From Acidimicrobiales bacterium (lineage in GTDB: Bacteria > Actinomycetota > Acidimicrobiia > Acidimicrobiales > MedAcidi-G1): a DNA stretch of 64,000 bases. Every line of letters starts with the position of its first letter. The first letter of the stretch is position 1. The notes beneath the pieces are model-generated. The model had not been told where the DNA came from, made no database searches, and was given only the letters and a program-made list of their open reading frames with translations. The stretch is taken from assembly GCA_028823445.1 (NCBI GenBank), contig JAPKBH010000006.1, positions 1 through 64,000 on the forward strand, read 5' to 3'. Below, piece by piece: positions 1 through 64,000 of the stretch. The position numbers were made by a program, and so were the translations under genes.

Positions 1-55
1 CGATCAACGCGAACCCCAGCAGCACAGCAGTCAAAAGACTTAAACGCTTCTTCAT
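1..55 (-). CDS. Secreted/lipid-anchored protein N-terminus, probable LivK-like ABC substrate-binding protein (partial)
   Basis: Only the first 18 codons lie inside the window, and the gene runs off the left edge. The reading is MKKRLSLLTAVLLGFALI: a positively charged start followed by a hydrophobic run, which is a typical signal peptide. A strong GGAGGG ribosome-binding site sits at 65-70, nine bases before the ATG. What is seen is only an exported protein. Its location next to a livHMGF cassette that lacks a binding protein makes a periplasmic amino-acid/amine-binding protein the best inference. The lipobox cysteine, if there is one, would be beyond the edge. Confidence 0.6.
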   Translation of the reverse strand, partial: MKKRLSLLTAVLLGFALI

Positions 56-195
56 ATTGGAATACCCTCCATAGTGGTTTGTACGCACACCCTTTGCTAA
101 ATTGATCTGCTTAAAAGCGAGACCCAGCTATCGCAGCAGTGTGACCATAGGCACTCTAGTTGACTTTTTTCCAAATGGAAAGCGGTAAACAACTT

Positions 196-212
196 TTCCC
201 ACAATGTGAAAA
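196..212. promoter_or_regulatory. Operator-like site, TTCCCAC-N3-GTG type
   Basis: TTCCCAC-AAT-GTGAAAA lies in the 262-base gap between the leftward livK-like gene and the rightward SDR. The core CCAC-N3-GTG matches sites in front of the dimethylglycine dehydrogenase, corrinoid and fhs operons. A second small palindrome, TTTCCAAATGGAAA, lies at 168-181. The rest of this gap (56-317) shows only the ribosome-binding sites of the two flanking genes. The binding protein is not known; the IclR regulator at about 24.4 kb is the candidate. Confidence 0.45.
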
Positions 213-317
213 ATACTGCCCATTGTTGCTTTCGCCCAACAGCGCCCCCTACTTCTCTTCTTGGACCTATCATGCGCAGAAGAACCTAACTCGCTCAATG
301 ATTAAGGACAGCACATC

Positions 318-1124
318 ATGACCTATAGCCACCAAGGAAAAGTCGTTCTGGTAACCGGCGCCGGGGCCGGCATCGGTCAAGCCATAGCCCAACGTTTTGG
401 CGAAGCAGGGGCCCACGTTGTCGTCAACGATGTAAACCAAACCACCGCCCAAAATACCGCCGACAGCATTACCGCCACCGGCGGCACTGCCCTCGCCGTT
501 GTTGCCGACGTTTCAAACAGTCAGCAGGTTGCCGACATGTTTGACCAAAGCATCGAAGCCTTTGGCACTATCAACGTTTTAGTAAACAACGCTGGCTTAA
601 TTGGTCCCATGCGCCATTTCTTCGACGCTGACGAAGACTGGTGGCGCAAAATAATAGACGTCAACCTCACCGGCCACTTTCTTTGTTCCCAAAAAGCGGC
701 CCGCATCATGGCCAAAAATGGCCACGGCGTCATCATCAACATGTCTTCCGGTGGCGCCACCCGAGCCCACCGAGCTTTTTGCGCTTACGACGCCTCAAAA
801 GGTGGCGTTGAAGCCCTCACCCGAGCTATGGCTCTCGACCTCGGACCCTACGGAATTCGCGTCTGCGCTCTCATGCCGGGCTCCATAGACACCGAAAACA
901 TGGATGAAGCCGCCCGCCGTCTTCGCGGAGAAAACATACCTTTGGGCTACCCCGGTACTCCCGACGACATGGCTGGCCCAGCCCTGTTTTTGGCTTCCGA
1001 CGACGCCGCCTACATCACCGGCGATGTACTAAAAATCGATGGCGGCATGCTCTCACAACAACGCTCAGCCACCGTAGACATTATGCCCCCTAGTGACTTT
1101 CCTAAACTTGAAGACCTGGACTAG
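318..1124 (+). CDS. SDR-family NAD(P)-dependent oxidoreductase
   Basis: This is a classical short-chain dehydrogenase of 268 residues. Visible motifs are the Rossmann TGAGAGIG loop at about residues 13-20, VNNAG around residue 90, the catalytic serine in NMSSGG, and YDASK with the active-site Tyr and Lys. The C-terminus has the usual KIDGG segment. The substrate cannot be read from the sequence. The gene stands alone on the plus strand between livF, with which it converges 17 bases away, and the livK-like gene, from which it diverges. It therefore splits a transporter cassette that is normally contiguous. A shared operator-like palindrome in its upstream region hints that it is regulated with the amine genes. 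Confidence 0.85.
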   Translation: MTYSHQGKVVLVTGAGAGIGQAIAQRFGEAGAHVVVNDVNQTTAQNTADSITATGGTALAVVADVSNSQQVADMFDQSIEAFGTINVLVNNAGLIGPMRHFFDADEDWWRKIIDVNLTGHFLCSQKAARIMAKNGHGVIINMSSGGATRAHRAFCAYDASKGGVEALTRAMALDLGPYGIRVCALMPGSIDTENMDEAARRLRGENIPLGYPGTPDDMAGPALFLASDDAAYITGDVLKIDGGMLSQQRSATVDIMPPSDFPKLEDLD

Positions 1125-1141
1125 CCAAGACTCGGCAGCCT

Positions 1142-1906
1142 TTAGGCCTCACCGAGATAAGCAGCCCGCATTTCTGGATTAGCCAGCAACGCTTCGGCAG
1201 AATCGTTCAACACCACCATGCCGGTCTGTAATACCCAGCCACGGTCAGCGATAGATAGCGCCATGTTGGCGTTTTGTTCCACCATAAAGATCGCCATACC
1301 TTCGTTGTTGATTTTCTCAATCAACTCAAAGTTTTGTTGCACCAAAGCCGGGGCCAAGCCCATTGAAGGTTCATCCATCAACAACACTTTAGGGCGAGAC
1401 ATCAAAGCGCGACCAATGGCCACCATCTGCTGTTCTCCACCAGAAAGAGTCCCCGATTTTTGCGTCAAACGCTCTTTTACCCGAGGAAAAAGATCGTAGA
1501 TATATTCGAGGTCTTCTTTAATCCCAGCTTTGTCGTTACGCAGGTAGGCCCCCAACATAAGGTTCTCCAGCACCGACAGGCGTTTAAAAAGGCGACGGTT
1601 TTCGGGGACCATGGTCACCCCGTTAGACACGCGGTAACTGATCGGCTGGTTATTCACCACTTCACCGTTAAGCACCACCTCACCAGAGGTTGGTTTCACC
1701 ATGCCCAAAAGAGCTTTTAGCGTTGTGGTTTTGCCACTGGCGTTTCCGCCCAGCAAACAAACCAACTCACCAGGATAAATTTCAAGATCTACATCTTTAA
1801 GAATATGAACAGCCCCGTAATGAGTATTTACCTTACGAAACTCTAAAAGAGCCTGCCCTTTGTCCGAAGACGAAGGGGATGCTGAGGTGTCGGTTTCTGT
1901 GCTCAT
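1142..1906 (-). CDS. livF: Branched-chain/amine ABC transporter ATP-binding protein LivF
   Basis: This is the second ATPase of a HAAT-type (hydrophobic amino acid) importer, 254 residues. Walker A reads GGNASGKTT near residue 53, where most LivF proteins have GGNGAGKTT. The signature LSGGEQQM and Walker B VLLMDEPSMGLAP are intact, so it should hydrolyse ATP at the cytoplasmic face of the LivHM permease. An N-terminal tail rich in Ser/Thr/Asp (about 15 residues) precedes the ABC domain. Its start overlaps the livG stop by four bases (ATGA), which implies translational coupling. The family imports branched-chain amino acids, urea, short amides or betaines. The carnitine/betaine genes upstream favour an amine substrate, but that is inference. 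Confidence 0.92.
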   Translation of the reverse strand: MSTETDTSASPSSSDKGQALLEFRKVNTHYGAVHILKDVDLEIYPGELVCLLGGNASGKTTTLKALLGMVKPTSGEVVLNGEVVNNQPISYRVSNGVTMVPENRRLFKRLSVLENLMLGAYLRNDKAGIKEDLEYIYDLFPRVKERLTQKSGTLSGGEQQMVAIGRALMSRPKVLLMDEPSMGLAPALVQQNFELIEKINNEGMAIFMVEQNANMALSIADRGWVLQTGMVVLNDSAEALLANPEMRAAYLGEA

Positions 1907-2691
1907 GATTTATTCTCCACAGGGCGGCCGAGATACGCCTCGACCACATCGGGGTTAATGGATACTTCGTCATAACTTCCTTGGGCAATTGGCACCCCAT
2001 GATCAAGAACAACCACTCGGTCAGAAACATCACGCACCACCCGCATGTCGTGTTCAATCATGACAATGGTGAAACCCCACTCAGAGCGCAACTGCCCAAT
2101 GAGTTCCGTTAGTTCTGCTGTTTCTTTGGGGTTCATCCCCGCTACTGGCTCATCCAAAAGCATCAAACGAGGGCGAGTAGCCATCGCACGAGCAATTTCC
2201 AGACGACGACGGTTGGCGTAAGACAACACAAAAGCAGGCTGATCAAGCCGATAGCCGACAAGGCGCGAGCCAAAGAAACTCAAAATCTCTTTAGCGTTCT
2301 CGCGAATCTCTTCTTCTTCTTTTTTGAAGGCCTTGGTTTGGAACAATGCCCCAATCACGTTTTGCGAGGTGCGGCAATGCTGAGCCACCATGACATTTTC
2401 CATAATGGTCATGTTGGGGAAAAGTCGCACATTTTGGAAAGTACGAGCAATGCCCAAGGCTGTCACCTGGTTGGGGTCAAGGCCTCGAATTGACTCATCT
2501 TCAAACAAAATGTCGCCCGACGTGGGTTCCACCAAACCAGAAATCGTATTAAAGAAGGTCGTCTTGCCCGCCCCGTTGGGCCCAATGACGCTGACTATTT
2601 CCCCTTCATCGATATGAAAGTTCAATCCAGACAATGCATTCAGGCCACCAAAGGTCACCTGAAGGTCTTTAATTTCAAGTAAGTGGCTCAT
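1903..2691 (-). CDS. livG: Branched-chain/amine ABC transporter ATP-binding protein LivG
   Basis: This is the first ATPase of the HAAT importer, 262 residues. It has Walker A GPNGAGKTT near residue 37, the Q-loop region RTFQNVRLF, Walker B LMLLDEPVAGMNP and the switch histidine in MIEHDMRVV. The ABC signature is unusual: LSYANRRRLEIARA replaces the normal LSYGQQRRLEIARA, so the signature glycine and glutamine are both lost. The C-terminal LivG extension (AYLG) is present. It overlaps livF and livM by four bases on either side. Paired with LivF, which keeps an intact signature, the transporter could have one degenerate ATP site; this is an inference from the motif alone. Confidence 0.92.
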   Translation of the reverse strand: MSHLLEIKDLQVTFGGLNALSGLNFHIDEGEIVSVIGPNGAGKTTFFNTISGLVEPTSGDILFEDESIRGLDPNQVTALGIARTFQNVRLFPNMTIMENVMVAQHCRTSQNVIGALFQTKAFKKEEEEIRENAKEILSFFGSRLVGYRLDQPAFVLSYANRRRLEIARAMATRPRLMLLDEPVAGMNPKETAELTELIGQLRSEWGFTIVMIEHDMRVVRDVSDRVVVLDHGVPIAQGSYDEVSINPDVVEAYLGRPVENKS

Positions 2692-4502
2692 ACAGATGCC
2701 CCCTCTCCCTCGGCCGACGCAGTCTGTTCATCAGAACCATCGGCTTCATCGTCACCCTTAAACCATGCGTCCTGCAAGAACTCGTCTTGGTGAAGTTCCT
2801 GGCTTCGTCGAGCACTCGGCACCAAACCTTCTGGGCGCTTCAACATCATGAAGACCAGCAAAGCCCCGTAGATAAGAAGTTTCAACTGGCCGAACTCTTG
2901 CAACAACCCCGGCTGCCGTGGCCCACCAAGTACTCCGATGAGCACGAACGAACCGACAATCACCCCGGGAATCGAACCCATGCCGCCCACGATCACCACC
3001 ACCAAAATGATGATGGAAACGAGGATCATGAAACTGTTGGGGAAAACTGAACCAACCCGGGCCACCATGATTGAACCAGCGAAGGAAGCCAAAACCGCTC
3101 CCACCACAAAAGCCATGAGCTTTGAGTTCACCGTGTTGATCCCCATGGCCTCGGCCACCTGTTCGTCTTCGCGGATGGCCATCCAGGAACGGCCCAACCG
3201 GGAAGCCTGCAGGCGCCACGAAATATAGATAGCTAAGGCACTAAACGCCAGAACCAGGTAGAAGACGCCCTTGGGGTCGGTTCCCGAAATAGTAAGGAAA
3301 CCCAACTCCACGCCAGGCACGTTGACGATCCCCTGCGCCCCACCAAAATAGGGTTTCAGGAAATCGGACATGAAAAGCAAGCGGATGATCTCACCAAAGC
3401 CCAACGTCACGATGGCTAAATAATCACCGCGCATGCGAATAACCGGTGCACCGATAGCCAAACCAGCGATGCCAGCGAGAACCACCGAGACCAGCAATGC
3501 CGGAACAAAGCCAATTTCTGGAGCAAACCAAGGTGACTGTGGCGAGGTAAGCACCGCCGTGGAGTAGCCGCCAACGGCGAAGAAAGCCACATAGCCAAGA
3601 TCCAAAATACCTGCTAAACCAACCACGATATTAAGCCCCAAAGCAAGGAGGAGAAAAATGCCAACATTGGCCAACAAGGAGTTGACATAACCGCCAGCGA
3701 ACATAGGCAGTATTATCACCACGGCAGCTGTACCAGCGAAAAGAACGACAGACCATTTTTTGCGTGCTGGGCCTTCAAGGGCAAAGAAATTCGCTTTAGC
3801 TTTTTTAACTTTGCCTTGGGCGAGCACAGAAACCGCAGCCATCACTATGGCGACAATAATCGCTGACTTATTGGTCAACCCTCCCCGCTTGGCGTAAATC
3901 AAATCCACCAACCATTCCAAACGGAATCCTTCAGAAAGGTCGTCAATGGCGTCTTCTAAAATCGCAATAGAAATCATGCCCAGAATCGCTGAAGAAACAA
4001 TGCGCCGCAACAACGGGGTAAGCACATGAAGCGATGCGCCGGCCATGCCTAAAAATGCGCTGGCCGCCATCCACCCCAAAATACCGGTGCCTATACCTCG
4101 GCCTGTGGTCAGCAAGTCAAGGAGTGGCGGACCCCAGTTCACCAACGGGTCGGTGATATCGAAGTTGTTCATACCCAAAATGAGCAGAACCAAACCGAAG
4201 CTGCCTGTCAGGCCAGTAAACAACCCAGTCAACACGTCACGCATGCCCGGGCGAGAAACTTCCATGCCTTCAAGCGCAATATGGGTTGAAGCCACAAACC
4301 CAAACATCACAGGAATCCAGAACAAAGAGACGTAACCCAGGCTCAAGGTTGGGTTAATAATTAATCGTAGATCCAGTTTTGCTGGCATGCCTACCAACGA
4401 AATAAAGACCAACGTAATGGCACAAATAGCGCCCCAACGAAATATGTTTCGCCAGTCTTGGTCCAACACTTTAGCGGCGGGAGCCATCTTAATTTCCGTC
4501 AT
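2688..4502 (-). CDS. livM: Branched-chain/amine ABC transporter permease LivM with long N-terminal membrane extension
   Basis: At 604 residues the protein is far longer than a usual LivM (about 300-420). The C-terminal half, from about residue 280, is the LivM fold, with GLNIVVGLAGILDLGY, VIRMRGDYLAIVTLGFGEI and GGMGSIPGVIVGS. The first 280 residues contain several additional hydrophobic segments (for example around 20-40, 55-75, 95-115, 140-165, 210-230) and two charged cytoplasmic stretches. A charged Asp/Glu-rich tail closes the protein. It is translationally coupled to livH and livG by four-base overlaps. The role of the extra N-terminal half is not evident from sequence; it might be an accessory membrane domain. 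Confidence 0.9.
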   Translation of the reverse strand: MTEIKMAPAAKVLDQDWRNIFRWGAICAITLVFISLVGMPAKLDLRLIINPTLSLGYVSLFWIPVMFGFVASTHIALEGMEVSRPGMRDVLTGLFTGLTGSFGLVLLILGMNNFDITDPLVNWGPPLLDLLTTGRGIGTGILGWMAASAFLGMAGASLHVLTPLLRRIVSSAILGMISIAILEDAIDDLSEGFRLEWLVDLIYAKRGGLTNKSAIIVAIVMAAVSVLAQGKVKKAKANFFALEGPARKKWSVVLFAGTAAVVIILPMFAGGYVNSLLANVGIFLLLALGLNIVVGLAGILDLGYVAFFAVGGYSTAVLTSPQSPWFAPEIGFVPALLVSVVLAGIAGLAIGAPVIRMRGDYLAIVTLGFGEIIRLLFMSDFLKPYFGGAQGIVNVPGVELGFLTISGTDPKGVFYLVLAFSALAIYISWRLQASRLGRSWMAIREDEQVAEAMGINTVNSKLMAFVVGAVLASFAGSIMVARVGSVFPNSFMILVSIIILVVVIVGGMGSIPGVIVGSFVLIGVLGGPRQPGLLQEFGQLKLLIYGALLVFMMLKRPEGLVPSARRSQELHQDEFLQDAWFKGDDEADGSDEQTASAEGEGASV

Positions 4503-5626
4503 GGTCGGTCCTCCGATGAAAGCTGCTCTCCGAAGAGCCCAGAAGGCTTAAACAAAAGCACCATCACCAATACGGTGAAAGCCACGGCGTCCTTTAACTG
4601 TGTCACCCCGGGAACCCCCAAAGGTTCAAGAATCATCATCGGGGCAATCGACTCTGCGGAACCCAAGGCGATTCCACCGGTCATGGCCCCTCCAAGGTTG
4701 CCGATACCCCCCACCACTGCAGCGGTGAAGGCCTTAATACCAGGCAAGAATCCGGTCATGGGGTGTACCGCCCGGAACAACAGGCCAAACATGATACCCG
4801 CTACGCCCGCCATGGCTCCACCTACCCCGAAGGTAGTCACGATGATGCGGTTTACGTTAATGCCCATAAGTGAAGCGATTTCTTTGTCTTCGGCCACCGC
4901 CCGCATGGCTTTGCCGGTTTTGGTGCGTTCCACCAAATACCAAAGACCCGCCATAGAAACCATGGTCACCGCCAACACCATTAGTTTGGTGCCAGAAATT
5001 TCAAAAGTAATAATTGAATACTGCTTCGACAACCACTCAGGAAGTTGCGGGTAACTCCGAGTAGATGGGCCGAAGAAGCCCAACACGGCGTTTTGCAAGA
5101 AGAACGACACCCCGATTGAAGTAATCAGGGGAATCAAGCGAGGCGAGTTACGCAACGGCCGGTAAGCAATGCGCTCCATCAAAATGGCCGTAGCGGTAGC
5201 TACCGTCGTGGCCAGCACCAACACAATGACCAAGCAAAGCAAAAAGTTGCTTTCCCACATGCCGTTAGCAGCGAACTTGTGTGAAGCGATATAGCCGGTA
5301 TAAACACTCACCATGAAGACTTCGCCGTGAGCGAAGTTAATAAACCCTAAAACGCCGTAAACCATGGAGTAGCCCAGCGCAATCAAACCATAAAGCACAC
5401 CCTGAGAGAGTCCCGAGATAACCAAACCTTTGAACTGGTCGGCGGTAAGCGCTCGAGCGCCTGGGTTACGCCACTGCGCAAAAGCATTAGAAGGGTCTAT
5501 TTGTTGAGCGATAAACGCCACTACCCCGATAACCACCAAACTCACTAACAAGGTTTTGATGACCATCAAAAAGCGGTCAACCAATGAAACCCGACTTATC
5601 GACTTTCGTTCCTGAACAGCAGTCAC
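4499..5626 (-). CDS. livH: Branched-chain/amine ABC transporter permease LivH
   Basis: This is a membrane permease of 375 residues. The LivH hallmarks are GLSQGVLYGLIALGYSMVYGVLGFINFAHGE near residue 75 and the loop MRAVAEDKEIASLMGINVNRI. An N-terminal extension of about 70 residues carries one extra hydrophobic segment (LLVSLVVIGVVAFIA). The start is GTG at 5624-5626, preceded by GGAGGG 11 bases upstream. It is the first gene of the livHMGF unit but lies downstream of the formate dehydrogenase genes on the same strand. The intervening 161 bases hold a potentially structured leader, so expression may be read-through, leader-controlled, or both. Confidence 0.9.
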   Translation of the reverse strand: MTAVQERKSISRVSLVDRFLMVIKTLLVSLVVIGVVAFIAQQIDPSNAFAQWRNPGARALTADQFKGLVISGLSQGVLYGLIALGYSMVYGVLGFINFAHGEVFMVSVYTGYIASHKFAANGMWESNFLLCLVIVLVLATTVATATAILMERIAYRPLRNSPRLIPLITSIGVSFFLQNAVLGFFGPSTRSYPQLPEWLSKQYSIITFEISGTKLMVLAVTMVSMAGLWYLVERTKTGKAMRAVAEDKEIASLMGINVNRIIVTTFGVGGAMAGVAGIMFGLLFRAVHPMTGFLPGIKAFTAAVVGGIGNLGGAMTGGIALGSAESIAPMMILEPLGVPGVTQLKDAVAFTVLVMVLLFKPSGLFGEQLSSEDRP

Positions 5627-5645
5627 TGTTTTATTACCCTCCGGC

Positions 5646-5750
5646 TACCCGATAGATGTACCGAACTTCTTTGTTCGGACCATTGAACCCGTCCTCTTTT
5701 GCTCAACTACTCGCCATCAAGCAATGTGACCCACGGCACCCTATCGGGTA
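5646..5750 (-). ncRNA. Candidate structured 5' leader RNA of livHMGF
   Basis: Read on the minus strand, TACCCGATAG (5750-5741) is perfectly complementary to CTATCGGGTA (5655-5646), closing a 105-base domain whose 3' strand ends three bases before the livH ribosome-binding site GGAGGG. Inside are a CCGAAC/GTTCGG hairpin with a six-base loop (5679-5662) and a TTGCTT/GAGCAA helix, giving a multi-branched shape like a cis-regulatory RNA. I do not recognise a known riboswitch class. Chance pairing is possible; no homologues could be aligned here. Confidence 0.35.
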
Positions 5751-5787
5751 AAGCAACAGCCCCACGGTAATTTCCGCAAAGTTTCGC

Positions 5788-6651
5788 TCATGGTTGAGCA
5801 TGCTGCCAACCGAAACGACCTTTGATGCAAAGGTGACCCGAAGTAACCGAGTGATCAGCCGGCGAGGTGACCTTAACAATACGGTCATCTTGCACATGGA
5901 GTTCCAAATTGCAGCCCACTCCACAGAAAGAACACACCGTGGTGGTTACCTCTTGAGACGCTTGATCCCAGGTGCCTTCTTGGCGCATGTCGTGTTCAGT
6001 TTTGAACACCAAAGCGCCGGTGGGGCAAACCCCAATACAGTTTCCGCAATAGACACATGCCGAATCAGGCAGTGTTTTATCGAACTCTGTGGAAATATGC
6101 GCATCAAAACCACGGCCTGCCGTAGCTATGGCAAAGGTTTGTTGGGCGTCATCTCCGCAGGCTTCCACGCACTTGTAACACAAAATGCATCGCTCGTAAT
6201 CTCGAACATAAAGGTCATCTTCTACCTTTACCGGTTGAGCCACCGTGGCTCTTTCCCCAACCGGACCCATGCGGTCCGGGTCGGCGCCGTAATGCTCCAT
6301 CCAGGCCAAGACTTCAGGTTCAGAGCGGTCCATTTCTACCGATGAAGCCAAAAGCTCATAAACCATGCGGCGACTGGTACGCACCCGTTCACTATCGGTC
6401 GCCACCACCATGTTTTCTTCTACCGGACGCGAACACGATGGCACCAAAATACGCGAACCTTCCACTTCAACTACGCACACCCGACACACGTTGACTGGCG
6501 TCAAGTTGGCTGCCCAACACAACGTTGGGGTATCGATTCCTTCTTTAGTGCAAGCATCCAAAATAGTTGAACCCTCCGGAACCCGTACCTCTTGCCCATC
6601 GATAGTGCACGACACCAAGGGTCGTGGCGCATTTACTGGTGTTTCGTTCAT
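5788..6651 (-). CDS. Formate dehydrogenase iron-sulfur protein: detached N-terminal region of FdhA
   Basis: This 287-residue protein has three parts. First is a plant-type [2Fe-2S] ferredoxin domain (Cys45, 56, 59, 73). Next are two 4Fe-4S motifs (CILCYKCVEAC near residue 155 and CVYCGNCIGVC near 200). Last is the Mo-proximal [4Fe-4S] domain CSFCGVGC with GHLCIKGRFGW, after which it stops within five residues. In ordinary NAD-dependent FdhA these parts are the N-terminus of the catalytic chain. Here the rest of that chain is the selenoprotein gene two genes upstream, and the two pieces join at exactly the domain boundary. The start overlaps the FdhB stop by four bases. Its likely role is electron transfer from the Mo site to the FdhB clusters. 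Confidence 0.88.
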   Translation of the reverse strand: MNETPVNAPRPLVSCTIDGQEVRVPEGSTILDACTKEGIDTPTLCWAANLTPVNVCRVCVVEVEGSRILVPSCSRPVEENMVVATDSERVRTSRRMVYELLASSVEMDRSEPEVLAWMEHYGADPDRMGPVGERATVAQPVKVEDDLYVRDYERCILCYKCVEACGDDAQQTFAIATAGRGFDAHISTEFDKTLPDSACVYCGNCIGVCPTGALVFKTEHDMRQEGTWDQASQEVTTTVCSFCGVGCNLELHVQDDRIVKVTSPADHSVTSGHLCIKGRFGWQHAQP

Positions 6652-8438
6652 TGAGTTACCTCCAACAAGCCCAAGGCCATGGCTGAGCGCACGGCCGACG
6701 CAGCGGCCTGGCCGAGACCACAGATAGACGCATCTTTCATTACCATTTCAAGGTCGCCAAATAACGCCTCATCGGTGGGCAGGGCTTTGCCTTTACCCAA
6801 GCGAACCAACACCTCTTCTTGGCGCACCGTCCCAACCCGGCAAGGCACACATTGGCCACAAGACTCATCACGAAAGAACTGAGCAATGCGTCGCACCGTG
6901 TCTACCAAGTCGTCTTGGGCCGTAAAGACCATGACTACCCCGGAGCCCAAAGAAACCCCGGCGGCTCGGGTGTCTTCCAAGGTAAGGGGTAAGTCCAATT
7001 GCTCAGGGCCCACAAAACTGCCGGCCGCTCCCCCCAACAAGACCGCCCGGATGCTGGCCTCGTCGGCCACCCCACCGGCGGCCTCAATGACCTGACGCAA
7101 GGTCACCCCAAACTCGTGTTCATACGTGCCGGGGTTTGCCACCCGGCCACTTAGGCAAAACAAGCGGGTACCCGGAGAACCTTGGGTGCCCGAAGCGGCA
7201 TAATCCGCCCCACCAAGGCGCACGATAGGTAACACGTTGAGCAGGGTCTCTACGTTGTTGATTGCTGTTGGTTCGCCAAACAAGCCGTGAGTAGTAGGAA
7301 ACGGTGGCTTGTTGCGCGGCTCACCCCGGAACCCTTCAATGGAATTAAACAATGCCGTTTCTTCACCACAGATATAGGCCCCTGCACCAAGACGCAGCGT
7401 TACCGTAAATTTGTGGCCAGAACCTGCCACATCATCACCTAAAAGCCCAGCAGTATTAGCTTGGTTAATGGCTCCTTGTAGGCGTTGTGCCGCCACTGGG
7501 TACTCGCCCCGTAAATAAATCCACCCTTGTTCGGCGCCCATTGACACGCCAGCAATAGTCATCGCTTCGAGCAAGGCAAACGGGTCACCCTCCATGACCG
7601 TGCGGTCCTTGAAGGTTCCAGGTTCTGATTCATCGGCGTTACACACCACATGTCGCGGGCGACCCTGCTGGTCGGCTACGGCTCGCCATTTTATCCCGGT
7701 CGGAAAAGCCGCTCCGCCGCGCCCTGAAAGCCCGGCGGTAGTTATTTCTTCAATAACCCGATCGCCACCAAGTTCTAAGGCTGTGGTGAGCGCTCGGTAG
7801 CCGCCGTGCTCTCGGTAACTCTCAAGAGACTGCGGGTCCACCAACCCAATACGACCCAGCAGTGGCAAACCCTCTTGACCTTGCTGAGGAAGGATCACCG
7901 AAGCGGCGGACTCTTGAGCGCCCAACGCTGCTTCTACGTTTTGCTTAGTGGCTGCCACCACAGAGAGGTCTTGTTGCCCGATGCGTTGCACCAACACTGC
8001 CGGGCCTCGTTCACATTGGCCCAAGCATGGGCTTGCTTTTACCTGGTGGCCGCCCGCCGCAAGGTCATCCATAAGCTCGGTGGCGCCAAATAACCGGCAA
8101 GCCACGTCATCGCATACATGGATCAGATCATTGTCTTCTGGGCTCTCTTGGCCCAACAAATGGTAAAAAGTAGCCACCCCGTACGCCTCAGCCGGCGGCA
8201 CTTCAAGCATCCGGCAGACATAGTCAAGCCCCCCAGGGCTCACCCACCCAGCAGCATTTTGCAAGGCATGCAGAGCGGGCAACAACAAGGTGCGGTGCTG
8301 GTCAGCCCGTTGACGGCCGCCCACCACGTAGCGCTCATCAAGATGCAAGGTGGCCGGACCCATTAAGGCCACCACCTCATCGACCGCTTGCTTTTCAGCG
8401 TCCGTCGGAGTCTCGGTACTAAAACGAAGGTCAGGCAT
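6648..8438 (-). CDS. fdhB: NAD-linked formate dehydrogenase beta subunit (NuoE-NuoF fusion)
   Basis: This 596-residue diaphorase subunit passes electrons from the formate dehydrogenase to NAD+. The N-terminal NuoE-like thioredoxin-fold [2Fe-2S] domain has Cys109, 114, 138 and 142 (C-x4-C and C-x3-C). From about residue 200 follows the NuoF-like FMN/NADH domain, with GLSGRGGAAFPTG, CGEETALFNSIEG and RNKPPFP. A C-terminal [4Fe-4S] motif reads ESCGQCVPCRVG. I chose the ATG at 8438 (GGAG seven bases upstream, eight-base overlap with the catalytic gene) over a TTG 15 bases earlier. It sits between the catalytic gene and the detached iron-sulfur gene of the same enzyme. Confidence 0.9.
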   Translation of the reverse strand: MPDLRFSTETPTDAEKQAVDEVVALMGPATLHLDERYVVGGRQRADQHRTLLLPALHALQNAAGWVSPGGLDYVCRMLEVPPAEAYGVATFYHLLGQESPEDNDLIHVCDDVACRLFGATELMDDLAAGGHQVKASPCLGQCERGPAVLVQRIGQQDLSVVAATKQNVEAALGAQESAASVILPQQGQEGLPLLGRIGLVDPQSLESYREHGGYRALTTALELGGDRVIEEITTAGLSGRGGAAFPTGIKWRAVADQQGRPRHVVCNADESEPGTFKDRTVMEGDPFALLEAMTIAGVSMGAEQGWIYLRGEYPVAAQRLQGAINQANTAGLLGDDVAGSGHKFTVTLRLGAGAYICGEETALFNSIEGFRGEPRNKPPFPTTHGLFGEPTAINNVETLLNVLPIVRLGGADYAASGTQGSPGTRLFCLSGRVANPGTYEHEFGVTLRQVIEAAGGVADEASIRAVLLGGAAGSFVGPEQLDLPLTLEDTRAAGVSLGSGVVMVFTAQDDLVDTVRRIAQFFRDESCGQCVPCRVGTVRQEEVLVRLGKGKALPTDEALFGDLEMVMKDASICGLGQAAASAVRSAMALGLLEVTQ

Positions 8439-10374
8439 GGGTAGTCTCCGCAATTTTTTCTACCCGAATAGCAGTCGCCTTAAACTCGGCGGTTCCTGAC
8501 TTCTTGTCGTAGGCATCGCTAACCAGTTGGTTGATGTCGGCAAGTTCGGGAAAATGATAGGTCGTGAAAGCCAACCCGGTTTGCAGCGTGGCATCAATGC
8601 TTATCGTCATCTGAATTGACCCCCGTCGCGAGGAAACCTGCACTCGGTCGCCGGCTTGTACCCCAAGGTGCAAAGCATCTGAAGCAGAGAGTTCCAAGGC
8701 CTCACCCGAACGAATGGGTGAGTTGAAACTCTCGGTTTGCACCCCGGTGTTAAACGAATCAAGCGCTCGGCCGGTAGTGAGCCGCAAAGGAAACTCTTCG
8801 GAAAGCGCATCAATCGGTGGTCGATGCTCCACGCACGAGAAAGGAGCCCGCCGACCACTAATGGGCCGTTCCCAAAGCCGCCCGTGTAAGAAACGACTCC
8901 CCGGGTGGTCTTCGTCAGGGCATGGCCACTGCAAGCCACCTTCATCGGCTAACCGTTGCCACGACATACCACCATGCATGGGTGATAACGCACGGAGTTC
9001 ATCCCAAAGTTCTTCTGCTGTGGGGTACCCCCAGTCGGCGGCCCCCATGCGTTGAGCCAAATCAGCAATAATGTCAATTTCTTGGCGAGCCTGCCCCGGA
9101 GGGCTAATGGCCGCTCGCGTCCTTTGCACTCGGCGCTCGCTAGAAGTTACTGTCCCGTCTGACTCGGCCCACCCTAAAGCAGCTGGAAAAACAACATCTG
9201 CAAGTTGCGCCGTGCGGGTCATGAACACGTCTTGAACCACCAATACGTCAAGGCCTTCCAGCATGGCTCGCGCATGTTTGGCATCTGCCTCGGAATCAGC
9301 AGGGTTTTCACCGACGACCCACACCGCTCTTAACTCTCTGGTGGCCATGGCTTCAAACATTTCTGTCAGGTTTAGCCCAACTTGGCCAGTAAACGTGGTG
9401 CCCCATGCCTCTTCAAATTTTTTCCGTAGGGCATCATTGTCAACATCTTGGAATCCGGGGAGCTTGTTGGGCAAAGCCCCCATGTCTCCCCCGCCTTGCA
9501 CATTGTTTTGCCCCCGTAGCGGCACCAACCCCGACCCCCAACGACCGACGTGGCCGGTAAGCAGCGACAGGTTGGACAGAGCCAGCACATTGTCGACCCC
9601 GGTGTGGTGTTCAGTGATGCCGAGCGTCCACAAGAGTTGAGCGGTAGCCGCTTTGGCGTAACCATGGGCAAGGTCAGCAATTGCTTCGGCCGGCACCCCG
9701 GTTACTTCAGCGGTGTACTCAAGCGTCCAGGGTTCTACAAAAGCAGCAAAGGCCTCAAAACCTTCAGTGGCCTGTTCAACAAACTCCTCGTTGACTAACC
9801 CGGCGTGGATGATCTGGCGAGCCACCCCGTTGGCCAAGGCAATGTCGGTCCCTACGCTTAGGCCCAGCCAGGCATCGGCGAATTTGGCCGAGGCAGTACG
9901 GCGTGGGTCGATGACCCACATACGCGCTCCATTTTTTATGCCTTTTAAGAGGTGGTGGAAAAAAATAGGGTGGGCGGCCCGAGCATTGGAGCCCCACAGC
10001 ACAATGGCTTCCGTTTCTTCAATTTCTTCATAAGAGGACGTCCCGCCCCCTGCTCCGAATACTGTCGCCAGACCGACGACGCTAGGAGCGTGTCAAGTTC
10101 GATTACAACTATCAATGTTGTTGGTGCCAATGACTGTTCGAGCAAATTTCTGGACGGCGTAGTTCACTTCATTAATAGTTTTTGAGCAACTGAACACGCC
10201 AAAAGAATCGGGACCATGTTGCTCAATAACCGACCGAAAACCTGCGGCAGCGCGGTCTAGTGCCTCGTCCCATGTTGCTGCACGCAACGCACCGTTTTCT
10301 CGCACCATCGGGGTGGTTAAACGCTTACCCATAATCTTCCAATCTTCGTTGACCGGCGGGCCGAGGCCCTTCAA
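8431..10374 (-). CDS. Selenocysteine-containing formate dehydrogenase catalytic subunit (Mo-bisPGD), with in-frame UGA
   Basis: Two stretches usually read as separate ORFs are one frame, broken only by TGA at 10093-10095. The reading around it is NNIDSCNRT-U-HAPS, which matches the Mo-ligand region of formate dehydrogenases (E. coli FdhF has CARV-U-HGPS). The next residue is the conserved His. Further motifs are RGQNNVQGGGDMGALP and a C-terminal molybdopterin-dinucleotide-binding domain. The product is about 647 residues from TTG 10374, or 633 from ATG 10332 (GGAAG four bases upstream), with the U at codon 94 or 80. The chain lacks the usual N-terminal [4Fe-4S] domain; that domain is encoded by the last gene of the operon. 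It oxidises formate to CO2. A real nonsense mutation is the alternative, but the codon's exact position and the SECIS-like hairpin argue against it. Confidence 0.85.
10052..10095 (-). promoter_or_regulatory. SECIS-like hairpin directing selenocysteine at the FDH UGA
   Basis: Read on the minus strand after TGA, GTCGTC (10080-10075) pairs with GGCGAC (10069-10064) around a GGTCT apical loop. An outer GCTCC/GGAGC helix (10089-10085 with 10056-10052) encloses it. The GGTCT loop begins 18 bases after the TGA. By my recollection this is the same loop sequence and spacing as in the E. coli fdhF SECIS. Because the loop also encodes the conserved Gly-Leu, part of the resemblance could come from protein conservation. 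Confidence 0.75.
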
Positions 10375-10398
10375 TGTTGGCCGAAGACTAGCGCAGAA

Positions 10399-11646
10399 TT
10401 AGACCCTCGGGGCTTTTTTCTCGCTCCCGAAAGAAGAAAAAACTTGATCTTGTCTCTCACGGCGTTCCAAGAGACGAATGCTGGAACGTAGTTCGTCTCG
10501 ATCGAGGTAGCAGCCCCGCAAATGCCGGTGGCCGCTCCCCGTTTCAAAAGCCGTACGGGCATGCAAAGCTCGGCGATTATCAAAAATTAAACAATCCCCT
10601 GGCTCAAGACGAAAATGAATTTGAAAACGTTCGTGGTGGCTGGTTTTTTCAAACAACTGGTAAGCGGCATACATTTCTTCTACCAAATCAAACGGGGCAT
10701 TCAACGGGCCTCGCAACCAATTTCCGGCCCGAATCTCAAAAAGATGACCATCAGCATCCAAGCCAATCATGGGGGCTCGCCACCGATAATCGCTGCTGCG
10801 ACTGCGGTTGGCAAAATCCCAGGGCACGGTGGTTAGCAAAGCAAACGCCCGGGGGTCTACTTGGCGAATTTCTTCCGCCACCCGAAACCCATCTACCAAA
10901 AAACTGAACCCACCCTCCACGCTGTTGGCCATGCAATGCAACAACTGCAACCCTGGTTGATATTCCCGTGTTGGGAGATCCGTATGCGGAGGAAGCCCAA
11001 TGCCAGTGTTGGAGTTGCTCACCGGGTCGCCTTCTATCATCACATCGAAGAATCCACCAAAGTTGGTGTGGCGCACCACCCCAATGCGATCCGCTACTTC
11101 TCCTACCGCCTCGGTATTTGTGGGCACCCCGTGTAGCAAAGCACAAGCATCGTCTCGAATAGCCTTTAACCACGCCAATTCAACAGTTTTGTCAACGCAC
11201 ACCTCTGACCAAGCAAACCCGTCTGGCCTCTCGCGGGTTGAGGCATCCCACAAGGTGGGGGCAACCCAACGGTCAGTTCGACTCTGCGCTGAGGAGCAAT
11301 AGGCCCGCAACCATCCCGGATGGAAAATGCTTTGATGTTCTTCAGGCGCCCAGTCCACTACCAAAGCGCCTTCTTTGTTTAACCTCACCGAAGCCGGGTG
11401 TAAATCATCTGGGGCCTGAGAAACTTCGTAGGTTTGTTCCAAGGTGTAGTGGTGCACACAACACGGGCAGTTGTCGCGTAGCCACAATGCATGAAACTCG
11501 CTGACCCGGCCGTCGCTCCACTGCAGCGTTACTTTGCGGCCAACCACTACCGCCTCGGTTATCTGGTGTTCCATGGGATAAAGCGAAAAGTCCCCGGTGG
11601 GCAGGTTATGGGGCGATGGCAAGGCGGCCCGGTCTTCTGGTTCCAT
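10399..11646 (-). CDS. Gamma-butyrobetaine hydroxylase-like 2-oxoglutarate/Fe(II) dioxygenase
   Basis: This 415-residue TauD/BBOX-type dioxygenase has an N-terminal DUF971-like small domain (residues about 30-110) with the zinc-type cysteine cluster DNCPCC, then the jelly-roll catalytic domain. Iron ligands are the HTD of LPPHTDLP and the distal His in RALHART. An Arg for 2-oxoglutarate follows. The family converts gamma-butyrobetaine to L-carnitine or hydroxylates trimethyllysine. Neighbouring carnitine dehydrogenase (nine bases upstream) and BKACE support gamma-butyrobetaine. The Cys spacing (C-x-C-C) is more compact than the C-x-C-x2-C usually seen in BBOX. Its stop lies in the same frame as the following FDH gene, 24 bases before that gene's possible TTG start. 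Confidence 0.85.
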   Translation of the reverse strand: MEPEDRAALPSPHNLPTGDFSLYPMEHQITEAVVVGRKVTLQWSDGRVSEFHALWLRDNCPCCVHHYTLEQTYEVSQAPDDLHPASVRLNKEGALVVDWAPEEHQSIFHPGWLRAYCSSAQSRTDRWVAPTLWDASTRERPDGFAWSEVCVDKTVELAWLKAIRDDACALLHGVPTNTEAVGEVADRIGVVRHTNFGGFFDVMIEGDPVSNSNTGIGLPPHTDLPTREYQPGLQLLHCMANSVEGGFSFLVDGFRVAEEIRQVDPRAFALLTTVPWDFANRSRSSDYRWRAPMIGLDADGHLFEIRAGNWLRGPLNAPFDLVEEMYAAYQLFEKTSHHERFQIHFRLEPGDCLIFDNRRALHARTAFETGSGHRHLRGCYLDRDELRSSIRLLERRERQDQVFSSFGSEKKAPRV

Positions 11647-11654
11647 GCGTTCTC

Positions 11655-12593
11655 CTAATCACCTTCTCTTAAGGCTTGCAAAATTTTGACCAAACCACGG
11701 TCTCTTTCCTCAACCAAGTCGGCCACCGTCCGCCCTGCCGCCTCATCAAGGCAGCCTTCAACTACTGCGTCACGAAGTTCAGTCGTAAGTTCCGGAGCCA
11801 CCAACCTGGTCCACGGCGACTGCAGGGACGGCCCAAAATGGTCCAGCATGTGAGCCATACCGCCTTCGCCGCCCGCCAAATGAAAAGTCAACATGGGTCC
11901 CATCAATGCCCACCGCAGTCCCGGGCCAGCAGTAATCGCTAAATCCAATTGTTCGACCGTGGCTTCACCGTTGGCCACCATGTGGAGCGCCTCACGCCAC
12001 ATCGCTTCTTGCAGGCGGTCCGAAACAAACCCTTCGACTTCTTTATCTAAGCGCATCACCGTTTTTCCGGTGGATTCATAAATTTTTACCGCTCGGTCCA
12101 TAGCGGCACTGGAGGTTTGCGGGCCCGCCACCACCTCTACCAGTGGCAACAAATACACCGGGTTAAAGGGATGCCCCACCACCACGCGTTCCGGGGCATG
12201 CCCGCATTGTGTCGTCATATCGCTAATCAGATACCCCGAGGTGGATGAAGCAATTATTACTTCCGGGTCGCATAACTGGTCGAGTTCAGCCAGCAAGCCT
12301 TGCTTCAACTCCAAGCGTTCGGGAGCGTTCTCTTGCACCAGCAGGGCTCCGCTTACCGCCTCTTCCGTGGTGGCACAAAAAGTTACCCTGCTGCGGTCAG
12401 CACCCGCAGCCAGACCCAGTTGTTCCATGGCCGGCCACGCTAAATCTAAAAACTCTTGGAGGCGCTGCTCGCCTCCGGGGGCGGGGTCCCAAGCCTGCAC
12501 GCCGTAGCCCTGGCCTAAAAAATGGGCCGCCCAACCACACCCAATAACCCCCATGCCAATGCAGGCCACGGTTGACGAAGGTTGATTGTTCAT
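11655..12593 (-). CDS. cdhA: L-carnitine dehydrogenase (3-hydroxyacyl-CoA dehydrogenase family)
   Basis: This 312-residue NAD-dependent dehydrogenase has the Rossmann motif GMGVIGCGWAAHFLGQG, in which the GxGW variant is characteristic of carnitine dehydrogenases. Other motifs are AWDPAPG, NAPERLELKQ, SSTSGYLISDM and GHPFNPVYLLPLVEVV. It oxidises L-carnitine to 3-dehydrocarnitine. Some relatives carry a fused C-terminal thioesterase; this one ends after the 3HCDH domain, so betainyl-CoA hydrolysis must come from another gene, and none is seen nearby. Its start overlaps the BKACE stop by four bases. The neighbours (BKACE before, BBOX-like after) make the assignment firm. Confidence 0.88.
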   Translation of the reverse strand: MNNQPSSTVACIGMGVIGCGWAAHFLGQGYGVQAWDPAPGGEQRLQEFLDLAWPAMEQLGLAAGADRSRVTFCATTEEAVSGALLVQENAPERLELKQGLLAELDQLCDPEVIIASSTSGYLISDMTTQCGHAPERVVVGHPFNPVYLLPLVEVVAGPQTSSAAMDRAVKIYESTGKTVMRLDKEVEGFVSDRLQEAMWREALHMVANGEATVEQLDLAITAGPGLRWALMGPMLTFHLAGGEGGMAHMLDHFGPSLQSPWTRLVAPELTTELRDAVVEGCLDEAAGRTVADLVEERDRGLVKILQALREGD

Positions 12594-13486
12594 CGGTTTA
12601 GTTGCAACGTTTCACGAGCCTCGGCCGCTGTTTGCACCCGGGCCCCCATGAGCTCAATGATTTTCACCGCCTTAGCTACCAACTGTTCGTTGGTGGCCAA
12701 CACGCCACGCTCTAGGTAAAGGTTGTCTTCGAGGCCCACCCTTACGTGGCCGCCCAACATGATGGACTGAGCCACCATAGGCATTTGCATCGCCCCCAGA
12801 CCGAAAGAGGTGAACTCGGCTTGCTCGGGTAAACGGTTTACCATGGCTTGCAAAATACCTACATCCATTGGGGTGCCGTAAGGAATGGACAAGCAAAGTT
12901 GCAGCCAGTACGGCGCATCAACCAGGCCCTCGTCAATCATGGTTTCAGCGAACCACAAGTTCCCTGTGTCAAATACTTCAAGCTCCGGTTTTACCCCGAG
13001 TTCACGCACTCGTTCGGCCATAATGCGCAACATGTCGGGTGTTGAAACATAAACCGCATTCCCGTCACCAAAGTTGAGCGAACCGCAATCCAACGAGCAA
13101 ATATCTGGGCGTATAGCTTCCACATGAGCTAACCGCTCGGCCCCACCCACCAAATCGGTCCCGGGTTGCCAATCCATGGGGTCATGGTCGGGGCCTACGT
13201 TGAGGTCTCCACCCATACCGGCAGTCAAGTTGACCACCACTTCTTGGTTCTCGGCTCGGATGCGCTCTACCACCTCTTGGTAATAAGCAACCGTGCGGGC
13301 ACCTTGGCCTGTTTCGAGATTTCGTACGTGGCAATGCACAATGGCTGCTCCGGCAGCGGCTGCCGCTAAAGCCGAATCGGCAATGGCTTCGGGGGTTACC
13401 GGCACGTGAAGGCTTTTACCCGTGGTGTCTCCCGACCCAGTTACCGCACATGAAATAATGACTTTCCGGTTCATGGACCGACCCAT
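12590..13486 (-). CDS. cdhB: BKACE (DUF849) 3-dehydrocarnitine cleavage enzyme
   Basis: This 298-residue beta-keto acid cleavage enzyme has a TIM-barrel fold. The zinc-binding HCHVRN motif lies near residue 50, with VVNLTAGMG, SLDCGSLNFG and GLGAMQMP further on. In carnitine clusters this family condenses 3-dehydrocarnitine with acetyl-CoA to give betainyl-CoA and acetoacetate. First gene of the leftward carnitine-formate dehydrogenase operon: GAGGAG stands five bases before the ATG, and a 153-base divergent region separates it from serA. A second in-frame ATG four codons in has no better ribosome site. Other BKACEs act on 3-keto-5-aminohexanoate; the adjacent carnitine dehydrogenase decides the substrate. 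Confidence 0.88.
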   Translation of the reverse strand: MGRSMNRKVIISCAVTGSGDTTGKSLHVPVTPEAIADSALAAAAAGAAIVHCHVRNLETGQGARTVAYYQEVVERIRAENQEVVVNLTAGMGGDLNVGPDHDPMDWQPGTDLVGGAERLAHVEAIRPDICSLDCGSLNFGDGNAVYVSTPDMLRIMAERVRELGVKPELEVFDTGNLWFAETMIDEGLVDAPYWLQLCLSIPYGTPMDVGILQAMVNRLPEQAEFTSFGLGAMQMPMVAQSIMLGGHVRVGLEDNLYLERGVLATNEQLVAKAVKIIELMGARVQTAAEARETLQLNR

Positions 13487-13639
13487 CAGAACTCCTCACT
13501 TTAGGGGCTTTCACCGAAGCGAAACCCATTCCTCTTGTCTTTGTTCGCTCGAGTGTCTAGAGTTTCCCTAACCCGATCCGCAGAGACTACCCTGCCCCCC
13601 GCATCACGTGTGCCGGGAGTGGCGTGTTAGAGGAACCTT

Positions 13640-14845
13640 ATGAAAATTCTTTTCGCAGACGCTCTTCCAGAATCCTACATTGATGCCCTCAAGCAAAGGG
13701 GGGACAGTTGCCTTGTCAGCGCAGACTTGGGCGCTGATGACCTTTCCGGCGCACTCGACGGCGTGGATGTCTTAGTGGTTCGTAGCACCAAAGTTACGGC
13801 AGCCGCCATTGACAGCGCCAACCAGTTGGCGCTTATTGTGCGGGCCGGTGCGGGCACCAACACCATTGATTGTCAAGCGGCAGCCGATGCCGGGGTGTAC
13901 GTCTGCAACGTACCGGGCACTAACTCGGTGGCCGTAGCAGAACTCACCATGGGGTTACTAGTAGCCATCGATCGCCATATTGCTCAAGCCACCGCAGACC
14001 TTCGCAATGGGCAATGGAACAAGAAGTCTTACAGTAAAGCCGATGGCCTACTCGGCAAAACCATGGGCATTATCGGTCTCGGAGAAATCGGCCTTGCCGT
14101 GGCCGAACGGGCCCGAGCCTTTGGCATCACTGTGGTAGCAGAACGAAAAACCGGCCGAGGCGCCGACGTGGAAATGCGTATTCGTTCTCTCGGCATTCGG
14201 CTCGTTGATGACCTTCCAGCGTTACTTGACGAATCTGACATTGTTTCGCTCCATGTCCCCGGAGGGCAAGCCACCCAAGGGTTGGTCGACGCCGACTTTT
14301 TGGGCCGCATGAAAGACGACGCTATTTTGCTCAACACCAGCCGAGGAGAGGTCGTGGATGAAGAAGCTCTACTTCATGCGCTAGAAACCACCGGCTTACG
14401 CACTGGTCTCGATGTCTTCTGCAACGAACCGGGTTCAGGCACTGGCACCTTTACTTCGACCATTGCTGCTCACCCCAAGGTTATTGGCACCCACCATATT
14501 GGGGCTTCCACTCAACAAGCCCAAGATGCCACCTCAGCGGGCACCGTTGATGTTATTGAGGCTTACCGCAGCGGTGAACTGATGAACTGCGTCAACATGA
14601 CTGATGCTCGGGTTGGTACTTACACCATCACCATTCGCCACTTTGACCAGGTTGGCGTACTAGCCGAAGCCTTACGAGTGCTGAGGAACGCCCGGGTAAA
14701 CGTACAAACCATGCAAAACAAAGTGTTTCTTGGTTCGAACGCTGCGGTGGCTTTAATAGATGTGGGCGGTGAGATTACCGACGAAATTTCCCAAGAACTC
14801 AACGAACTTGACAATGTTATTCAAGTTCAGATTCGCAAGCGATAA
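13640..14845 (+). CDS. serA: D-3-phosphoglycerate dehydrogenase-type oxidoreductase with ACT domain
   Basis: This 401-residue D-2-hydroxyacid dehydrogenase performs the first step of serine synthesis (3-phosphoglycerate to phosphohydroxypyruvate, NAD). The nucleotide fold motif is GIIGLGEIG near residue 150. Catalytic Arg, Glu and His are visible in NTSRGEVV, CNEPG and GTHHIGAST. A C-terminal ACT domain (about 325-401) would provide allosteric control, typically by serine. The gene is followed two bases later by a DUF1015 gene, a common pairing. Serine and glycine supply links it loosely to the C1 genes. The 153-base divergent region upstream holds no clear copy of the TTCCCAC palindrome. Confidence 0.85.
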   Translation: MKILFADALPESYIDALKQRGDSCLVSADLGADDLSGALDGVDVLVVRSTKVTAAAIDSANQLALIVRAGAGTNTIDCQAAADAGVYVCNVPGTNSVAVAELTMGLLVAIDRHIAQATADLRNGQWNKKSYSKADGLLGKTMGIIGLGEIGLAVAERARAFGITVVAERKTGRGADVEMRIRSLGIRLVDDLPALLDESDIVSLHVPGGQATQGLVDADFLGRMKDDAILLNTSRGEVVDEEALLHALETTGLRTGLDVFCNEPGSGTGTFTSTIAAHPKVIGTHHIGASTQQAQDATSAGTVDVIEAYRSGELMNCVNMTDARVGTYTITIRHFDQVGVLAEALRVLRNARVNVQTMQNKVFLGSNAAVALIDVGGEITDEISQELNELDNVIQVQIRKR

Positions 14846-14847
14846 AC

Positions 14848-16086
14848 ATGAGCGTACTTCGCCCCTTCCCCGGGCTTCTCATAAAACCCGAGTGGGCCGA
14901 CCGAGTAACTACCGGCCCCTACGACGCCTACTCCCCCGCTGAACGGGTGGCCATCATCGCCGACAACCCTTACAGTTTTCTTTACGTGACCCGCTCCCGA
15001 GAAGACCTCCCGTTGGAACAGCGTGACGACATTGGCAACCTGTTGACCAGTTGCGCCGAAGCCATGCAACGGTTGCATGACGCTGAGGCTTACCGCTGTT
15101 ACGACGAACTTTCGTTGTTCCTTTATCGCATGACCATTGACGGCCATCAACAAACCGGCATCATGGGTTTGGTTCCGGTAACCGAAGACGACGACCGAAG
15201 GATTTTGCGTCACGAAGCAGTGCGCCCGGGCCGCACCGATTTACTGGCCCGCCACCTTGTTGAAGTCGGGTCTTCATCAAGCCCGGTTTCGTTGACTTAC
15301 CGCAGCGATTCAGCGCTAGAAAAAGAAGTTCAACGTTTGTGCGGCAGCGAACCTGACCTTGTTTCAACCAGTGGCGGCGTTGATCAAGAGGTGTGGGTCG
15401 TTTCGGGCTCGGTGGCCCAAAACCTCGCCGACCTGGTTGGGGACCGTACGCTCTACGTCACCGATGGGCACCATCGTTTGGCGGCCGCCGCTACCGCCCG
15501 CGAACTTTTTGACGGAGCAGGTGGCCCGTTGGATTGGACCCAGGTGGTTTTGTTTCCTGATTCCGAAATGCTGGTGCTGCCGTTCCACCGACGTATCCAT
15601 GATCGTCAAGAACGCACCGCCCAGCAACTTTTCGCTGATCTTGAAACCATCGGCACCCTTACCCCGAAAGAAAATGCTGAACAGGCTCGCCCAGAACACG
15701 GCCAGGTTGGGATATTCATCAATGGCTCATGGTTTTGCATGGACCTTCCGGCAGCCCACGGAGTTTTGGCTGTTGACCAACTCGACGTATCCCGTTTGCA
15801 ACACGGCGTATTAAACCCGGTGTATGACATCGAGGACCCCGGGAATGACCCCTCCATTGATTACCTCCCCGAACCGGTTGGTTTGTTTGCTTTAGAGACC
15901 CGTTGCTTAGATGACAACGCCACTGGGTTTGTCATGCACCCCACCTCGGTCGCCGAATTAATGGCGGTGGCCGATGCTGGCGAACGCATGCCGCCAAAAT
16001 CCTCTTACTTTGAACCCAAACCTCAGTCAGGGGTTTTCATTCGTTGCTTGGATCGTGAACCGGGGTGGGAAGCCCCCTACGGATGA
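14848..16086 (+). CDS. DUF1015 family protein
   Basis: This 412-residue soluble protein belongs to the DUF1015 family, recognised by the N-terminal ALLIKPEWADRV-like region (here PGLLIKPEWAD), PYDAYSPAERV, and YVTDGHHRLAAA near residue 205, which resembles a ParB/kinase-like phosphate-binding HHR motif. It often lies beside serA in bacteria, and relatives in this superfamily include serine kinases of the ParB/Srx fold, so a role in serine metabolism is plausible but not shown. It sits two bases after serA and shares an ATGA overlap with pabBC. No signal peptide or membrane segment is visible. Confidence 0.8.
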   Translation: MSVLRPFPGLLIKPEWADRVTTGPYDAYSPAERVAIIADNPYSFLYVTRSREDLPLEQRDDIGNLLTSCAEAMQRLHDAEAYRCYDELSLFLYRMTIDGHQQTGIMGLVPVTEDDDRRILRHEAVRPGRTDLLARHLVEVGSSSSPVSLTYRSDSALEKEVQRLCGSEPDLVSTSGGVDQEVWVVSGSVAQNLADLVGDRTLYVTDGHHRLAAAATARELFDGAGGPLDWTQVVLFPDSEMLVLPFHRRIHDRQERTAQQLFADLETIGTLTPKENAEQARPEHGQVGIFINGSWFCMDLPAAHGVLAVDQLDVSRLQHGVLNPVYDIEDPGNDPSIDYLPEPVGLFALETRCLDDNATGFVMHPTSVAELMAVADAGERMPPKSSYFEPKPQSGVFIRCLDREPGWEAPYG

Positions 16087-17864
16087 GCCAAGCGGCCGTC
16101 CGGCAAGCGTTGTTGCAATACCCGCTTGACGGGGTACGGCAATGGTTGTCTTTTACCCAACCGCTTTATGTCATCGGAGCCGACGAACTCCACGAGGTTC
16201 CTTCAGCATTAGCAGCCGCTGAACAGGCCGTTGCTCAAGGCAACTGGGTGGTAGGCATGGTTTCTTACGACGCCGGGCCAGCCTTTGACCAAGCCGTTCG
16301 GTCTGCACGAATGCGTCGGGTGCCGCTGGTTTCTTTTGGCGTTTTTTCTGCACCGCAGAGAGTAGATGCACCCACTCAAAGCGGGGGCTACCAAGTTGGC
16401 CCGTGGGTGGCCAACCGGTCTCAACCGGCTTATTTGACCACCATTCGTACTATCCGAGAGCTCATCGGAGCTGGCGAAACTTACCAAGTCAACCACACGG
16501 TGCGCTTGCGGTCGCCATTTTCTGGCGATCCGAGAGGACTGTTCGGCGACCTAGTGCGTGCTCAACAAGCCGACCATGCGGCTTATCTGGATCTTGGTGA
16601 CCGTGCCGTGTGTTCGGTCTCACCAGAACTCTTTGTTTCTCGCCGAGGGCGCCAACTCACCGCCCGGCCCATGAAAGGAACCATTGGCCGCCACCCTGAC
16701 CCCACGTGGGATGCCTTGGCCGCTGAGCACCTCGCTCGTTCAGAAAAAGATTTAGCCGAAAACACCATGATTGTCGACATGGTGCGCAACGATTTGAGCC
16801 GCATCGCCGATCTCGGCTCCGTCAAAGTACCGGCTTTGCACACGGTGGAGAGTTACCCCACGGTGCACACCATGACCTCAACGGTGACTGCTGAATCTGA
16901 TGCCTCAGTGGCTGAAGTATTTGCTGCCCTGTTTCCTCCGGCTTCCATTACCGGTGCCCCCAAAGTACGCACTACCGAGATTATTGAAGCCCTCGAAGGC
17001 GACGGCCGCGGGGTTTACACCGGGGCTATCGGGGTTTTAGGCCCTGACGGTAACTTCGAGTTCAACATTGCCATCCGCACCGTGTGGGTAGATTTAGCCC
17101 AAGGTCGGGCGGAATACGGGGTAGGGGGAGGCATTGTCTGGGATTCCGACCCCGATGAAGAGTGGCGAGAGGTTGAACAGAAAACTCGTGTCCTGAACCG
17201 AGCTCGACCTGATTTTCGCTTGTTAGAGACCATGCGCTGGGACCCCAACCAGGGCGTTGATTTACGCTCATTGCATCTTGAGCGATTGGTTACTTCGGCA
17301 CAGCATTTTAGTTTTGACTTAGATCTTGGATCGGTCAACCATGCTTTAGATGCAGTGGCCGCTGAGGGGCCACGTCGCTTGCGTTTACTGGTGGCTCCTG
17401 ACGGAGCGGTCGAGCTTCAAGTTTTAGACCTTCCATTGGCTGAAACTGGGCCGTGGCTGGTGCCCTTTAACACCCATCCGGTGCTTAGCGAAAACGAATA
17501 CCTTTTTCACAAAACCACTTATCGAGATGTGTTTACTCAAGCCCGAGAACGGTTTCCACAAGCCCCTGATGTGGTGCTCTGGAACGAACGCGGTGAACTT
17601 ACCGAAACCACGACCGGCAACTTAGTAATTGAGATTGACGGGCAGTTGGTGACTCCCCCGGTCTCTTGTGGGCTGCTGCCTGGTACTTTTCGGGCGCATT
17701 TACTGGCCCAAGGGGCCATAAGCGAAGCACCGGTTTTGCGTACTCAAGTGACCACAGAGACAAAAGCATGGATGATTAACTCGGTACGCCATTGGGTGCC
17801 GATGGTTTTTGATTTTTCTTCTCAGTCCGAAGAGAACGTTAAAAAACCCTCTCGGCAAATCTGA
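16083..17864 (+). CDS. pabBC: Aminodeoxychorismate synthase component I fused to aminodeoxychorismate lyase (PabB-PabC)
   Basis: This 593-residue fusion makes p-aminobenzoate for folate. The N-terminal chorismate-binding domain (to about residue 375) shows PMKGTIGR, ENTMIVDMVRNDLSRI and PPASITGAPK. The C-terminal class IV PLP lyase (from about 385) shows the PLP lysine in FHKTTYRD, plus ELTETTTGNLVI and CGLLPGTFR. I chose the ATG that overlaps the DUF1015 stop (ATGA) over a GTG 18 bases earlier. The glutamine amidotransferase PabA is not adjacent. Folate supply fits the heavy THF use in this island. It converges on etfA with five bases between the stops. Confidence 0.9.
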   Translation: MSQAAVRQALLQYPLDGVRQWLSFTQPLYVIGADELHEVPSALAAAEQAVAQGNWVVGMVSYDAGPAFDQAVRSARMRRVPLVSFGVFSAPQRVDAPTQSGGYQVGPWVANRSQPAYLTTIRTIRELIGAGETYQVNHTVRLRSPFSGDPRGLFGDLVRAQQADHAAYLDLGDRAVCSVSPELFVSRRGRQLTARPMKGTIGRHPDPTWDALAAEHLARSEKDLAENTMIVDMVRNDLSRIADLGSVKVPALHTVESYPTVHTMTSTVTAESDASVAEVFAALFPPASITGAPKVRTTEIIEALEGDGRGVYTGAIGVLGPDGNFEFNIAIRTVWVDLAQGRAEYGVGGGIVWDSDPDEEWREVEQKTRVLNRARPDFRLLETMRWDPNQGVDLRSLHLERLVTSAQHFSFDLDLGSVNHALDAVAAEGPRRLRLLVAPDGAVELQVLDLPLAETGPWLVPFNTHPVLSENEYLFHKTTYRDVFTQARERFPQAPDVVLWNERGELTETTTGNLVIEIDGQLVTPPVSCGLLPGTFRAHLLAQGAISEAPVLRTQVTTETKAWMINSVRHWVPMVFDFSSQSEENVKKPSRQI

Positions 17865-17869
17865 ACTAT

Positions 17870-18847
17870 TTAGCCTTTGCGGCGTTCAATCTCTTCCAAT
17901 ATGGCCGGTATTACTTTATGTAAATCGCCAATCACGGCATGACCTGCTTTGGTCACCATGTTGGCTTCGGCGTCGGTATTGATGGCCAAAATATTTTTGG
18001 CCGCCATGGCGCCTACCCAATGCTGGATAGCCCCTGAAATACCGTTAGCGATATAAATTTGTGGAGCAATACGGGTACCGGTTTGTCCGACTTGGTCGGA
18101 GTGGGGGCGCCATCCGTTATTGGTAACCGCTCGCGAGCACCCCACTACCCCACCTAATGCGGCGGCCAATTCTTCGAGAGGGGCGAAAGCTTCGGCAGAA
18201 CCCACCCCACGACCGCCACCTACCACTACCGGAGCGGTAGCCAAAGTAATACCTTGGGTGAGCACCACCCGGTCGGTTACTACGGTGCGAGATAGTGCGC
18301 TCTCTAGTTCTGGTGAGAAAACAGTCGTTGTCCCGGCGGCGGGAGCAGCGGCCGGGGTGGCTTCGCAACTGTGGTGGGTCACCGAAACGATTTTGGCGCC
18401 GTCGGTTTCTAAGGTGGCGTCTTCGAGCAACGAACCACCCCACTGCACCCGGGTCATTTCCCATTGCTCGGAGTTCGGGGTGACGTCTAAACAGTTAGCG
18501 ACAAAAGGCACGTTTAAACGGGCGGCTACCTGGGCCATTACCTCGTTGCCTCGGTCGGTGCCGCAAGCCATCGCTGCGGAGGCATCGACGGATCGAACCA
18601 ATTGGGTGAGTGCTTCGCCCCAAGCTTCGGGGCCAAAATCGGTCAAGATCTCGTGGTTAATCACGTGGATGGTTTCGGCGCCGTAGGCCGCCAACTGTGC
18701 GCTGGCTTCTTGTGCTCCTTGGCCAATAACTACGGCGTGGCAGGCTATTCCGGCGTCGGTCGCTAGTTGGCGGCCGAAAGTCAAGGCCTCTAGGGAGGCC
18801 TCGGCCAAAGTGCCGCGATCGTGATCGCAAAGAATTAACAGAGTCAT
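17870..18847 (-). CDS. etfA: Electron transfer flavoprotein alpha subunit
   Basis: This 325-residue ETF alpha carries the FAD-binding C-terminal domain with GGGRGVGSAE, the SRAVTNNGWRPHSDQVGQTG stretch around residues 240-260, and IYIANGISGAIQH. It accepts electrons from the dehydrogenase encoded at the head of the operon and passes them to ETF-ubiquinone oxidoreductase. Its start overlaps the etfB stop by four bases. The order dehydrogenase-etfB-etfA is typical where an ETF is dedicated to a methylamine-type dehydrogenase. Confidence 0.93.
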   Translation of the reverse strand: MTLLILCDHDRGTLAEASLEALTFGRQLATDAGIACHAVVIGQGAQEASAQLAAYGAETIHVINHEILTDFGPEAWGEALTQLVRSVDASAAMACGTDRGNEVMAQVAARLNVPFVANCLDVTPNSEQWEMTRVQWGGSLLEDATLETDGAKIVSVTHHSCEATPAAAPAAGTTTVFSPELESALSRTVVTDRVVLTQGITLATAPVVVGGGRGVGSAEAFAPLEELAAALGGVVGCSRAVTNNGWRPHSDQVGQTGTRIAPQIYIANGISGAIQHWVGAMAAKNILAINTDAEANMVTKAGHAVIGDLHKVIPAILEEIERRKG

Positions 18848-19611
18848 GACAGCACCCCAAGTTCTTCTAATAAGTCGACAACGGCCGGGGCCGCCTCGGG
18901 GCCTTCGCCAAGAATTACTGTGGTAGAGGCCGCTTCTTCGGGGCGGTGCAAGCGGCGGCGCTTTTGGCCACCCGGTTCAGCGGTAGGTTCGGTGGCTTCT
19001 ATTACCGCTTTTTTCGAAGCTAAGCGCCCCTTCATGGTTGGGTAACGAGGCAAGTTGATGCCTTCTTTAATACCCAAAACGGCCGGGGTGGGTATTTCAT
19101 AAACTTCAAAACCGCCGTCTATTTCACGGCGAGCGGTAACCGTGCCTTCGGCTACATCTATGCCTTTAATACCGTTGACAATGGGGCGGCCCAAAGCATG
19201 AGCGACCCGTACCCCTACTTGGAACCCACCGGCGTCGGCAGATTCGTTACCAAAAAGCACCAAGTCGAACGGCCCTTCGGCCTCTTCAAGGTCGCTGATG
19301 GCTTGGGTTAAAGCCGCGGCGGTTCGTTGGGCATCCCAATCCACTTCGGTGATGGGCAACAAGACAAAATGGTTGCCTCCTACGCTGGCTGCGTATCGCA
19401 ACTGCTCTTCGGCTTCGGCGGGGCCCAAGGTAAGCACCGTGACCTGGCCTTCGTGGGCTTCAGCAATTTGTACTGCCTCTTCCAGCGCACATTCTTCGTG
19501 GGGGCTCGTGGTGAACCCCAAATGAGCGGAGTCCACTGCTTGTTCATCGGCGGTGATGTTGATGCGGGCGCCGGGAGCCGGCACTCGCTTAACGCAAACC
19601 AAAAGTCGCAT
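18844..19611 (-). CDS. etfB: Electron transfer flavoprotein beta subunit
   Basis: This 255-residue ETF beta has the N-terminal LLVCVKRVPAPGA, DEQAVDSAHLGFTTSPHEECALEEAV (residues about 23-48) and the ETF-beta signature area VTARREIDGGFEVYEIPTPAVLGI, followed by LPRYPTMKGRLASKK. The C-terminal 40 residues are less conserved and basic (KRRRLHRP). It pairs with the downstream alpha subunit, with a four-base overlap, and lies nine bases after the flavoprotein dehydrogenase stop. Together they would move electrons from dimethylglycine or sarcosine oxidation to the quinone pool. Confidence 0.93.
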   Translation of the reverse strand: MRLLVCVKRVPAPGARINITADEQAVDSAHLGFTTSPHEECALEEAVQIAEAHEGQVTVLTLGPAEAEEQLRYAASVGGNHFVLLPITEVDWDAQRTAAALTQAISDLEEAEGPFDLVLFGNESADAGGFQVGVRVAHALGRPIVNGIKGIDVAEGTVTARREIDGGFEVYEIPTPAVLGIKEGINLPRYPTMKGRLASKKAVIEATEPTAEPGGQKRRRLHRPEEAASTTVILGEGPEAAPAVVDLLEELGVLS

Positions 19612-19619
19612 GATGGCTC

Positions 19620-22136
19620 CTAGGACTTGAGACGAGTGTTTTCCGGATCAAAGATGGCGCCGGTAGAGCCCACCTTGACCGGGAAGAGTTCGTTCATGTA
19701 CATGACCTGCAGGTCGGTACCGGGTACCGCAAGTTCGGTGGGCAAGTAGGACATCAACAGGTGCTTGCCAACTGTGGGGCCAAAGCCAGCAGTAGTTACC
19801 CGACTGGCCCGACCGTGGGAGTCCACGATGCGACCGCCGTCTAACGTCAAGATGGGTTCGTTACCGCCTTGCATAAAGCGTTGGCGCCCTTGGCTATCTG
19901 TTTGGTCTTCTACGGTCAGGGTACACATCGCTACTTCGGTGGTGCCTTCTCGAGCGGCCAGGTAGGCCTCTTTACCAATGAAGTCAGCGGCTTTTACCTT
20001 GGGGCGAGCCAAACCAGCTTCTAACGGGTTGTATTCGCTTTCCAATTCGGCACCCATCAGGCGGTAGCCCTTTTCTAAGCGGCCTGATGTTCCATATACG
20101 CCACCACCGGTGGGGCGAATACCTTGGTCGGCGCCAGCGGCCATGAGGGCATCCCACAAAGCGGGCCCGTTGGCCCAGTTGGTGTAGATTTCCCAACCGG
20201 TATCGCCCACGTAAGAAACTCTAAAGAGGGTGCAGGGCAGGCCAGCAATTTCTACGTCTATGACCGAGCCGTAAGGTGATCCGTTTTGTGAAAGGTCAGC
20301 GTCGGTGAGTTGGCCTAACACGGTCGGGGCGTTGGGGCCCCATAAACCTAAGGTGGTGACCTGTTTGGTGATGTTGGTGAACTTCACCGAACCGTCGAGG
20401 GGCATGTGGCGGTTGACCCAGAAAGAGTCACGGCCGCCGTCGAATACCCCGGTGACGATGCGTACCTTGTCTTGGGCGGTGCGCATCATGGTGAGGTCAG
20501 AGTGGAAACCGCCGTCGGGGGTTAGCCACGGGGTGTAGATAGAGCGGCCTACGGCGACGTCTACTTTATTTACGGCGAGGTAGTCGGCGTACTGGACGGC
20601 CCCCGGGCCTTCGAGTTCGTAAATTTGGAAGGCGCTGAGGTCTACTAGGCCGCAGTTTTCTCGCAGGTTGAGGTGTTCGCCAACGGTGATGGGGCTCCAC
20701 CACCGGTTGTCCCATTCCACGGTGCGTTCCGAAAGGTCGTAGCGCTCGACAAGGTCAGCGTTGGCGCCGTACCACTGGGGGCGTTCCCAGGTGCGGGCTT
20801 GGAAAAACATGGCGTCAAGGTCTTGTTGGCGTGAGAAATAGGGGCCGACGTCGATGTTGCGGCGCCCTTCCCATTGCTCGGCGGGGTGCACGATGCCGTA
20901 GGTCTTGATAAAGCTTTCGTCGGCTCGTGACCAAATATGTTCGTCGGAGCGCTCGCCTTCGTAAAACCGAGCCAGGTCTGCGCCGTGGGCGTCGATAACT
21001 CGGGGGTAGCCGTAGGTCATCCATTCGGCGACTACTTGAGCCATGCCGGGGCCTTCTTTTACCCAAACGGCGGCCGCTGACCAAAGGTTACGTACCTCGA
21101 TAGTTTCACCGAGGCAGGGCATGCCGTCGGGGGTTAAAGACAGCAAACCGTTGATGGCGTATTTTATCTCGGCGTCGCCGAGCATGTCCATGAGTTCGAT
21201 GGCTGTTTCCATTTGGTCATCGAAATCGTCGGGGGTGAAGGGCATTTCGGTGGGCGACAAAGCGGCTTCTTGGTTGGAGGGGATTTCATCGGGGTGATGC
21301 AAGATGGCCCGGTGGCCGTAAGAGCCGACTTCCATGGAGCCTGAGGATTGGCGCTCGTAACAGAAGGTGTCCATGTCGCGCACGATGGGGTAGCCGATTT
21401 CGTTGTTGGTTTCGGCCAAGATGTCCATGGGGCCCACGTCGGCCATTTGGTGCACGGTGGGCACCAAGGGGATGGTGGCTCCGGCCATGTTGGCGATGCG
21501 GTTTGACCACACGCCGCAGGCCACGACCACGTACTCGGCTTCGATACGGCCTTTGTCGGTGACTACGGCGCTCACCGTGGTGACGCCGCCTTCGCCTTGG
21601 GTGGTTTCGATGTCCAGAACTTCGGTGTTGGCGAATACTTGACAGCCGGCGGTTTCGATGGCTTCTTTGCGCATTACGGTGCCGGTTTCTAGCGAGTCAA
21701 CGACCGAAACGGTTGGGCAGTAGAAACCGCCCAAGATGACCTCTTCGTTGATGAAGGGAACGAGTTCTTTTACTTCGGATGGGCTGAGTAGGTGGGCTTC
21801 GATACCCCAGGCTTTAGCGGAGGTCATGCGGCGGTCAAGTTCATCCATGCGTTCTTGGGTACGGGCGACTTCGATGCCGCCAGAATCTACTGAGAGGTCC
21901 ATGTCTCGGTATTGGTCGGCGCTTTGCTCGCCTAGCAGGGCCATTTCTTTATTGTGGTCAACCGGAAAAATGAAGTTTGAGGCGTGGCCGGTGGAGCCGC
22001 CGGGGTTAGGAAGAGGCCCTTTTTCTATGAGAACAAGGTCGGTCCAACCCAAGCGGGCCAAGTGACCTACTAAACAGTTGCCGACGATGCCGGCCCCGAT
22101 AACCACGACTTTGGCGTTAGTGGGAAATTCGCTCAT
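19620..22136 (-). CDS. Dimethylglycine/sarcosine dehydrogenase-type flavoprotein with C-terminal GcvT folate domain
   Basis: This 838-residue enzyme has a DAO FAD domain (VVVIGAGIVGNCL at the N-terminus; GGSTGHASNF with the His that carries covalent FAD in relatives) followed by GcvT-like folate-binding domains from about residue 430 (GPGAVQYADYLAVNKVDV, YVGDTGWEIY, GRLEKGYRLMGAELESEYNPLEAGL). The family demethylates dimethylglycine or sarcosine, delivering the methyl group to THF as methylene-THF and electrons to ETF. First gene of the dehydrogenase-etfB-etfA operon, with GGAG seven bases before the ATG and its own promoter carrying two shared operator-like sites. It is suited to follow MttB-mediated demethylation of glycine betaine. 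Which of the two substrates it prefers cannot be read from sequence. Confidence 0.85.
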   Translation of the reverse strand: MSEFPTNAKVVVIGAGIVGNCLVGHLARLGWTDLVLIEKGPLPNPGGSTGHASNFIFPVDHNKEMALLGEQSADQYRDMDLSVDSGGIEVARTQERMDELDRRMTSAKAWGIEAHLLSPSEVKELVPFINEEVILGGFYCPTVSVVDSLETGTVMRKEAIETAGCQVFANTEVLDIETTQGEGGVTTVSAVVTDKGRIEAEYVVVACGVWSNRIANMAGATIPLVPTVHQMADVGPMDILAETNNEIGYPIVRDMDTFCYERQSSGSMEVGSYGHRAILHHPDEIPSNQEAALSPTEMPFTPDDFDDQMETAIELMDMLGDAEIKYAINGLLSLTPDGMPCLGETIEVRNLWSAAAVWVKEGPGMAQVVAEWMTYGYPRVIDAHGADLARFYEGERSDEHIWSRADESFIKTYGIVHPAEQWEGRRNIDVGPYFSRQQDLDAMFFQARTWERPQWYGANADLVERYDLSERTVEWDNRWWSPITVGEHLNLRENCGLVDLSAFQIYELEGPGAVQYADYLAVNKVDVAVGRSIYTPWLTPDGGFHSDLTMMRTAQDKVRIVTGVFDGGRDSFWVNRHMPLDGSVKFTNITKQVTTLGLWGPNAPTVLGQLTDADLSQNGSPYGSVIDVEIAGLPCTLFRVSYVGDTGWEIYTNWANGPALWDALMAAGADQGIRPTGGGVYGTSGRLEKGYRLMGAELESEYNPLEAGLARPKVKAADFIGKEAYLAAREGTTEVAMCTLTVEDQTDSQGRQRFMQGGNEPILTLDGGRIVDSHGRASRVTTAGFGPTVGKHLLMSYLPTELAVPGTDLQVMYMNELFPVKVGSTGAIFDPENTRLKS

Positions 22137-22238
22137 TGAAATACTCCAGTAGGCAGCAGAGACCGACTGTGAGAGGCGACTCTGGTTAGGTTATTTGCAA
22201 GATAGGGCACGTGAGCACATATCCGGTGTCCTGCGGGG

Positions 22239-22266
22239 ATCTTAATCCAACAAAAGTAAAAGTCAA
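22239..22266 (-). promoter_or_regulatory. Sigma70-type promoter of the dimethylglycine dehydrogenase operon
   Basis: On the minus strand TTGACT (22266-22261) and TAAGAT (22244-22239) are separated by 16 bases, about 100 bases before the dehydrogenase start. The two operator-like sites end right at the -35 box, a layout suited to activation or to polymerase blocking. No transcription start has been observed. Confidence 0.5.
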
Positions 22267-22300
22267 CCACATAATGGGAAGCCTCACCACCTAGCGGGAA
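22264..22300 (-). promoter_or_regulatory. Pair of direct operator-like repeats upstream of the dehydrogenase promoter
   Basis: TTCCCGC-TAG-GTGG (22300-22287) and TTCCCAT-TAT-GTGG (22280-22267) are direct repeats exactly 20 bases apart, so they face the same side of the helix. Both fit the TTCCCAC-N3-GTGGGAA pattern found in front of the corrinoid and fhs genes. The remaining part of this 170-base intergenic region holds the promoter and leader only. Confidence 0.5.
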
Positions 22301-22306
22301 ACTTTT

Positions 22307-23113
22307 TTATCGTCGGAAAACGGTACGCAGGGTTTCCAAACCACCATCAACCGAGATGACCTGCCCGTTAACAAAACGCGCCGCCGGTGAAGCTAGAAAA
22401 ACTGCCATAGCAGCCACATCCGCTCCTTCGATAAACGACCGCATGGACACTTGGTCCTGGTAACGCTCACGAATAATTGTTTCAGAGAGACCCAGCGCTA
22501 CGGCTTCGGCCGCGATCACTTGGTCCATGCGGTCACCACCCACCGACCCCGGGCACAAGGTATTTACCCGAATATTGAACTCGCCCAACTCCATGGCCAA
22601 GGTGGCGCTTAGCCCCACCACCGCCCATTTTGAAGCGGCGTAAGGACTCCGCAAGGGGTAGCCCACTAAGCCCGCCGTGGAAGCGGTATTTAAAATGACC
22701 CCGGATTCTTGAGCCCGCATCAAAGGGATGGCCCGGCGACAGCAAAGAAACATGGAGCGCACGTTGACGGCCATCGTTCGGTCCCACTCGGATACCTCAA
22801 GTTCCTCTAGCGCCCCGGTTGGCCCAGCGATGCCCACGTTGTTGCACAACACATCTACCCCACCCATGACCTGCACCGCTTCGTCAAAAAGTTGATCTAC
22901 CTGGTCAGGGTCCGACACGTCTGCGGCGGTGGCCGTAACTCCGGGAGGAAGGTCGTGGAGTTGCCCCGGCAAGTCAGCAACATGCACTTGAGCCTCATCG
23001 TCTAAAAAAGCAGTCACCATGGCCGCGCCAATACCTGAGGCTCCTGCCGTAATCAATACCCTTTGCTGTCCAGTAGTTGAACTCTCAGCAGAATCTTTGT
23101 TCACTCTCGTCAT
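22307..23113 (-). CDS. SDR-family NAD(P)-dependent oxidoreductase
   Basis: This classical short-chain dehydrogenase has 268 residues. Visible motifs are VLITAGASGIGAAM (cofactor loop near residue 22), NNVGIAG, the catalytic serine in TASTAG, YAASKWA with active-site Tyr and Lys, and SVDGG near the C-terminus. Substrate unknown. AGGA lies seven bases before the ATG. It follows the DMT exporter gene on the same strand and may be the last gene of an IclR-DMT-SDR operon, ending just before the dimethylglycine dehydrogenase promoter. It is not a close copy of the SDR at the left edge: only general motifs are shared. Confidence 0.85.
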   Translation of the reverse strand: MTRVNKDSAESSTTGQQRVLITAGASGIGAAMVTAFLDDEAQVHVADLPGQLHDLPPGVTATAADVSDPDQVDQLFDEAVQVMGGVDVLCNNVGIAGPTGALEELEVSEWDRTMAVNVRSMFLCCRRAIPLMRAQESGVILNTASTAGLVGYPLRSPYAASKWAVVGLSATLAMELGEFNIRVNTLCPGSVGGDRMDQVIAAEAVALGLSETIIRERYQDQVSMRSFIEGADVAAMAVFLASPAARFVNGQVISVDGGLETLRTVFRR

Positions 23114-23171
23114 AGATGAATCCTATTCCCTGCTTGGATCCAAGACCGTTGATCCTAAAAAGATGGCGTCC

Positions 23172-24005
23172 TTAGCCAAAGACAATGAGGGTCAGCGAAC
23201 CCATAGTGCCCAACAGCCCTAGCCATTGCCAGAGGCGTAGAGTTTCTCCCCGAAAAAGCCAACCACAGGCCACGGTGACGGCGGCGTACTGCGTACCGGC
23301 GGCAGCAACTGGGGCGAGGTCGCCATGTTGCAAGCCGTAAAGAAAAGACAATGCGCCTAGCCCCCCCCAAAAAGCGCCCAGGCTGGCTAGCCCAATCGCT
23401 CGTCGATCTGGAAATATCGAAACCGTGGCCCGTTTGCTCAAAAAAGCAAAAACTACAAAACCCACCAACCTTTGCGAAACCATCGGCCAATGCCCGCTCT
23501 CTGGAGAGGCCAGGTCAAGCACCACGAAAAGAGCGGCGTAACTGACTCCGGAGAGAGCACTAAAAAGTACGCCCTTTTTTAAGTCGCCCGTAAAATTCGG
23601 ATCAAAGGTAATGAGTAGTACAGAAAGCACTCCCAAAGCAATGCCACCTAATACTGCTGATGACGGAGCGTTTCCCCAAAGTAAAGAAAACACCGTAGGT
23701 AAGGCCACTGAGAGAACAGCAGCCGGAGGGCCCACGACTGCCACGTTGGCCGACTGGTAACCCAAGTAAAGCGCGCCCAACGCAGCCACTCCGATAAACC
23801 CGCTGGCCGCTCCGATCAACAAGTCAACGGTTCGCCACTCGCTACCCGCTACCGCTGCTGCGGTGAGAGCAAGAAAAAAACCGCCAAAAAGGAACGCCCC
23901 TAACGACTGACTGATGGTGGCACGGTCTGAGGAGTTGCGGGTGAAATGATCGCCCACCCCGACCCCTAGTGCTGCTGCTACTCCATAAATCGCCGACATG
24001 TTCAA
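23172..24005 (-). CDS. DMT/EamA-type membrane transporter
   Basis: The 277-residue protein is made almost entirely of hydrophobic segments (about ten), in two repeated halves of five, as in the drug/metabolite transporter superfamily. The second half ends with the typical EamA pattern (LAPVAAAGTQYAAVTVACGWLFRGETLRLWQWLG, residues about 225-258). No signal peptide is expected. The family contains exporters and importers of amino acids and amines. Its location between an IclR regulator and an SDR, next to the betaine genes, hints at amine or osmolyte transport, without direct evidence. It begins 20 bases after the IclR stop. Confidence 0.75.
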   Translation of the reverse strand: MNMSAIYGVAAALGVGVGDHFTRNSSDRATISQSLGAFLFGGFFLALTAAAVAGSEWRTVDLLIGAASGFIGVAALGALYLGYQSANVAVVGPPAAVLSVALPTVFSLLWGNAPSSAVLGGIALGVLSVLLITFDPNFTGDLKKGVLFSALSGVSYAALFVVLDLASPESGHWPMVSQRLVGFVVFAFLSKRATVSIFPDRRAIGLASLGAFWGGLGALSFLYGLQHGDLAPVAAAGTQYAAVTVACGWLFRGETLRLWQWLGLLGTMGSLTLIVFG

Positions 24006-24024
24006 CCCGGCCTTTTCATGTTTT

Positions 24025-24777
24025 TTAAGGGTGGTATCCCAAGGCTTCAGAGATACTGGCTGCTACTTGAACTAACCGCTGGCCAATGATTTCTTCCATG
24101 GTTTCGTCGGGAAAGCGATAGGCCGGCCCGTGACTATGCAATGCACCCATCACCACGCCAGTGTTGTTGTAGAGCGGGGCAGCCACCGAGTTAATGCCTT
24201 CAGAGAATTCTTCGTGGGCCCATAGGTAGCCCTGACGGCGAGCAACTTCCAGGCGTGAACGAATCTGCTCAGGGTCGATCACCGTTTTTGAGGTAAAGCG
24301 ATCAAGCGGCCGATCCAGGAATCTGTCTACTGCATCGTTTGGCCATTGAGATAAAATGACCAAGCCGGCAGGCACCACATGCATGGGTAAACTCACCCCG
24401 GTCCAATCTCTTATCTGAACCGGATGGGGAGAATCTGCCTCACCGATATAATGCACGTCATAACCGGCGGGTATAGACAAGCCAACCGTTTCGCCCAGAG
24501 CCTCTACGAGGTCAAGCAAATGCGGTTGAGCAACGGCCAAGAGGCTTTGTGTGGGGTCCACGGTGGTGGCCATGGTCAAGAGGGCCGGGCCAATTTGGTA
24601 AGTGGTGTCGTCGATTGTGCGCACGATTGCCCCTAAGTCTTCCAAGGTGTAAAGCAGCCGAGCCACAGTGCTGGTGGGCAGATTGACACTTCGGGCCAGG
24701 TCGCTTATGCCGGCTCCCTCTCGCGCTATTTCTTCAAGAAGAGAGAAGGCACGATCAATACTTTGTACAGTTTTCAC
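24025..24777 (-). CDS. IclR-family transcriptional regulator
   Basis: The protein has about 250 residues: an N-terminal winged helix (VQSIDRAFSLLEEI, ISDLARSVNLPTSTVARLLYTLEDLGAI) and a C-terminal IclR effector domain (for example EFSEGINSVAAPLYNNTGVVMGAL). I chose the GTG at 24775-24777 because AAAAGG precedes it and homologues start near VQSIDRA. An ATG 51 bases earlier gives 267 residues but has no ribosome site. It is divergent from the corrinoid operon, and the shared region carries three palindromes of the type that also appear at other C1 promoters, so it is the natural candidate for controlling them. Its effector (a betaine or derivative?) is unknown. Confidence 0.85.
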   Translation of the reverse strand: MKTVQSIDRAFSLLEEIAREGAGISDLARSVNLPTSTVARLLYTLEDLGAIVRTIDDTTYQIGPALLTMATTVDPTQSLLAVAQPHLLDLVEALGETVGLSIPAGYDVHYIGEADSPHPVQIRDWTGVSLPMHVVPAGLVILSQWPNDAVDRFLDRPLDRFTSKTVIDPEQIRSRLEVARRQGYLWAHEEFSEGINSVAAPLYNNTGVVMGALHSHGPAYRFPDETMEEIIGQRLVQVAASISEALGYHP

Positions 24778-24867
24778 ATTTTGCCTTTTGGGTAGATTGT
24801 TAGATTCTTGCCACCATCCGGGAAGCATGAAGATGATGGTGGACGCTTAGCGAAAAGATGGGTAGAG

Positions 24868-24930
24868 TTCCCACCATACAGGCACTTCCCGCATTATGGG
24901 AATATTGTAAAATTCACCACGTTGTGGGTT
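24868..24930. promoter_or_regulatory. Cluster of operator-like palindromes between iclR and the corrinoid operon
   Basis: There are three sites. TTCCCAC-CAT-ACAGG (24868-24882) is weak. TTCCCGC-ATT-ATGGGAA (24886-24902) is a near-perfect 17-base palindrome. CCAC-GTT-GTGG (24917-24927) lies in a longer imperfect repeat. They sit 50-110 bases before the corrinoid protein start and within 150 bases of the regulator start, which fits autoregulation plus control of the methyltransferase operon. No confident -35/-10 pair was found. Confidence 0.5.
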
Positions 24931-24979
24931 CACCCCATAAGGTGGCCAACGGGGCACGTCCCTTACCTACGGAGGAACC

Positions 24980-25681
24980 ATGGTCGAAGAACAACCCGAA
25001 GAAGAAATTATCTTGGCTGATCTGTCCGACGACGACCTCACCGCCCAGATGCACGATGACCTGTACGACGGGTTGGCCGACGAAATAGCCGAAGGCACGA
25101 ATATTTTGTTAGCCCGCGGCTGGGAGCCCGGACGAGTACTCAACGACGCCTTGGTTGAAGGCATGCGCATCGTAGGCATTGACTTTCGCGATGGCATTCT
25201 CTTTGTCCCCGAGGTACTCCTCTCGGCCAATGCCATGAAAGCCGGCATGGCCATCTTGCGCCCCCTGCTGGCCGAAACCGGTGTAGAACCGATTGGCAAA
25301 ATTGTTATCGGTACCGTCAAGGGAGACATCCACGATATTGGGAAAAACTTGGTGGGCATGATGCTCGAAGGTGCCGGCTTCGAAGTTATCGACCTGGGCA
25401 TCAACACCGATGTTGAAGAATTCCTCGGCGCTCTAGATGAACACAAGCCAGATTTCCTTGGCATGTCCGCTTTGTTGACCACCACCATGCCCTACATGAA
25501 GGTCGTTATCGACGTCCTCAAAGAGAAAAGCCTGCGCGAGGAATACATAGTCATCGTAGGCGGAGCCCCCCTCAACGAAGAATTTGGCGAAGCCATCGGA
25601 GCCGATGCTTACTGCCGAGATGCTGCCGTGGCCGCCGAAACCGCTCAGCGCCTTATCGCCGAGCGCCGCGCCGCTGCTTAA
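24980..25681 (+). CDS. Corrinoid (B12-binding) methyl-carrier protein, MttC/MtgC-like
   Basis: This 233-residue protein has an N-terminal helical cap domain (about 20-100) and a C-terminal cobalamin domain with the His-on motif DIHDIG (Asp116, His118, Gly121), the MSALLTTTM serine loop and VGGAPL near the end. It carries the methyl group on cobalt between the MttB-type substrate methyltransferase and the THF methyltransferase in the same operon. A perfect GGAGG is four bases from the ATG. First gene of the rightward corrinoid operon, preceded by shared palindromic sites. Confidence 0.93.
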   Translation: MVEEQPEEEIILADLSDDDLTAQMHDDLYDGLADEIAEGTNILLARGWEPGRVLNDALVEGMRIVGIDFRDGILFVPEVLLSANAMKAGMAILRPLLAETGVEPIGKIVIGTVKGDIHDIGKNLVGMMLEGAGFEVIDLGINTDVEEFLGALDEHKPDFLGMSALLTTTMPYMKVVIDVLKEKSLREEYIVIVGGAPLNEEFGEAIGADAYCRDAAVAAETAQRLIAERRAAA

Positions 25682-25690
25682 CTCTAAGCC

Positions 25691-26338
25691 ATGACCTCCG
25701 AAAGCCCAGCCGGGCACATGACCGGCGAACGCACGCTCATTGTGGCTTGTGGGGCCTTATCGCGTGAACTCTTGCAGGTGATAGAGGTCAACAACCTGCC
25801 GGGGGTAGAAATAGCGTGCTTGCCCGCCTCTTATCACAACACTCCAGACAAAATTCCTGACGCCGTGGCCCAGCGAGTACGTGCCGCCGCCGGACTTTAC
25901 GACACCATCTACGTGGGTTATGCCGATTGCGGCACCGGCGGCCGCCTCGACGCAGTCTGCGAAGAACTCGGCGTAGAACGCCTCCCTGGTGCCCACTGCT
26001 ACGAATTTTTTGCCGGCCAACAAACCTTCGCCCGACTACACGACGCCGAACCAGGCACCTTTTACCTCACCGATTTTTTAGTCAAACACTTTGACCGCCT
26101 GGTCATCAAAGCCCTCTGGCTAGACACCCACCCCGAGTTGCTCAGCGATTACTTTGGCAACTACACCCGTTTGGTTTACCTCGCACAAACCGATAACCCA
26201 GACTTGGTGGCTCAAGCCGAAACCGCCGCCCAACGGCTTGGCTTACGTTTTGAACTTTGCCCCACCGGCTACGGAGAACTTGCCACCAGCGTGGTTGAAC
26301 TGAGTTCCCCCAACCGGCAACCCATAGGAGCGTATTAA
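25691..26338 (+). CDS. DUF1638 domain protein associated with corrinoid methyltransferases
   Basis: This 215-residue soluble protein fits DUF1638 by its opening LIVACGALSRELLQV, LPASYHNTPDKIPDAV, YVGYADCGTGGRLD and the pair GAHCYEFFAG. Conserved Cys residues (CGAL, ADCGTGG, AHCYEFF) and a His could bind a metal or a corrinoid-linked ligand, but this is speculation. It lies nine bases after the corrinoid gene and four before the 'virulence factor' gene. From recollection, DUF1638 genes often accompany corrinoid proteins and MttB-type enzymes in other bacteria and archaea. Its function in methyl transfer is not known to me. Confidence 0.8.
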   Translation: MTSESPAGHMTGERTLIVACGALSRELLQVIEVNNLPGVEIACLPASYHNTPDKIPDAVAQRVRAAAGLYDTIYVGYADCGTGGRLDAVCEELGVERLPGAHCYEFFAGQQTFARLHDAEPGTFYLTDFLVKHFDRLVIKALWLDTHPELLSDYFGNYTRLVYLAQTDNPDLVAQAETAAQRLGLRFELCPTGYGELATSVVELSSPNRQPIGAY

Positions 26339-26342
26339 CACC

Positions 26343-26660
26343 ATGGCCACCGCATTGGTAACTATCTTTTGGCGCGATATCCCAGCGCAGATAACCGCAC
26401 AAAAAGGCCGCACCCGAGAAAAAGGGCTCCTTGACGCACGTTTTCAACTAGCCATTGACCAAGCGGCCATGGTGGCTGGCCTTACTGGGACCGACGATTA
26501 CGTCACCCAATGGCGCCGAGAAAGTCAGCCTTGTAGTGCTGACTTGGCCCAAGAAGTCGCTGACGCCCTGGTTCGTGTTGACATCGATTACCCGGCCGAA
26601 CGAATCAAAAAACTTGTACGCTCCGGCGGCCTTGAACCAACAGAAGATCAAAACTCTTAA
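26343..26660 (+). CDS. Small 'virulence factor' family protein (PF13769-like), function unknown
   Basis: This 105-residue protein begins with a conserved-looking VTIFWRDIPAQITAQKGR and has DARFQLAIDQAAMVAGLTGTDDY around residues 38-60, matching the small family labelled 'virulence factor' that I associate with corrinoid-MttB loci in marine bacteria. It has no signal peptide, no membrane segment and one cysteine. It is in the middle of the corrinoid operon: four bases after DUF1638 and 12 before the methyltransferase. The name is historical; nothing here points to virulence. An accessory role in corrinoid loading or methyl transfer is the contextual guess. Confidence 0.7.
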   Translation: MATALVTIFWRDIPAQITAQKGRTREKGLLDARFQLAIDQAAMVAGLTGTDDYVTQWRRESQPCSADLAQEVADALVRVDIDYPAERIKKLVRSGGLEPTEDQNS

Positions 26661-26672
26661 GAGGAAAACCTC

Positions 26673-27563
26673 ATGACCGACACCATTCTTAGTTCAGCCA
26701 GCAAAGAGGTCGCTATCGGCTTCGGTCGGCCATTCGTCATGATTGGCGAACGCATTAACCCCACCGGGCGCAAACTGTTGGCCGAAGAAATGAAAAACGG
26801 CGACTTCAGCCGAGTGGCCGCCGACGCTATAGCCCAAACCGAAGCTGGCGCCCACATGCTCGACGTCAACGCCGGCATTCCCCTCGCCGACGAGCCCGCC
26901 CTATTAGCCCAAGCTATTCAACTCGTACAATCGGTAACCGACCTGCCCATCTCCATCGACTCCTCCATCATCGAGGCCCTCGAAGCGGGCCTGGGGGTCT
27001 ATCAAGGAAAAGCCTTAGTGAACTCGGTGACCGGGGAAGAAGAAGTCATGGAGCGTGTGTTGCCTTTAGTAGCCCGCCACGGGGCCGCCGTGGTAGCAAT
27101 CTCCAACGACGACACCGGTATTTCCGAAGACCCCAACGTACGTTTTGCCGTAGCCAAGCGCATTGTTGAACGGGCCGCCGACCATGGAATCCCCGCCTGT
27201 GATGTGGTCGTTGACCCTCTGGTAATGCCAATCGGCGCCATGGGCACCGCCGGCCAGCAAGTTTTTGCTTTGGTGCGGCGCCTCCGTGAAGAACTCAAGG
27301 TCAACACCACCTGCGGGGCTTCTAACGTCAGTTTCGGACTACCCAACCGGCACATAATAACCGGCACCTTTTTGGCCATGGCCATGAGCCACGGCATGAC
27401 CTCGGCCATCATGAACCCCCTGCACGCCGAAGTTAAATCAGCGGTAATGGCCGCCGACGTCTTAGCAGGCGCCGACGCCGACTGCGCCGCATGGATCCGC
27501 ATTAACCGCGACCCCGACGCCCCGGCACGCGAACGCCGCGGGGGGCGTCGTCGCTCAGCCTGA
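26673..27563 (+). CDS. Methyltetrahydrofolate:corrinoid methyltransferase
   Basis: This 296-residue pterin-binding TIM barrel has GERINPTGR near residue 25, the conserved MLDVNAG, SIDSS, NSVTGEEE and CGASNVSFGLPNR near residue 230. It moves the methyl group between the Co-methyl corrinoid protein and THF (MtgA/AcsE/MetH pterin domain family). In this operon it should accept methyl from the corrinoid and make methyl-THF. AGAGGA precedes the ATG. The C-terminus is basic and Arg-rich (RERRGGRRRSA), as is the C-terminus of the next protein. It is one base from the start of the activator gene. Confidence 0.92.
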   Translation: MTDTILSSASKEVAIGFGRPFVMIGERINPTGRKLLAEEMKNGDFSRVAADAIAQTEAGAHMLDVNAGIPLADEPALLAQAIQLVQSVTDLPISIDSSIIEALEAGLGVYQGKALVNSVTGEEEVMERVLPLVARHGAAVVAISNDDTGISEDPNVRFAVAKRIVERAADHGIPACDVVVDPLVMPIGAMGTAGQQVFALVRRLREELKVNTTCGASNVSFGLPNRHIITGTFLAMAMSHGMTSAIMNPLHAEVKSAVMAADVLAGADADCAAWIRINRDPDAPARERRGGRRRSA

Positions 27564-27564
27564 C

Positions 27565-29571
27565 ATGGCCACTGACGGCGCCAACGACCACCTCGTTGTT
27601 TTTACCCCCTCGGGGCGTCGCGGCCAAATAACCGACGGCACCACCGTGCTTGATGCGGCTCGACAACTCGGCGTAGACCTTGACTCGGTCTGCGGTGGCC
27701 GAGGCATTTGCGGACGTTGCCAGGTAGAACCCATGTTTGGTGAGTTTTCCAAACATGGAATCACGGCACAACCAAAAAACCTTTCGGTAGCGGCCAGCAT
27801 GGAAGCCGAATACCACGGGCGTCGCCCCTTATCAAGTCAAAATAACTTGGCGTGCGCCGCCTCAGTCTGCGGCGATCTCATTATTGATGTCCCCGCCGAA
27901 AGCCAAGTACACCAACAGGTCATTCGCAAAGAAATCGACCTTGGCCGTCTTGAACTTGACCCGGTACTGGTGTTTCGCCTCATTGAGATTGACACTGAAA
28001 AAACCGTGGTTAGTTCAGAACTCATCCTTGAAGCTTTGGCAACTCAATGGGACCTCACCCATTTATCGATGCACCCCTCAGTGCTTACTCAACAAGAAAC
28101 AATTTCTTCCGACCTTTGCACGGTGGCCATCAGAGATGACCAGCAAATAGTTGCTCTCTGGCCCGGGTTGAAAGATCTCGCCCTCGGGGTGGCCGTAGAC
28201 GTCGGTTCAACCACCATTGCCGCCCATTTGTGCGACTTGGCTACCGGGGAAGTACTGGCCACCGCCGGCACCATGAACCCACAAATTCGCTTTGGCGAAG
28301 ACCTCATGAGCCGGGTCTCTTATGTCATGATGAACCCCGGCGGGGAGACCGAAATGACTACCGCAGTACGGCAATCCCTCAACGACTTGGTGAGCGAACT
28401 TTGCCAACAAGTAGACGCCACGCCTCAAGATGTTTTAGAGATGGTGCTGGTCGGCAACCCAGTTATGCACCACTTGTTTTTAGGAATTGACCCAGTGCCT
28501 CTTGGTCAAGCACCGTTTATTTTGGGCATCGAAAAAGCAGTCGACCGGGCCCCCCAAGACCTTGACCTTCATATTCATCCGGCGGGGCGCATCCATGTGT
28601 TGCCTTGCATCGCCGGCCACGTGGGAGCCGACACGGCAGCGGTTATTTTGTCTACCCGCCCCCAAGACAACCCCAAAGATCAAATCACCTTGGTGGTTGA
28701 TGTGGGCACCAACGCAGAGATCCTTTTGGCGGGCCATGGCCGTTTGTTGGCGGCCTCTAGCCCGACCGGGCCAGCCTTCGAAGGGGCGCAAATCACCGCC
28801 GGCCAACGAGCCACCCCGGGGGCCATTGAACGAGTACGCATTAACCCCGAAACCGGCGAACCCCGCATTCGCGTACTAGGGGTTGACCCATGGTCTAACG
28901 AACCCGGCTTTGCCGAAGCCGTAGCCGCCACCGGGGTAACCGGTATTTGCGGTTCCGGAATCATCGAAGTAGTGGCCGAACTATTTCTGGCCGGACTCAT
29001 GAACTCAGACGGGGTAATTGGCGGGGCAGGTACTCGCCCGAGTTCACGCATTGAGCCCGACGGCCGCACCATGCGCTATGTCTTGCACGACCCACAAGAC
29101 GGCACTCCGCCTTTGGTTATTACCCAAAACGATATTCGAGCCATCCAGTTAGCAAAGTCTGCGCTCTATGCCGGTATTCGCTTGCTCATGGACCACCTTG
29201 AAGTAGATCACCTGGACCACATTCAATTAGCCGGCGCCTTCGGGAGCCACATTGACACTTTGCGGGCCACCGTTTTGGGGCTCATCCCCGACTGCCTGCC
29301 CGACCAAGTGCGTGCGGTGGGCAATGCCGCCGGTGCTGGCGCGGTCATCGCTTTGCTTTCCGGTGCCGCCCGGCAAGACATCCAACACATAGTTACCGAA
29401 ATAGAAAAAGTTGAAACAGCTACCGAACCCGCTTTTCAAGCGCACTTTATTGATGCCATGGCTATTCCCCATCGCACCGCCCATTACCCCGGCCTCTCCA
29501 CCCGCATGACCTTGCCTGAACCACCTATTACCGAAACCACCCCAGGGCGCCGTCGTCGACGTACCCGCTGA
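27565..29571 (+). CDS. Corrinoid reductive activator (RACE protein, ASKHA ATPase with [2Fe-2S] domain)
   Basis: The 668-residue protein opens with a plant-type [2Fe-2S] ferredoxin (Cys43, 49, 52 and 97), then a linker, then an ASKHA-type actin-like ATPase domain (DUF4445) with phosphate loops VDVGSTTIAAHL near residue 212 and VVDVGTNAEILL near 376, and SSPTGPAFEGAQITAG. RACE proteins use ATP to reduce accidentally oxidised Co(II) corrinoid back to Co(I). Such a repair step is essential in an aerobe. The electron donor is not encoded nearby. The C-terminus is Arg-rich (GRRRRRTR). Order corrinoid-MeTr-activator-MttB supports one functional module. Confidence 0.9.
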   Translation: MATDGANDHLVVFTPSGRRGQITDGTTVLDAARQLGVDLDSVCGGRGICGRCQVEPMFGEFSKHGITAQPKNLSVAASMEAEYHGRRPLSSQNNLACAASVCGDLIIDVPAESQVHQQVIRKEIDLGRLELDPVLVFRLIEIDTEKTVVSSELILEALATQWDLTHLSMHPSVLTQQETISSDLCTVAIRDDQQIVALWPGLKDLALGVAVDVGSTTIAAHLCDLATGEVLATAGTMNPQIRFGEDLMSRVSYVMMNPGGETEMTTAVRQSLNDLVSELCQQVDATPQDVLEMVLVGNPVMHHLFLGIDPVPLGQAPFILGIEKAVDRAPQDLDLHIHPAGRIHVLPCIAGHVGADTAAVILSTRPQDNPKDQITLVVDVGTNAEILLAGHGRLLAASSPTGPAFEGAQITAGQRATPGAIERVRINPETGEPRIRVLGVDPWSNEPGFAEAVAATGVTGICGSGIIEVVAELFLAGLMNSDGVIGGAGTRPSSRIEPDGRTMRYVLHDPQDGTPPLVITQNDIRAIQLAKSALYAGIRLLMDHLEVDHLDHIQLAGAFGSHIDTLRATVLGLIPDCLPDQVRAVGNAAGAGAVIALLSGAARQDIQHIVTEIEKVETATEPAFQAHFIDAMAIPHRTAHYPGLSTRMTLPEPPITETTPGRRRRRTR

Positions 29572-29583
29572 AAGGAACCACTC

Positions 29584-31122
29584 ATGAGTGAAACCCCCCG
29601 TCGCCGATCAGGTGGCCGCTCGGCCCGCCAAGCTGCTCGTAGCGAAAATACGGCCGAGGTCAAGCCGTACCTGACTCGATCTATCGCCCCAGTGGAGATA
29701 GTCCCCGAAGAGGGTTTGCTGCAAATTGAGTACAACGCTGACACCATTTTGGAAGAAATTGGTATTGACTTTCGCGACTACCCCTCGGCACTAGCTTTAT
29801 TAAAAAACGCTGGTGCTTCTGTAGATGGCGAAAGGGTGCGTTTCCCTCGGGGCATGTGTCGCGAAATCATTACCGCTACTGCACCTGCGGTGTACACCCA
29901 TCACGCTCGCAACCCGGCACGAAGCGTGCAAATTGGTGGCGACGCCACGGTGTTCGTTCCCGCTTATGGGCCGCCTTTCGTGCGCGACCTCGACCAAGGC
30001 CGGCGCTACGCCACCATTGAAGATTTTCAAAACTTCGTCAAACTGGCTTACCTCAGCCCCCACATGCATTCCACAGGGGGCACGGTATGCGAACCGGTAG
30101 ATATACCAGTTTCTCATCGACACCTCGACATGGTTTACGCCCATTTACGTTACGGCGATAAACCATTCATGGGTTCGGTGACCGCTGCTGAGCGAGCGCA
30201 AGATTCTATCGACATGGCCAAGCTGGTCTTTGGCGACGAGTTCGTAAGCCAGAACACCGTAATGACTAGCCTCATCAATGCTTCGTCGCCTCTGTCTTGG
30301 GACGCCACCATGCTGGGAGCAGCCGAGGCCTACGCCAAGAGCATGCAAGCCACCGTGATCAGTCCCTTTATTTTGGCGGGCGCCATGGCCCCGGTCACCG
30401 TGGCTGGCGTAGCAGCCCAAACCTTGGCCGAGGCCTTAGCGGGCATGACTTTCGTACAATTGGTGAACCCTGGAGCCCCGGTGGTCTTTGGTTCTTTTGC
30501 TTCGTCAATGTCTATGCAAACTGGTGCCCCCACTTTTGGAACTCCCGAACCGGCGTTGGTGCTGTTTACCATCGGTGCTTTAGCTCGGCGCCTCGGGGTG
30601 CCATTTCGTTCTGGCGGAAGCCTCTGTGGGTCCAAGATTCCCGATGCCCAAGCAGCGGCCGAAAGCATGGCCACCCTTTTGCCATCCTTATTGGGTGGGG
30701 TAAACTTTATGTTGCATTCTGCGGGTTGGCTCGAAGGCGGGTTGAGTATGGGGTACGAAAAATTCATCATCGATGCCGACCAGTGCGGTTTGATGTCTAA
30801 GTTGGTGGCCGGAGTTGACCTCAGCGAAAATGGCCAAGCCATGGATGCCATTCGTGAAGTGGGCCCGGGGCAACACTTCTTAGGGGCTGCGCACACTTAC
30901 GCCAACTTTGAAACAGCCTTCGCTCGGTCAGAAATTGCCAACAACGACAGCTATGAGCAATGGGAAGAAGATGGGAGTTTGGATGCCGCTCAGCGGGCCA
31001 ACGCTCTGTGGAAAAAGCAGTTAGCCGAATACGAAGCTCCCGCTCTTGATACATCTATCGATGAGGCTTTGTTAGATTTTATGGGCCGGCGTAAAGAAGA
31101 GATTCCTGACAGTTTTGCTTAA
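29584..31122 (+). CDS. mttB: MttB-superfamily quaternary-amine methyltransferase, non-pyrrolysine type
   Basis: This 512-residue protein is a TIM barrel of the trimethylamine methyltransferase superfamily (GACVD-like region LKNAGASVDGERVRFP, MHSTGGTVCEPVD, FGSFASSMSMQTGAPTFGTPE, YEKFIIDADQCG). Archaeal MttB uses pyrrolysine at an in-frame TAG; this gene has no internal TAG, which places it with the glycine-betaine/proline-betaine branch (MtgB-like). The demethylated substrate is most likely glycine betaine, given carnitine breakdown genes on one side and dimethylglycine dehydrogenase nearby. Carnitine, gamma-butyrobetaine or proline betaine remain possible. The first 30 residues are Arg/Ser-rich, longer than in many relatives. 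GAAAGGA precedes the ATG. Confidence 0.88.
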   Translation: MSETPRRRSGGRSARQAARSENTAEVKPYLTRSIAPVEIVPEEGLLQIEYNADTILEEIGIDFRDYPSALALLKNAGASVDGERVRFPRGMCREIITATAPAVYTHHARNPARSVQIGGDATVFVPAYGPPFVRDLDQGRRYATIEDFQNFVKLAYLSPHMHSTGGTVCEPVDIPVSHRHLDMVYAHLRYGDKPFMGSVTAAERAQDSIDMAKLVFGDEFVSQNTVMTSLINASSPLSWDATMLGAAEAYAKSMQATVISPFILAGAMAPVTVAGVAAQTLAEALAGMTFVQLVNPGAPVVFGSFASSMSMQTGAPTFGTPEPALVLFTIGALARRLGVPFRSGGSLCGSKIPDAQAAAESMATLLPSLLGGVNFMLHSAGWLEGGLSMGYEKFIIDADQCGLMSKLVAGVDLSENGQAMDAIREVGPGQHFLGAAHTYANFETAFARSEIANNDSYEQWEEDGSLDAAQRANALWKKQLAEYEAPALDTSIDEALLDFMGRRKEEIPDSFA

Positions 31123-31124
31123 GC

Positions 31125-31164
31125 GTTTCCACTGAGTGGGATAGGCATCCCACTCAGTGGAAAC
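31125..31164. promoter_or_regulatory. Perfect 18-bp inverted repeat: tandem operator and/or hairpin between mttB and fhs
   Basis: The left arm (31125-31142) and right arm (31147-31164) are perfectly complementary around the loop AGGC. Each arm is itself a TTCCAC-N3-GTGGGA-type palindrome, CCACTGAGTGG and CCACTCAGTGG, centred 21 bases apart. It starts two bases after the mttB stop and ends 102 bases before fhs. There is no T-run after it, so a simple intrinsic terminator is less likely. An operator for fhs, or an mRNA-stabilising hairpin, fits better. Confidence 0.55.
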
Positions 31165-31266
31165 CGCCAGAAAAAAGAACTACACTCACCAAACCAATCA
31201 GGCCACGCCTGAAGGGCACAACAACCACCCTGCGCCTTCGGGCCTTAAAGATTTGGATTGAGAACA

Positions 31267-32964
31267 ATGCCGTTCCCCTCTGACCTAGAAATCGCTCGCT
31301 CCGCAAAGTTGCGACCCCTCACCGACGTCGCCGCCGACGCCGGAATCCCCAACGAATACTTAGAGCCCTACGGCGACGGCACCGCCAAAATAAAACTTGA
31401 AGCCATCGAAGCCATGAGCGACCGGCCCAAAGCCCGTTACGTTGTGGTCTCTGCCATTACTCCCACCCCACTCGGCGAAGGTAAAACCACCACCGTGGTA
31501 GGCCTCGGCCAAGGATTCAGCCATATTGGCAAAAAAGCCACCATCGCTATCCGCCAACCCTCCATGGGCCCCACCTTCGGCATCAAAGGCGGCGCCGCCG
31601 GCGGCGGCTACAGCCAAGTTGTACCTATGGAACTTCTCAACCTGCACCTCACCGGCGACACTCACGCCGTTACCGCCGCCCACAACATGTGCTCGGCCAT
31701 GCTTGACGCCCACCTCTTTCACGGCAACAAGACCAACCTTGACCTCCACAACATCACCTGGCGTCGAGTAGTCGACATCAACGAGCGTGCCTTACGCAAC
31801 GTGGTCATCGGCTTAGGCGGGCGCCTCGACGGCATACCCCGCGAAACCGGCTTCGACATTTCTGCAGCTTCAGAAGTAATGGCCGCCCTGGCCCTCTGCA
31901 CGTCACTACAAGACCTTCGAGTCCGCATGGGTCGCATCGTGGTGGGTTACGACAAAGACGGCACCCCGGTGACCGCCGAAGATATTGAAGTAGCGGGCGC
32001 CATGACGGTAATCCTAAAAGAAGCCATCAAACCCAACTTGATGCAAACCCTCGAAGGCACCCCGGCTTTAGTGCACTGTGGCCCCTTCGGTAATATTGCT
32101 ACCGGCAACTCATCTATCGTGGCCGACCAAATCGGCATCCACACCGGAGACTTCTTGCTCACCGAGGCAGGCTTTGGTGCCGACATGGGGGCCGAAAGGT
32201 TCTTCAACATCAAATGCCGTTACTCCGGCATTGCCCCCGACGCCGCCGTGTTGGTAGCCACCGTTCGCGGCCTCAAAGCACACAGCGGCAACCACAAAAT
32301 TGTGGCCGGAAAACCACTCCCCGAAGCCCTCTTGGCCGAAAACCCTGACGAAGTACATCAGGGCGGCGACAACCTGCGCAAGCAACTAGAGAACATGCAA
32401 ATCCACGGCGTTTCGCCAGTAGTAGCCATCAACGTGTTCCCCGGTGACCACGATGCCGACATTAAGGCTATTGAAGAAATCGCCGACGAATACGGCGCTC
32501 GCGTAGCGGTAACCACCCACTTCGCCGACGGCGGCAAAGGGGCAGCTCAACTAGCCGAAGCAGTAGCCGAAGCAGCCAACGAACCCTCCAACTTTAAGGT
32601 TCTTTACCCCGACGAAATGTCTATCCGAGACAAGATTCGCACGGTGGCCGAAAAAGTCTACGGCGCCGATGGCGTGGACTTCTCAACCAAAGCCAACAAA
32701 CAAATCGACACCTACGAAGCCAACGGCTTTGGCAACCTCCCGGTATGCATCGCCAAAACCCACCTTTCTATTAGCTCTGATGCTTCACTTAAAGGCGCAC
32801 CCACTGGGTGGACCCTCCCAGTACGTGAAGTACGGGCCTCGGTAGGCGCCGGGTTTGTTTACCCCATCTGTGGCGACATGCGCACCATGCCTGGCCTCGG
32901 TTCAAGCCCCGCCGCGGCCCGCATAGACATTGATGAAAACGGTGAAATCGTAGGGTTGAGTTAG
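31267..32964 (+). CDS. fhs: Formate-tetrahydrofolate ligase
   Basis: This 565-residue Fhs has the P-loop TPTPLGEGKTTTVVGLGQG near residue 70, RQPSMGPTFGIKGGAAGGGY, and GADMGAERFFNIKCR near residue 315. The family usually makes 10-formyl-THF from formate and ATP, but it runs backwards in methyl-oxidising bacteria, yielding ATP and formate. Next to an MttB cluster and a formate dehydrogenase, the formate-releasing direction is likely. I chose the ATG over a TTG three codons earlier. FolD, needed between methylene- and formyl-THF, is not in the window. Confidence 0.94.
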   Translation: MPFPSDLEIARSAKLRPLTDVAADAGIPNEYLEPYGDGTAKIKLEAIEAMSDRPKARYVVVSAITPTPLGEGKTTTVVGLGQGFSHIGKKATIAIRQPSMGPTFGIKGGAAGGGYSQVVPMELLNLHLTGDTHAVTAAHNMCSAMLDAHLFHGNKTNLDLHNITWRRVVDINERALRNVVIGLGGRLDGIPRETGFDISAASEVMAALALCTSLQDLRVRMGRIVVGYDKDGTPVTAEDIEVAGAMTVILKEAIKPNLMQTLEGTPALVHCGPFGNIATGNSSIVADQIGIHTGDFLLTEAGFGADMGAERFFNIKCRYSGIAPDAAVLVATVRGLKAHSGNHKIVAGKPLPEALLAENPDEVHQGGDNLRKQLENMQIHGVSPVVAINVFPGDHDADIKAIEEIADEYGARVAVTTHFADGGKGAAQLAEAVAEAANEPSNFKVLYPDEMSIRDKIRTVAEKVYGADGVDFSTKANKQIDTYEANGFGNLPVCIAKTHLSISSDASLKGAPTGWTLPVREVRASVGAGFVYPICGDMRTMPGLGSSPAAARIDIDENGEIVGLS

Positions 32965-32966
32965 CG

Positions 32967-33845
32967 ATGGGCGGCGCAAAAGCCCTCCCTCGAAAAAACC
33001 GCGGCGACCAGACGGTTCAACGCCAACTGCTAGAAAACATGACCTACGAGTTGATACCGCTAAAGAACGTACACGACCAGGCCGAATTCTTGCCCGCCAA
33101 CTCCACCATGTCGGTTACTTCTTCACCAGCAAAAACCATCGACGACACCCTCGACCTTTGTGCCGCATTTGCCGCACAAGGCCACACCACCATTCCACAC
33201 TTTGCCGCCCGCATGGTGGAAAGCGAAGAGCATGTGGAGCGCATTGTTCAACGAGTCAACGAACAAGGTATTAAAAAGGTTTTCATCATTGGCGGCGACG
33301 CAGAACAACGTGGCCCCTTTTACGATGCCGCCAGTTTTATGCGATCATTTTTTGCCCTAAGCCCCAACATCGAAACGGTCGGCATTGGCTGCTACCCCGA
33401 CGGGCACGGTGGCATACCCGAAGAAGCACTTCTAAGCGCCCTCCAGGAAAAACAAGCACTCATTAACGACGCCGGCTATCAAGGGTACATAGCTACCCAA
33501 ATGTGCTTCGACCCCGACCAAATCAAATCTTGGCTCAGCGAACAACGAGCCAACGGCATCACCTTGCCTTGCCACCTCGGAGTACCCGGTGCCATTGACC
33601 GCACCCGTTTGGTCACCATTTCGTTACGCCTGGGCATTGGCCACTCTGCCCGCTACCTAAAAAAGAACAGTGCCTCAGTTATTCGTTTACTTTCACCCGG
33701 CGGCTACAACCCCAGTAAACTTTTAGCCCCACTTTCTAGCCACGCCACCGAACTCAACATCACCAACATCCACTGCTTTACTTTTAATGCCGTGGACACC
33801 ACCGAAGACTGGCGCCTAAAAACCCTCGCCAAACTCAAAAACTAA
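32967..33845 (+). CDS. Methylenetetrahydrofolate reductase family protein
   Basis: This 292-residue TIM-barrel flavoprotein of the MTHFR family has the acidic residue in YELIPLK (after an N-terminal extension of about 25 residues), HFAARMV, KVFIIGGDAEQRGPFYD, and PDGHGGIPEEALL, followed by the CHLGVPG region. It is shorter and more divergent than E. coli MetF. The gene follows fhs by two bases. In context it may oxidise methyl-THF from the corrinoid methyltransferase to methylene-THF, the reverse of the usual direction. The electron acceptor cannot be predicted. Confidence 0.85.
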   Translation: MGGAKALPRKNRGDQTVQRQLLENMTYELIPLKNVHDQAEFLPANSTMSVTSSPAKTIDDTLDLCAAFAAQGHTTIPHFAARMVESEEHVERIVQRVNEQGIKKVFIIGGDAEQRGPFYDAASFMRSFFALSPNIETVGIGCYPDGHGGIPEEALLSALQEKQALINDAGYQGYIATQMCFDPDQIKSWLSEQRANGITLPCHLGVPGAIDRTRLVTISLRLGIGHSARYLKKNSASVIRLLSPGGYNPSKLLAPLSSHATELNITNIHCFTFNAVDTTEDWRLKTLAKLKN

Positions 33846-33890
33846 CTTAACCGGTTAGCCACCCAGCGGCTTTTTCAGTAGCGTCAAGGC

Positions 33891-35114
33891 ATGACTACAA
33901 CCCTCAACCCTCCTTCGTGGAATCCTTTTGATGCAGAGTTCATGATTGACCCCTACCCAACCTACGCTCGTTTACGCATTGAAGACCCGGTACACCGCAC
34001 CCCGTTGGGCATCCTCATCTTGTCGAGGTATGAAGATGCTTTTCAACTGCTTCGCGACCCCACCACTTCCGTGCAACGATTTGACACCGACCGCGTAGTG
34101 CCCGAACACATGCAGCCCCTGCAAAACCGAAGAGAAGAACGCGGGCCATCAATATTGGGACTCGACCCACCCGACCACACCCGATTACGCAAACTTGTAC
34201 AACGCACCTTTACCCCCCGAGCCATTGCCCGCATGCGAGACCAAACCGCTGTCATCGTGGACGAACTTCTTGACGAACTGGGCGACGTTGACCAAATAGA
34301 TCTCATCACCGACTACGCCTTTATTGTTCCCTTTACGGTCATCCACCGCATGCTGGGGTTGCCCGATACCGACATTTTTATGGTCCGCCAATGGTCGCAA
34401 GATTTAGCCCGCACATTGGAACCGTTCCTCACTCCAGAACAAGTAACCGCCGCCATTAGCGGCGGTGAAAAAATGGACGAATACTTACTTGATGCCATCG
34501 CCCAGAAACGCAAAAACCCCCAAGATGATCTTCTGACCGCTTTAGTAGAAGCCGAAGAAGAAGACGACCGTATGACCGAAGAAGAGCTCTTGTCTATGAC
34601 CGGCCTGCTTTTTGTGGCCGGCCACGAAACCACCGTCAACTTGATCGGTAACGGCACCCACGCCTTACTCAGCCACCCTGACCAAATACAAATTGTGCGC
34701 ACCGACCCGTCGGTCGATGAAAACATGGTTGATGAACTTCTTCGCTACGACAGTCCCGTCCAAACCTCAGGCCGACGCCTTACCCAAGACACCACAATAA
34801 GCGGAGTAGAAATAGCGGCAGACGAGATGGTCCTCACTGCCCTCGGGAGCGCCAACCGAGACGAAACCTTTTGGGGACCCACCGCCAACGACCTTGACGT
34901 CACTCGTCCCGAAGCAGGCCGTCATCTGGCTTTTGGCAGCGGAATCCACCACTGCCTGGGAGCCGCCTTAGCCCGCATGGAAGGTGAGATAGCCGTCACC
35001 CGACTGGTTCGTCGCTTTCCCGAATTGGCTCATAACGGCGAAGACACCATGAACGGCCGCATCATCTTGCGAGGCCGAGAAACCTTCCCTGTTAGCTTGG
35101 GGACCCCTGTATAA
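33891..35114 (+). CDS. Cytochrome P450
   Basis: This 407-residue soluble bacterial P450 has an I-helix oxygen motif AGHETT near residue 245, ExxR in ELLRYDSP near 285, and the heme-thiolate loop FGSGIHHCLG near 350. It resembles class I CYPs that need a ferredoxin and ferredoxin reductase; neither is in the window. The substrate is unknown. It follows the MTHFR gene by 45 bases on the same strand, so it may belong to the island, perhaps as a demethylase or hydroxylase of an amine. A weak AGCC/GGCT hairpin followed by TTTTT lies in between. Its 3' end overlaps the opposing MFS gene by 23 bases. Confidence 0.9.
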   Translation: MTTTLNPPSWNPFDAEFMIDPYPTYARLRIEDPVHRTPLGILILSRYEDAFQLLRDPTTSVQRFDTDRVVPEHMQPLQNRREERGPSILGLDPPDHTRLRKLVQRTFTPRAIARMRDQTAVIVDELLDELGDVDQIDLITDYAFIVPFTVIHRMLGLPDTDIFMVRQWSQDLARTLEPFLTPEQVTAAISGGEKMDEYLLDAIAQKRKNPQDDLLTALVEAEEEDDRMTEEELLSMTGLLFVAGHETTVNLIGNGTHALLSHPDQIQIVRTDPSVDENMVDELLRYDSPVQTSGRRLTQDTTISGVEIAADEMVLTALGSANRDETFWGPTANDLDVTRPEAGRHLAFGSGIHHCLGAALARMEGEIAVTRLVRRFPELAHNGEDTMNGRIILRGRETFPVSLGTPV

Positions 35115-36504
35115 GTTCCTTTTTAGAGGGACAAGCAAGAGCGCAAAAAATCGCCCCGCTGGCAAAAGTTAAAGCCATAAACAGCCAGGTGCGATCAAAA
35201 GCCACCAACGGGCCTTTGCTGGCTTGCGAAGTAAAGATCGCTACGGCGATAGCTACCCCGGCGGCAAAGCCCATCGACGAGCCCGTGCGCAAAGTTGCAC
35301 TGGCCGTAGCAAAACGTTGCGGAGGAACATTTTTCATCCCCATAGAAGAAAAAGTAGCGAACGAACAGGCCACCCCGATGCCCAACATAAGGTGAGCCGG
35401 AAGCAACGTAGAGAAATACCCGCCCTCTCCGTTCGCCCGGATAATAAGCCACAGGGGGCAACAAGCGGCCGAAGCGCTGCCGGTGACTACCAGCGTTCGG
35501 TGGCCCACCCGATCAGCGACTGACCCAATCGGCCCACCCAGCAGCGCTGCTAAAGCCGGGCCAGGTACCACGCCGAAACCTGCCGCTAACACCGACCAGC
35601 CCCAAAGTTCTTGGAGAAGCAGTGTGTTGAACAGCACCGTGGCAATAAACGCCGTGGAGAATAATGTTTGCCCCACCGCCGCCGACCAAAAAGCGCGGAT
35701 CCGAAATAAGTTGAGGTCCAGCAACGGGTACGGGTGGGTGGCCGACCGGCGAATCAAAACCAAGATCAACAAAAGCCCCACTAGCGCCGTAACTAACGTA
35801 GAAAGAGAGCCATACCCCCACTCACCGCCCTGCACTACAGCCACCAACAAAAGCGCCACGCCAAAGGTGCCGGCAGGAACCCCTAACAAATCGAAACGGC
35901 CTTCGGCTTCCGGGTCGCTGCTTTCGTGGACAAAACGTGGAGTCAAAATAAAAATGAACAAACCCACCGGCACGTTGACAAAAAATATCCAACGCCAATT
36001 AAAAGCATCAATTAAAATTGCCCCCATGGTCGGCCCAATCGCTGCCCCTAAAGCAGCGGAGGCACCCCAAATACCAATGACCATGGAATGCCGGTCCGGC
36101 GGAAACTCTGGAAGGATCATAGAGAGCGAGGCGGGGCTCAAAATAGAAGCACCAATGCCTTGCAACACCCGAGCAGCGATGAGAAAACCGGGAGTTGGCG
36201 CCACACCCGATAATAAAGAACCAATCATAAAAACCGCTACCCCAACAAGAAAAAGTTTACGGCGGCCTTTTTGATCGGCTAGTCGGCCCGAAATCAACAA
36301 AAACGCCCCAACGGCCACCGAGTAACCCGAAAGCACCCAAGAAAGGCCCGCTTCGGTAGCCCCTAAGTCTTGCCGGATAGAAGGAAACGCCACATTGACA
36401 ATAGAAATATCTATAACCGTAAGCAGCGCAGCAAGGGTGGCCACGCTCAGCGCCAACCAGGCTCGCCGTTCTACCGGTGTTAATTGAGTTTTCGTTCCGC
36501 CCAT
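35092..36504 (-). CDS. MFS transporter, DHA2 (EmrB/QacA-like) family
   Basis: The 470-residue protein has about 13-14 membrane segments. The motif-A variant GRLADQKGRRKLFLVG lies near residue 72, and the DHA2-typical LTVIDISIVNVAFPSI at the N-terminus. The family exports drugs and cations, and occasionally osmolytes. The gene is convergent with the P450 and shares 23 bases with it, so antisense transcription is likely at the end. The ATG start is at 36504, and the 42-base space to the YczE-type gene upstream suggests co-transcription. No specific substrate can be named. Confidence 0.85.
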   Translation of the reverse strand: MGGTKTQLTPVERRAWLALSVATLAALLTVIDISIVNVAFPSIRQDLGATEAGLSWVLSGYSVAVGAFLLISGRLADQKGRRKLFLVGVAVFMIGSLLSGVAPTPGFLIAARVLQGIGASILSPASLSMILPEFPPDRHSMVIGIWGASAALGAAIGPTMGAILIDAFNWRWIFFVNVPVGLFIFILTPRFVHESSDPEAEGRFDLLGVPAGTFGVALLLVAVVQGGEWGYGSLSTLVTALVGLLLILVLIRRSATHPYPLLDLNLFRIRAFWSAAVGQTLFSTAFIATVLFNTLLLQELWGWSVLAAGFGVVPGPALAALLGGPIGSVADRVGHRTLVVTGSASAACCPLWLIIRANGEGGYFSTLLPAHLMLGIGVACSFATFSSMGMKNVPPQRFATASATLRTGSSMGFAAGVAIAVAIFTSQASKGPLVAFDRTWLFMALTFASGAIFCALACPSKKELIQGSPS

Positions 36505-36546
36505 AACCAGACGCTAGGGCACCTGCTCCCCCGTTGCCCATATGAG

Positions 36547-37185
36547 CTAACGGCGATACACCCCGAAGCCCGTGAGCTCAACCCACCCGGGCCACACTCG
36601 GTGGCTAAAAAATTGGTACGACGGGCCAACTCCTAAAGCAAAAACCACCGTCCCTATTCCGTAAGCGCCACCCAGAAAAATGCCTAAAACGAGAATCCCC
36701 AACTCAATGCTGGTGCGCGCTAGACGAGCGCTACGCCCAGAATCCATCAATGCCGTCATCATGCCGTCGCGTGGGCCTACTCCCAGACCCGCTCCTAAAT
36801 AAAGCATGGAAGCAAAGCCCACCATGACCGGAGAACCAAGCATCAACAACAAGCGAACCCACATCGTTGACGGCAGAGCAAAAGCATCCATCATCGCATC
36901 AACCACTACCCCGATGATGACCACATTGGCCAAAGTAGCTATCCCCAATGGCTGGCGGAAGGCCACCAAAAGAACCAGCATCAACACCCCCACGCCAATG
37001 ATTACGGTTCCCACCGACCGGTCGATTTGATTGGCTAAACCATCATGAAAAACATCCCAAGGGCCCACGCCAAAATCAGCCAGAAAAAGTAGCGAAATAC
37101 CTGCACCAAAAAGAACCAACCCAACAAGCATCGACAAGAGTCGGCCTACGAGTGGCCCATTAGGCCTTGGGAGATGTTTTTCCAT
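36547..37185 (-). CDS. YczE/YyaS/YitT-like membrane protein
   Basis: This 212-residue integral membrane protein has about five hydrophobic segments. Motifs GISLLFLADFGVGPWDVFHDGLANQ and YLGAGLGVGPRDGMMTALMD match the YczE/YitT family pattern of repeated G-x-G-P-x-D. Its function is unknown; family members are associated with antibiotic or amine resistance loci in some bacteria. It lies after the terminator of the pyrimidine operon and before the MFS gene, as a possible two-gene transport unit. Confidence 0.75.
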   Translation of the reverse strand: MEKHLPRPNGPLVGRLLSMLVGLVLFGAGISLLFLADFGVGPWDVFHDGLANQIDRSVGTVIIGVGVLMLVLLVAFRQPLGIATLANVVIIGVVVDAMMDAFALPSTMWVRLLLMLGSPVMVGFASMLYLGAGLGVGPRDGMMTALMDSGRSARLARTSIELGILVLGIFLGGAYGIGTVVFALGVGPSYQFFSHRVWPGWVELTGFGVYRR

Positions 37186-37224
37186 AGAAGATTAAGCCTT
37201 TCCTTAAAGGGGGTAAGCGCGCAA

Positions 37225-37266
37225 AAGCGGGCGGGAGAGCCAGGAACCTGACCCTACCGCCCGCTT
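37225..37266 (-). terminator. Rho-independent terminator of the pyrimidine/ABC operon
   Basis: On the minus strand AAGCGGGCGG (37266-37257) is fully complementary to CCGCCCGCTT (37234-37225), followed by further T residues. The stem is 10 bp and GC-rich, and lies 18 bases after the substrate-binding protein stop. It separates the leftward pyrimidine operon from the YczE-type gene. Confidence 0.8.
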
Positions 37267-37283
37267 AGTGCGTCAAGCGAAGA

Positions 37284-38408
37284 TTATTCGCCGCCTGCGT
37301 TCAAGGTGATGGTGGCGCGTGTCCAACCATTGCCCTTGGTATCAATATCTTTGGCTTCCAAGATTGCCACGGCAGCTTCTGCGTACTCTGTGGTGTAAGC
37401 ACCTGAATCCGGAGCAGCAGCCAAAATGGATTCTGAAGTAGCAACGTCAATGGTCTGATCCCAAAGGCCAGAATCCATCACGCCTACGCCACCAGCCGAT
37501 GGCCAAATGAGACCGTTGATCTCATTCATTTGCCATGCCTGATGCGAAGCACCCAAAGCGGAGCCGTTATTCAGAACAATGTCAACACACGCTTGAGCGT
37601 TGTCTCGACAGTAGGACCAGCCTTCAAGAGAACCAGCCACAAAACGAGTGGTGATATCGGCGTAAGCCTCGTCACCCAAACGAGTGCCGTCGGCCCAAAT
37701 AGCATCGTTCAACATGGCCGTACCTACGTCATTCCAGTCAATGACCGAAAGGTCATCAGCGGTGTAAAGTTCGCCGGTATCAGGGTTAGTTGCTTCCAAC
37801 ACCTGTGCGTACTCGTTGTAGATCATGGCCTGAGAGGCATCGATTTCACCAGTCAACAAGGCCAACATGTCAAAAGACTGCTGTACCAAGGTGAAGTCGG
37901 TTGCTGGGTCAAGACCGGCACTACGTGCGCCAGCCAAGAGCTCGAACTCGTTACCCCAACCCCAGTTACCAACGGTCTTACCTGCCAAGTCGGCGGGGGT
38001 GTTGATACCGGAATCGGCCCATGAAACCTGCAAAGTGCCGGAGCGCTGGAAGACCTGCGCCACATTCACGATGTCCATGTCGCCTTCGCGAGAAACTAAG
38101 GCTTTAGGTACCCATGAAATAGCGAAGTCAACGGCGCCAGAAGCAAGTTGCTGCTGAGGTACGATGTCTACACCACCTTCAAGGATGGTTACGTCAAGGC
38201 AGTAGTCGGCGTAAATACCGCTATCTACTGCGGCGTAGTAGCCAGCAAACTGTGCTTGAGTAAGCCATTGCAATTGCAAGCTCACCGAATCAACTGAGTC
38301 ACAGTCGCCGGTGCCTACCGCTACGTCATCGGAGCCACATGCTGCGCCAAACAGCGACATTGCGGCCACCAATGCGAGGATGCGCATTGTTATCTTTTTC
38401 TTATTCAT
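37284..38408 (-). CDS. NMT1/THI5-like ABC transporter substrate-binding lipoprotein
   Basis: This 374-residue secreted protein has a signal peptide MNKKKITMRILALVAAMSLF followed by lipobox GAAC, so the cysteine at about residue 24 should be lipidated and the protein membrane-anchored. The mature part has the NMT1/THI5 features QLQWLTQAQFAGYYAA, PQQQLASGAVDFAI and NWGWGNEFELLAG. The family binds pyrimidines and thiamine precursors, or sulfonates, or other small aromatic amines. Last gene of the leftward pyrimidine catabolic operon, with a terminator just after, so a pyrimidine or dihydropyrimidine ligand is the best inference. Confidence 0.85.
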   Translation of the reverse strand: MNKKKITMRILALVAAMSLFGAACGSDDVAVGTGDCDSVDSVSLQLQWLTQAQFAGYYAAVDSGIYADYCLDVTILEGGVDIVPQQQLASGAVDFAISWVPKALVSREGDMDIVNVAQVFQRSGTLQVSWADSGINTPADLAGKTVGNWGWGNEFELLAGARSAGLDPATDFTLVQQSFDMLALLTGEIDASQAMIYNEYAQVLEATNPDTGELYTADDLSVIDWNDVGTAMLNDAIWADGTRLGDEAYADITTRFVAGSLEGWSYCRDNAQACVDIVLNNGSALGASHQAWQMNEINGLIWPSAGGVGVMDSGLWDQTIDVATSESILAAAPDSGAYTTEYAEAAVAILEAKDIDTKGNGWTRATITLNAGGE

Positions 38409-39208
38409 TTTCCCCTCCCGGGTTTATTGTTGATTATTTCGACTTGTGTCGCCATGCGCCATGGCGTGCTCAGGCGCTCTATGAGCACTGCGCCGGCAAA
38501 GAGGGCCAGCCCGAAAGCAGAAGCCACCGCAATGGCTGCCCACGCTACGTCATAGCGAGCAAAAGCAGCGTTTGAGGTAATGACATTGCCAATGCGGTCC
38601 TGCGGGCCACCAAAATATTCGGCCACGATGGCGGCAATTACCGAAAGCGGGGCCACCACCCGTAAAGCGTTGGCAAAAAACGGCAAAGCATTAGGTATAC
38701 GCACCTCGCGGAGGATAGTCCATTCGCTCGCTGCGTAGGAACGCATAAGCTCAATCTCGTCTGGGTGCACTTCGGTTAACCCTTTAGCGGTGTTAATAAA
38801 AACGGGGAAAAACACCACGGCCATAACCACCGCTTGGTTGCTGACCACCCCGGTTATCCCGAACCAGGCATTAAATATGGGTGCCAAAGCGACGATAGGG
38901 GTGGCGTTAACGGCTACGGCCAGCGGGGTCAGGCCTTCGTTCAAAGAGCGAAAACGATTGGTGACGAAGGCCAGCGTGACCCCGGCAATGACCCCGAGCA
39001 CTAAACCGCTGAAAGCAATACGCCCCGTTTCCCACCCGGCGTGACGCAAGACTGCCCATTCGGCAAAAAGTTCCTCAACTATTGACGAAGGCTTCGGTAG
39101 TAAAAACTCTTTAATGTCAAAAATAATGATGGCCAATTCCCACAAAACCAAGCCTCCAACGCCCACACTCAAAGGAGGCCAGACCGCTGCCCAGCGAGGA
39201 CGGGTCAT
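38405..39208 (-). CDS. ABC transporter permease (SsuC/TauC-type)
   Basis: This 267-residue inner-membrane permease has about six membrane segments and a BPD_transp_1 domain. The EAA-type loop reads ELMRSYAASEWTILREVRIPNALPF near residue 170. It pairs with a second permease of the same family two genes away. Overlaps the substrate-binding protein start by four bases, and the ATPase stop by four bases. With two different permeases the transporter may be a heterodimer rather than the usual homodimer of SsuC-type systems. Confidence 0.87.
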   Translation of the reverse strand: MTRPRWAAVWPPLSVGVGGLVLWELAIIIFDIKEFLLPKPSSIVEELFAEWAVLRHAGWETGRIAFSGLVLGVIAGVTLAFVTNRFRSLNEGLTPLAVAVNATPIVALAPIFNAWFGITGVVSNQAVVMAVVFFPVFINTAKGLTEVHPDEIELMRSYAASEWTILREVRIPNALPFFANALRVVAPLSVIAAIVAEYFGGPQDRIGNVITSNAAFARYDVAWAAIAVASAFGLALFAGAVLIERLSTPWRMATQVEIINNKPGRGK

Positions 39209-39987
39209 TGACCTACCTCTACGGAGCGCAAGGCTTCACGAATTTCTGTTGCCGTGGCAAAAAATGCTGGATCTTCACGAGTCTCTTCGGTTCGCTTACC
39301 CAGATCAACATCAATGATTGAATGAACCCGCCCCGGCCGAGGCGATAACACCACTACTCGGTTGGACAAAAAAGCAGACTCGGGAATGGAGTGCGTGACA
39401 AAAACCACCGTGGTGCCGGTTTCTTCCCAAATACGAAGCAACTCGATTTGCATATGCTCACGAGTCATTTCATCCAGCGCCCCGAATGGTTCATCCATCA
39501 ATAACAACTTTGGTTCAAAAGAAAGCGCCCGAGCAATAGAAACTCGTTGTTGCATGCCACCCGAAAGCTGCCGCGGATAATGGCCGCCAAAGTCTGGCAA
39601 CTTCACCAGGTCCAACATTTCTTGTGACCGGGTGGAACGGTCGGCCTTAGACCAGCCACGCAATTCAAGGGGCAGTTCTATGTTGGCCGACACCTTGCGC
39701 CAGTCAAACAAGCCAGCATGTTGAAATACCATGCCATAGTCTTGGTCCATACGTGCCTCATGGGCAGATTTGCCAAACACGGTGACTTCGCCCGCCGTGG
39801 GCTCAAGCAAATCGCCGATTAGACGCAACAAAGTGGACTTTCCACACCCCGATGGTCCGATCAACGAAACAAACTCGCCGGGCTGAATATCAAGATCAAT
39901 ACCTGACAAAGCAGCCACCTCATCGGCCTCCCCTTGGTTGAACACCTTGTCGGCACCGTTTATGGAAACAGCAAGTTCGTCGCTCAT
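39205..39987 (-). CDS. ABC transporter ATP-binding protein (SsuB/TauB-type)
   Basis: This 260-residue ATPase has Walker A GPSGCGKST near residue 40, signature LSGGMQQRVSIARAL, Walker B LLLMDEPFGALD and the switch histidine in FVTHSI. It belongs to the nitrate/sulfonate/pyrimidine-type group (NrtCD/SsuB/ThiZ). It lies between two permease genes with four-base overlaps on both sides. It should energise uptake of the ligand of the lipoprotein at the end of the operon. Confidence 0.9.
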   Translation of the reverse strand: MSDELAVSINGADKVFNQGEADEVAALSGIDLDIQPGEFVSLIGPSGCGKSTLLRLIGDLLEPTAGEVTVFGKSAHEARMDQDYGMVFQHAGLFDWRKVSANIELPLELRGWSKADRSTRSQEMLDLVKLPDFGGHYPRQLSGGMQQRVSIARALSFEPKLLLMDEPFGALDEMTREHMQIELLRIWEETGTTVVFVTHSIPESAFLSNRVVVLSPRPGRVHSIIDVDLGKRTEETREDPAFFATATEIREALRSVEVGQ

Positions 39988-40847
39988 GAAACAACCTCTC
40001 TAGTTCGCCGCATCACCCAGCGTTCGGTCAAACTAATTAGGCCAAATACGGTGAGGCCCAAGAAAGCAGACCCAATTACCGAGGCATACAGGCGCTCCGG
40101 GGCCACGGCGTAGCGCTGGGCGTACTCCAAAATGGCTCGCCCCAAGCCCGTTTTGGTGCCGATGGAGATCTCCCCCACAATGGCCCCCACAATGCTCAGG
40201 GTGCCAGCAATTTTAAGAGCCGGAAAGAGATAGGGCCGAGAAGCAGGCAGGCGCAACTTAAACAAGGTGGTCCGCCATGGAGCAGCATAAGAGCGCATAA
40301 GTTCCACATGGTCGGCGTCCGGAGACTGCAAGCCCCGCAAGCCGCTCACCGCTACCGGGAAAAAAGTGAGGTAAGTAGAAATCAGCGAAATGCTGACCAG
40401 ATCAGGCATGCTCTGTTGGCGCCCCCAAGTAACCACCAAAGGAGCCAAAGCAATAAGCGGGATAGTTTGCGACACGTTGATCCAAGGGAGAAGCCCTTTT
40501 TCGGCCACCTTCCACCGCGCCATTAACACGGCAAGACCCATACCGATAGCCAACCCTAAAGTGAAGCCAATAGCCGCTTCTTGAAACGTAAACCAAGCTT
40601 TTTTCAGCAAAAAAACGTACATGGGCAGAGTGTTGCGGCCATCGCGGATATCTACCGTAAGTTCACCGAGGATGTCCGAAGCATGGGGCATGATCATGTC
40701 GTTGGTAGCGGTCGGTAAACCAAAGTTGGTGCCCGGCCAGTGATCATCGGTTTGTTGGCCCATCCACTTGTAGCCCTCCCAGAGGGCTACCACCACGACC
40801 AAAGCCACCACCACGGTCAACACCATGCGGAGGCGTTTGTTGATCAC
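39984..40847 (-). CDS. ABC transporter permease (SsuC/TauC-type), second
   Basis: This 287-residue permease has an N-terminal membrane anchor (VLTVVVALVVVVALWEGY) and a periplasmic loop of about 45 residues, then the BPD_transp_1 domain with the loop ELMRSYAAPWRTTLFKLRLPASRPYL near residue 200. It is distinct from the other permease of this cassette. It overlaps the luciferase-like gene and the ATPase gene by four bases each, so the five genes are translationally coupled. Confidence 0.87.
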   Translation of the reverse strand: MINKRLRMVLTVVVALVVVVALWEGYKWMGQQTDDHWPGTNFGLPTATNDMIMPHASDILGELTVDIRDGRNTLPMYVFLLKKAWFTFQEAAIGFTLGLAIGMGLAVLMARWKVAEKGLLPWINVSQTIPLIALAPLVVTWGRQQSMPDLVSISLISTYLTFFPVAVSGLRGLQSPDADHVELMRSYAAPWRTTLFKLRLPASRPYLFPALKIAGTLSIVGAIVGEISIGTKTGLGRAILEYAQRYAVAPERLYASVIGSAFLGLTVFGLISLTERWVMRRTREVVS

Positions 40848-41842
40848 TGAAAAGCCGGAATAATGTGTTGGCCGTAAGCGTTTAGCGTCTCTTCTTTTTG
40901 GTCGTGCATCAGGTACACCGCAAACTGGTCAACGCCCAAAGCACGGAGTTCTTCTAAACGCTCAATGTGCGCTGCCTCGTTGCCCAAAATACAGAAGCGA
41001 TCCAAAATCTCGTCGGGTACAAAGTCGGTATGTTCAGCACCCGCCCGACCGTGGTCGGCGTAGTCGTAGCCTTTGCGGCCTTCGATGTAATCGGTCAGGG
41101 CTTGAGGAACCATGGAACTGTCGGCGCCATAACGACCCACCAAGTCCGCTACGTGATTACCCACCATGCCGCCAAACCAACGAACTTGATCTCGCTGGTG
41201 GGCGATGTCGTCACCCACATAGGCCGGTGCAACCACACAGAAAGTGATGGAATCTGGGTCGCGGCCTGCTTCTTCAGCGGACTGCCGAACGGCGCCGATG
41301 GTCCAGGCCGCTATTTGTGGGTCAGCCAGCTGCAGAACAAACCCGTCGGCTTGTCGGCCACAGAGCGCCAAGGCTTTAGGGCCATAGGCAGCCATCCAGA
41401 TGGGCAGCGACCCTCCTTGGCGCCAAGGAAACGAGAGGGGTGTTCCGTGATAGTCGACTTCTTCGCCTTCGGCTAAGGCTTTGATGACCTTCATGGATTC
41501 TTCCAGAGTGGCCAAGTTGCACGGCTTTTTACCAATAACCCGCATAGCGGAGTCGCCTCGGCCGATACCACAAACGGTACGTTCGCCGTACATGTCGTTT
41601 AGCGTGGCGAACAACGAGGCGATAACTGTCCAGTCTCGTGTACCGGGGTTGGTGACCATCGGGCCCACGATCATTTTTTCGGTAGCGGCCAACATGGCGC
41701 CAAAAATCGGAAACGGCTCTTGCCAAAGCACGTGGCTGTCGAAGGTGTACCCGTGGGTGAAACCTAAGGTTTCAGCCAAGCGAGCCAACTCAACAACTCG
41801 GGAGGCTGGGGGGTCGGTTTGAAGTACTACACCAAAATCCAT
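40844..41842 (-). CDS. Luciferase-like (LLM, F420/FMN-type) oxidoreductase, CPS_4043-like
   Basis: This TIM-barrel oxidoreductase of about 332 residues belongs to the bacterial luciferase superfamily (MDFGVVLQTDPP at the start, TFDSHVLWQEPFPI, VGPMVTNPGTRDW, GIGRGDSAM, and IWMAAYGPKALALCG). Members use F420 or FMN. Its position between MMSDH and the ABC genes suggests a role in pyrimidine breakdown. A redox step is exactly what is missing from the operon (dihydropyrimidine dehydrogenase is absent), but family members are diverse. I chose the ATG at 41842 with GGAG seven bases upstream over a non-ATG start 42 bases earlier. Confidence 0.8.
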   Translation of the reverse strand: MDFGVVLQTDPPASRVVELARLAETLGFTHGYTFDSHVLWQEPFPIFGAMLAATEKMIVGPMVTNPGTRDWTVIASLFATLNDMYGERTVCGIGRGDSAMRVIGKKPCNLATLEESMKVIKALAEGEEVDYHGTPLSFPWRQGGSLPIWMAAYGPKALALCGRQADGFVLQLADPQIAAWTIGAVRQSAEEAGRDPDSITFCVVAPAYVGDDIAHQRDQVRWFGGMVGNHVADLVGRYGADSSMVPQALTDYIEGRKGYDYADHGRAGAEHTDFVPDEILDRFCILGNEAAHIERLEELRALGVDQFAVYLMHDQKEETLNAYGQHIIPAFQ

Positions 41843-41855
41843 CGCTAATCTCCAA

Positions 41856-43343
41856 TCAGTTGTTTTGGGGGAAGCCCAGGTCAACGCTGCTCGTTGAAGG
41901 GTCTGGCCAGCGGCTGGTTACCACCTTAGGGCGGGTGTAGAAACGTAATCCTTCTGGCCCGTACATGGTGGTGTCGCCAAACAGGGAATCTTTCCAACCG
42001 CCGAACGAGTGGTAGCCTACCGGTACAGGGATGGGCACGTTGATGCCGACCATGCCTGCGTCGGCATCTTGCTGGAATTGTCGGGCTGCTCCACCGTCTC
42101 GGGTAAAGATTGCCGCACCGTTACCGAAATCATTGTCGGCAATCATTTGCACGCCTTCGGCATAGGTATCAACCCGTACTACACAAAGCACCGGACCAAA
42201 AATCTCATCGGTGTAGACACTCATATCGGTGGTGACGTTGTCGAGTAACGAAACTCCAATAAACGATCCGTTGCCCTCAAAGACGAAGTCTCGGCCGTCA
42301 ACCACTACGTCAGCGCCGGCTTCTGCACCGGCGGCAATGTAACCCGCTACCCGGTCACGGTGTTCACAGGTAATTACCGGGCCCATTTCTGAGGCCGGAT
42401 CGTCGCCGTGGCCAATAACCAACTTGGACATACGTTCTTTAATGGCGGGAACCAGTTGGTTGGCTACGCCGCCCACCGCCACCACCACCGAGATAGCCAT
42501 GCACCGTTCACCGGCCGAACCGTAGGCGGCAGAAACTGCAGCATCAGCCGCCAAGTTGATGTCGGCATCAGGCAACACAATCATGTGGTTTTTGGCGCCA
42601 CCAAGTGCTTGTACTCGTTTGCCGTGAGCCGCCCCAGTGGCATAAACGTATTTGGCGATAGGGGTTGACCCTACGAAACTCACTGCTTTGACATCGGGGT
42701 GCTCCAACAGGCGATCCACCGCTACTTTGTCGCCGTTAACCATGTTGATTACTCCTGGAGGGAAACCGGCCTCTTGAGCTAACTCAACAATAAAGCGAGG
42801 GGCCGAAGGGTCACGTTCTGAGGGTTTCAAGATAAAAGTGTTTCCGCAGGCCACGGCGTTGGGGATCATCCACAAAGGAACCATGGCCGGGAAGTTAAAC
42901 GGGGTGATCCCCGCGCAGACCCCCAACGGTTGGCGCACTGAATAAACATCTACTCCCGTCGAGGCATGTTCGGTGTGGGTGCCTTTCAGCGCTTCGGCTA
43001 CCCCGCAAGCAAACTCAATGTTTTCAATGCCTCGTGCTACTTCGCCACGGGCATCGTCGCCTACTTTTCCGTGTTCGGCGGTTAAACGACGAGCAATTTC
43101 GTCAGCGTTGGCTTCAACCAGGTTGCGAAAGTTGTAAAGCAACTTGGTGCGGCGAGCCACCGACACGGTGCCCCACTCTTGGAAAGCTGCTTTAGACGAA
43201 GCGACCGCTTGGTCTACTTCTTCGATTGATGCCAAGCCGATCTGGCCGGTTTGTTCACCGGTTGCCGGGTTAAACACCGGTGCGGTGTTTCCCGAAGTAC
43301 CTAGTTTTGCTTGACCATCAACGAGATGATGAATTTCTTGCAT
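41856..43343 (-). CDS. mmsA: Methylmalonate-semialdehyde dehydrogenase (CoA-acylating)
   Basis: This 495-residue ALDH has GVCAGITPFNFPAMVPLWMIP at about 145-165 and the catalytic Cys in GSAGERCMA near residue 285. The lack of the usual base glutamate upstream is typical of CoA-acylating MmsA. It converts malonate semialdehyde or methylmalonate semialdehyde from beta-alanine or beta-aminoisobutyrate to acetyl- or propionyl-CoA. It sits between dihydropyrimidinase (18 bases upstream) and the LLM gene. Valine or inositol catabolism also use this enzyme, but the neighbours indicate pyrimidines. Confidence 0.92.
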   Translation of the reverse strand: MQEIHHLVDGQAKLGTSGNTAPVFNPATGEQTGQIGLASIEEVDQAVASSKAAFQEWGTVSVARRTKLLYNFRNLVEANADEIARRLTAEHGKVGDDARGEVARGIENIEFACGVAEALKGTHTEHASTGVDVYSVRQPLGVCAGITPFNFPAMVPLWMIPNAVACGNTFILKPSERDPSAPRFIVELAQEAGFPPGVINMVNGDKVAVDRLLEHPDVKAVSFVGSTPIAKYVYATGAAHGKRVQALGGAKNHMIVLPDADINLAADAAVSAAYGSAGERCMAISVVVAVGGVANQLVPAIKERMSKLVIGHGDDPASEMGPVITCEHRDRVAGYIAAGAEAGADVVVDGRDFVFEGNGSFIGVSLLDNVTTDMSVYTDEIFGPVLCVVRVDTYAEGVQMIADNDFGNGAAIFTRDGGAARQFQQDADAGMVGINVPIPVPVGYHSFGGWKDSLFGDTTMYGPEGLRFYTRPKVVTSRWPDPSTSSVDLGFPQNN

Positions 43344-43361
43344 TGGTGCTCCTAAAAACGA

Positions 43362-44774
43362 TTAGTGAAGGTAAGTAGACAAACCACGTTTAAGGTAACT
43401 GCCGTCACCTTTTCGGCCGTGATAAGCGTTATCAGAAATAATGACCTTGCCTTTAGACATGACGGTGTCGACTTTGCCGGCAATCTCTATGCCTTCATAG
43501 GCCGAGTAGTCCATGTTCATGTGATGGGTCTCTACCGAAATGGTGCTGGTGGCTTGCGGGTCGTAGAGCACAATGTCGGCGTCTGAACCGGGGGCGATAA
43601 CGCCCTTTTGCGGGTAGATACCAAACATGCGGGCCGGGGTGGTAGAGCAGGTTTCTACCCAACGTTCAAGGGTCATTTCGCCCATAACCACACCCTGGTA
43701 AATGAGGTCCATGCGGTGTTCAACCCCGCCGATTCCGTTGGGGATAGCCCGGAAGTCATCTACGCCCAAATCTTTCTGATCTTTCATGCAGAAAGGGCAA
43801 TGGTCGGTGGCCACGATGGAGAGGTCGTTGGTGCGCAGGCCTTTCCATAAGTCGGTTTGATGGGAGTGGTGTTTGGTGCGCAGGGGCGCTGAACAAACGT
43901 AACCGGCTCCGGCAAAGCCGGGGGCACCAAGGTGGTCTTCAAGGTTCAAATACAGGTATTGCGGGCAGGTCTCAGCAAAAACGTTGTGGCCTTTGTCTTT
44001 AGCGGCGGCCACTGCTTCGAGTGCCTCACTCGATGACAAGTGCACAAAATAAACCGGAGCGCCGGCCACCAAGGCCAACTGGATAGCTCGGAAAGTAGCT
44101 TCACCTTCCAGCAAAGAGGGGCGACTCAACCCGTGGAAAACCGGTCCGGTGTCACCACGAGAAGCCGCTTGTTCAGCCAATACATCAATGGCAATGCCAT
44201 TTTCAGCGTGCATCGAGATAAGCGACCCGTTGTTGGCCGCTACTTGCATGGCTCGCAGGATCTGACCATCATCGCTGTAAAAGACGCCGGGGTAAGCCAT
44301 AAATAGTTTGAAACTGCTGATGCCTTCGCCGACCAGGGTGTCCATTTCTTTCAGTGACGCTTCGTTAATGTCACCAAGAATCATGTGGAATCCGTAGTCC
44401 ACGGCGCATTCACCTTCGGCTTTTGCAAACCAGGCCTCCAGCGAATCTCGCACATTTTGGCCATAGGTTTGAACGGCAAAATCGATGATGGTGGTGGTTC
44501 CGCCCCAAGCAGCGGCCCGGCTTCCGGTTTCAAAAGTATCGGATGCTGCAGTACCACCAAAAGGCAATTCCATGTGAGTGTGGCTGTCGATACCGCCGGG
44601 TATGACGTATTTTCCAGTGGCATCAATGATTTCTTCGGCACCAGATTCGGCTGCTAAGGCAGTGTCTGAACCGGGTTGCAATAGTGCCACAATGGTTGTT
44701 CCGTCTACCAGCACTTCTGCCGCGTGACGGCCAGTAGCACTAACTACGGTTCCGTTTTTAATGAGTTTGGTCAT
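43362..44774 (-). CDS. pydB: Dihydropyrimidinase
   Basis: This 470-residue cyclic amidohydrolase has metal ligands in GIDSHTHMELPFGG near residue 60, the carbamylated lysine in SSFKLFMAYPG near 155, a His in VYFVHLSS, and the distal Asp in VATDHCPF. It opens dihydrouracil and dihydrothymine to N-carbamoyl-beta-amino acids. GAGGGG precedes the ATG. The 25-base space to the aminotransferase and 18 bases to MMSDH suggest one operon. D-hydantoinase activity is the alternative, since the families are nearly indistinguishable by sequence; the beta-ureidopropionase upstream favours dihydropyrimidinase. Confidence 0.92.
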   Translation of the reverse strand: MTKLIKNGTVVSATGRHAAEVLVDGTTIVALLQPGSDTALAAESGAEEIIDATGKYVIPGGIDSHTHMELPFGGTAASDTFETGSRAAAWGGTTTIIDFAVQTYGQNVRDSLEAWFAKAEGECAVDYGFHMILGDINEASLKEMDTLVGEGISSFKLFMAYPGVFYSDDGQILRAMQVAANNGSLISMHAENGIAIDVLAEQAASRGDTGPVFHGLSRPSLLEGEATFRAIQLALVAGAPVYFVHLSSSEALEAVAAAKDKGHNVFAETCPQYLYLNLEDHLGAPGFAGAGYVCSAPLRTKHHSHQTDLWKGLRTNDLSIVATDHCPFCMKDQKDLGVDDFRAIPNGIGGVEHRMDLIYQGVVMGEMTLERWVETCSTTPARMFGIYPQKGVIAPGSDADIVLYDPQATSTISVETHHMNMDYSAYEGIEIAGKVDTVMSKGKVIISDNAYHGRKGDGSYLKRGLSTYLH

Positions 44775-44798
44775 GATTCCCCTCTTCGTTTTGGTTAG

Positions 44799-46088
44799 TT
44801 AATCCAACGCTTTTATACAGTCAACTAAAATGTCGCCTGCTTCGTCAATTTCTGCTTCAGTCACCGTCATAGGTGGAGCGATACGCAACACGTTGCCGTA
44901 AAGCCCACCTTTACCAATTAACAAGCCCGCAACACGTGCTTGTTCAATAATCTGACCGGCGGCTTCAACATTAGGTTCTAACGAGCCCGGCTGCACGGTC
45001 TCAATGGCCTGCATCAAGCCACGTCCACGAAGTTCGGCCACCACGGTGGAGTCATCAACTGCTGGTTGCAGTTTGGCCACCAAGCGGGCCCCCATGCGTT
45101 TGGAGTTGCCTTGGGTGTCGTTGTCTAACATGTAGTTAATGGTGGCTAAGGCACCGACGCTACTCAGTGGGTTTCCGCCGAAGGTCGACAGTGAGTTACC
45201 GGGCAATGAGTCCATCAGTTCGGCGCTAGCCACTACCCCGCCTAAAGCCAAACCGTTGCCCACCCCTTTGGCAAAGGTCAAAATGTCGGGGGTAATGCCG
45301 TGAGCTTGATAGCCCCAGAAGTGGTCACCGGTGCGGCCCCAACCGGTTTGTACTTCATCAGAGATAAAGAGCACCCCGCGATTATCAAGCTCCTTTTTCA
45401 TGGCGCCAAAGAAACCATCGGGTGGGGTAGCAAAGCCGCCCACTCCTTGGATGGGCTCGGCAATCATGGCGGCTACATCACCGGAGGTCATCATGTCGAA
45501 CACCTGAGTGAGGTCGTCAACGCATGCGGTGGTGTAGGCATCATCATCCATGGCCCGAAAAGGGCTCCTCAGGCGGTAGCCGCCGTGTACGTAGTTGACC
45601 GAGAGCCCGCTCACGCTAGTAGGTGACCAAGACCGTTGAGCAGTAATGGCGATGGTAGTAAACGACCGACCGTGGTAGCTGTTGCGCATAGCCAACACTT
45701 GGTTGGACTTCCGGTAGGTGGTGGCCAGCATCAAAGCAGCATCGTTGGCTTCGGTTCCCGAGGTGGTAAAAAATACTTTGGCATCGGGAATACCCGATAA
45801 ACCAGCGATGAGCTCAGCCAACTCAATCATGGGTTCCGAAAGATAAAGCGTTGACGAGTGCAGGGTTTTGGGGGCCTGCGCTTGAATAGCTTGAGTGACC
45901 TCAGGGATGTTGTAACCCAAACTGGTGGTCAAAATACCACCAAAGAAGTCGAGGTAACGGTTGCCTTCCACATCAAAAACGTGGCGACCCTCACCGCTAT
46001 CCAAGGAAATAGGAGGGTTGTAGTACTGGGCCAGCCAAGAAGGCAGCACCGCCTTATGGCGGGCTAAGAGTTCAGCGTTGGTAGTCAT
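44799..46088 (-). CDS. Class III omega-aminotransferase, probable beta-alanine/beta-aminoisobutyrate aminotransferase
   Basis: This 429-residue PLP enzyme has FFTTSGTEANDAALMLA near residue 105, the Asp in FISDEVQTGWGRTGDHFW near 240, and the PLP lysine in TFAKGVGNGLALGG near 270. Class III enzymes act on amino groups at a terminal carbon. In this operon it would transfer the amino group of beta-alanine or 3-aminoisobutyrate to pyruvate or glyoxylate, producing the semialdehyde for MMSDH. It also resembles alanine-glyoxylate aminotransferases. It sits 23 bases after the beta-ureidopropionase gene; GGAG precedes the ATG. Confidence 0.88.
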   Translation of the reverse strand: MTTNAELLARHKAVLPSWLAQYYNPPISLDSGEGRHVFDVEGNRYLDFFGGILTTSLGYNIPEVTQAIQAQAPKTLHSSTLYLSEPMIELAELIAGLSGIPDAKVFFTTSGTEANDAALMLATTYRKSNQVLAMRNSYHGRSFTTIAITAQRSWSPTSVSGLSVNYVHGGYRLRSPFRAMDDDAYTTACVDDLTQVFDMMTSGDVAAMIAEPIQGVGGFATPPDGFFGAMKKELDNRGVLFISDEVQTGWGRTGDHFWGYQAHGITPDILTFAKGVGNGLALGGVVASAELMDSLPGNSLSTFGGNPLSSVGALATINYMLDNDTQGNSKRMGARLVAKLQPAVDDSTVVAELRGRGLMQAIETVQPGSLEPNVEAAGQIIEQARVAGLLIGKGGLYGNVLRIAPPMTVTEAEIDEAGDILVDCIKALD

Positions 46089-46111
46089 AATTTTCTCCGA
46101 GAGGTCTTGAT

Positions 46112-46954
46112 CTAGGGTTGGACCAGTGGGTCGTACATGTCAGGGCGACGATCTCGGTAGAAGGCCCATTGGTTGCGGGCTTCTTCTACTTGGTCAAGGT
46201 CGAGGTCTCGTACGATGAGTTCGTTTTCGGTTTCTGAACAAACTTCACCGACGTACTGACCCCGGGGGTCAACAAAATAGGTAGTTCCGTAGAAATCATT
46301 TTCCCCGAGTTCTTCAATTCCTACTCGGTTGATAGCACCCACAAAGTACATATTGGCTACCGCAGAAGCAGGTTGTTCGATTTGCCAGAGGTACTTAGAG
46401 AGCCCACGGCTGGTGGCTGATGGGTTAAAGACCATCTGCGCTCCGTTAAGGCCCAAGGCTCGCCATCCTTCGGGGAAGTGGCGGTCGTAGCAAATGTAAA
46501 CGCCGACCTTGCCGACGGCGGTGTCAAACACCGGGTAGCCCAAGTTGCCGGGACGGAAATAAAACTTTTCCCAGAAGCCTTTGACTTGAGGAATATGGGT
46601 TTTGCGGTACTTGCCAAGGTAGGTGCCGTCGGCGTCGATGACCGCTGCCGTGTTGTAAAGGAACCCCTCTTGGGCTTTTTCGTACATGGGCAAGACCAAC
46701 ACCATGTTGTGTTTAGCGGCCAACTCCTGGAAGCGTTTAGTGATCGGCCCGTCAGGAATGGCTTCGGCGTAGTCGTAAAAGGCGGCGTCTTGTACTTGGC
46801 AAAAGTAGGGGCCGTAGAACAGTTCTTGGAAGCACATGACCTGCACTCCATCGGCTGCTGCCTCGGCTACGTATTGTTCGTGGAGTTGGATCATTGATTC
46901 TTTGTCGCCGGTCCAGGCTGCTTGGACCATTGCTGAGCGAACGATGTTGGTCAT
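46112..46954 (-). CDS. pydC: Beta-ureidopropionase / carbon-nitrogen hydrolase
   Basis: This nitrilase-superfamily hydrolase of about 280 residues has the Glu-Lys-Cys triad in FQELFYGPYF near residue 48, KYRKTHIPQ, and VGVYICYDRHFPEGWR. It releases beta-alanine (or beta-aminoisobutyrate), CO2 and ammonia from the carbamoyl product of dihydropyrimidinase. I chose the ATG at 46954 because GAGGAG lies six bases before it; an earlier in-frame ATG would add 13 residues. First gene of the leftward pyrimidine operon, divergent from a MocR regulator. Confidence 0.88.
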   Translation of the reverse strand: MTNIVRSAMVQAAWTGDKESMIQLHEQYVAEAAADGVQVMCFQELFYGPYFCQVQDAAFYDYAEAIPDGPITKRFQELAAKHNMVLVLPMYEKAQEGFLYNTAAVIDADGTYLGKYRKTHIPQVKGFWEKFYFRPGNLGYPVFDTAVGKVGVYICYDRHFPEGWRALGLNGAQMVFNPSATSRGLSKYLWQIEQPASAVANMYFVGAINRVGIEELGENDFYGTTYFVDPRGQYVGEVCSETENELIVRDLDLDQVEEARNQWAFYRDRRPDMYDPLVQP

Positions 46955-47014
46955 GGGTTTCTCCTCAAATGATTTAATTGGGGCTTGCGTCATAGCTTTC
47001 TTTTTGAAACACTA

Positions 47015-47030
47015 TGTGCCAATTGACACA
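47015..47030. promoter_or_regulatory. Operator-like palindrome between pydC and the MocR regulator
   Basis: TGTG-CC-AATT-GA-CACA is an imperfect 16-base palindrome, 61 bases from pydC and 35 from the chosen MocR start. It is followed by further CA repeats. A GntR/MocR protein typically binds such a site in a divergent region. No copy of the TTCCCAC-type palindrome is found here, which separates this operon from the C1 regulon. Confidence 0.4.
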
Positions 47031-47064
47031 CACACAATGCCTATTTAGTAACAATCAAAAAATT

Positions 47065-48414
47065 ATGCATAATCTTCTTAACATCATTACCAACTCTGTT
47101 ACCGACAAAAGCCCGGCAGGAATAGCCGCCGCCGTGGGGCGTCTCATTAGCTCCGGAGAGGTCAGCGGCAACGACCGGCTTCCCACGGTACGGTCCGTTG
47201 CTCAGGCCTTGGGTATTAGCCCTTCTACGGTGACCGATGCTTGGCGTCGCCTGCAACACGCGGGGTTGGTTACTACCGATGGTCGCCGCGGGACTTTTGT
47301 TCGATCGCGCCGCCAGCCAGACGATCCGGGCCGCTTTTGGCAAGTACCCGTTGACCCTGATACTTACCAGTGGGACCTCAGCACCGGAACTCCCGACCCT
47401 AAATTGTTACCCCCTTTGGGCGGTGCCCTCATCGCTCTGCGCGATGAGCCCCCGGTATCTAGTTACCTTGATCATCCCACCATCCCAGCGCTCACCGATA
47501 TTTTGACCAGCCAATGGCCATTTTCGGCAGAGGCAATTACCGTGGTAGACGGCGCCATGGATGGTTTGGATCGCATTATTTCTGGCAACATAAATTTCGG
47601 TGATCGGGTCATCGTTACCGACCCGGGGTTTCCACCGGCTTTAGACATGTTGGAATCAGCTGGTGCCGAACTTCTTCCGGTGCCCATGGTGGAAGGCGGT
47701 CCTGACCTTGATGCCTTTGCCGAAGTCCTCAAACTCGATCCTCAAGCTCTGCTCTTGCAACCTCGAGCCCACAACCCCACTGGCTGGAACCTTTCTGCTC
47801 AGCGGGCCGACCAATTGGCTGAGCTTCTTGAGGGCCGAAATTTACTAATAATTGAAGATGACCATTCGGGGGAAGTCGCCGGGTCCGACCTCAACTCTTT
47901 GGGAGACCGTCTGCCCAGCCAGGTAGTGCACATTCATAGTTTTTCCAAGGCCTACGGGCCCGACCTTCGACTAGGCGCCGTAGGTGGCCCAGCCGAAGTA
48001 GTCAATGCCCTCGTTCATCGTCGCCAACTCGGGCCGGCCTGGAGCAGCCGCCTCTTGCAGGGGGTTCTCCTGCACCTGCTGGTTGACCCGACCGCTGCTC
48101 AATTAGTAACTACGGCCAGTAAAACCTACGCCCAAAGACGTTCATCTTTGGTGGCTGCCCTCGCTGAGCAAGGGGTCAGCGTTCCTGGCGAATCGGGTTT
48201 CAACCTTTGGATGGAGGTAGCAGACGAGGCCACGGCACTTATCAGCCTGGCCTCTCACGGCATCGGGGCCGCCCCCGGAAGCCCGTTTTGCGTTAGCAAA
48301 ACAAGTGACCATCTCCGGCTAACGGTGAGCACCGTAGACGGAGACTACGATCAATTGGCAAAATTACTCGCCGAAGCGTCTCGGGCTTCTGGAGGACGAC
48401 GCATCAGCGCCTAG
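47065..48414 (+). CDS. MocR/GntR-family transcriptional regulator with aminotransferase-like domain
   Basis: This regulator of about 449 residues has an N-terminal GntR winged helix (RLPTVRSVAQALGISPSTVTDAWRRLQHAG, residues about 40-70) and a C-terminal fold type I aminotransferase domain with the PLP lysine in HSFSKAYGPDLRLG. MocR proteins sense amino-acid-like ligands as PLP adducts; beta-alanine or an intermediate of pyrimidine breakdown would be logical here. I chose the second ATG because the first lies within a palindrome. Divergent from pydC by about 110 bases. Confidence 0.85.
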   Translation: MHNLLNIITNSVTDKSPAGIAAAVGRLISSGEVSGNDRLPTVRSVAQALGISPSTVTDAWRRLQHAGLVTTDGRRGTFVRSRRQPDDPGRFWQVPVDPDTYQWDLSTGTPDPKLLPPLGGALIALRDEPPVSSYLDHPTIPALTDILTSQWPFSAEAITVVDGAMDGLDRIISGNINFGDRVIVTDPGFPPALDMLESAGAELLPVPMVEGGPDLDAFAEVLKLDPQALLLQPRAHNPTGWNLSAQRADQLAELLEGRNLLIIEDDHSGEVAGSDLNSLGDRLPSQVVHIHSFSKAYGPDLRLGAVGGPAEVVNALVHRRQLGPAWSSRLLQGVLLHLLVDPTAAQLVTTASKTYAQRRSSLVAALAEQGVSVPGESGFNLWMEVADEATALISLASHGIGAAPGSPFCVSKTSDHLRLTVSTVDGDYDQLAKLLAEASRASGGRRISA

Positions 48415-48605
48415 CCTCTCGTCATCACCAACTCTTTACCCCACCGAGACGACAAGAAGCATCTTTCAGGCAACAAACTTTTGCCGACAGCGCATTGACC
48501 GATTCTGGTTGGTTTCAACACGGCGCAAGTAGCCACCGAGATGGAAACTTGGAGCGACGACCAGGTCGTTGAGGCGGCGCTTGAGGTAACCCGTACTTGG
48601 CAGTT

Positions 48606-49769
48606 TTAGTCGTCGTCTGGGGCCGGCAACTCAGCGGCCTGCACCTGCTGCGGTAACGCTTCAAGTGATTGCGGGGTGGAAAGTTCATCGCTTCCGACCC
48701 CGAGCTCAGGGAACTTACGCAGCGATGGCATGAGGCGGCCATCTACCGAACCCACCAACTTGTTGTAAGCGTTCACCGCAGTATTTAACCCTCGTCCGGT
48801 TTTGTCAACGTGTTCAAGTAACACTCCGACCCGGTTATAAAGGTCTTCTCCGAGTTCGGCAATCTCTCGAGCATTTTCCGAGATGCGGGCCTCTTGCCAT
48901 CCGCGATGCACCGCCCAAAGCAAGGCCAATAAATTGACCGGAGAAGCCAGCAATACTTTTTTGTTCATTGCTTCCGCCAGCAGTTCGGGGCGGGCCCGGG
49001 CCGCATCAGCCAAAAATGACTCGCCGGGCACAAACAAAATGACGTACTCCGGTGCTGGGCCATCGTTGTGCTCCCAATACTTTTTTGAGGCAAGATCGTC
49101 GACGTGGCTCTTCAATGCTTTCGCATGGGCCTTTAACTCCAACTCCACCACTGCGGGGTCGGTTGCTTCTTGGGCTCGGGCGTAAGCATCGAACGGGGTT
49201 TTGGCGTCAATGGCCAGGTGGGCTCCGTTTGGCAATCGCACCCGCACATCGGGGCGCACCCGATTGCCTTCACGGTTTTCTCCCTCGGTCTGTTCTTCAA
49301 AGTCGCAATACGGGATCATGCCGGACATTTCGATGACGTTGCGCAGTTGTTGCTCGCCCCATGACCCTCGGTAGGTGGGTGACCTCAATGCTTCCGACAG
49401 GGTCACCGTAGAAGTATTTAATTCGGTGATCTTGGTGCCCATTTGTTTCATCAACTCATCCACCGCGCCTTTGCGGGTTTTGTTTGATTCTTCTAAGCGG
49501 CCAACCTCCTCGGCAAGCTTTTTCATTTCGGCGTCAAAGGGCGCTTGAAGCCCTTGCATTTTTTGGTCAGCCAAGGTGAGAAACTGTTTATTATTGGCTT
49601 CAAGGGCTGCCGTGGCCACCTCAGACATTTGCGCTTTTACTTCTGCCCCAATGTGTTGAGCTAAAGCAGTGTTGTCCAACGGAGGGGTGGCGGGGTTTGA
49701 AGACTGCCGTAAGGCCCAGGCCACAGCGGCCAAAGCAACCAACAATGCGGTGACGGTAATAATTTCCAT
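48606..49769 (-). CDS. rmuC: DNA recombination protein RmuC
   Basis: This 387-residue protein has one N-terminal membrane segment (MEIITVTALLVALAAVAWAL), a coiled-coil stretch (about 40-115), then the RmuC nuclease-like domain with SPTYRGSWGEQQLRNVIEMSGM, GNRVRPDVRVRLPNG, IDAKTPFDAY and VILFVPGESFLADA. RmuC is a PD-(D/E)XK family protein that limits recombination at inverted repeats. The last 25 residues are acidic. Not linked functionally to its neighbours. It is convergent with the MocR regulator; the 191 bases between them show no structure I recognise. Confidence 0.92.
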   Translation of the reverse strand: MEIITVTALLVALAAVAWALRQSSNPATPPLDNTALAQHIGAEVKAQMSEVATAALEANNKQFLTLADQKMQGLQAPFDAEMKKLAEEVGRLEESNKTRKGAVDELMKQMGTKITELNTSTVTLSEALRSPTYRGSWGEQQLRNVIEMSGMIPYCDFEEQTEGENREGNRVRPDVRVRLPNGAHLAIDAKTPFDAYARAQEATDPAVVELELKAHAKALKSHVDDLASKKYWEHNDGPAPEYVILFVPGESFLADAARARPELLAEAMNKKVLLASPVNLLALLWAVHRGWQEARISENAREIAELGEDLYNRVGVLLEHVDKTGRGLNTAVNAYNKLVGSVDGRLMPSLRKFPELGVGSDELSTPQSLEALPQQVQAAELPAPDDD

Positions 49770-49811
49770 ACCTCAAAGGTAGACCTTGGGTGTGACAGTG
49801 CCGGAGTATGC

Positions 49812-51158
49812 CTAGTTTCGCGCCCACGTAGCGGGGTCAAGCGCTGCTACATAGCCCACCAAAGGCTCACCGTATTCTTTGCGCAGGGCGTTGGCTCGGG
49901 CCACCGAGGCGAGGTCCTCTATGGCTTTTCGGCCCGTGAGTCCGACCGAAGAAAACCCGCCTTGTTCGTCCACAAGGCGCACCCGGTAATCACGAACCAA
50001 TGCAGCGTCCCAAAACGACACGTTCATCTCGGTGTCCCCTTGGAAAGAAGTAAAGATCAGGTTGGTTGAACCGATGGTGGCCCACTGGTCGTCGATGATG
50101 GCCGTTTTACTATGCACATAAATGTCTTCGTAGCCCCAACTGCGCAAAGCCGCTGGAGCTGCTAAACAAAAATTGGGGTACTGGCCACAGGCCGCTAATG
50201 CCTCAAAACCGGCGGCTATCCCCGGGTGGGCACGGGCCGCCGCGAGTTCTTTCATAGGCACTCCGGGGGCCAAAGCAAATACCGGAACTCCGCGCTCTAG
50301 CACTCCATGGATCACCTCTAAACAAGCCCGACTGAGCAGAATTTGGTTTTCAATATATAGGTAGTCTTTAGTCTCGTTAAGCGCTTCGAGATACTGCTGA
50401 CGCACGCTGTTTTCACCGTTGGGCAAAGATGGGTAAAGGCCTGGCAACACGCTGCGAGTAATTTGCGCTCGCGTGGGGCCCGCTACAGCACTACGTTGGG
50501 TGGGGGGCAGCAAGCCATCGGTACCGGTCGGCGGCCACTGTCCAAAGGGCTGGTTTTGTTCTGAGGCGGCATTCCAACGCATGACAAAGTTATCGTGCAC
50601 ATCGGTGGCCGCTGGGCCTTTAAGCAAACAGTGCACGTCATGAACGTTGCCGTACTGCTCGTTACGTTGGCCAAAACTTTGTTCAAGGTGTTGAGGGCCG
50701 GCCATAGACCCTTGGCCAATATTAATGCCTCCTACGAAAGCCGCTTCTTGCGGAGTGCCGGCATCAACAAGCCATACTTTTTGGTGTTGGCAGAACTGTC
50801 CGGCGCTATCCCAACGCATCTGCCATTGGGTGTCTCGGCTGGCCAGCAATTGGGCGGTTTTTTCATCGGCACATAAAGTGTCTTCGGCCTCGGCTGCCGG
50901 GCCTTGGGGGTCCCACATGAGCACTTTTACTTGCACCCCGCGGGCCGCTGCTTGGTCAAGCAGGTCAAAAAATGTTCCTCTCCCGTTAGGAAACACCGCA
51001 GATATTTCGAGAAATGCCACACAGACTGCTACTGAGGTGCCGGCGTTTTCTACCGCAGTGGCAATCCGATCAAAAGCCACCCCACCATCGACCAACGGTT
51101 CAACAATGTTGCCTTCTTGGGCGGCAAAAACTGCTGAGGAAGGTTCGGGCACGGCCAT
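49812..51158 (-). CDS. Phospholipase D-like phosphatidyltransferase/hydrolase
   Basis: This protein of about 448 residues has two HKD motifs, HQKVWLVD near residue 145 and HSKTAIID near 355, each with the H-x-K-x4-D pattern of the PLD superfamily, as in cardiolipin synthase-type enzymes. No membrane segment or signal peptide is visible, so it acts in the cytoplasm or at the inner face of the membrane. Its substrate is not clear. The ATG at 51158 has AAGG seven bases upstream. It is divergent from the amidotransferase-like gene, with 33 bases between the starts. Confidence 0.85.
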   Translation of the reverse strand: MAVPEPSSAVFAAQEGNIVEPLVDGGVAFDRIATAVENAGTSVAVCVAFLEISAVFPNGRGTFFDLLDQAAARGVQVKVLMWDPQGPAAEAEDTLCADEKTAQLLASRDTQWQMRWDSAGQFCQHQKVWLVDAGTPQEAAFVGGINIGQGSMAGPQHLEQSFGQRNEQYGNVHDVHCLLKGPAATDVHDNFVMRWNAASEQNQPFGQWPPTGTDGLLPPTQRSAVAGPTRAQITRSVLPGLYPSLPNGENSVRQQYLEALNETKDYLYIENQILLSRACLEVIHGVLERGVPVFALAPGVPMKELAAARAHPGIAAGFEALAACGQYPNFCLAAPAALRSWGYEDIYVHSKTAIIDDQWATIGSTNLIFTSFQGDTEMNVSFWDAALVRDYRVRLVDEQGGFSSVGLTGRKAIEDLASVARANALRKEYGEPLVGYVAALDPATWARN

Positions 51159-51191
51159 AGGCAAACCTTAGCCGCGAGGTAACCTCTGGGC

Positions 51192-51884
51192 ATGCGAGCC
51201 TTGGTTATTGAACACGATGAGTTTGGCCCGGCCGAAGGGGTGGGCGAACACTTGCAATCTCAGGGTTTTGCTCTTGAAATATTTCGGGTACTTGATGACC
51301 CGCAGGACCCGGTTTCGCATAAACCATTCCCTGATCTTGGGTCTTTTGATCTCCTAGTGGTCACTGGCGCTATTTGGTCGCTGGCCAACACCGAACCCAT
51401 TGCTTCGTGGATTCACCGTGAGGTCGCCTTGGTGCAGGAAGCCCATAGCCAAGGAACGCCAGTTTTAGGTATGTGTTTTGGGGCTCAAGTGTTGTCGGTC
51501 GCTTTAGGGGGCGAGGTAACAAAGTCACCACAACCAGAAATCGGTTGGTGCCCGGTGACCTCAGACGTCGCTGAGGTCGGGAGTGGGCCTTGGTTTGAGT
51601 GGCACTACGACCAATTTTCGGTGCCCGAGGGAGCAACCGAGCTGGCTCGCAACGCGGTGAGTTCTCAGATGTTTCGTAGCGGCCGCAGTTTGGGCACCCA
51701 GTTTCACCCCGAGGTCACCCCGTTGCTGCTCGACGAGTGGATCAACCAGGGGCTTGACGAAATGGCTACTTTGGGTCTTGACCCAGATAATCTACGCACC
51801 GAAAACCAGCAGCGGGCCCAAGAGAACCGGCGACAAGCCGATCGTTTGGTGGACTGGTTTCTCGCAGAAGTAGCCGGGCTTTAA
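51192..51884 (+). CDS. Type 1 glutamine amidotransferase-like protein
   Basis: This 230-residue GATase domain has the nucleophile in VLGMCFGAQVLS near residue 95 and the His-Glu pair in GTQFHPEVTP near 178, so the Cys-His-Glu triad is complete. It resembles the GMP synthase/GuaA-like stand-alone amidotransferases. The synthetase partner is not adjacent, and its acceptor is unknown. The C-terminal 35 residues form an Arg-rich helix (QQRAQENRRQADR). It may be a gamma-glutamyl hydrolase-like enzyme. The next gene is an aldehyde dehydrogenase 58 bases on, possibly co-transcribed. Confidence 0.8.
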   Translation: MRALVIEHDEFGPAEGVGEHLQSQGFALEIFRVLDDPQDPVSHKPFPDLGSFDLLVVTGAIWSLANTEPIASWIHREVALVQEAHSQGTPVLGMCFGAQVLSVALGGEVTKSPQPEIGWCPVTSDVAEVGSGPWFEWHYDQFSVPEGATELARNAVSSQMFRSGRSLGTQFHPEVTPLLLDEWINQGLDEMATLGLDPDNLRTENQQRAQENRRQADRLVDWFLAEVAGL

Positions 51885-51942
51885 GACCGGCTATTTTGAA
51901 GACCAGATAGATTTACCGAAACTCCCAACACAAGAGGTCACC

Positions 51943-53367
51943 ATGTCTGCTCACCATCTCATGATCATCGGCGACCAGCGCCTTGACGCCGCTACCGCCA
52001 TTGAGGTGCGTTCGCCTTTTGACGGCCGCCTGTTGGGAACGGTGGCTGAAGCCACTACTGACCATCTTGATCAAGCGGTGGCCGTGGCCAAAGCCACTTT
52101 GGCTGGGGGGACGCTCCCGGTTTTTGAACGGGCCGCTATTTTGGATCGCCTCGCTGACAGTTTGACTGCCCATCATGAAGAATTGGCGCAGATACTTTCG
52201 GCCGAGTCGGCCAAGCCCATCACTATTGCTCGAGGCGAGGCTGCTCGGGCGGTAGATACCGTGCGTTTTTCGGCCGCCGTGGCTCGCACTATGAACTCTG
52301 AACTCATCACCATGGACGCTAGTTCGGCCGGGGTGGGCAAAACCGGCTGGGTGGCTCGGGTTCCCATCGGCGTGGTGGGGGCTATTACTCCTTTTAATTT
52401 CCCGCTGAACTTGGTGTGCCACAAGATTGCCCCGGCTATTGCCGCCGGTTGCCCGGTAGTGCTTAAACCAGCCGATAAAACCCCATTAACCGCCATTCGT
52501 CTGGGTGAACTGTTGTTAGAAGAATGTGGTTTGCCTGCCGGCTGGCTCAACGTGGTGCCTTGTATGGGCCCTACGGCCAGCCATTTGGTTGAACACGACG
52601 ATGTCGCCATGATTACTTTCACTGGGTCGCCGGTAGTCGGTTGGGGCATCCGTCAAAAAGCCCCCAAGAAAAAAGTGTCTTTAGAGTTAGGCAACAACTC
52701 GCCGGTCATCGTGGAACCGGATGTGGATGTGGCTGCAGTGGCCCTCAAACTCCGGGGAGCGGCCTTTGGTTATGCCGGTCAAACTTGTATTTCAACTCAG
52801 CGCATTTATGTGCACGCCGACGTTGCCGAGGAGTTCACCGAGGCTTTGGTAGCTGCCGCCGGCACGGTAGTTGTTGGTGACCCGCTGGATGAAGCCACCG
52901 AGGTTTCCGCGCTTATTACCGGTGACTCCACCGGGCGAGTAGCGGATTGGGTAGCCGAGGCGGTAGCCGCCGGCGCTGAGATAGCTTGCGGCGGCCAGGT
53001 GGGTGACCACGGGATAATCGAGCCAACTATTTTGACCGGTATCACCCCCGACATGAAGGTGTCATGCATGGAGGTGTTTGGCCCGGTGGTGGGCATCGCC
53101 ACCTACACCGATTACGAAGAGGCACTTGAGTGGGCCAACGACACTATTTTCGGGTTGCAGGCGGGCGTGTTTACCAACAATTTGGCCAAGGCATTGCGGG
53201 CCGCCGAGGCCCTCGATTTTGCCGGGGTAACCATTAACGAGACCCCATCGTGGCGAGCCGACCACATGCCTTACGGCGGCATTCGAGACTCCGGCAACAC
53301 CCGGGAAGGCCCGGTTTACGCCGTCAAAGAAATGACCGAGGAACGCCTCATCATCATGCAGGCCTAG
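51943..53367 (+). CDS. NAD(P)-dependent aldehyde dehydrogenase
   Basis: This 474-residue ALDH has GVVGAITPFNFPLNL near residue 145, a FTGSPVVG cofactor loop, the base Glu in SLELGNNSP near 250, and the catalytic Cys in YAGQTCISTQRIYVH near 285. The family is broad (lactaldehyde, phosphonoacetaldehyde, succinate semialdehyde and others). A role as 2-aminomuconate-semialdehyde dehydrogenase in the nearby tryptophan pathway is possible, because that step lacks a gene in the window, but the gene is on the opposite strand and not in the operon. A terminator follows its stop. Confidence 0.85.
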   Translation: MSAHHLMIIGDQRLDAATAIEVRSPFDGRLLGTVAEATTDHLDQAVAVAKATLAGGTLPVFERAAILDRLADSLTAHHEELAQILSAESAKPITIARGEAARAVDTVRFSAAVARTMNSELITMDASSAGVGKTGWVARVPIGVVGAITPFNFPLNLVCHKIAPAIAAGCPVVLKPADKTPLTAIRLGELLLEECGLPAGWLNVVPCMGPTASHLVEHDDVAMITFTGSPVVGWGIRQKAPKKKVSLELGNNSPVIVEPDVDVAAVALKLRGAAFGYAGQTCISTQRIYVHADVAEEFTEALVAAAGTVVVGDPLDEATEVSALITGDSTGRVADWVAEAVAAGAEIACGGQVGDHGIIEPTILTGITPDMKVSCMEVFGPVVGIATYTDYEEALEWANDTIFGLQAGVFTNNLAKALRAAEALDFAGVTINETPSWRADHMPYGGIRDSGNTREGPVYAVKEMTEERLIIMQA

Positions 53368-53384
53368 CCCACAAACGAGCCCAA

Positions 53385-53415
53385 CCAATAGATGGGAACT
53401 GTCCCCATCTATTGG
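53385..53415. terminator. Bidirectional hairpin terminator between convergent genes
   Basis: CCAATAGATGGG (53385-53396) and CCCATCTATTGG (53404-53415) form a 12-bp perfect stem with a seven-base loop. It lies between the convergent aldehyde dehydrogenase and alpha/beta hydrolase genes, abutting the latter's stop. Short T/A tracts beyond it are weak, so efficiency is uncertain. Confidence 0.55.
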
Positions 53416-53416
53416 C

Positions 53417-54298
53417 TTAAGAGGCGTCGGCTTGGGCAAAAAGGGTCGTCATGGCGTTAACTATGGTGGGCCAGGTCGGTTCAGGGAATTCATGGCCCAT
53501 GCCTTCGATCCATACCAATTCGGCGCCCGGGATAGCATCGGCGGTTTCTTGACCGCCCTGGGGAATAACCAGACGATCGCCCGTGCCGTGGATAACCACC
53601 GCAGGCAAATCTAATGATTGCAATCCTTCGGTGCGATCCCCGTCAGCAATAATGGCAGCCGTTTGGCGCACCTGACCTTCTGGATGCCACGCCCGATCAA
53701 TGCCTTCCGCCACCCGAGCACGAACCTCGTCATCATCAAAAGGAAACCCGCCGCCCGAAAACAAGCGGGCCGCTTCTAACCCGGCAGCAATACGTTCGTC
53801 ACGGGTCTCTGGGGCATCACCCATTAAAGCAGCCGACACCTCATCATCGCCCAGAATAAACCGCGGCATAGAAAAAATAGAGGTCAACGAACGCGCCCGA
53901 TGCGGGTGGTCGATTACCAAGCGCTGAGCAATCATGCCGCCCATGGATGCTCCCACGATGTGTGCCGTGTCATGACCAAGAGCATCCAGTACCCCAACGG
54001 TATCCCTCGCCATATCCGCCAAGTCATACGGAGCATCAAACGAATCCCCGGCCATGGCCGCACCAAAAATTTCCATCATGTCCGGGTCGCCCAAGTGGTC
54101 GAGATAGCTCGACAAACCAACATCTCGGTTATCAAACCGAATAACTCGATAGCCCTGATCAGCCACCATCTGGCAAAGCTCAATCGGCCAAGCAGTCATC
54201 TGTGCCCCCAAACCCATAATGAACAACACCGGTGGCGCATCAGCGTCACCGAATGTTTCGTATTCAAAAGTCAAATTATTAGCGTCAAGTTGCGGCAT
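53417..54298 (-). CDS. Alpha/beta-fold hydrolase
   Basis: This 293-residue protein has the nucleophile elbow GASMGGM near residue 100, an oxyanion region IMGLGAQM, the Asp in HGTGDRLV and the His in GMGHEFPE, giving a full Ser-Asp-His triad. The MGLGAQMTAWP and RFDNRDVGLSS stretches are common in esterases of the RdmC (methylesterase) type. I chose the ATG at 54298 with GGAG five bases upstream; a longer reading would overlap the amidase start. It could act as a carboxylesterase or lactonase. A role as arylformamidase in the tryptophan pathway is not supported by its motif. Confidence 0.8.
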   Translation of the reverse strand: MPQLDANNLTFEYETFGDADAPPVLFIMGLGAQMTAWPIELCQMVADQGYRVIRFDNRDVGLSSYLDHLGDPDMMEIFGAAMAGDSFDAPYDLADMARDTVGVLDALGHDTAHIVGASMGGMIAQRLVIDHPHRARSLTSIFSMPRFILGDDEVSAALMGDAPETRDERIAAGLEAARLFSGGGFPFDDDEVRARVAEGIDRAWHPEGQVRQTAAIIADGDRTEGLQSLDLPAVVIHGTGDRLVIPQGGQETADAIPGAELVWIEGMGHEFPEPTWPTIVNAMTTLFAQADAS

Positions 54299-54346
54299 GA
54301 TTGCTCCAAGTGGCGAGATAGTTACTCTTAAGGCTACGTTCGTATC

Positions 54347-55744
54347 ATGAGCGAGCAACTGTGGCACCGGACGGCCGGCGAACTCGCCGACCTTATTTCA
54401 TCTAAGCAGGTATCAAGCCGTGAGGTCATTGATGCCCACCTCGAAAGAATCGAAGAGGTAAACGGGCACCTCAACGCCGTGACCGTCACCTTGACCGAAC
54501 GCGCCCAAGCGGAGGCGGATGCTGCTGATGCGGCTATCGCCGCCGACGAAGACCTCGGCCCACTCCATGGGGTCCCGTTCACCATTAAAGAAAATATTGA
54601 CGTGGCCGGCACCGCCACCACTAGCGGACTTCCCGTCTTTGCCGACATGGTTTCCGCGGTTGATGCCCCACTGGTAGAGCGCATGCGTGATGCCGGTGCC
54701 GTGCCTTTGGGTCGCACCAACCTGCCCGAACTAGGCTTGAGGGTTTCCACCAACAATCCCCTACGAGGCCTCACCCGCAACCCATGGCACCCCAACCTGA
54801 CCGCGGGTGGTTCTAGCGGCGGCGAAGGCTCAGCCATTAGTTCAGGCATGTCCCCCATTGGCCTCGGCAACGACATCGGCGGTTCGTTGCGCAACCCAGC
54901 CTTTTGTTGTGGCATCGCCTCGTTAAAACCCACCCACGGGCGCCTGCCCCACTTTAGTTCTTTCGAACACGACCAAAATGATCCGCTTTCTTTCTACCTC
55001 ATGGGCACCGATGGTCCGATGGCTCGCTCGGTTGACGACCTTTGGACAGCTATGGCCATCCTCAACGGTCGGGACTCTCGCGATCCTCGCTCAGTAACCG
55101 TAGCCATGGAAAGCCTCGAGGCTCCCCGCAAAGCGGCCATTTTGCGTGAAGTGCCCGGGGGCCCTTGTGACCCGTGGGTTGCTGATGCCGTCAACAAAGC
55201 CGCCGATGCTTTGGTCGCTGCCGGCTGGGAGATCACTGATGCCACCCCGCCGGAGATGGAACGCTGCCAAGAAGTCTGGGCCCACCTACTGTCCCTTGAC
55301 ATCGGAGTGATAATGCAAATGGCTCGCCCCATGCTTAGTGAAGGTTTGGCCGACAGCTTGGACGAAATGGGCGAAAACTTTCCCAGTGAAAGCATGCCGC
55401 CGCCCTTAGTGCAAGCCGAGTTCGTACGCCTCAGTCGTTTGTGGAGCACCTTCTTTGATGAAAACCCCGTGGTTATCATGCCCACCTGGACCACTAAACC
55501 TTTTGAACACGATGCCGACTTGGATTCAATGGGCATCCCCGGTTTGACCAACTTGTTGCGCTGCATTACCCCACCCAATATTTTGAACCTGCCGGCCGCT
55601 TGCGTGCCGGTAGGGGTAAGTGAAGGGTTGGCGCAAGGGGTGCAATGCGTGGCTGATCGCTGGCGAGACGACTTGGCCCTTAATGCCGCCGGAGCCATCG
55701 AAGCGCAACTGGGGATTATCACCCCCATTGACCCAGTGGTCTAA
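54347..55744 (+). CDS. Amidase (amidase signature family)
   Basis: This 465-residue GatA-like amidase has the catalytic Lys in FTIKENIDVAGT near residue 80, the cis-Ser in AGGSSGGEGSA near 157 and the nucleophile Ser in GNDIGGSLRNPAF near 180. Members hydrolyse small amides, aryl amides, ureides or malonamides; substrate unknown. It is divergent from the alpha/beta hydrolase and convergent with the SAM-methyltransferase gene (four-base overlap). As it is near the kynurenine operon, which lacks an identified N-formylkynurenine formamidase, it deserves testing for that role. Confidence 0.85.
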   Translation: MSEQLWHRTAGELADLISSKQVSSREVIDAHLERIEEVNGHLNAVTVTLTERAQAEADAADAAIAADEDLGPLHGVPFTIKENIDVAGTATTSGLPVFADMVSAVDAPLVERMRDAGAVPLGRTNLPELGLRVSTNNPLRGLTRNPWHPNLTAGGSSGGEGSAISSGMSPIGLGNDIGGSLRNPAFCCGIASLKPTHGRLPHFSSFEHDQNDPLSFYLMGTDGPMARSVDDLWTAMAILNGRDSRDPRSVTVAMESLEAPRKAAILREVPGGPCDPWVADAVNKAADALVAAGWEITDATPPEMERCQEVWAHLLSLDIGVIMQMARPMLSEGLADSLDEMGENFPSESMPPPLVQAEFVRLSRLWSTFFDENPVVIMPTWTTKPFEHDADLDSMGIPGLTNLLRCITPPNILNLPAACVPVGVSEGLAQGVQCVADRWRDDLALNAAGAIEAQLGIITPIDPVV

Positions 55745-56370
55745 AGAGTTTTTGCACCCTGAATCAGTTTGACCGGTACCCCAGCCATGGTGGTCAACTC
55801 GCCGGTGGCTTCAATGCCTCGGGCGGTCAACGAAGCAGCGATTTCATCAACCACCACGTTGGTGAGTTCGTCTTCGTGCCCACTGTGGGTGGCGTACAAC
55901 GGGTGGTCAGGGTGGGTGAAATCTTCATCAAGTAAAATAATGCGGCCACCAGGGGCCAGCACCCGAGCCAGTTCGTCGAAAGCCGCTTCGAGATCTACCC
56001 AATGGTGAATAGCGTTAACCGTCCACGCAGCATCAATGGTGCTATCGGCAGCGGGCAAACTCTCTGCCACCCCATCGGCCACGGTTATACGACTGCGGGC
56101 TCGTTGTCCCAATCGACGAAAAGACAACATCTTTCGCATCATCGGTGAAGGGTCCACCGCAATAACCGTGGCCCCCTTACGGGCCGCTACCACGGTGGCT
56201 GGGCCCATACCGGCACCGATGTCCAGCACCGTTTCACCGGCCTGCACATCAACCAGGTCGGTTACCGCCCGGTTGGTATCAGACTGCCAAAACTTGCGGA
56301 TCTGCCGCAACCGATGCAGGTTGGCCCGTAAGCCTTTGTCGTGTTCGTGTACATGCTGATGATGGCCCAT
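55741..56370 (-). CDS. SAM-dependent methyltransferase, class I, with His-rich N-terminus
   Basis: This 209-residue Rossmann methyltransferase of the Methyltransf_11 type has VLDIGAGMGPATVVAARKG near residue 50 (SAM motif I), VIAVDPSPMM (motif II) and WTVNAIHHW (post-motif). The first 15 residues are unusually rich in His (MGHHQHVHEHDKGL), which might bind a metal. The substrate is unknown. It starts 22 bases after the tryptophan dioxygenase stop on the same strand, so it may be the last gene of the kynurenine operon. Its 3' end overlaps the amidase by four bases. Confidence 0.8.
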   Translation of the reverse strand: MGHHQHVHEHDKGLRANLHRLRQIRKFWQSDTNRAVTDLVDVQAGETVLDIGAGMGPATVVAARKGATVIAVDPSPMMRKMLSFRRLGQRARSRITVADGVAESLPAADSTIDAAWTVNAIHHWVDLEAAFDELARVLAPGGRIILLDEDFTHPDHPLYATHSGHEDELTNVVVDEIAASLTARGIEATGELTTMAGVPVKLIQGAKTL

Positions 56371-56392
56371 TCCTCCAGCCTAGAACTCGAAT

Positions 56393-57175
56393 TCAGAACT
56401 CGGTGCGGATAATCCAAAGGTCTGGGAAGACGGGGTTAAACAAGGTGGCCTGCAAATATTCCACCCCTAATGATCCGCCGCTGCCCATCTTGGCCCCAAT
56501 GGTGCGCTGTACCATCTTTACATGCCGGTACCGCCACTCTTGTAACCCCTCATCAAGGTCGGTGAGGGATTCACAAAGTTGGGCGATGTCCGGCCGGTTG
56601 CGGTAAGCGTCCAGCAAGATGGCCTGCACCTCAGGTGAAGATTCGGTGGGTTGGGTGACGTCACGGTCCAGGATTTCTTGAGGCACTGCCGAACCTTCGT
56701 TAGCCAGGTAACGCAAAAAGGCGTCCCATAGGCTGGGGGCGCCAAAGCGGTCTTCAAGGCGCCGCAACTCTTTGGGCCGGTCGGCAAAGTGGGCCAGATG
56801 CTGCGGATCTTTTAAGCCCAGCAGGTACTCCAACTCCCGAAACTGGGCCGACTGAAAACCACTGGCCGAATCTAAAAAATCCCGGAAAGAAACAAACTCC
56901 AGCGGAGTCATGGTCTCCAGCACATCAAGTTGCCCGACCAAGGTTTTAAAGATTTTCAAAATACGTTTCAGTTGATGCGAGCCCCGGGCGGGTTCGCCTT
57001 CGGTGATGTAGACCGCCAACTGGTCGGCTTCATGGAGTACCTGTTTAAACCAAAGCTCATACACCTGGTGGATGATGATGAACAGCATTTCGTCGTGTTC
57101 AGGCCCATCCGAGAGACACTGCTGAAGGTCCAGCAGTTCATCTATTTTGAGGTAATCACCGTAAGTGAGGTCCAT
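56393..57175 (-). CDS. kynA: Tryptophan 2,3-dioxygenase
   Basis: This heme enzyme of about 260 residues opens tryptophan to N-formylkynurenine. Motifs are MDLTYGDYLKIDELL at the start, IIHQVYELWFKQVLHEAD near residue 35 (substrate site), TPLEFVSFRDFLDSASGFQSAQFREL near 90-115, and RHVKMVQRTIG near 215, with the proximal heme His. I chose the ATG at 57175 because AAGGAG stands six bases before it; the longer reading would overlap KMO without homology. It is the last enzyme gene of the leftward operon, ten bases after KMO, although it catalyses the first step. Confidence 0.92.
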   Translation of the reverse strand: MDLTYGDYLKIDELLDLQQCLSDGPEHDEMLFIIIHQVYELWFKQVLHEADQLAVYITEGEPARGSHQLKRILKIFKTLVGQLDVLETMTPLEFVSFRDFLDSASGFQSAQFRELEYLLGLKDPQHLAHFADRPKELRRLEDRFGAPSLWDAFLRYLANEGSAVPQEILDRDVTQPTESSPEVQAILLDAYRNRPDIAQLCESLTDLDEGLQEWRYRHVKMVQRTIGAKMGSGGSLGVEYLQATLFNPVFPDLWIIRTEF

Positions 57176-57185
57176 ACTTTTCTCC

Positions 57186-58535
57186 TTAACTGGGCAGCGG
57201 TTCGAGGTCAGCCACCAAGGCAGCGGCGGTTTCCCAACACACCTCATCCACTGTGGCAATCCCGGCCGTGAGTTGATCTAAAATCTTTCCCTGAGCCCGA
57301 GCCCGGCTTTGGGCCACCGCGTACGGAACGGTGCTGAACATGACCATGCCGTAGCGCGGCACAAACGTTTCGGGCCAACGTTTTTCCATTTCTAGGGCCA
57401 ACGCTCGCTTCAGCACGTAGCGCTCATCAACCACGCTGGTACTCATCTCAACATAATTGTCGACCGCCATGTCAGCAATGGCGTCGGTGTCTGGTTTGCG
57501 GCTTTGTTCAAAAGCGGCAAAGGCCGTTGCCCAATCGTCAGGGTGCTCTTTGAGAAAACGGTCGAGTTCAATACATGATTCAAACGCCGCATTCATGCCT
57601 TGACCATGAAAAGGCACCACCCCGTGTGAGGCATCACCCAGCAAGACCGCACGGTCTTGAAAAGCCCACCCGGTGGTGCGCACGGTAGCCAACAAGCCCA
57701 AAGGGTTGGCGGCAAACTGGGCGGTCAGGTCGGGAGCCAGGGCCGCAAAGTCTGCGAAGTGCTGGGCAAAGAAATCGGTTACTTGTTCGTCGGTAACTAG
57801 TTGTTCAAAGGTGTTGCCCGGGCCTTCCACGGGCAAATATATGGTGACGGTAAAAGAGCCGTCGGGGTCGGGCAAAGCGATCAACATAAAGTCTTTATGG
57901 GGCCAAATATGTAAGGCCGCTCGCTCGATAAGAAACTCCCCGTGGGGGCCGGCGGGCAAAGTGAGTTCTTTGTAGCCGTGCACTAAAGGCTCCAAAGTTA
58001 GTTGACCCCCGTTGGCTTCCAACACCGACTCTCGCACTGCCGAAGCCGAACCGTCGGTGCCAAATACCATGACAAAGGGAACCTCCACCGTTTCTTCACC
58101 TCTGGTAAAGGTGAGGAGGTTCTGGTCAAAGTCCACGCCCCGGCAACGCATGTCGAAATGAATGGTTACCCGGCCGGTGGCTTCAGCGGCGTCAAGCAAC
58201 ACACTGTTCAGCGCCGTACGGGACACCGAGCTGATGTATTCATGGGGGCGGCTTCCATAAGTTTGAAGCGATGTTTGCCCGTCTTCGTCGTGGATCATGC
58301 GCCCATACATCGGAATCAGCGAGGGCTCCACCTCTTCCATAACCCCAATGGCTTTCAAGGCCTCAATGCCTCGAGTGGCCAAAGCCAGGTTGATGGAACG
58401 CCCGGCCGAAATATCGGTGATGCGCATGTCGGGGCGGCTCTCGTAGATCGTGACGGTGTGGCCTTGCCGAGCCAACAAAATGCTCAGCATGGACCCCGCT
58501 GGGCCAGCCCCAATAATGGTCAGGCGTTTGCTCAT
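57186..58535 (-). CDS. kmo: Kynurenine 3-monooxygenase
   Basis: This 449-residue FAD monooxygenase has LTIIGAGPAGSMLSILLARQG at the N-terminus (dinucleotide motif), a DG-type motif VFGTDGSASAVR, and GDASHGVVPFHGQGMNAAFES near residue 310 (GD motif, second FAD contact). It hydroxylates L-kynurenine to 3-hydroxykynurenine with NADPH. It overlaps the kynureninase stop by four bases. Bacterial KMO usually ends with a hydrophobic region for dimer or membrane contact; here a C-terminal stretch of about 100 residues (KPDTDAIADMAVDNYVEM onward) is present. Confidence 0.9.
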   Translation of the reverse strand: MSKRLTIIGAGPAGSMLSILLARQGHTVTIYESRPDMRITDISAGRSINLALATRGIEALKAIGVMEEVEPSLIPMYGRMIHDEDGQTSLQTYGSRPHEYISSVSRTALNSVLLDAAEATGRVTIHFDMRCRGVDFDQNLLTFTRGEETVEVPFVMVFGTDGSASAVRESVLEANGGQLTLEPLVHGYKELTLPAGPHGEFLIERAALHIWPHKDFMLIALPDPDGSFTVTIYLPVEGPGNTFEQLVTDEQVTDFFAQHFADFAALAPDLTAQFAANPLGLLATVRTTGWAFQDRAVLLGDASHGVVPFHGQGMNAAFESCIELDRFLKEHPDDWATAFAAFEQSRKPDTDAIADMAVDNYVEMSTSVVDERYVLKRALALEMEKRWPETFVPRYGMVMFSTVPYAVAQSRARAQGKILDQLTAGIATVDEVCWETAAALVADLEPLPS

Positions 58536-59827
58536 TGCAGCATTTCTTTAAGTATTTGCACAAAGCGATAAATATCAAGAAACGTGTTGTAGAGCGGCAC
58601 GGGGGCGATGCGGATCACATCGGGGTAACGCCAGTCGCAAGCCACCCCTGCGGCTTCCAATGCTTCGAAGACTTCTCGTCCGGGCCGATGCCCAGGCATG
58701 ACCCTCAAAGAGAACTGGCAGCCTCGTTGTGCAAGGTCTTGCGGGGTGATGTTTTGTATTTCTGTTGGCAATTCTTGGGCCAACAAGAAATCCAGGTAAG
58801 CGATTTGTTTTTCGGTTTTTTCTCGCAAGGGGCCCATGCCGCCTGCTCGGGTAAAGACTTCTAGCGATGACCGAATAGGCGCCATGGCAAACACTGGTGG
58901 GTTTGAGGTTTGCCACCCCTCAACGGTGGGTATGGGGTCAAATACGTTTTCCATTTCGAAACGGGTGGCCTTGTTGGTGCCCCACCAGCCTTCGAAACGC
59001 GGCAGGTCGGTGCGGGCGATGTGGCGTTGATGCACGAAGCATCCGGCGGTGGCTCCGGCCCCCGAGTTGAGGTATTTGTAGGTGCACCAGGCGGCAAAGT
59101 CGGCATCCCAATCATGCAGTTCTAACTCAATGTTGCCTACCGCATGGGCCAAGTCGAAGCCCACCATGGCTCCCACGGCGTGGCCTTGAGTGGCGATACT
59201 TGCCATGTCGAACACTTGGCCGGTGTAGTACTGCACGCCGGGGAACAACACCAAAGCCAGTTGATCGCCGTGTTGTTCTATGGCCGCGGCGATGTCTTCT
59301 TCTCTTAGGCAGTCTTCTCCGGGCCGGGGGTCCACGGTGACCAGTGCGCCGGTTGGGTCGAAGCCTCGTTGCCGTATTTGCGATTCCACGGCGAAATGAT
59401 CTGAGGGAAAGGCATGCCCTTCAATAAGGATTTTGAAACGCTCTGCGGTGGGTTGGTAAAAACTGACCATCAACAAATGCAAGTTGGTGGTCAGGCTGTT
59501 CATTACCGTGACCTCTTCGGGTTTAGCGCCCACCAGTTCGGCCATGGGGCCAGCCAACGACTCTTGATAAGAGGCCCACGGGTAGTCGGGCTCTTGGTCG
59601 GTCACCTCGTGGCCTCGTACCCCCATCTTGCCCCATTTGGCAAACTCTGCTTGCAGATATGCACCGGTTTGGGCCGGCGGTATACCCAGTGAGTTGCCCA
59701 CCAAATAGGTTTCGGTTTCTCCTTCTGGGGTGATGGGCAACACGAACTCGTGGCGAAAAGAAGCCATCGGGTCTTGGTCGTCAAGGCGTTGGGCGCAGGC
59801 CTCGGTGAGGTCAAAAACTTCAGTCAT
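58532..59827 (-). CDS. kynU: Kynureninase
   Basis: This 431-residue PLP enzyme has LVGNSLGIPPAQT near residue 45, MNSLTTNLHLLMVSFY, GFDLAHAVGNIELELHDW near 225, and the PLP lysine in WCTYKYLNSGAGATAG near 250. It cleaves 3-hydroxykynurenine to 3-hydroxyanthranilate and alanine. It overlaps ACMSD by eight bases and KMO by four. Its position directly between these two agrees with the pathway order. Confidence 0.92.
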   Translation of the reverse strand: MTEVFDLTEACAQRLDDQDPMASFRHEFVLPITPEGETETYLVGNSLGIPPAQTGAYLQAEFAKWGKMGVRGHEVTDQEPDYPWASYQESLAGPMAELVGAKPEEVTVMNSLTTNLHLLMVSFYQPTAERFKILIEGHAFPSDHFAVESQIRQRGFDPTGALVTVDPRPGEDCLREEDIAAAIEQHGDQLALVLFPGVQYYTGQVFDMASIATQGHAVGAMVGFDLAHAVGNIELELHDWDADFAAWCTYKYLNSGAGATAGCFVHQRHIARTDLPRFEGWWGTNKATRFEMENVFDPIPTVEGWQTSNPPVFAMAPIRSSLEVFTRAGGMGPLREKTEKQIAYLDFLLAQELPTEIQNITPQDLAQRGCQFSLRVMPGHRPGREVFEALEAAGVACDWRYPDVIRIAPVPLYNTFLDIYRFVQILKEMLQ

Positions 59828-60818
59828 TTTCTACTCCAAAAAAGTTTGCCGCATTGTCGTAAAGCACTGCTTGGCGAGTTGCGTCGCTAAATAATAGTGA
59901 CTCTTCGATCATCTTGCCGGGGTGGATTTCTCCCAAAGGAAACGGGTAGTCGGAGCCCATGAGCACCCGTGACTCCCCCATCACATCGAGCAGGAAACGC
60001 AAAGTGGTGTCATCAAACACCGCTGAATCCACACTAAAGCGTTCTATATATTCTGAAGGAGGACGCGGGCAGTCTTGGCGCACAATGTCCCGACGATGCC
60101 AAGCGTTCTCTACCCGGCCTAATTGTTGGGCAAAGTTACCGCCCCCGTGAGCGAAGCAAATCTTCAAGTCGGCGGGCAGGCGTTCAAAAGCCCCCGACAG
60201 AATCAGCGACAAAATAGCGAGATGGGTTTCGGCGGGCATGCCCACCAACCATTGCAGCATGTATTTGGGCATACGTTCGGCGGCCATCATGGACCACGGG
60301 TGCACCAGCACCGGTATGCCTTGGTCGGCGCAGTGGTGCAAGAAAGCCAAAAGGTCGGGGTGGTCAAGGTTTCGGCCATCTACATGGTTGCCGATATGGA
60401 CCCCCACATGGCCGGCCGCTACCGCCCGAGTCACTTCAGCGCACGCCCGATCAATGTCTTGTAACGGCACCTGGCATAGCGGACGAAGTCGCTGTGAAGC
60501 CGCCGCACACATTTCAAGTGCCGCATCGTTTACTTGAGCAGCCCACCGGGTGGCACGGCCGGGGTCACCCACGTAGGAAAACAGAATCGGCGTGGCCGAA
60601 ACAACCTGAATGTCCACCCCGTTGGCGTCCATTTCGGCCAATCGGGCTTGGGGGTTCCAGAGAGGGGCCTGCACCGGCCGGTATTCGTTGTTGCCGGCCA
60701 TGATCATGCCGATTTGGTCGTTGTCTACTCGCAGCCAAGGGGCATCATCGATACCCAAGACTTGGGACTCTTCCTGGCTTATTTCAGGAAAAAAATGGGC
60801 ATGAATATCTATCTTCAC
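59820..60818 (-). CDS. nbaD: 2-Amino-3-carboxymuconate-6-semialdehyde decarboxylase (ACMSD)
   Basis: This amidohydrolase-family decarboxylase of about 332 residues has the N-terminal metal HxH in KIDIHAHFFPE, a His near residue 160 (VLVHPWSMMAAE), FAHGGGNF and a distal Asp in LMGSDYPFPLG. It decarboxylates the HAAO product to 2-aminomuconate semialdehyde, directing carbon to catabolism rather than to NAD synthesis. I chose the GTG (60816-60818) overlapping the HAAO stop by four bases; an earlier ATG would add 14 residues within HAAO. Confidence 0.9.
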   Translation of the reverse strand: MKIDIHAHFFPEISQEESQVLGIDDAPWLRVDNDQIGMIMAGNNEYRPVQAPLWNPQARLAEMDANGVDIQVVSATPILFSYVGDPGRATRWAAQVNDAALEMCAAASQRLRPLCQVPLQDIDRACAEVTRAVAAGHVGVHIGNHVDGRNLDHPDLLAFLHHCADQGIPVLVHPWSMMAAERMPKYMLQWLVGMPAETHLAILSLILSGAFERLPADLKICFAHGGGNFAQQLGRVENAWHRRDIVRQDCPRPPSEYIERFSVDSAVFDDTTLRFLLDVMGESRVLMGSDYPFPLGEIHPGKMIEESLLFSDATRQAVLYDNAANFFGVEND

Positions 60819-61354
60819 GCTTCGTCCCGGGTGGGGTGCAGGTGTCCGCATGAGCCGCAAGTTCGTGCTTCTTCGTAGTCGTAAAAAGCAGCAAAAAGCG
60901 GCGGCAAGTCATCCACGATGGAATGCAGCATCACCTCGGCTCGGTAAACCAAGGCGTAGCACTGCGGGCAATACCATTCAAAAGCATCGGGGGCTCCCGG
61001 GGGGCGAGCCGGTTCAATAACCAAACCCACACTGTTGGCGTCGGGGCGTTGCGGCGAGTGTCGAGTGTGAGCGGGCAAGAAAAATACTTCCCCCTCTTTG
61101 ATTTCGATATCCACGGGAGGTTGGCCTGGTTCTTCGACCACCCGTAAAAACATGTCGCCCTCAATTTGGTAAAAGAACTCGTCTACCGGGTCATCGTGGT
61201 AGTCGGTGCGCACGTTGGGACCGCCCACCACAAAGGCCATCAAGTCCCCATTTTCCCAAATCAACTTGTTGTTAACTGGTGGCTTTAAAAGGTGACGATG
61301 TTCGTCTATCCAGGCTTGAAAGTTAAAGGCTTTCAGAGAGTTTGCTTGAGGCAT
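60815..61354 (-). CDS. nbaC: 3-Hydroxyanthranilate 3,4-dioxygenase
   Basis: This 179-residue cupin has Fe ligands His53, Glu59 and His96 (DYHDDPVDEFFYQ and LPAHTRHSPQRP), plus a C-terminal rubredoxin-like metal site with CPQC and CGSC. It opens the ring of 3-hydroxyanthranilate. The gene follows the 2-aminomuconate deaminase by nine bases and overlaps ACMSD by four, so it is part of one operon. The motifs are intact and the length matches bacterial HAAO. Confidence 0.94.
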   Translation of the reverse strand: MPQANSLKAFNFQAWIDEHRHLLKPPVNNKLIWENGDLMAFVVGGPNVRTDYHDDPVDEFFYQIEGDMFLRVVEEPGQPPVDIEIKEGEVFFLPAHTRHSPQRPDANSVGLVIEPARPPGAPDAFEWYCPQCYALVYRAEVMLHSIVDDLPPLFAAFYDYEEARTCGSCGHLHPTRDEA

Positions 61355-61363
61355 GGGAGGCTC

Positions 61364-61786
61364 CTAGTTCTCTTGGGGCTGGTAGGCCACGGCTTTTATT
61401 TCAATGCGGATCAATGGGTGGGGCAACTGGTGCACGGCCACCGTGGTGCGGGCTGGGCCCTGGTGGTCAAAAAATTCGCCGTAAACCTCGTTGTAACCAG
61501 CAAAGTCTTCCATGTCCACCAAAAACGAGGACACCTCAACTACGTCGGCCAAACCAGAACCAGCGGCCTGCAAGGTGTCGGCAATGTTCTCAATCACCGC
61601 TCGCGTTTGGGCTTTGATATCAAAAACGGTTTGTCCGAAAGCGTCAACATCTGCGCCCACGAAGGTGTCGTCGGGTCGGCGAGAACTGGTGCCGGATACG
61701 AAAATAAAGTCCCCGGCTCGGCGAAAATGCGGGTACTTGCCGCGTGGTTTGGCTTTGCCTTTGATTACTCCGGCTTGATCGTTCAT
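61364..61786 (-). CDS. nbaF: 2-Aminomuconate deaminase (RidA/YjgF family)
   Basis: This 140-residue RidA-fold protein has [24 protein letters not shown] near residues 16-39, which is the form typical of NbaF/AmnE-type 2-aminomuconate deaminases, and [10 protein letters not shown] at the end. It turns 2-aminomuconate to 4-oxalocrotonate and ammonia. A generic RidA imine deaminase is the alternative, but its place in the operon between decarboxylase and HAAO fits the pathway. Overlaps the decarboxylase gene by four bases. Confidence 0.87.
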
Positions 61787-62547
61787 GAATCCTCCGTTCG
61801 GAAAGAGATGCTTCCCAAATGTTGCACCTCAAGAGTAACTTCACTATTTGGCTCAAGCGGAACCGCCGCGGTGGCCGCCCCGGCCAACAAAATGCTTCCG
61901 GCGGGAAGTTCTTGACCGATTTCCCCGGCCAGCCGAGCAGCGTCTATCACCGACTGCAGCGGGTCACCACTAATGGCCGCGCTACTGCCGGATTGCACTT
62001 GCCGGCCGTTAAAGCTCATGACCATGCCCAGATTATTGGTGTTTTCGATGGCCGCTGGGTCGGCGTTCCAACTCCCAATGACGTAGCCCGCCGACGAACA
62101 ATTATCGGCCACCACATCGCTAAGTGAAAATTTAAAGTCCTGATAACGCGAGTCGATAATTTCTAGCGCCGGGGCCACTGCATCAACGGCGTCCCGTGCT
62201 TGTTCTGCCGTTAGTTGGCCAGAAATAGTTTTCCCTAACCGAAAAGCCACCTCAGGTTCTACCCGAGGGTGAACATAGGTAGCGAGATCGGTGGTACCCC
62301 CGTCTCTAACGGCCATGCCGTCGGTGAGCACCCCAAAGATTAGATCCTCCACCCCCATTTGTTGGCGCTTGGCAGTCGAGGTGAACCCCATCTTTACCCC
62401 GGTAAGGGCTTCGCCGCGCCCTAAACGCAAAGCCAACAGCGCGGTTTGTACCTCGTAAGCCTCGGCGATGTTCAATGGCTCAGCGAGTTGTTCTATGGCC
62501 GTAGCTCGTTGTTGCGCCTCATCAAGGCGGAGAGCTAAAGCGTTCAT
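61783..62547 (-). CDS. 4-Oxalocrotonate decarboxylase-type hydratase/decarboxylase
   Basis: This 254-residue FAH-like protein has [21 protein letters not shown] near residue 52, [10 protein letters not shown] near 95 (metal-binding Glu residues), and [21 protein letters not shown] near 130. These match the 4-oxalocrotonate decarboxylases (DmpH/NahK/AmnD) better than 2-oxopent-4-enoate hydratases (DmpE). Both are close paralogues and often form a complex. The hydratase partner is not in the window. Overlaps the deaminase by four bases and the aldolase by four. Confidence 0.8.
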
Positions 62548-63569
62548 GTTTGTTCCTTTTTAGCGGCCATGTCTAAAGCGATATCCATCAACATATCTTC
62601 CTGGCCGCCCACCAAACGGCGGCGTCCTGCTTCTACTAGAACCTCGCGAGTTTCTAACCCGTGGGCGTCCGCGGCCCGTTCGGCGTGTAGTAAAAAGCTG
62701 GAGTACACCCCGGCATAGCCAATGGACAAAGTCTCTCGATCGACCCGTACCGGTCGGTCTTGGAGGGGGCGCACCAGGTCGTCGGCGGCGTCCATCAAAG
62801 CAAAAAGGTCGCAACCGTGGTTCCAACCCAACAGGTCGGCGGTGGCGATGAAGGCCTCTAAAGGGGTGTTGCCGGCGGCCGCCCCCATAGAAGCCAGCGA
62901 AGCATCAACCCGGGTAACCCCGTGTTCAACAGCCGTTATGGCATTTGCCACGCCGAGAGCCAGGTTGTGGTGGGCATGCATACCGCGTTCGGTTTCGGGT
63001 TGTAGTACCGCGTCAAAGGCCGTGAAACGAGCAGCAATGTCGCCCATGTGCATGGCGCCTGCAGAGTCCACTACATAAACGCATTGCGCTCCGGCATCTT
63101 CCATGATCTTGGCTTGCTGGGCTAAAGGTTCGGGGTCATTCATGTGCGACATCATCAAAAATCCCACAGTGTCCATACCTAAGCGGCGGGCTTCGGCAAG
63201 GTGCTGTTGAGCTACGTCGGCCTCGGTGCAGTGGGTAGCCACCCGAACCGAACTGGCCCCCAAGTCGTGGGCTTGACGCAGGTCATCAATGGTGCCAATA
63301 CCAGGCAGCAACAGCACGGTGATGCGAGCGTTTTTTACTACTTCAGCTACCGCGGTAATCCACTCTGCATCGGTGTGCAAGCCAAAGCCATAGTTGAAAC
63401 TTGACCCGGCGAGACCATCGCCATGAGAAATTTCTATGGAGTCCACTCCAGCAGCGTCAAGGGCTGCGGCGATGGTACGTACCGTGTCGAGGTCGTACTG
63501 GTGCTTGATGGCGTGCATGCCATCTCGCAAGGTGACGTCAGAAATGTAGAGGCGGTCAACGACGGTCAT
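62544..63569 (-). CDS. dmpG: 4-Hydroxy-2-oxovalerate aldolase
   Basis: This TIM-barrel, metal-dependent aldolase of about 341 residues has [19 protein letters not shown] near residue 10 (catalytic His and metal Asp), VDSAGAM near 170 and metal HxH in [15 protein letters not shown] near 200. It splits 4-hydroxy-2-oxovalerate to pyruvate and acetaldehyde. I chose the ATG that overlaps the acetaldehyde dehydrogenase stop by four bases; the longer reading adds 46 non-homologous residues. The downstream partner DmpF usually forms a complex that channels acetaldehyde. Confidence 0.93.
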
Positions 63570-64000
63570 GCTGTTGCTCCGTTTCGGGCCGCTGCTACTT
63601 GTTCGCCGGTTCGTAGAGCGGCCGAGGTCATGATGTCGAGGTTGCCAGCGTAAGAAGGTAGGTAGTGGGCCGCCCCTTCTACTTCGAGGAACACCGTGAC
63701 TTTCCAACCCTCGCTCCAGGTGCCTAATCCGGGCAGGGCCAGAGGTTCTTCAATTGCTTCAAACTGCACGTCTTGTTTTAGGCGGTAGCCCGGCACGTAA
63801 GCCCGTACTTCGGCCACCATGGCTTCAACGGATTGTCGCATAGCCGCTTGGTCTCCGGGACCGGTAAGGCAAAACACGGTGTCGCGCATGGTTAAGGGGG
63901 GTTCGGCGGGGTTGAGCACGATGATGGCTTTACCGTGGGTAGCGCCGCCGATTTGCTCAATGGCGCGGGCGGTGGTTTCGGTGAACTCGTCAATGTTGGC
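63566..64000 (-). CDS. dmpF: Acetaldehyde dehydrogenase, CoA-acylating (3' part, cut by window edge)
   Basis: The last 144 residues of a DmpF/MhpF-type dehydrogenase enter from the right edge. [19 protein letters not shown] and [33 protein letters not shown] are typical of its C-terminal domain. The N-terminal NAD-binding domain and catalytic Cys are outside the window. It converts acetaldehyde to acetyl-CoA, the last step of the pathway. It overlaps the aldolase by four bases, consistent with coupling of the pair. More pathway genes are expected just beyond the edge. Confidence 0.92.

Follow-up and report, generated by a model that had tools for sequence, protein, structure and literature searches.

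The window, i.e. the whole stretch of 64,000 nucleotides that was analysed, contains on its minus strand three consecutive genes for the subunits of a formate dehydrogenase. The first (8431..10332) encodes the catalytic subunit, a protein of 633 amino acids with selenocysteine at position 80 (Sec80); it was assigned from the reading frame obtained with TGA translated as U, from Pfam and from TIGR01591, and possesses the domains Molybdopterin and Molydop_binding, i.e. the bis-MGD domains. Its end is overlapped by the start codon (ATG 8438) of the second gene (6648..8438), which encodes a fused FdsG+FdsB (NuoE+NuoF-like) NAD+/FMN diaphorase subunit of 596–601 amino acids (Pfam 2Fe-2S_thioredx, Complex1_51K, SLBB, NADH_4Fe-4S; alternative ORF start TTG 8453). 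The third gene (5788..6651) is located two genes downstream of the catalytic gene, with an ATGA overlap with the preceding gene, and encodes a protein of 287 amino acids, a separate N-terminal part of the alpha subunit (Pfam Fer2_4, Fer4_Nqo3 and, at residues 234–285, Molybdop_Fe4S4). Upstream of the catalytic gene and on the same strand, a gamma-butyrobetaine-hydroxylase-like dioxygenase (10399..11646; Pfam TauD, GBBH-like_N), an L-carnitine-dehydrogenase-like protein (11655..12593; Pfam 3HCDH) and a beta-keto acid cleavage enzyme (BKACE, 12590..13486; Pfam BKACE, 317 bits) are encoded.

Standard ORF calling divides the catalytic gene into two pieces of the same frame around a TGA, ranging from 10374 to 10093 (93 amino acids) and from 10002 to 8431 (523 amino acids), just as an earlier note on this DNA had expected a routine annotation to yield two truncated genes. 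If the TGA (10093..10095, minus strand) is translated as selenocysteine, the frame is continuous (...DSCNRT-U-HAPSVVGL...), which bears out the claim of that note that one frame is interrupted exactly at the codon of the Mo ligand (NRT-U-HAPS). The histidine next to Sec, described there as conserved, is indeed part of a pair (U-H, residues 80–81) that is invariant across 8 aligned rows. The extent formerly given for the gene, 8431–10374, stands insofar as one gene runs through the TGA; its start is more likely the ATG at 10332 (MGKRLTTP) than the possible TTG at 10374, as the alignments with most relatives set in only around query residue 22–26.

A TGA in this place might also be a nonsense mutation or a sequencing error in a dying gene, of which two truncated ORFs are left, and the two pieces obtained by ORF calling would agree with that. 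The comparison of TGA and TGC in homologues, which had been proposed as a check, gave a different picture. All 100 split-family loci of the class have TGA in the codon alignment (this count and those for the SECIS take in L076–L079), and a TGA lies within the match in all eight genomes of the window's genus. The frames of the loci are open apart from the Sec TGA and a few stops near the gene ends, and the compensatory SECIS changes and the complete Sec machinery described below likewise argue against a decaying gene. The nonsense or sequencing-error reading is refuted by the conservation of the TGA, and we assign it practically no probability. Judged from these alignments, the UGA is a real selenocysteine site.

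Some additional stop codons were observed in the loci. Two TGA are present inside the match in six genomes (G074, G094, G180, G117, G034 and G247); the second one was taken as the terminal stop, since the alignments up to query residue 649 contain only the Sec TGA. Other extra stops are located near the C-terminal end in L050 and L124 and upstream of the likely start in L022 and L043/L068, L068 being a double of L043, and an extra TAA occurs in the matches from the genus mates G655, G658 and G659. When a plasmid collection was searched with only the residues after Sec as query, 1435 records matched, all with less than 60% identity and no close relative among them.

Just downstream of the UGA, a SECIS hairpin (10052..10089, minus strand) was assigned by conservation and covariation. 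It consists of a lower stem GCUCC/GGAGC and an upper part GUCGUC-GGUCU-GGCGAC (10080–10064). The apical GGTCT begins at 10074, 18 nt past the TGA, and RNA folding resulted in a two-part hairpin with the apical loop GGUCU (-16.7 kcal/mol), so that position and folding both agree with the hairpin formerly described. By its folding energy the hairpin did not stand out from 200 shuffled sequences (z -0.66), 49 of which fold as well, and it is the sequence comparison, not the folding energy, that places the SECIS above chance. GGTCTG is kept in all of 95 different sequences, while GGT and CTG make up only 19% and 35% of the synonymous usage in these genes. In the upper stem 566 of 570 cells are paired among the 95 sequences, with compensatory pairs (C-G 88 / G-C 7 and G-C 93 / A-T 2) that include no mismatch, and all 17 further Sec loci retain the loop. 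The suggested check of the SECIS was thus positive with regard to covariation and the invariant GGTCTG, whereas an Rfam scan of 5500–14000 at a permissive threshold returned two chance matches and no SECIS family.

The full Sec system which the earlier note had postulated was found in the genome: tRNA-Sec, SelA, SelB and SelD all scored above the curated cut-offs, ARAGORN detected a tRNA-SeC (tca), i.e. tRNA-Sec(UCA), and the selD product is itself a selenoprotein. The gene fdhD is intact as well, its apparent TAA being the natural gene end. The assumption that selenoproteins are sparse in such actinomycetes was contradicted, as, out of 296 genomes from the class, 193 (93 of 148 genera) have a tRNA-Sec above the cut-off and 95 have the split enzyme. 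Among these 95 genomes, 87 possess tRNA-Sec, and seven of the other eight possess selB above the cut-off; in G197, a genome of 88% completeness in which the enzyme is present, neither tRNA-Sec nor selB was found.

Decoding of the UGA in another way, by near-cognate readthrough or by a genome-wide reassignment, appears extremely unlikely. TGA is the terminator of all three formate dehydrogenase genes and also of the BKACE gene; since it ends all three formate dehydrogenase genes, the recoding is local. Beside the tRNA-Sec and the sel genes of the genome, the occurrence of either Sec or Cys at this position in the protein family argues for selenocysteine. In one genus, four of four loci carry TGT or TGC at the Sec codon; the GGUCU loop is altered in all four, and their genomes are without SelB above the cut-off. 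The reading as a Sec formate dehydrogenase is supported by the Sec genes, the codons of the homologues and the covariation of the SECIS.

The catalytic chain contains neither the Fe4S4 domain nor its lysine. Both were found in the 287-amino-acid protein, where 2Fe-2S and 4Fe-4S domains are followed by a C-terminal Fe4S4 domain (C240, C243, C247, C275) with Lys277 (CIKG), which is the equivalent of Lys44 of E. coli FdhF. The model TIGR01591 is covered by the two chains, positions 52–672 of 672 by the catalytic chain and positions 1–48 by the 287-amino-acid protein; alone, the catalytic chain reached 650.3 bits, below the curated cut-off of 666.25. The order catalytic gene, FdsG-FdsB fusion, N-part occurs in 27 of 27 class loci holding the whole stretch and in 16 of 16 loci fetched from outside the class. 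A single-chain FdsA of about 950 amino acids is absent at this locus, and the chain is split in all of these loci. In the phylogenetic tree, the split chains form one group of 110 rows (SH-aLRT 100), with long outgroup branches.

Residues 13–222 of the 287-amino-acid protein resemble HoxU and HydA. It is conceivable that this protein serves solely as a diaphorase partner of the HoxU kind, its Fe4S4 end being a relic, and that the catalytic chain functions without a proximal cluster or with that of another protein. The AlphaFold models of both chains, calculated from 8-row alignments, were poor (mean pLDDT 57.0 and 48.0); because of this, the docking of the two chains is without structural support. 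However, the cysteine motif of the cluster together with C[IV]KGR[FY], and with it the four cysteines and the lysine, is kept in 44 of 44 N-proteins including that of the window, unlike in a drifting relic. The chain break falls between TIGR01591 positions 48 and 52, and the gene order is held in 43 of 43 loci. A relic is unlikely for these reasons, and the formate dehydrogenase probably needs the gene at 6651–5788. Regarding the origin of the split, there are two candidates. One is a circular permutation of a GB-N-C operon, for which locus L138 speaks, where GB is followed by N and C in one frame; the other is the recruitment of an FdhF-type chain, in line with the FdhF-type loci L170–L172 being the nearest fused relatives found.

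The neighboring genes give indications of the role of the enzyme. The products of 10399..11646 and 11655..12593 scored 345.9 bits against TIGR02409 and 353.5 bits against NF005471, below the respective cut-offs of 414.75 and 414. Relatives of the carnitine-dehydrogenase-like protein and BKACE were located near the formate dehydrogenase in L022–L026 and L060. As these are only 6 of 42 loci, many of which hold only about 2.5 kb upstream, the carnitine role may be lineage-specific. From the gene content, NAD+-linked oxidation of formate derived from methyl groups is the likely function. Formate dehydrogenases with Mo or W can be reversible, and in the PDB the catalytic chain matches FdhF of the HDCR (7qv7) best, so the enzyme might instead be mainly a CO2 reductase that produces formate. 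This is unlikely in view of the NAD+ diaphorase subunit encoded alongside, the adjoining demethylation and carnitine-type genes, and the link of FDH3 to formate removal in Actinomycetospora chiangmaiensis (PMC7176365).

The locus therefore very likely encodes a cytoplasmic, NAD+-linked Sec formate dehydrogenase of three polypeptides, in which the Fe4S4 domain and its lysine are supplied in trans and which probably uses methyl-derived formate. For its assembly, cofactors, electron path and direction we infer the following. SelB and tRNA-Sec would decode the UGA of the catalytic mRNA at the hairpin just downstream, and Sec80 would ligate the Mo. The catalytic chain, with bis-MGD bound and without an iron-sulphur cluster, would be docked by the C-terminal Fe4S4 domain of the 287-amino-acid protein, which could thus provide the first electron acceptor and Lys277 in trans. 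Electrons would then pass through the 4Fe-4S and 2Fe-2S clusters of this protein and the FdsG/FdsB fusion to NAD+. The methyl groups that yield the formate are likely those of carnitine, betaines and trimethylamines, since putative catabolic genes for these compounds surround the locus. It is probable that Mo-Sec formate dehydrogenases of this type, with an active site that is made of two pieces and works only with the cluster and lysine of a second protein, form a class widespread among actinobacteria, and that this class arose by one ancestral gene break, which was kept through a later switch from Sec to Cys.

With cluster and lysine on another polypeptide, electron transfer, cofactor insertion and the role of the lysine become testable with separately made proteins. 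Through the genus with Cys and without SelB above the cut-off, Sec and Cys can be compared in naturally occurring forms of one enzyme. As ORF calling cuts the gene at the TGA and the read-through chain stays below the cut-off of TIGR01591, annotations of this selenium-dependent formate sink may be wrong in many Acidimicrobiia and other actinobacteria.

The modules FdsG, FdsB, the N-terminal Fe-S domains of FdsA and the bis-MGD domains are shared with PDB 6tg9, which we take to be the FdsABG-type NAD+ formate dehydrogenase of Rhodobacter capsulatus. In 6tg9, FdsA is one chain of 958 amino acids, whereas here the break falls between its residues 303 and 308, the order is C / G+B / N, and Sec is present in addition. 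Two fused Sec FdsA-like loci of the same class, L138 and L139 (40–43% identity), have Sec, GGTCTG and 6/6 upper pairs as in the window, but encode the N- and C-parts as a single frame, which in L138 follows FdsGB. Sec and the bis-MGD domains also occur in E. coli FdhF (FDH-H) and in the FdhF-type loci L170–L172, where, unlike in the window, one chain additionally includes the Fe4S4 domain and the lysine. L170–L172 (47–50% identity; GGTCTG, 6/6 upper pairs) are located just outside the split group in the tree and showed no FdsGB match within the 10 kb fetched.

According to PMC12176258, Mo formate dehydrogenases ubiquitously possess the proximal [4Fe-4S] cluster, which acts as first relay within the catalytic subunit, and the lysine beside it is strictly conserved; when Lys44 of E. 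coli FdhF was replaced, activity was left in the Arg variant alone (7.1%). If the proposed reading is true, the enzyme described here would have a two-piece active site within such a family. A split catalytic subunit of a formate dehydrogenase was not recognised among the papers listed by our literature search. In the main text of PMC7176365, the terms 4Fe-4S and iron-sulfur have no matches, and the passages at hand do not mention a split catalytic chain. These passages describe FDH3 of A. chiangmaiensis (FdhA3/FdhB3/FdhC3; 640/614/316 amino acids) as a cytoplasmic, NAD+-dependent Sec enzyme whose proteins were detected, beside a second expressed Sec enzyme, FDH1 (PMC7176365, 2020). Judged by sizes and text, FDH3 resembles the three subunits found here (633, 596–601 and 287 amino acids, with Sec in the first), although it stems from a different lineage and a different substrate context. 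In that organism, formate removal was selenium-dependent and was restored by selenite (PMC7176365, same passages).

A single TGA (10095–10093, minus strand) breaks one frame that is common to the open reading frames 10374–10093 and 10002–8431. If this TGA is translated as an amino acid, the frame gives DSCNRT-U-HAPSVVGLATVFG and terminates at the TGA 8433–8431. Since relatives usually have a start codon a few codons before RLTTP, the catalytic gene probably starts with ATG 10332.

Matches at 1e-80 were found in 125 of 296 genomes of the class Acidimicrobiia. The split formate dehydrogenase (FDH) family, in which the catalytic and the Fe4S4 part lie on separate chains, is held by 95 of the 296, membership being defined by at least 60% identity together with TGA, and partial matches being taken in. 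For the codon comparison, 93 loci from 91 of these genomes were combined with seven from named records (Acidimicrobiales, Candidatus Microthrix, Acidimicrobiaceae, Acidimicrobiia and Ilumatobacter nonamiensis), while 15 double fetches, the fused relatives L138 and L139, and L029, which begins past the codon, were dropped. The loci of G050, G090, G164 and G280 were also left out; their matches likewise contain TGA. An alignment of homologues, proposed in the earlier note to distinguish TGA from TGC, yielded TGA at the aligned codon in all 100 class loci and Cys in none.

Outside the class, the search of 396 genomes listed 33 matches with identities of roughly 60% or higher. Of these, four (G413, G443, G599 and G630, all of one genus, g170) carry TGC or TGT at the Sec codon. 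The four genomes (6–10 Mb, listed as 100% complete) showed no selB over the cut-off, and their loci form a single clade within the split family (SH-aLRT 100). Their loop is GGG or GGA, with 3–5 of the 6 upper pairs left; all 17 Sec loci scored alongside, split and fused, have GGTCTG and 6/6 upper pairs. At the sequence level, the Cys loci serve as a natural control for the Sec site. G630 (TGT) also has a SelB-like match below the cut-off (228.3 versus 242.25 bits), and its switch from Sec to Cys is possibly recent.

The GGTCT motif begins 18 nt past the UGA, as the earlier note had stated, and E. coli fdhF has the same spacing. RNA folding gave a GCUCC/GGAGC lower part and an upper stem closed by the GGUCU loop; the folding energy did not stand out from shuffles (z −0.66), so that the fold on its own is no proof of a SECIS element. 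The 100 class loci provided 95 different sequences for comparison. GGTCTG was unvarying in all 95, and in the same genes GGT makes up 18.7% of the glycine codons and CTG 35.4% of the leucine codons. Standard pairing was found in 566 of 570 cells of the upper stem and 452 of 475 of the lower stem, compared to 27–70% when the 3' side was shifted by 1–3 bases. Two pairs covary: the third positions of codons 5 and 9 (C-G 88, G-C 7, no mismatches), and the first position of codon 6 with the second of codon 9 (G-C 93, A-T 2). For both, 0 of 2000 shuffles, which are blind to relatedness, were as good. The A-T pairs occur at separate places in the tree (L114 and L123), and distant relatives show further two-sided changes (GTT/GTA in L138; GTG/GCC in L162, L163 and L173). 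A weaker case is the varying lower-stem pair between the third positions of codons 2 and 13 (74/95; 114 of 2000 shuffles as good). The remaining pairs are nearly invariant and therefore carry little information.

The earlier note expected a full Sec system, and this was found in the window's genome (1.93 Mb, 69 contigs, 95% complete). A single tRNA-Sec scored above its Rfam cut-off (63.4 bits; tRNA-SeC with anticodon tca according to ARAGORN), and the genome further contains neighbouring selB (267.8 bits) and selA (393.9 bits) genes, both over cut-off, and selD (359 bits; contig C38, 40067–40987). The latter has its own in-frame TGA at the catalytic position (HGAG-U-GCK), and SelD is very probably a selenoprotein as well. 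In addition, fdhD is intact (149.6 bits, cut-off 140.9). Within the class, tRNA-Sec exceeded the cut-off in 193/296 genomes and 93/148 genera, many of the 193 belonging to one small-genome genus. It did so in 87 of the 95 enzyme-bearing genomes, and selB in seven of the other eight; in G197 (88% complete, enzyme present) neither was found over the cut-off. A tRNA-Sec occurs together with absence of the split FDH in 106/296 genomes, and many 0.6–1.1 Mb genomes of genus g65 (family f29) keep a high-scoring tRNA-Sec (about 71–78 bits) without this enzyme. Conservation of the TGA, SECIS covariation and the Sec machinery bear out the proposal that the interrupted frame encodes a Sec formate dehydrogenase; the enzyme is real and, in itself, of a known kind.

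The catalytic chain (8431–10332) contains the Pfam domains Molybdopterin and Molydop_binding, and no Fe4S4 domain was found in it with Pfam. TIGR01591, the model of the FDH alpha subunit, covers it with positions 52–672 of 672, and its positions 1–48 match residues 238–285 of a 287-aa protein (6651–5788), in which a 2Fe-2S domain and 4Fe-4S motifs were recognised as well, as in FdsA, HoxU and HydA. An FdsG+FdsB fusion (6648–8438) is encoded between the two. In the structure 6tg9, FdsA is one chain of 958 aa, and the window's break falls between its residues 303 and 308. ATG 8438 lies inside the end of the catalytic gene and the next junction is ATGA (6651–6648); these tight overlaps suggest coupled translation.

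The order catalytic gene, fusion, 287-aa gene (C-GB-N) is present in all 27 class loci spanning the whole stretch, the window counted; in L029, both other genes follow an incomplete catalytic gene, and L027 ends too early. The same order was found in 16/16 loci fetched from the 33 outside the class, with a gap in the catalytic gene of L174. A four-cysteine motif and C[IV]KGR[FY] are kept in 44/44 of the small proteins, with 5–38 residues beyond the motif. According to PMC12176258, a [4Fe-4S] cluster beside Mo is ubiquitous in Mo-FDHs and forms the first relay of the catalytic subunit, and at Lys44 of E. coli FdhF activity was kept by Arg only (7.1%). Judged by the motif, Lys277 (CIKG) of the 287-aa protein would be the equivalent of Lys44. 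This protein would then dock with its cluster end at the catalytic chain and supply both cluster and Lys277. AlphaFold models of the individual chains were poor. The split is striking, as a cluster described as ubiquitous in Mo-FDHs and the putative counterpart of the FdhF lysine would here be contributed by a separate polypeptide.

In the tree (116 rows from 117 loci, one being too short; L076–L079 and L174 left out), all 110 rows of the split family group together (SH-aLRT 100). Three chains of one family (L170–L172), in which the Fe4S4 domain immediately precedes the catalytic part in the same frame, adjoin this group; other fused Sec chains are placed further out on long branches. A single gene break is the simplest reading of these sequences. 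The C-GB-N order could have arisen by permutation of GB-N-C, which exists in L138, or by joining of an FdhF-like chain to the other two genes. Sec FDH-like open frames of about 1360–1440 aa occur in other classes (G553, G579, G648, G358, G340, G314 and others). In L173, the 2Fe-2S and Fe4S4 parts are far apart, both upstream of the catalytic part, so these frames may be much longer fused chains.

Upstream of the FDH lie genes like those of gamma-butyrobetaine hydroxylase, carnitine dehydrogenase and a beta-keto acid cleavage enzyme; the matches to both named carnitine models stay under the respective cut-offs. Farther along, ETF subunits, a DAO+GCV_T demethylase-like protein, a pterin-binding protein, RACo, DUF1638 and an MTTB methyltransferase (743 bits) are encoded. 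The last four adjoin (25691–31122) and look like a corrinoid trimethylamine/betaine demethylation set. It is likely that the substrate is formate derived from methyl groups handled by these neighbours. In only 6/42 loci (L022–L026 and L060, all near the window in the tree), one or more of the three upstream genes had a relative near the FDH, and many others include just about 2.5 kb of upstream sequence. The enzyme is general, and the carnitine-type pathway is probably local. Elsewhere, a 599-aa open reading frame (16065–17864) matches aminodeoxychorismate synthase component I (residues 25–379) and PRK07546-type models (380–583); the second half we take to be PabC, and the protein looks like a PabB-PabC fusion.

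FDH alpha was the leading selenoprotein family, with 822 organisms, in the table of PMC5029168, whose main text mentions neither Acidimicrobi nor Ilumatobacter. Our literature search found nothing joining selenocysteine, formate dehydrogenase and Acidimicrobiia. The Sec formate dehydrogenase itself is of a known kind; the two-piece catalytic subunit is the aspect which deserves the attention of specialists. In A. chiangmaiensis, FDH3 consists of FdhA3 (640 aa), FdhB3 (614) and FdhC3 (316), which were detected by proteomics, and 0.11 uM selenite restored formate removal, FDH1, a second Sec enzyme, being expressed too (PMC7176365). The available main text mentions neither 4Fe-4S nor iron-sulfur and does not remark on a split; judged from these data, the same division of the catalytic subunit has very probably been published already in the form of FDH3.
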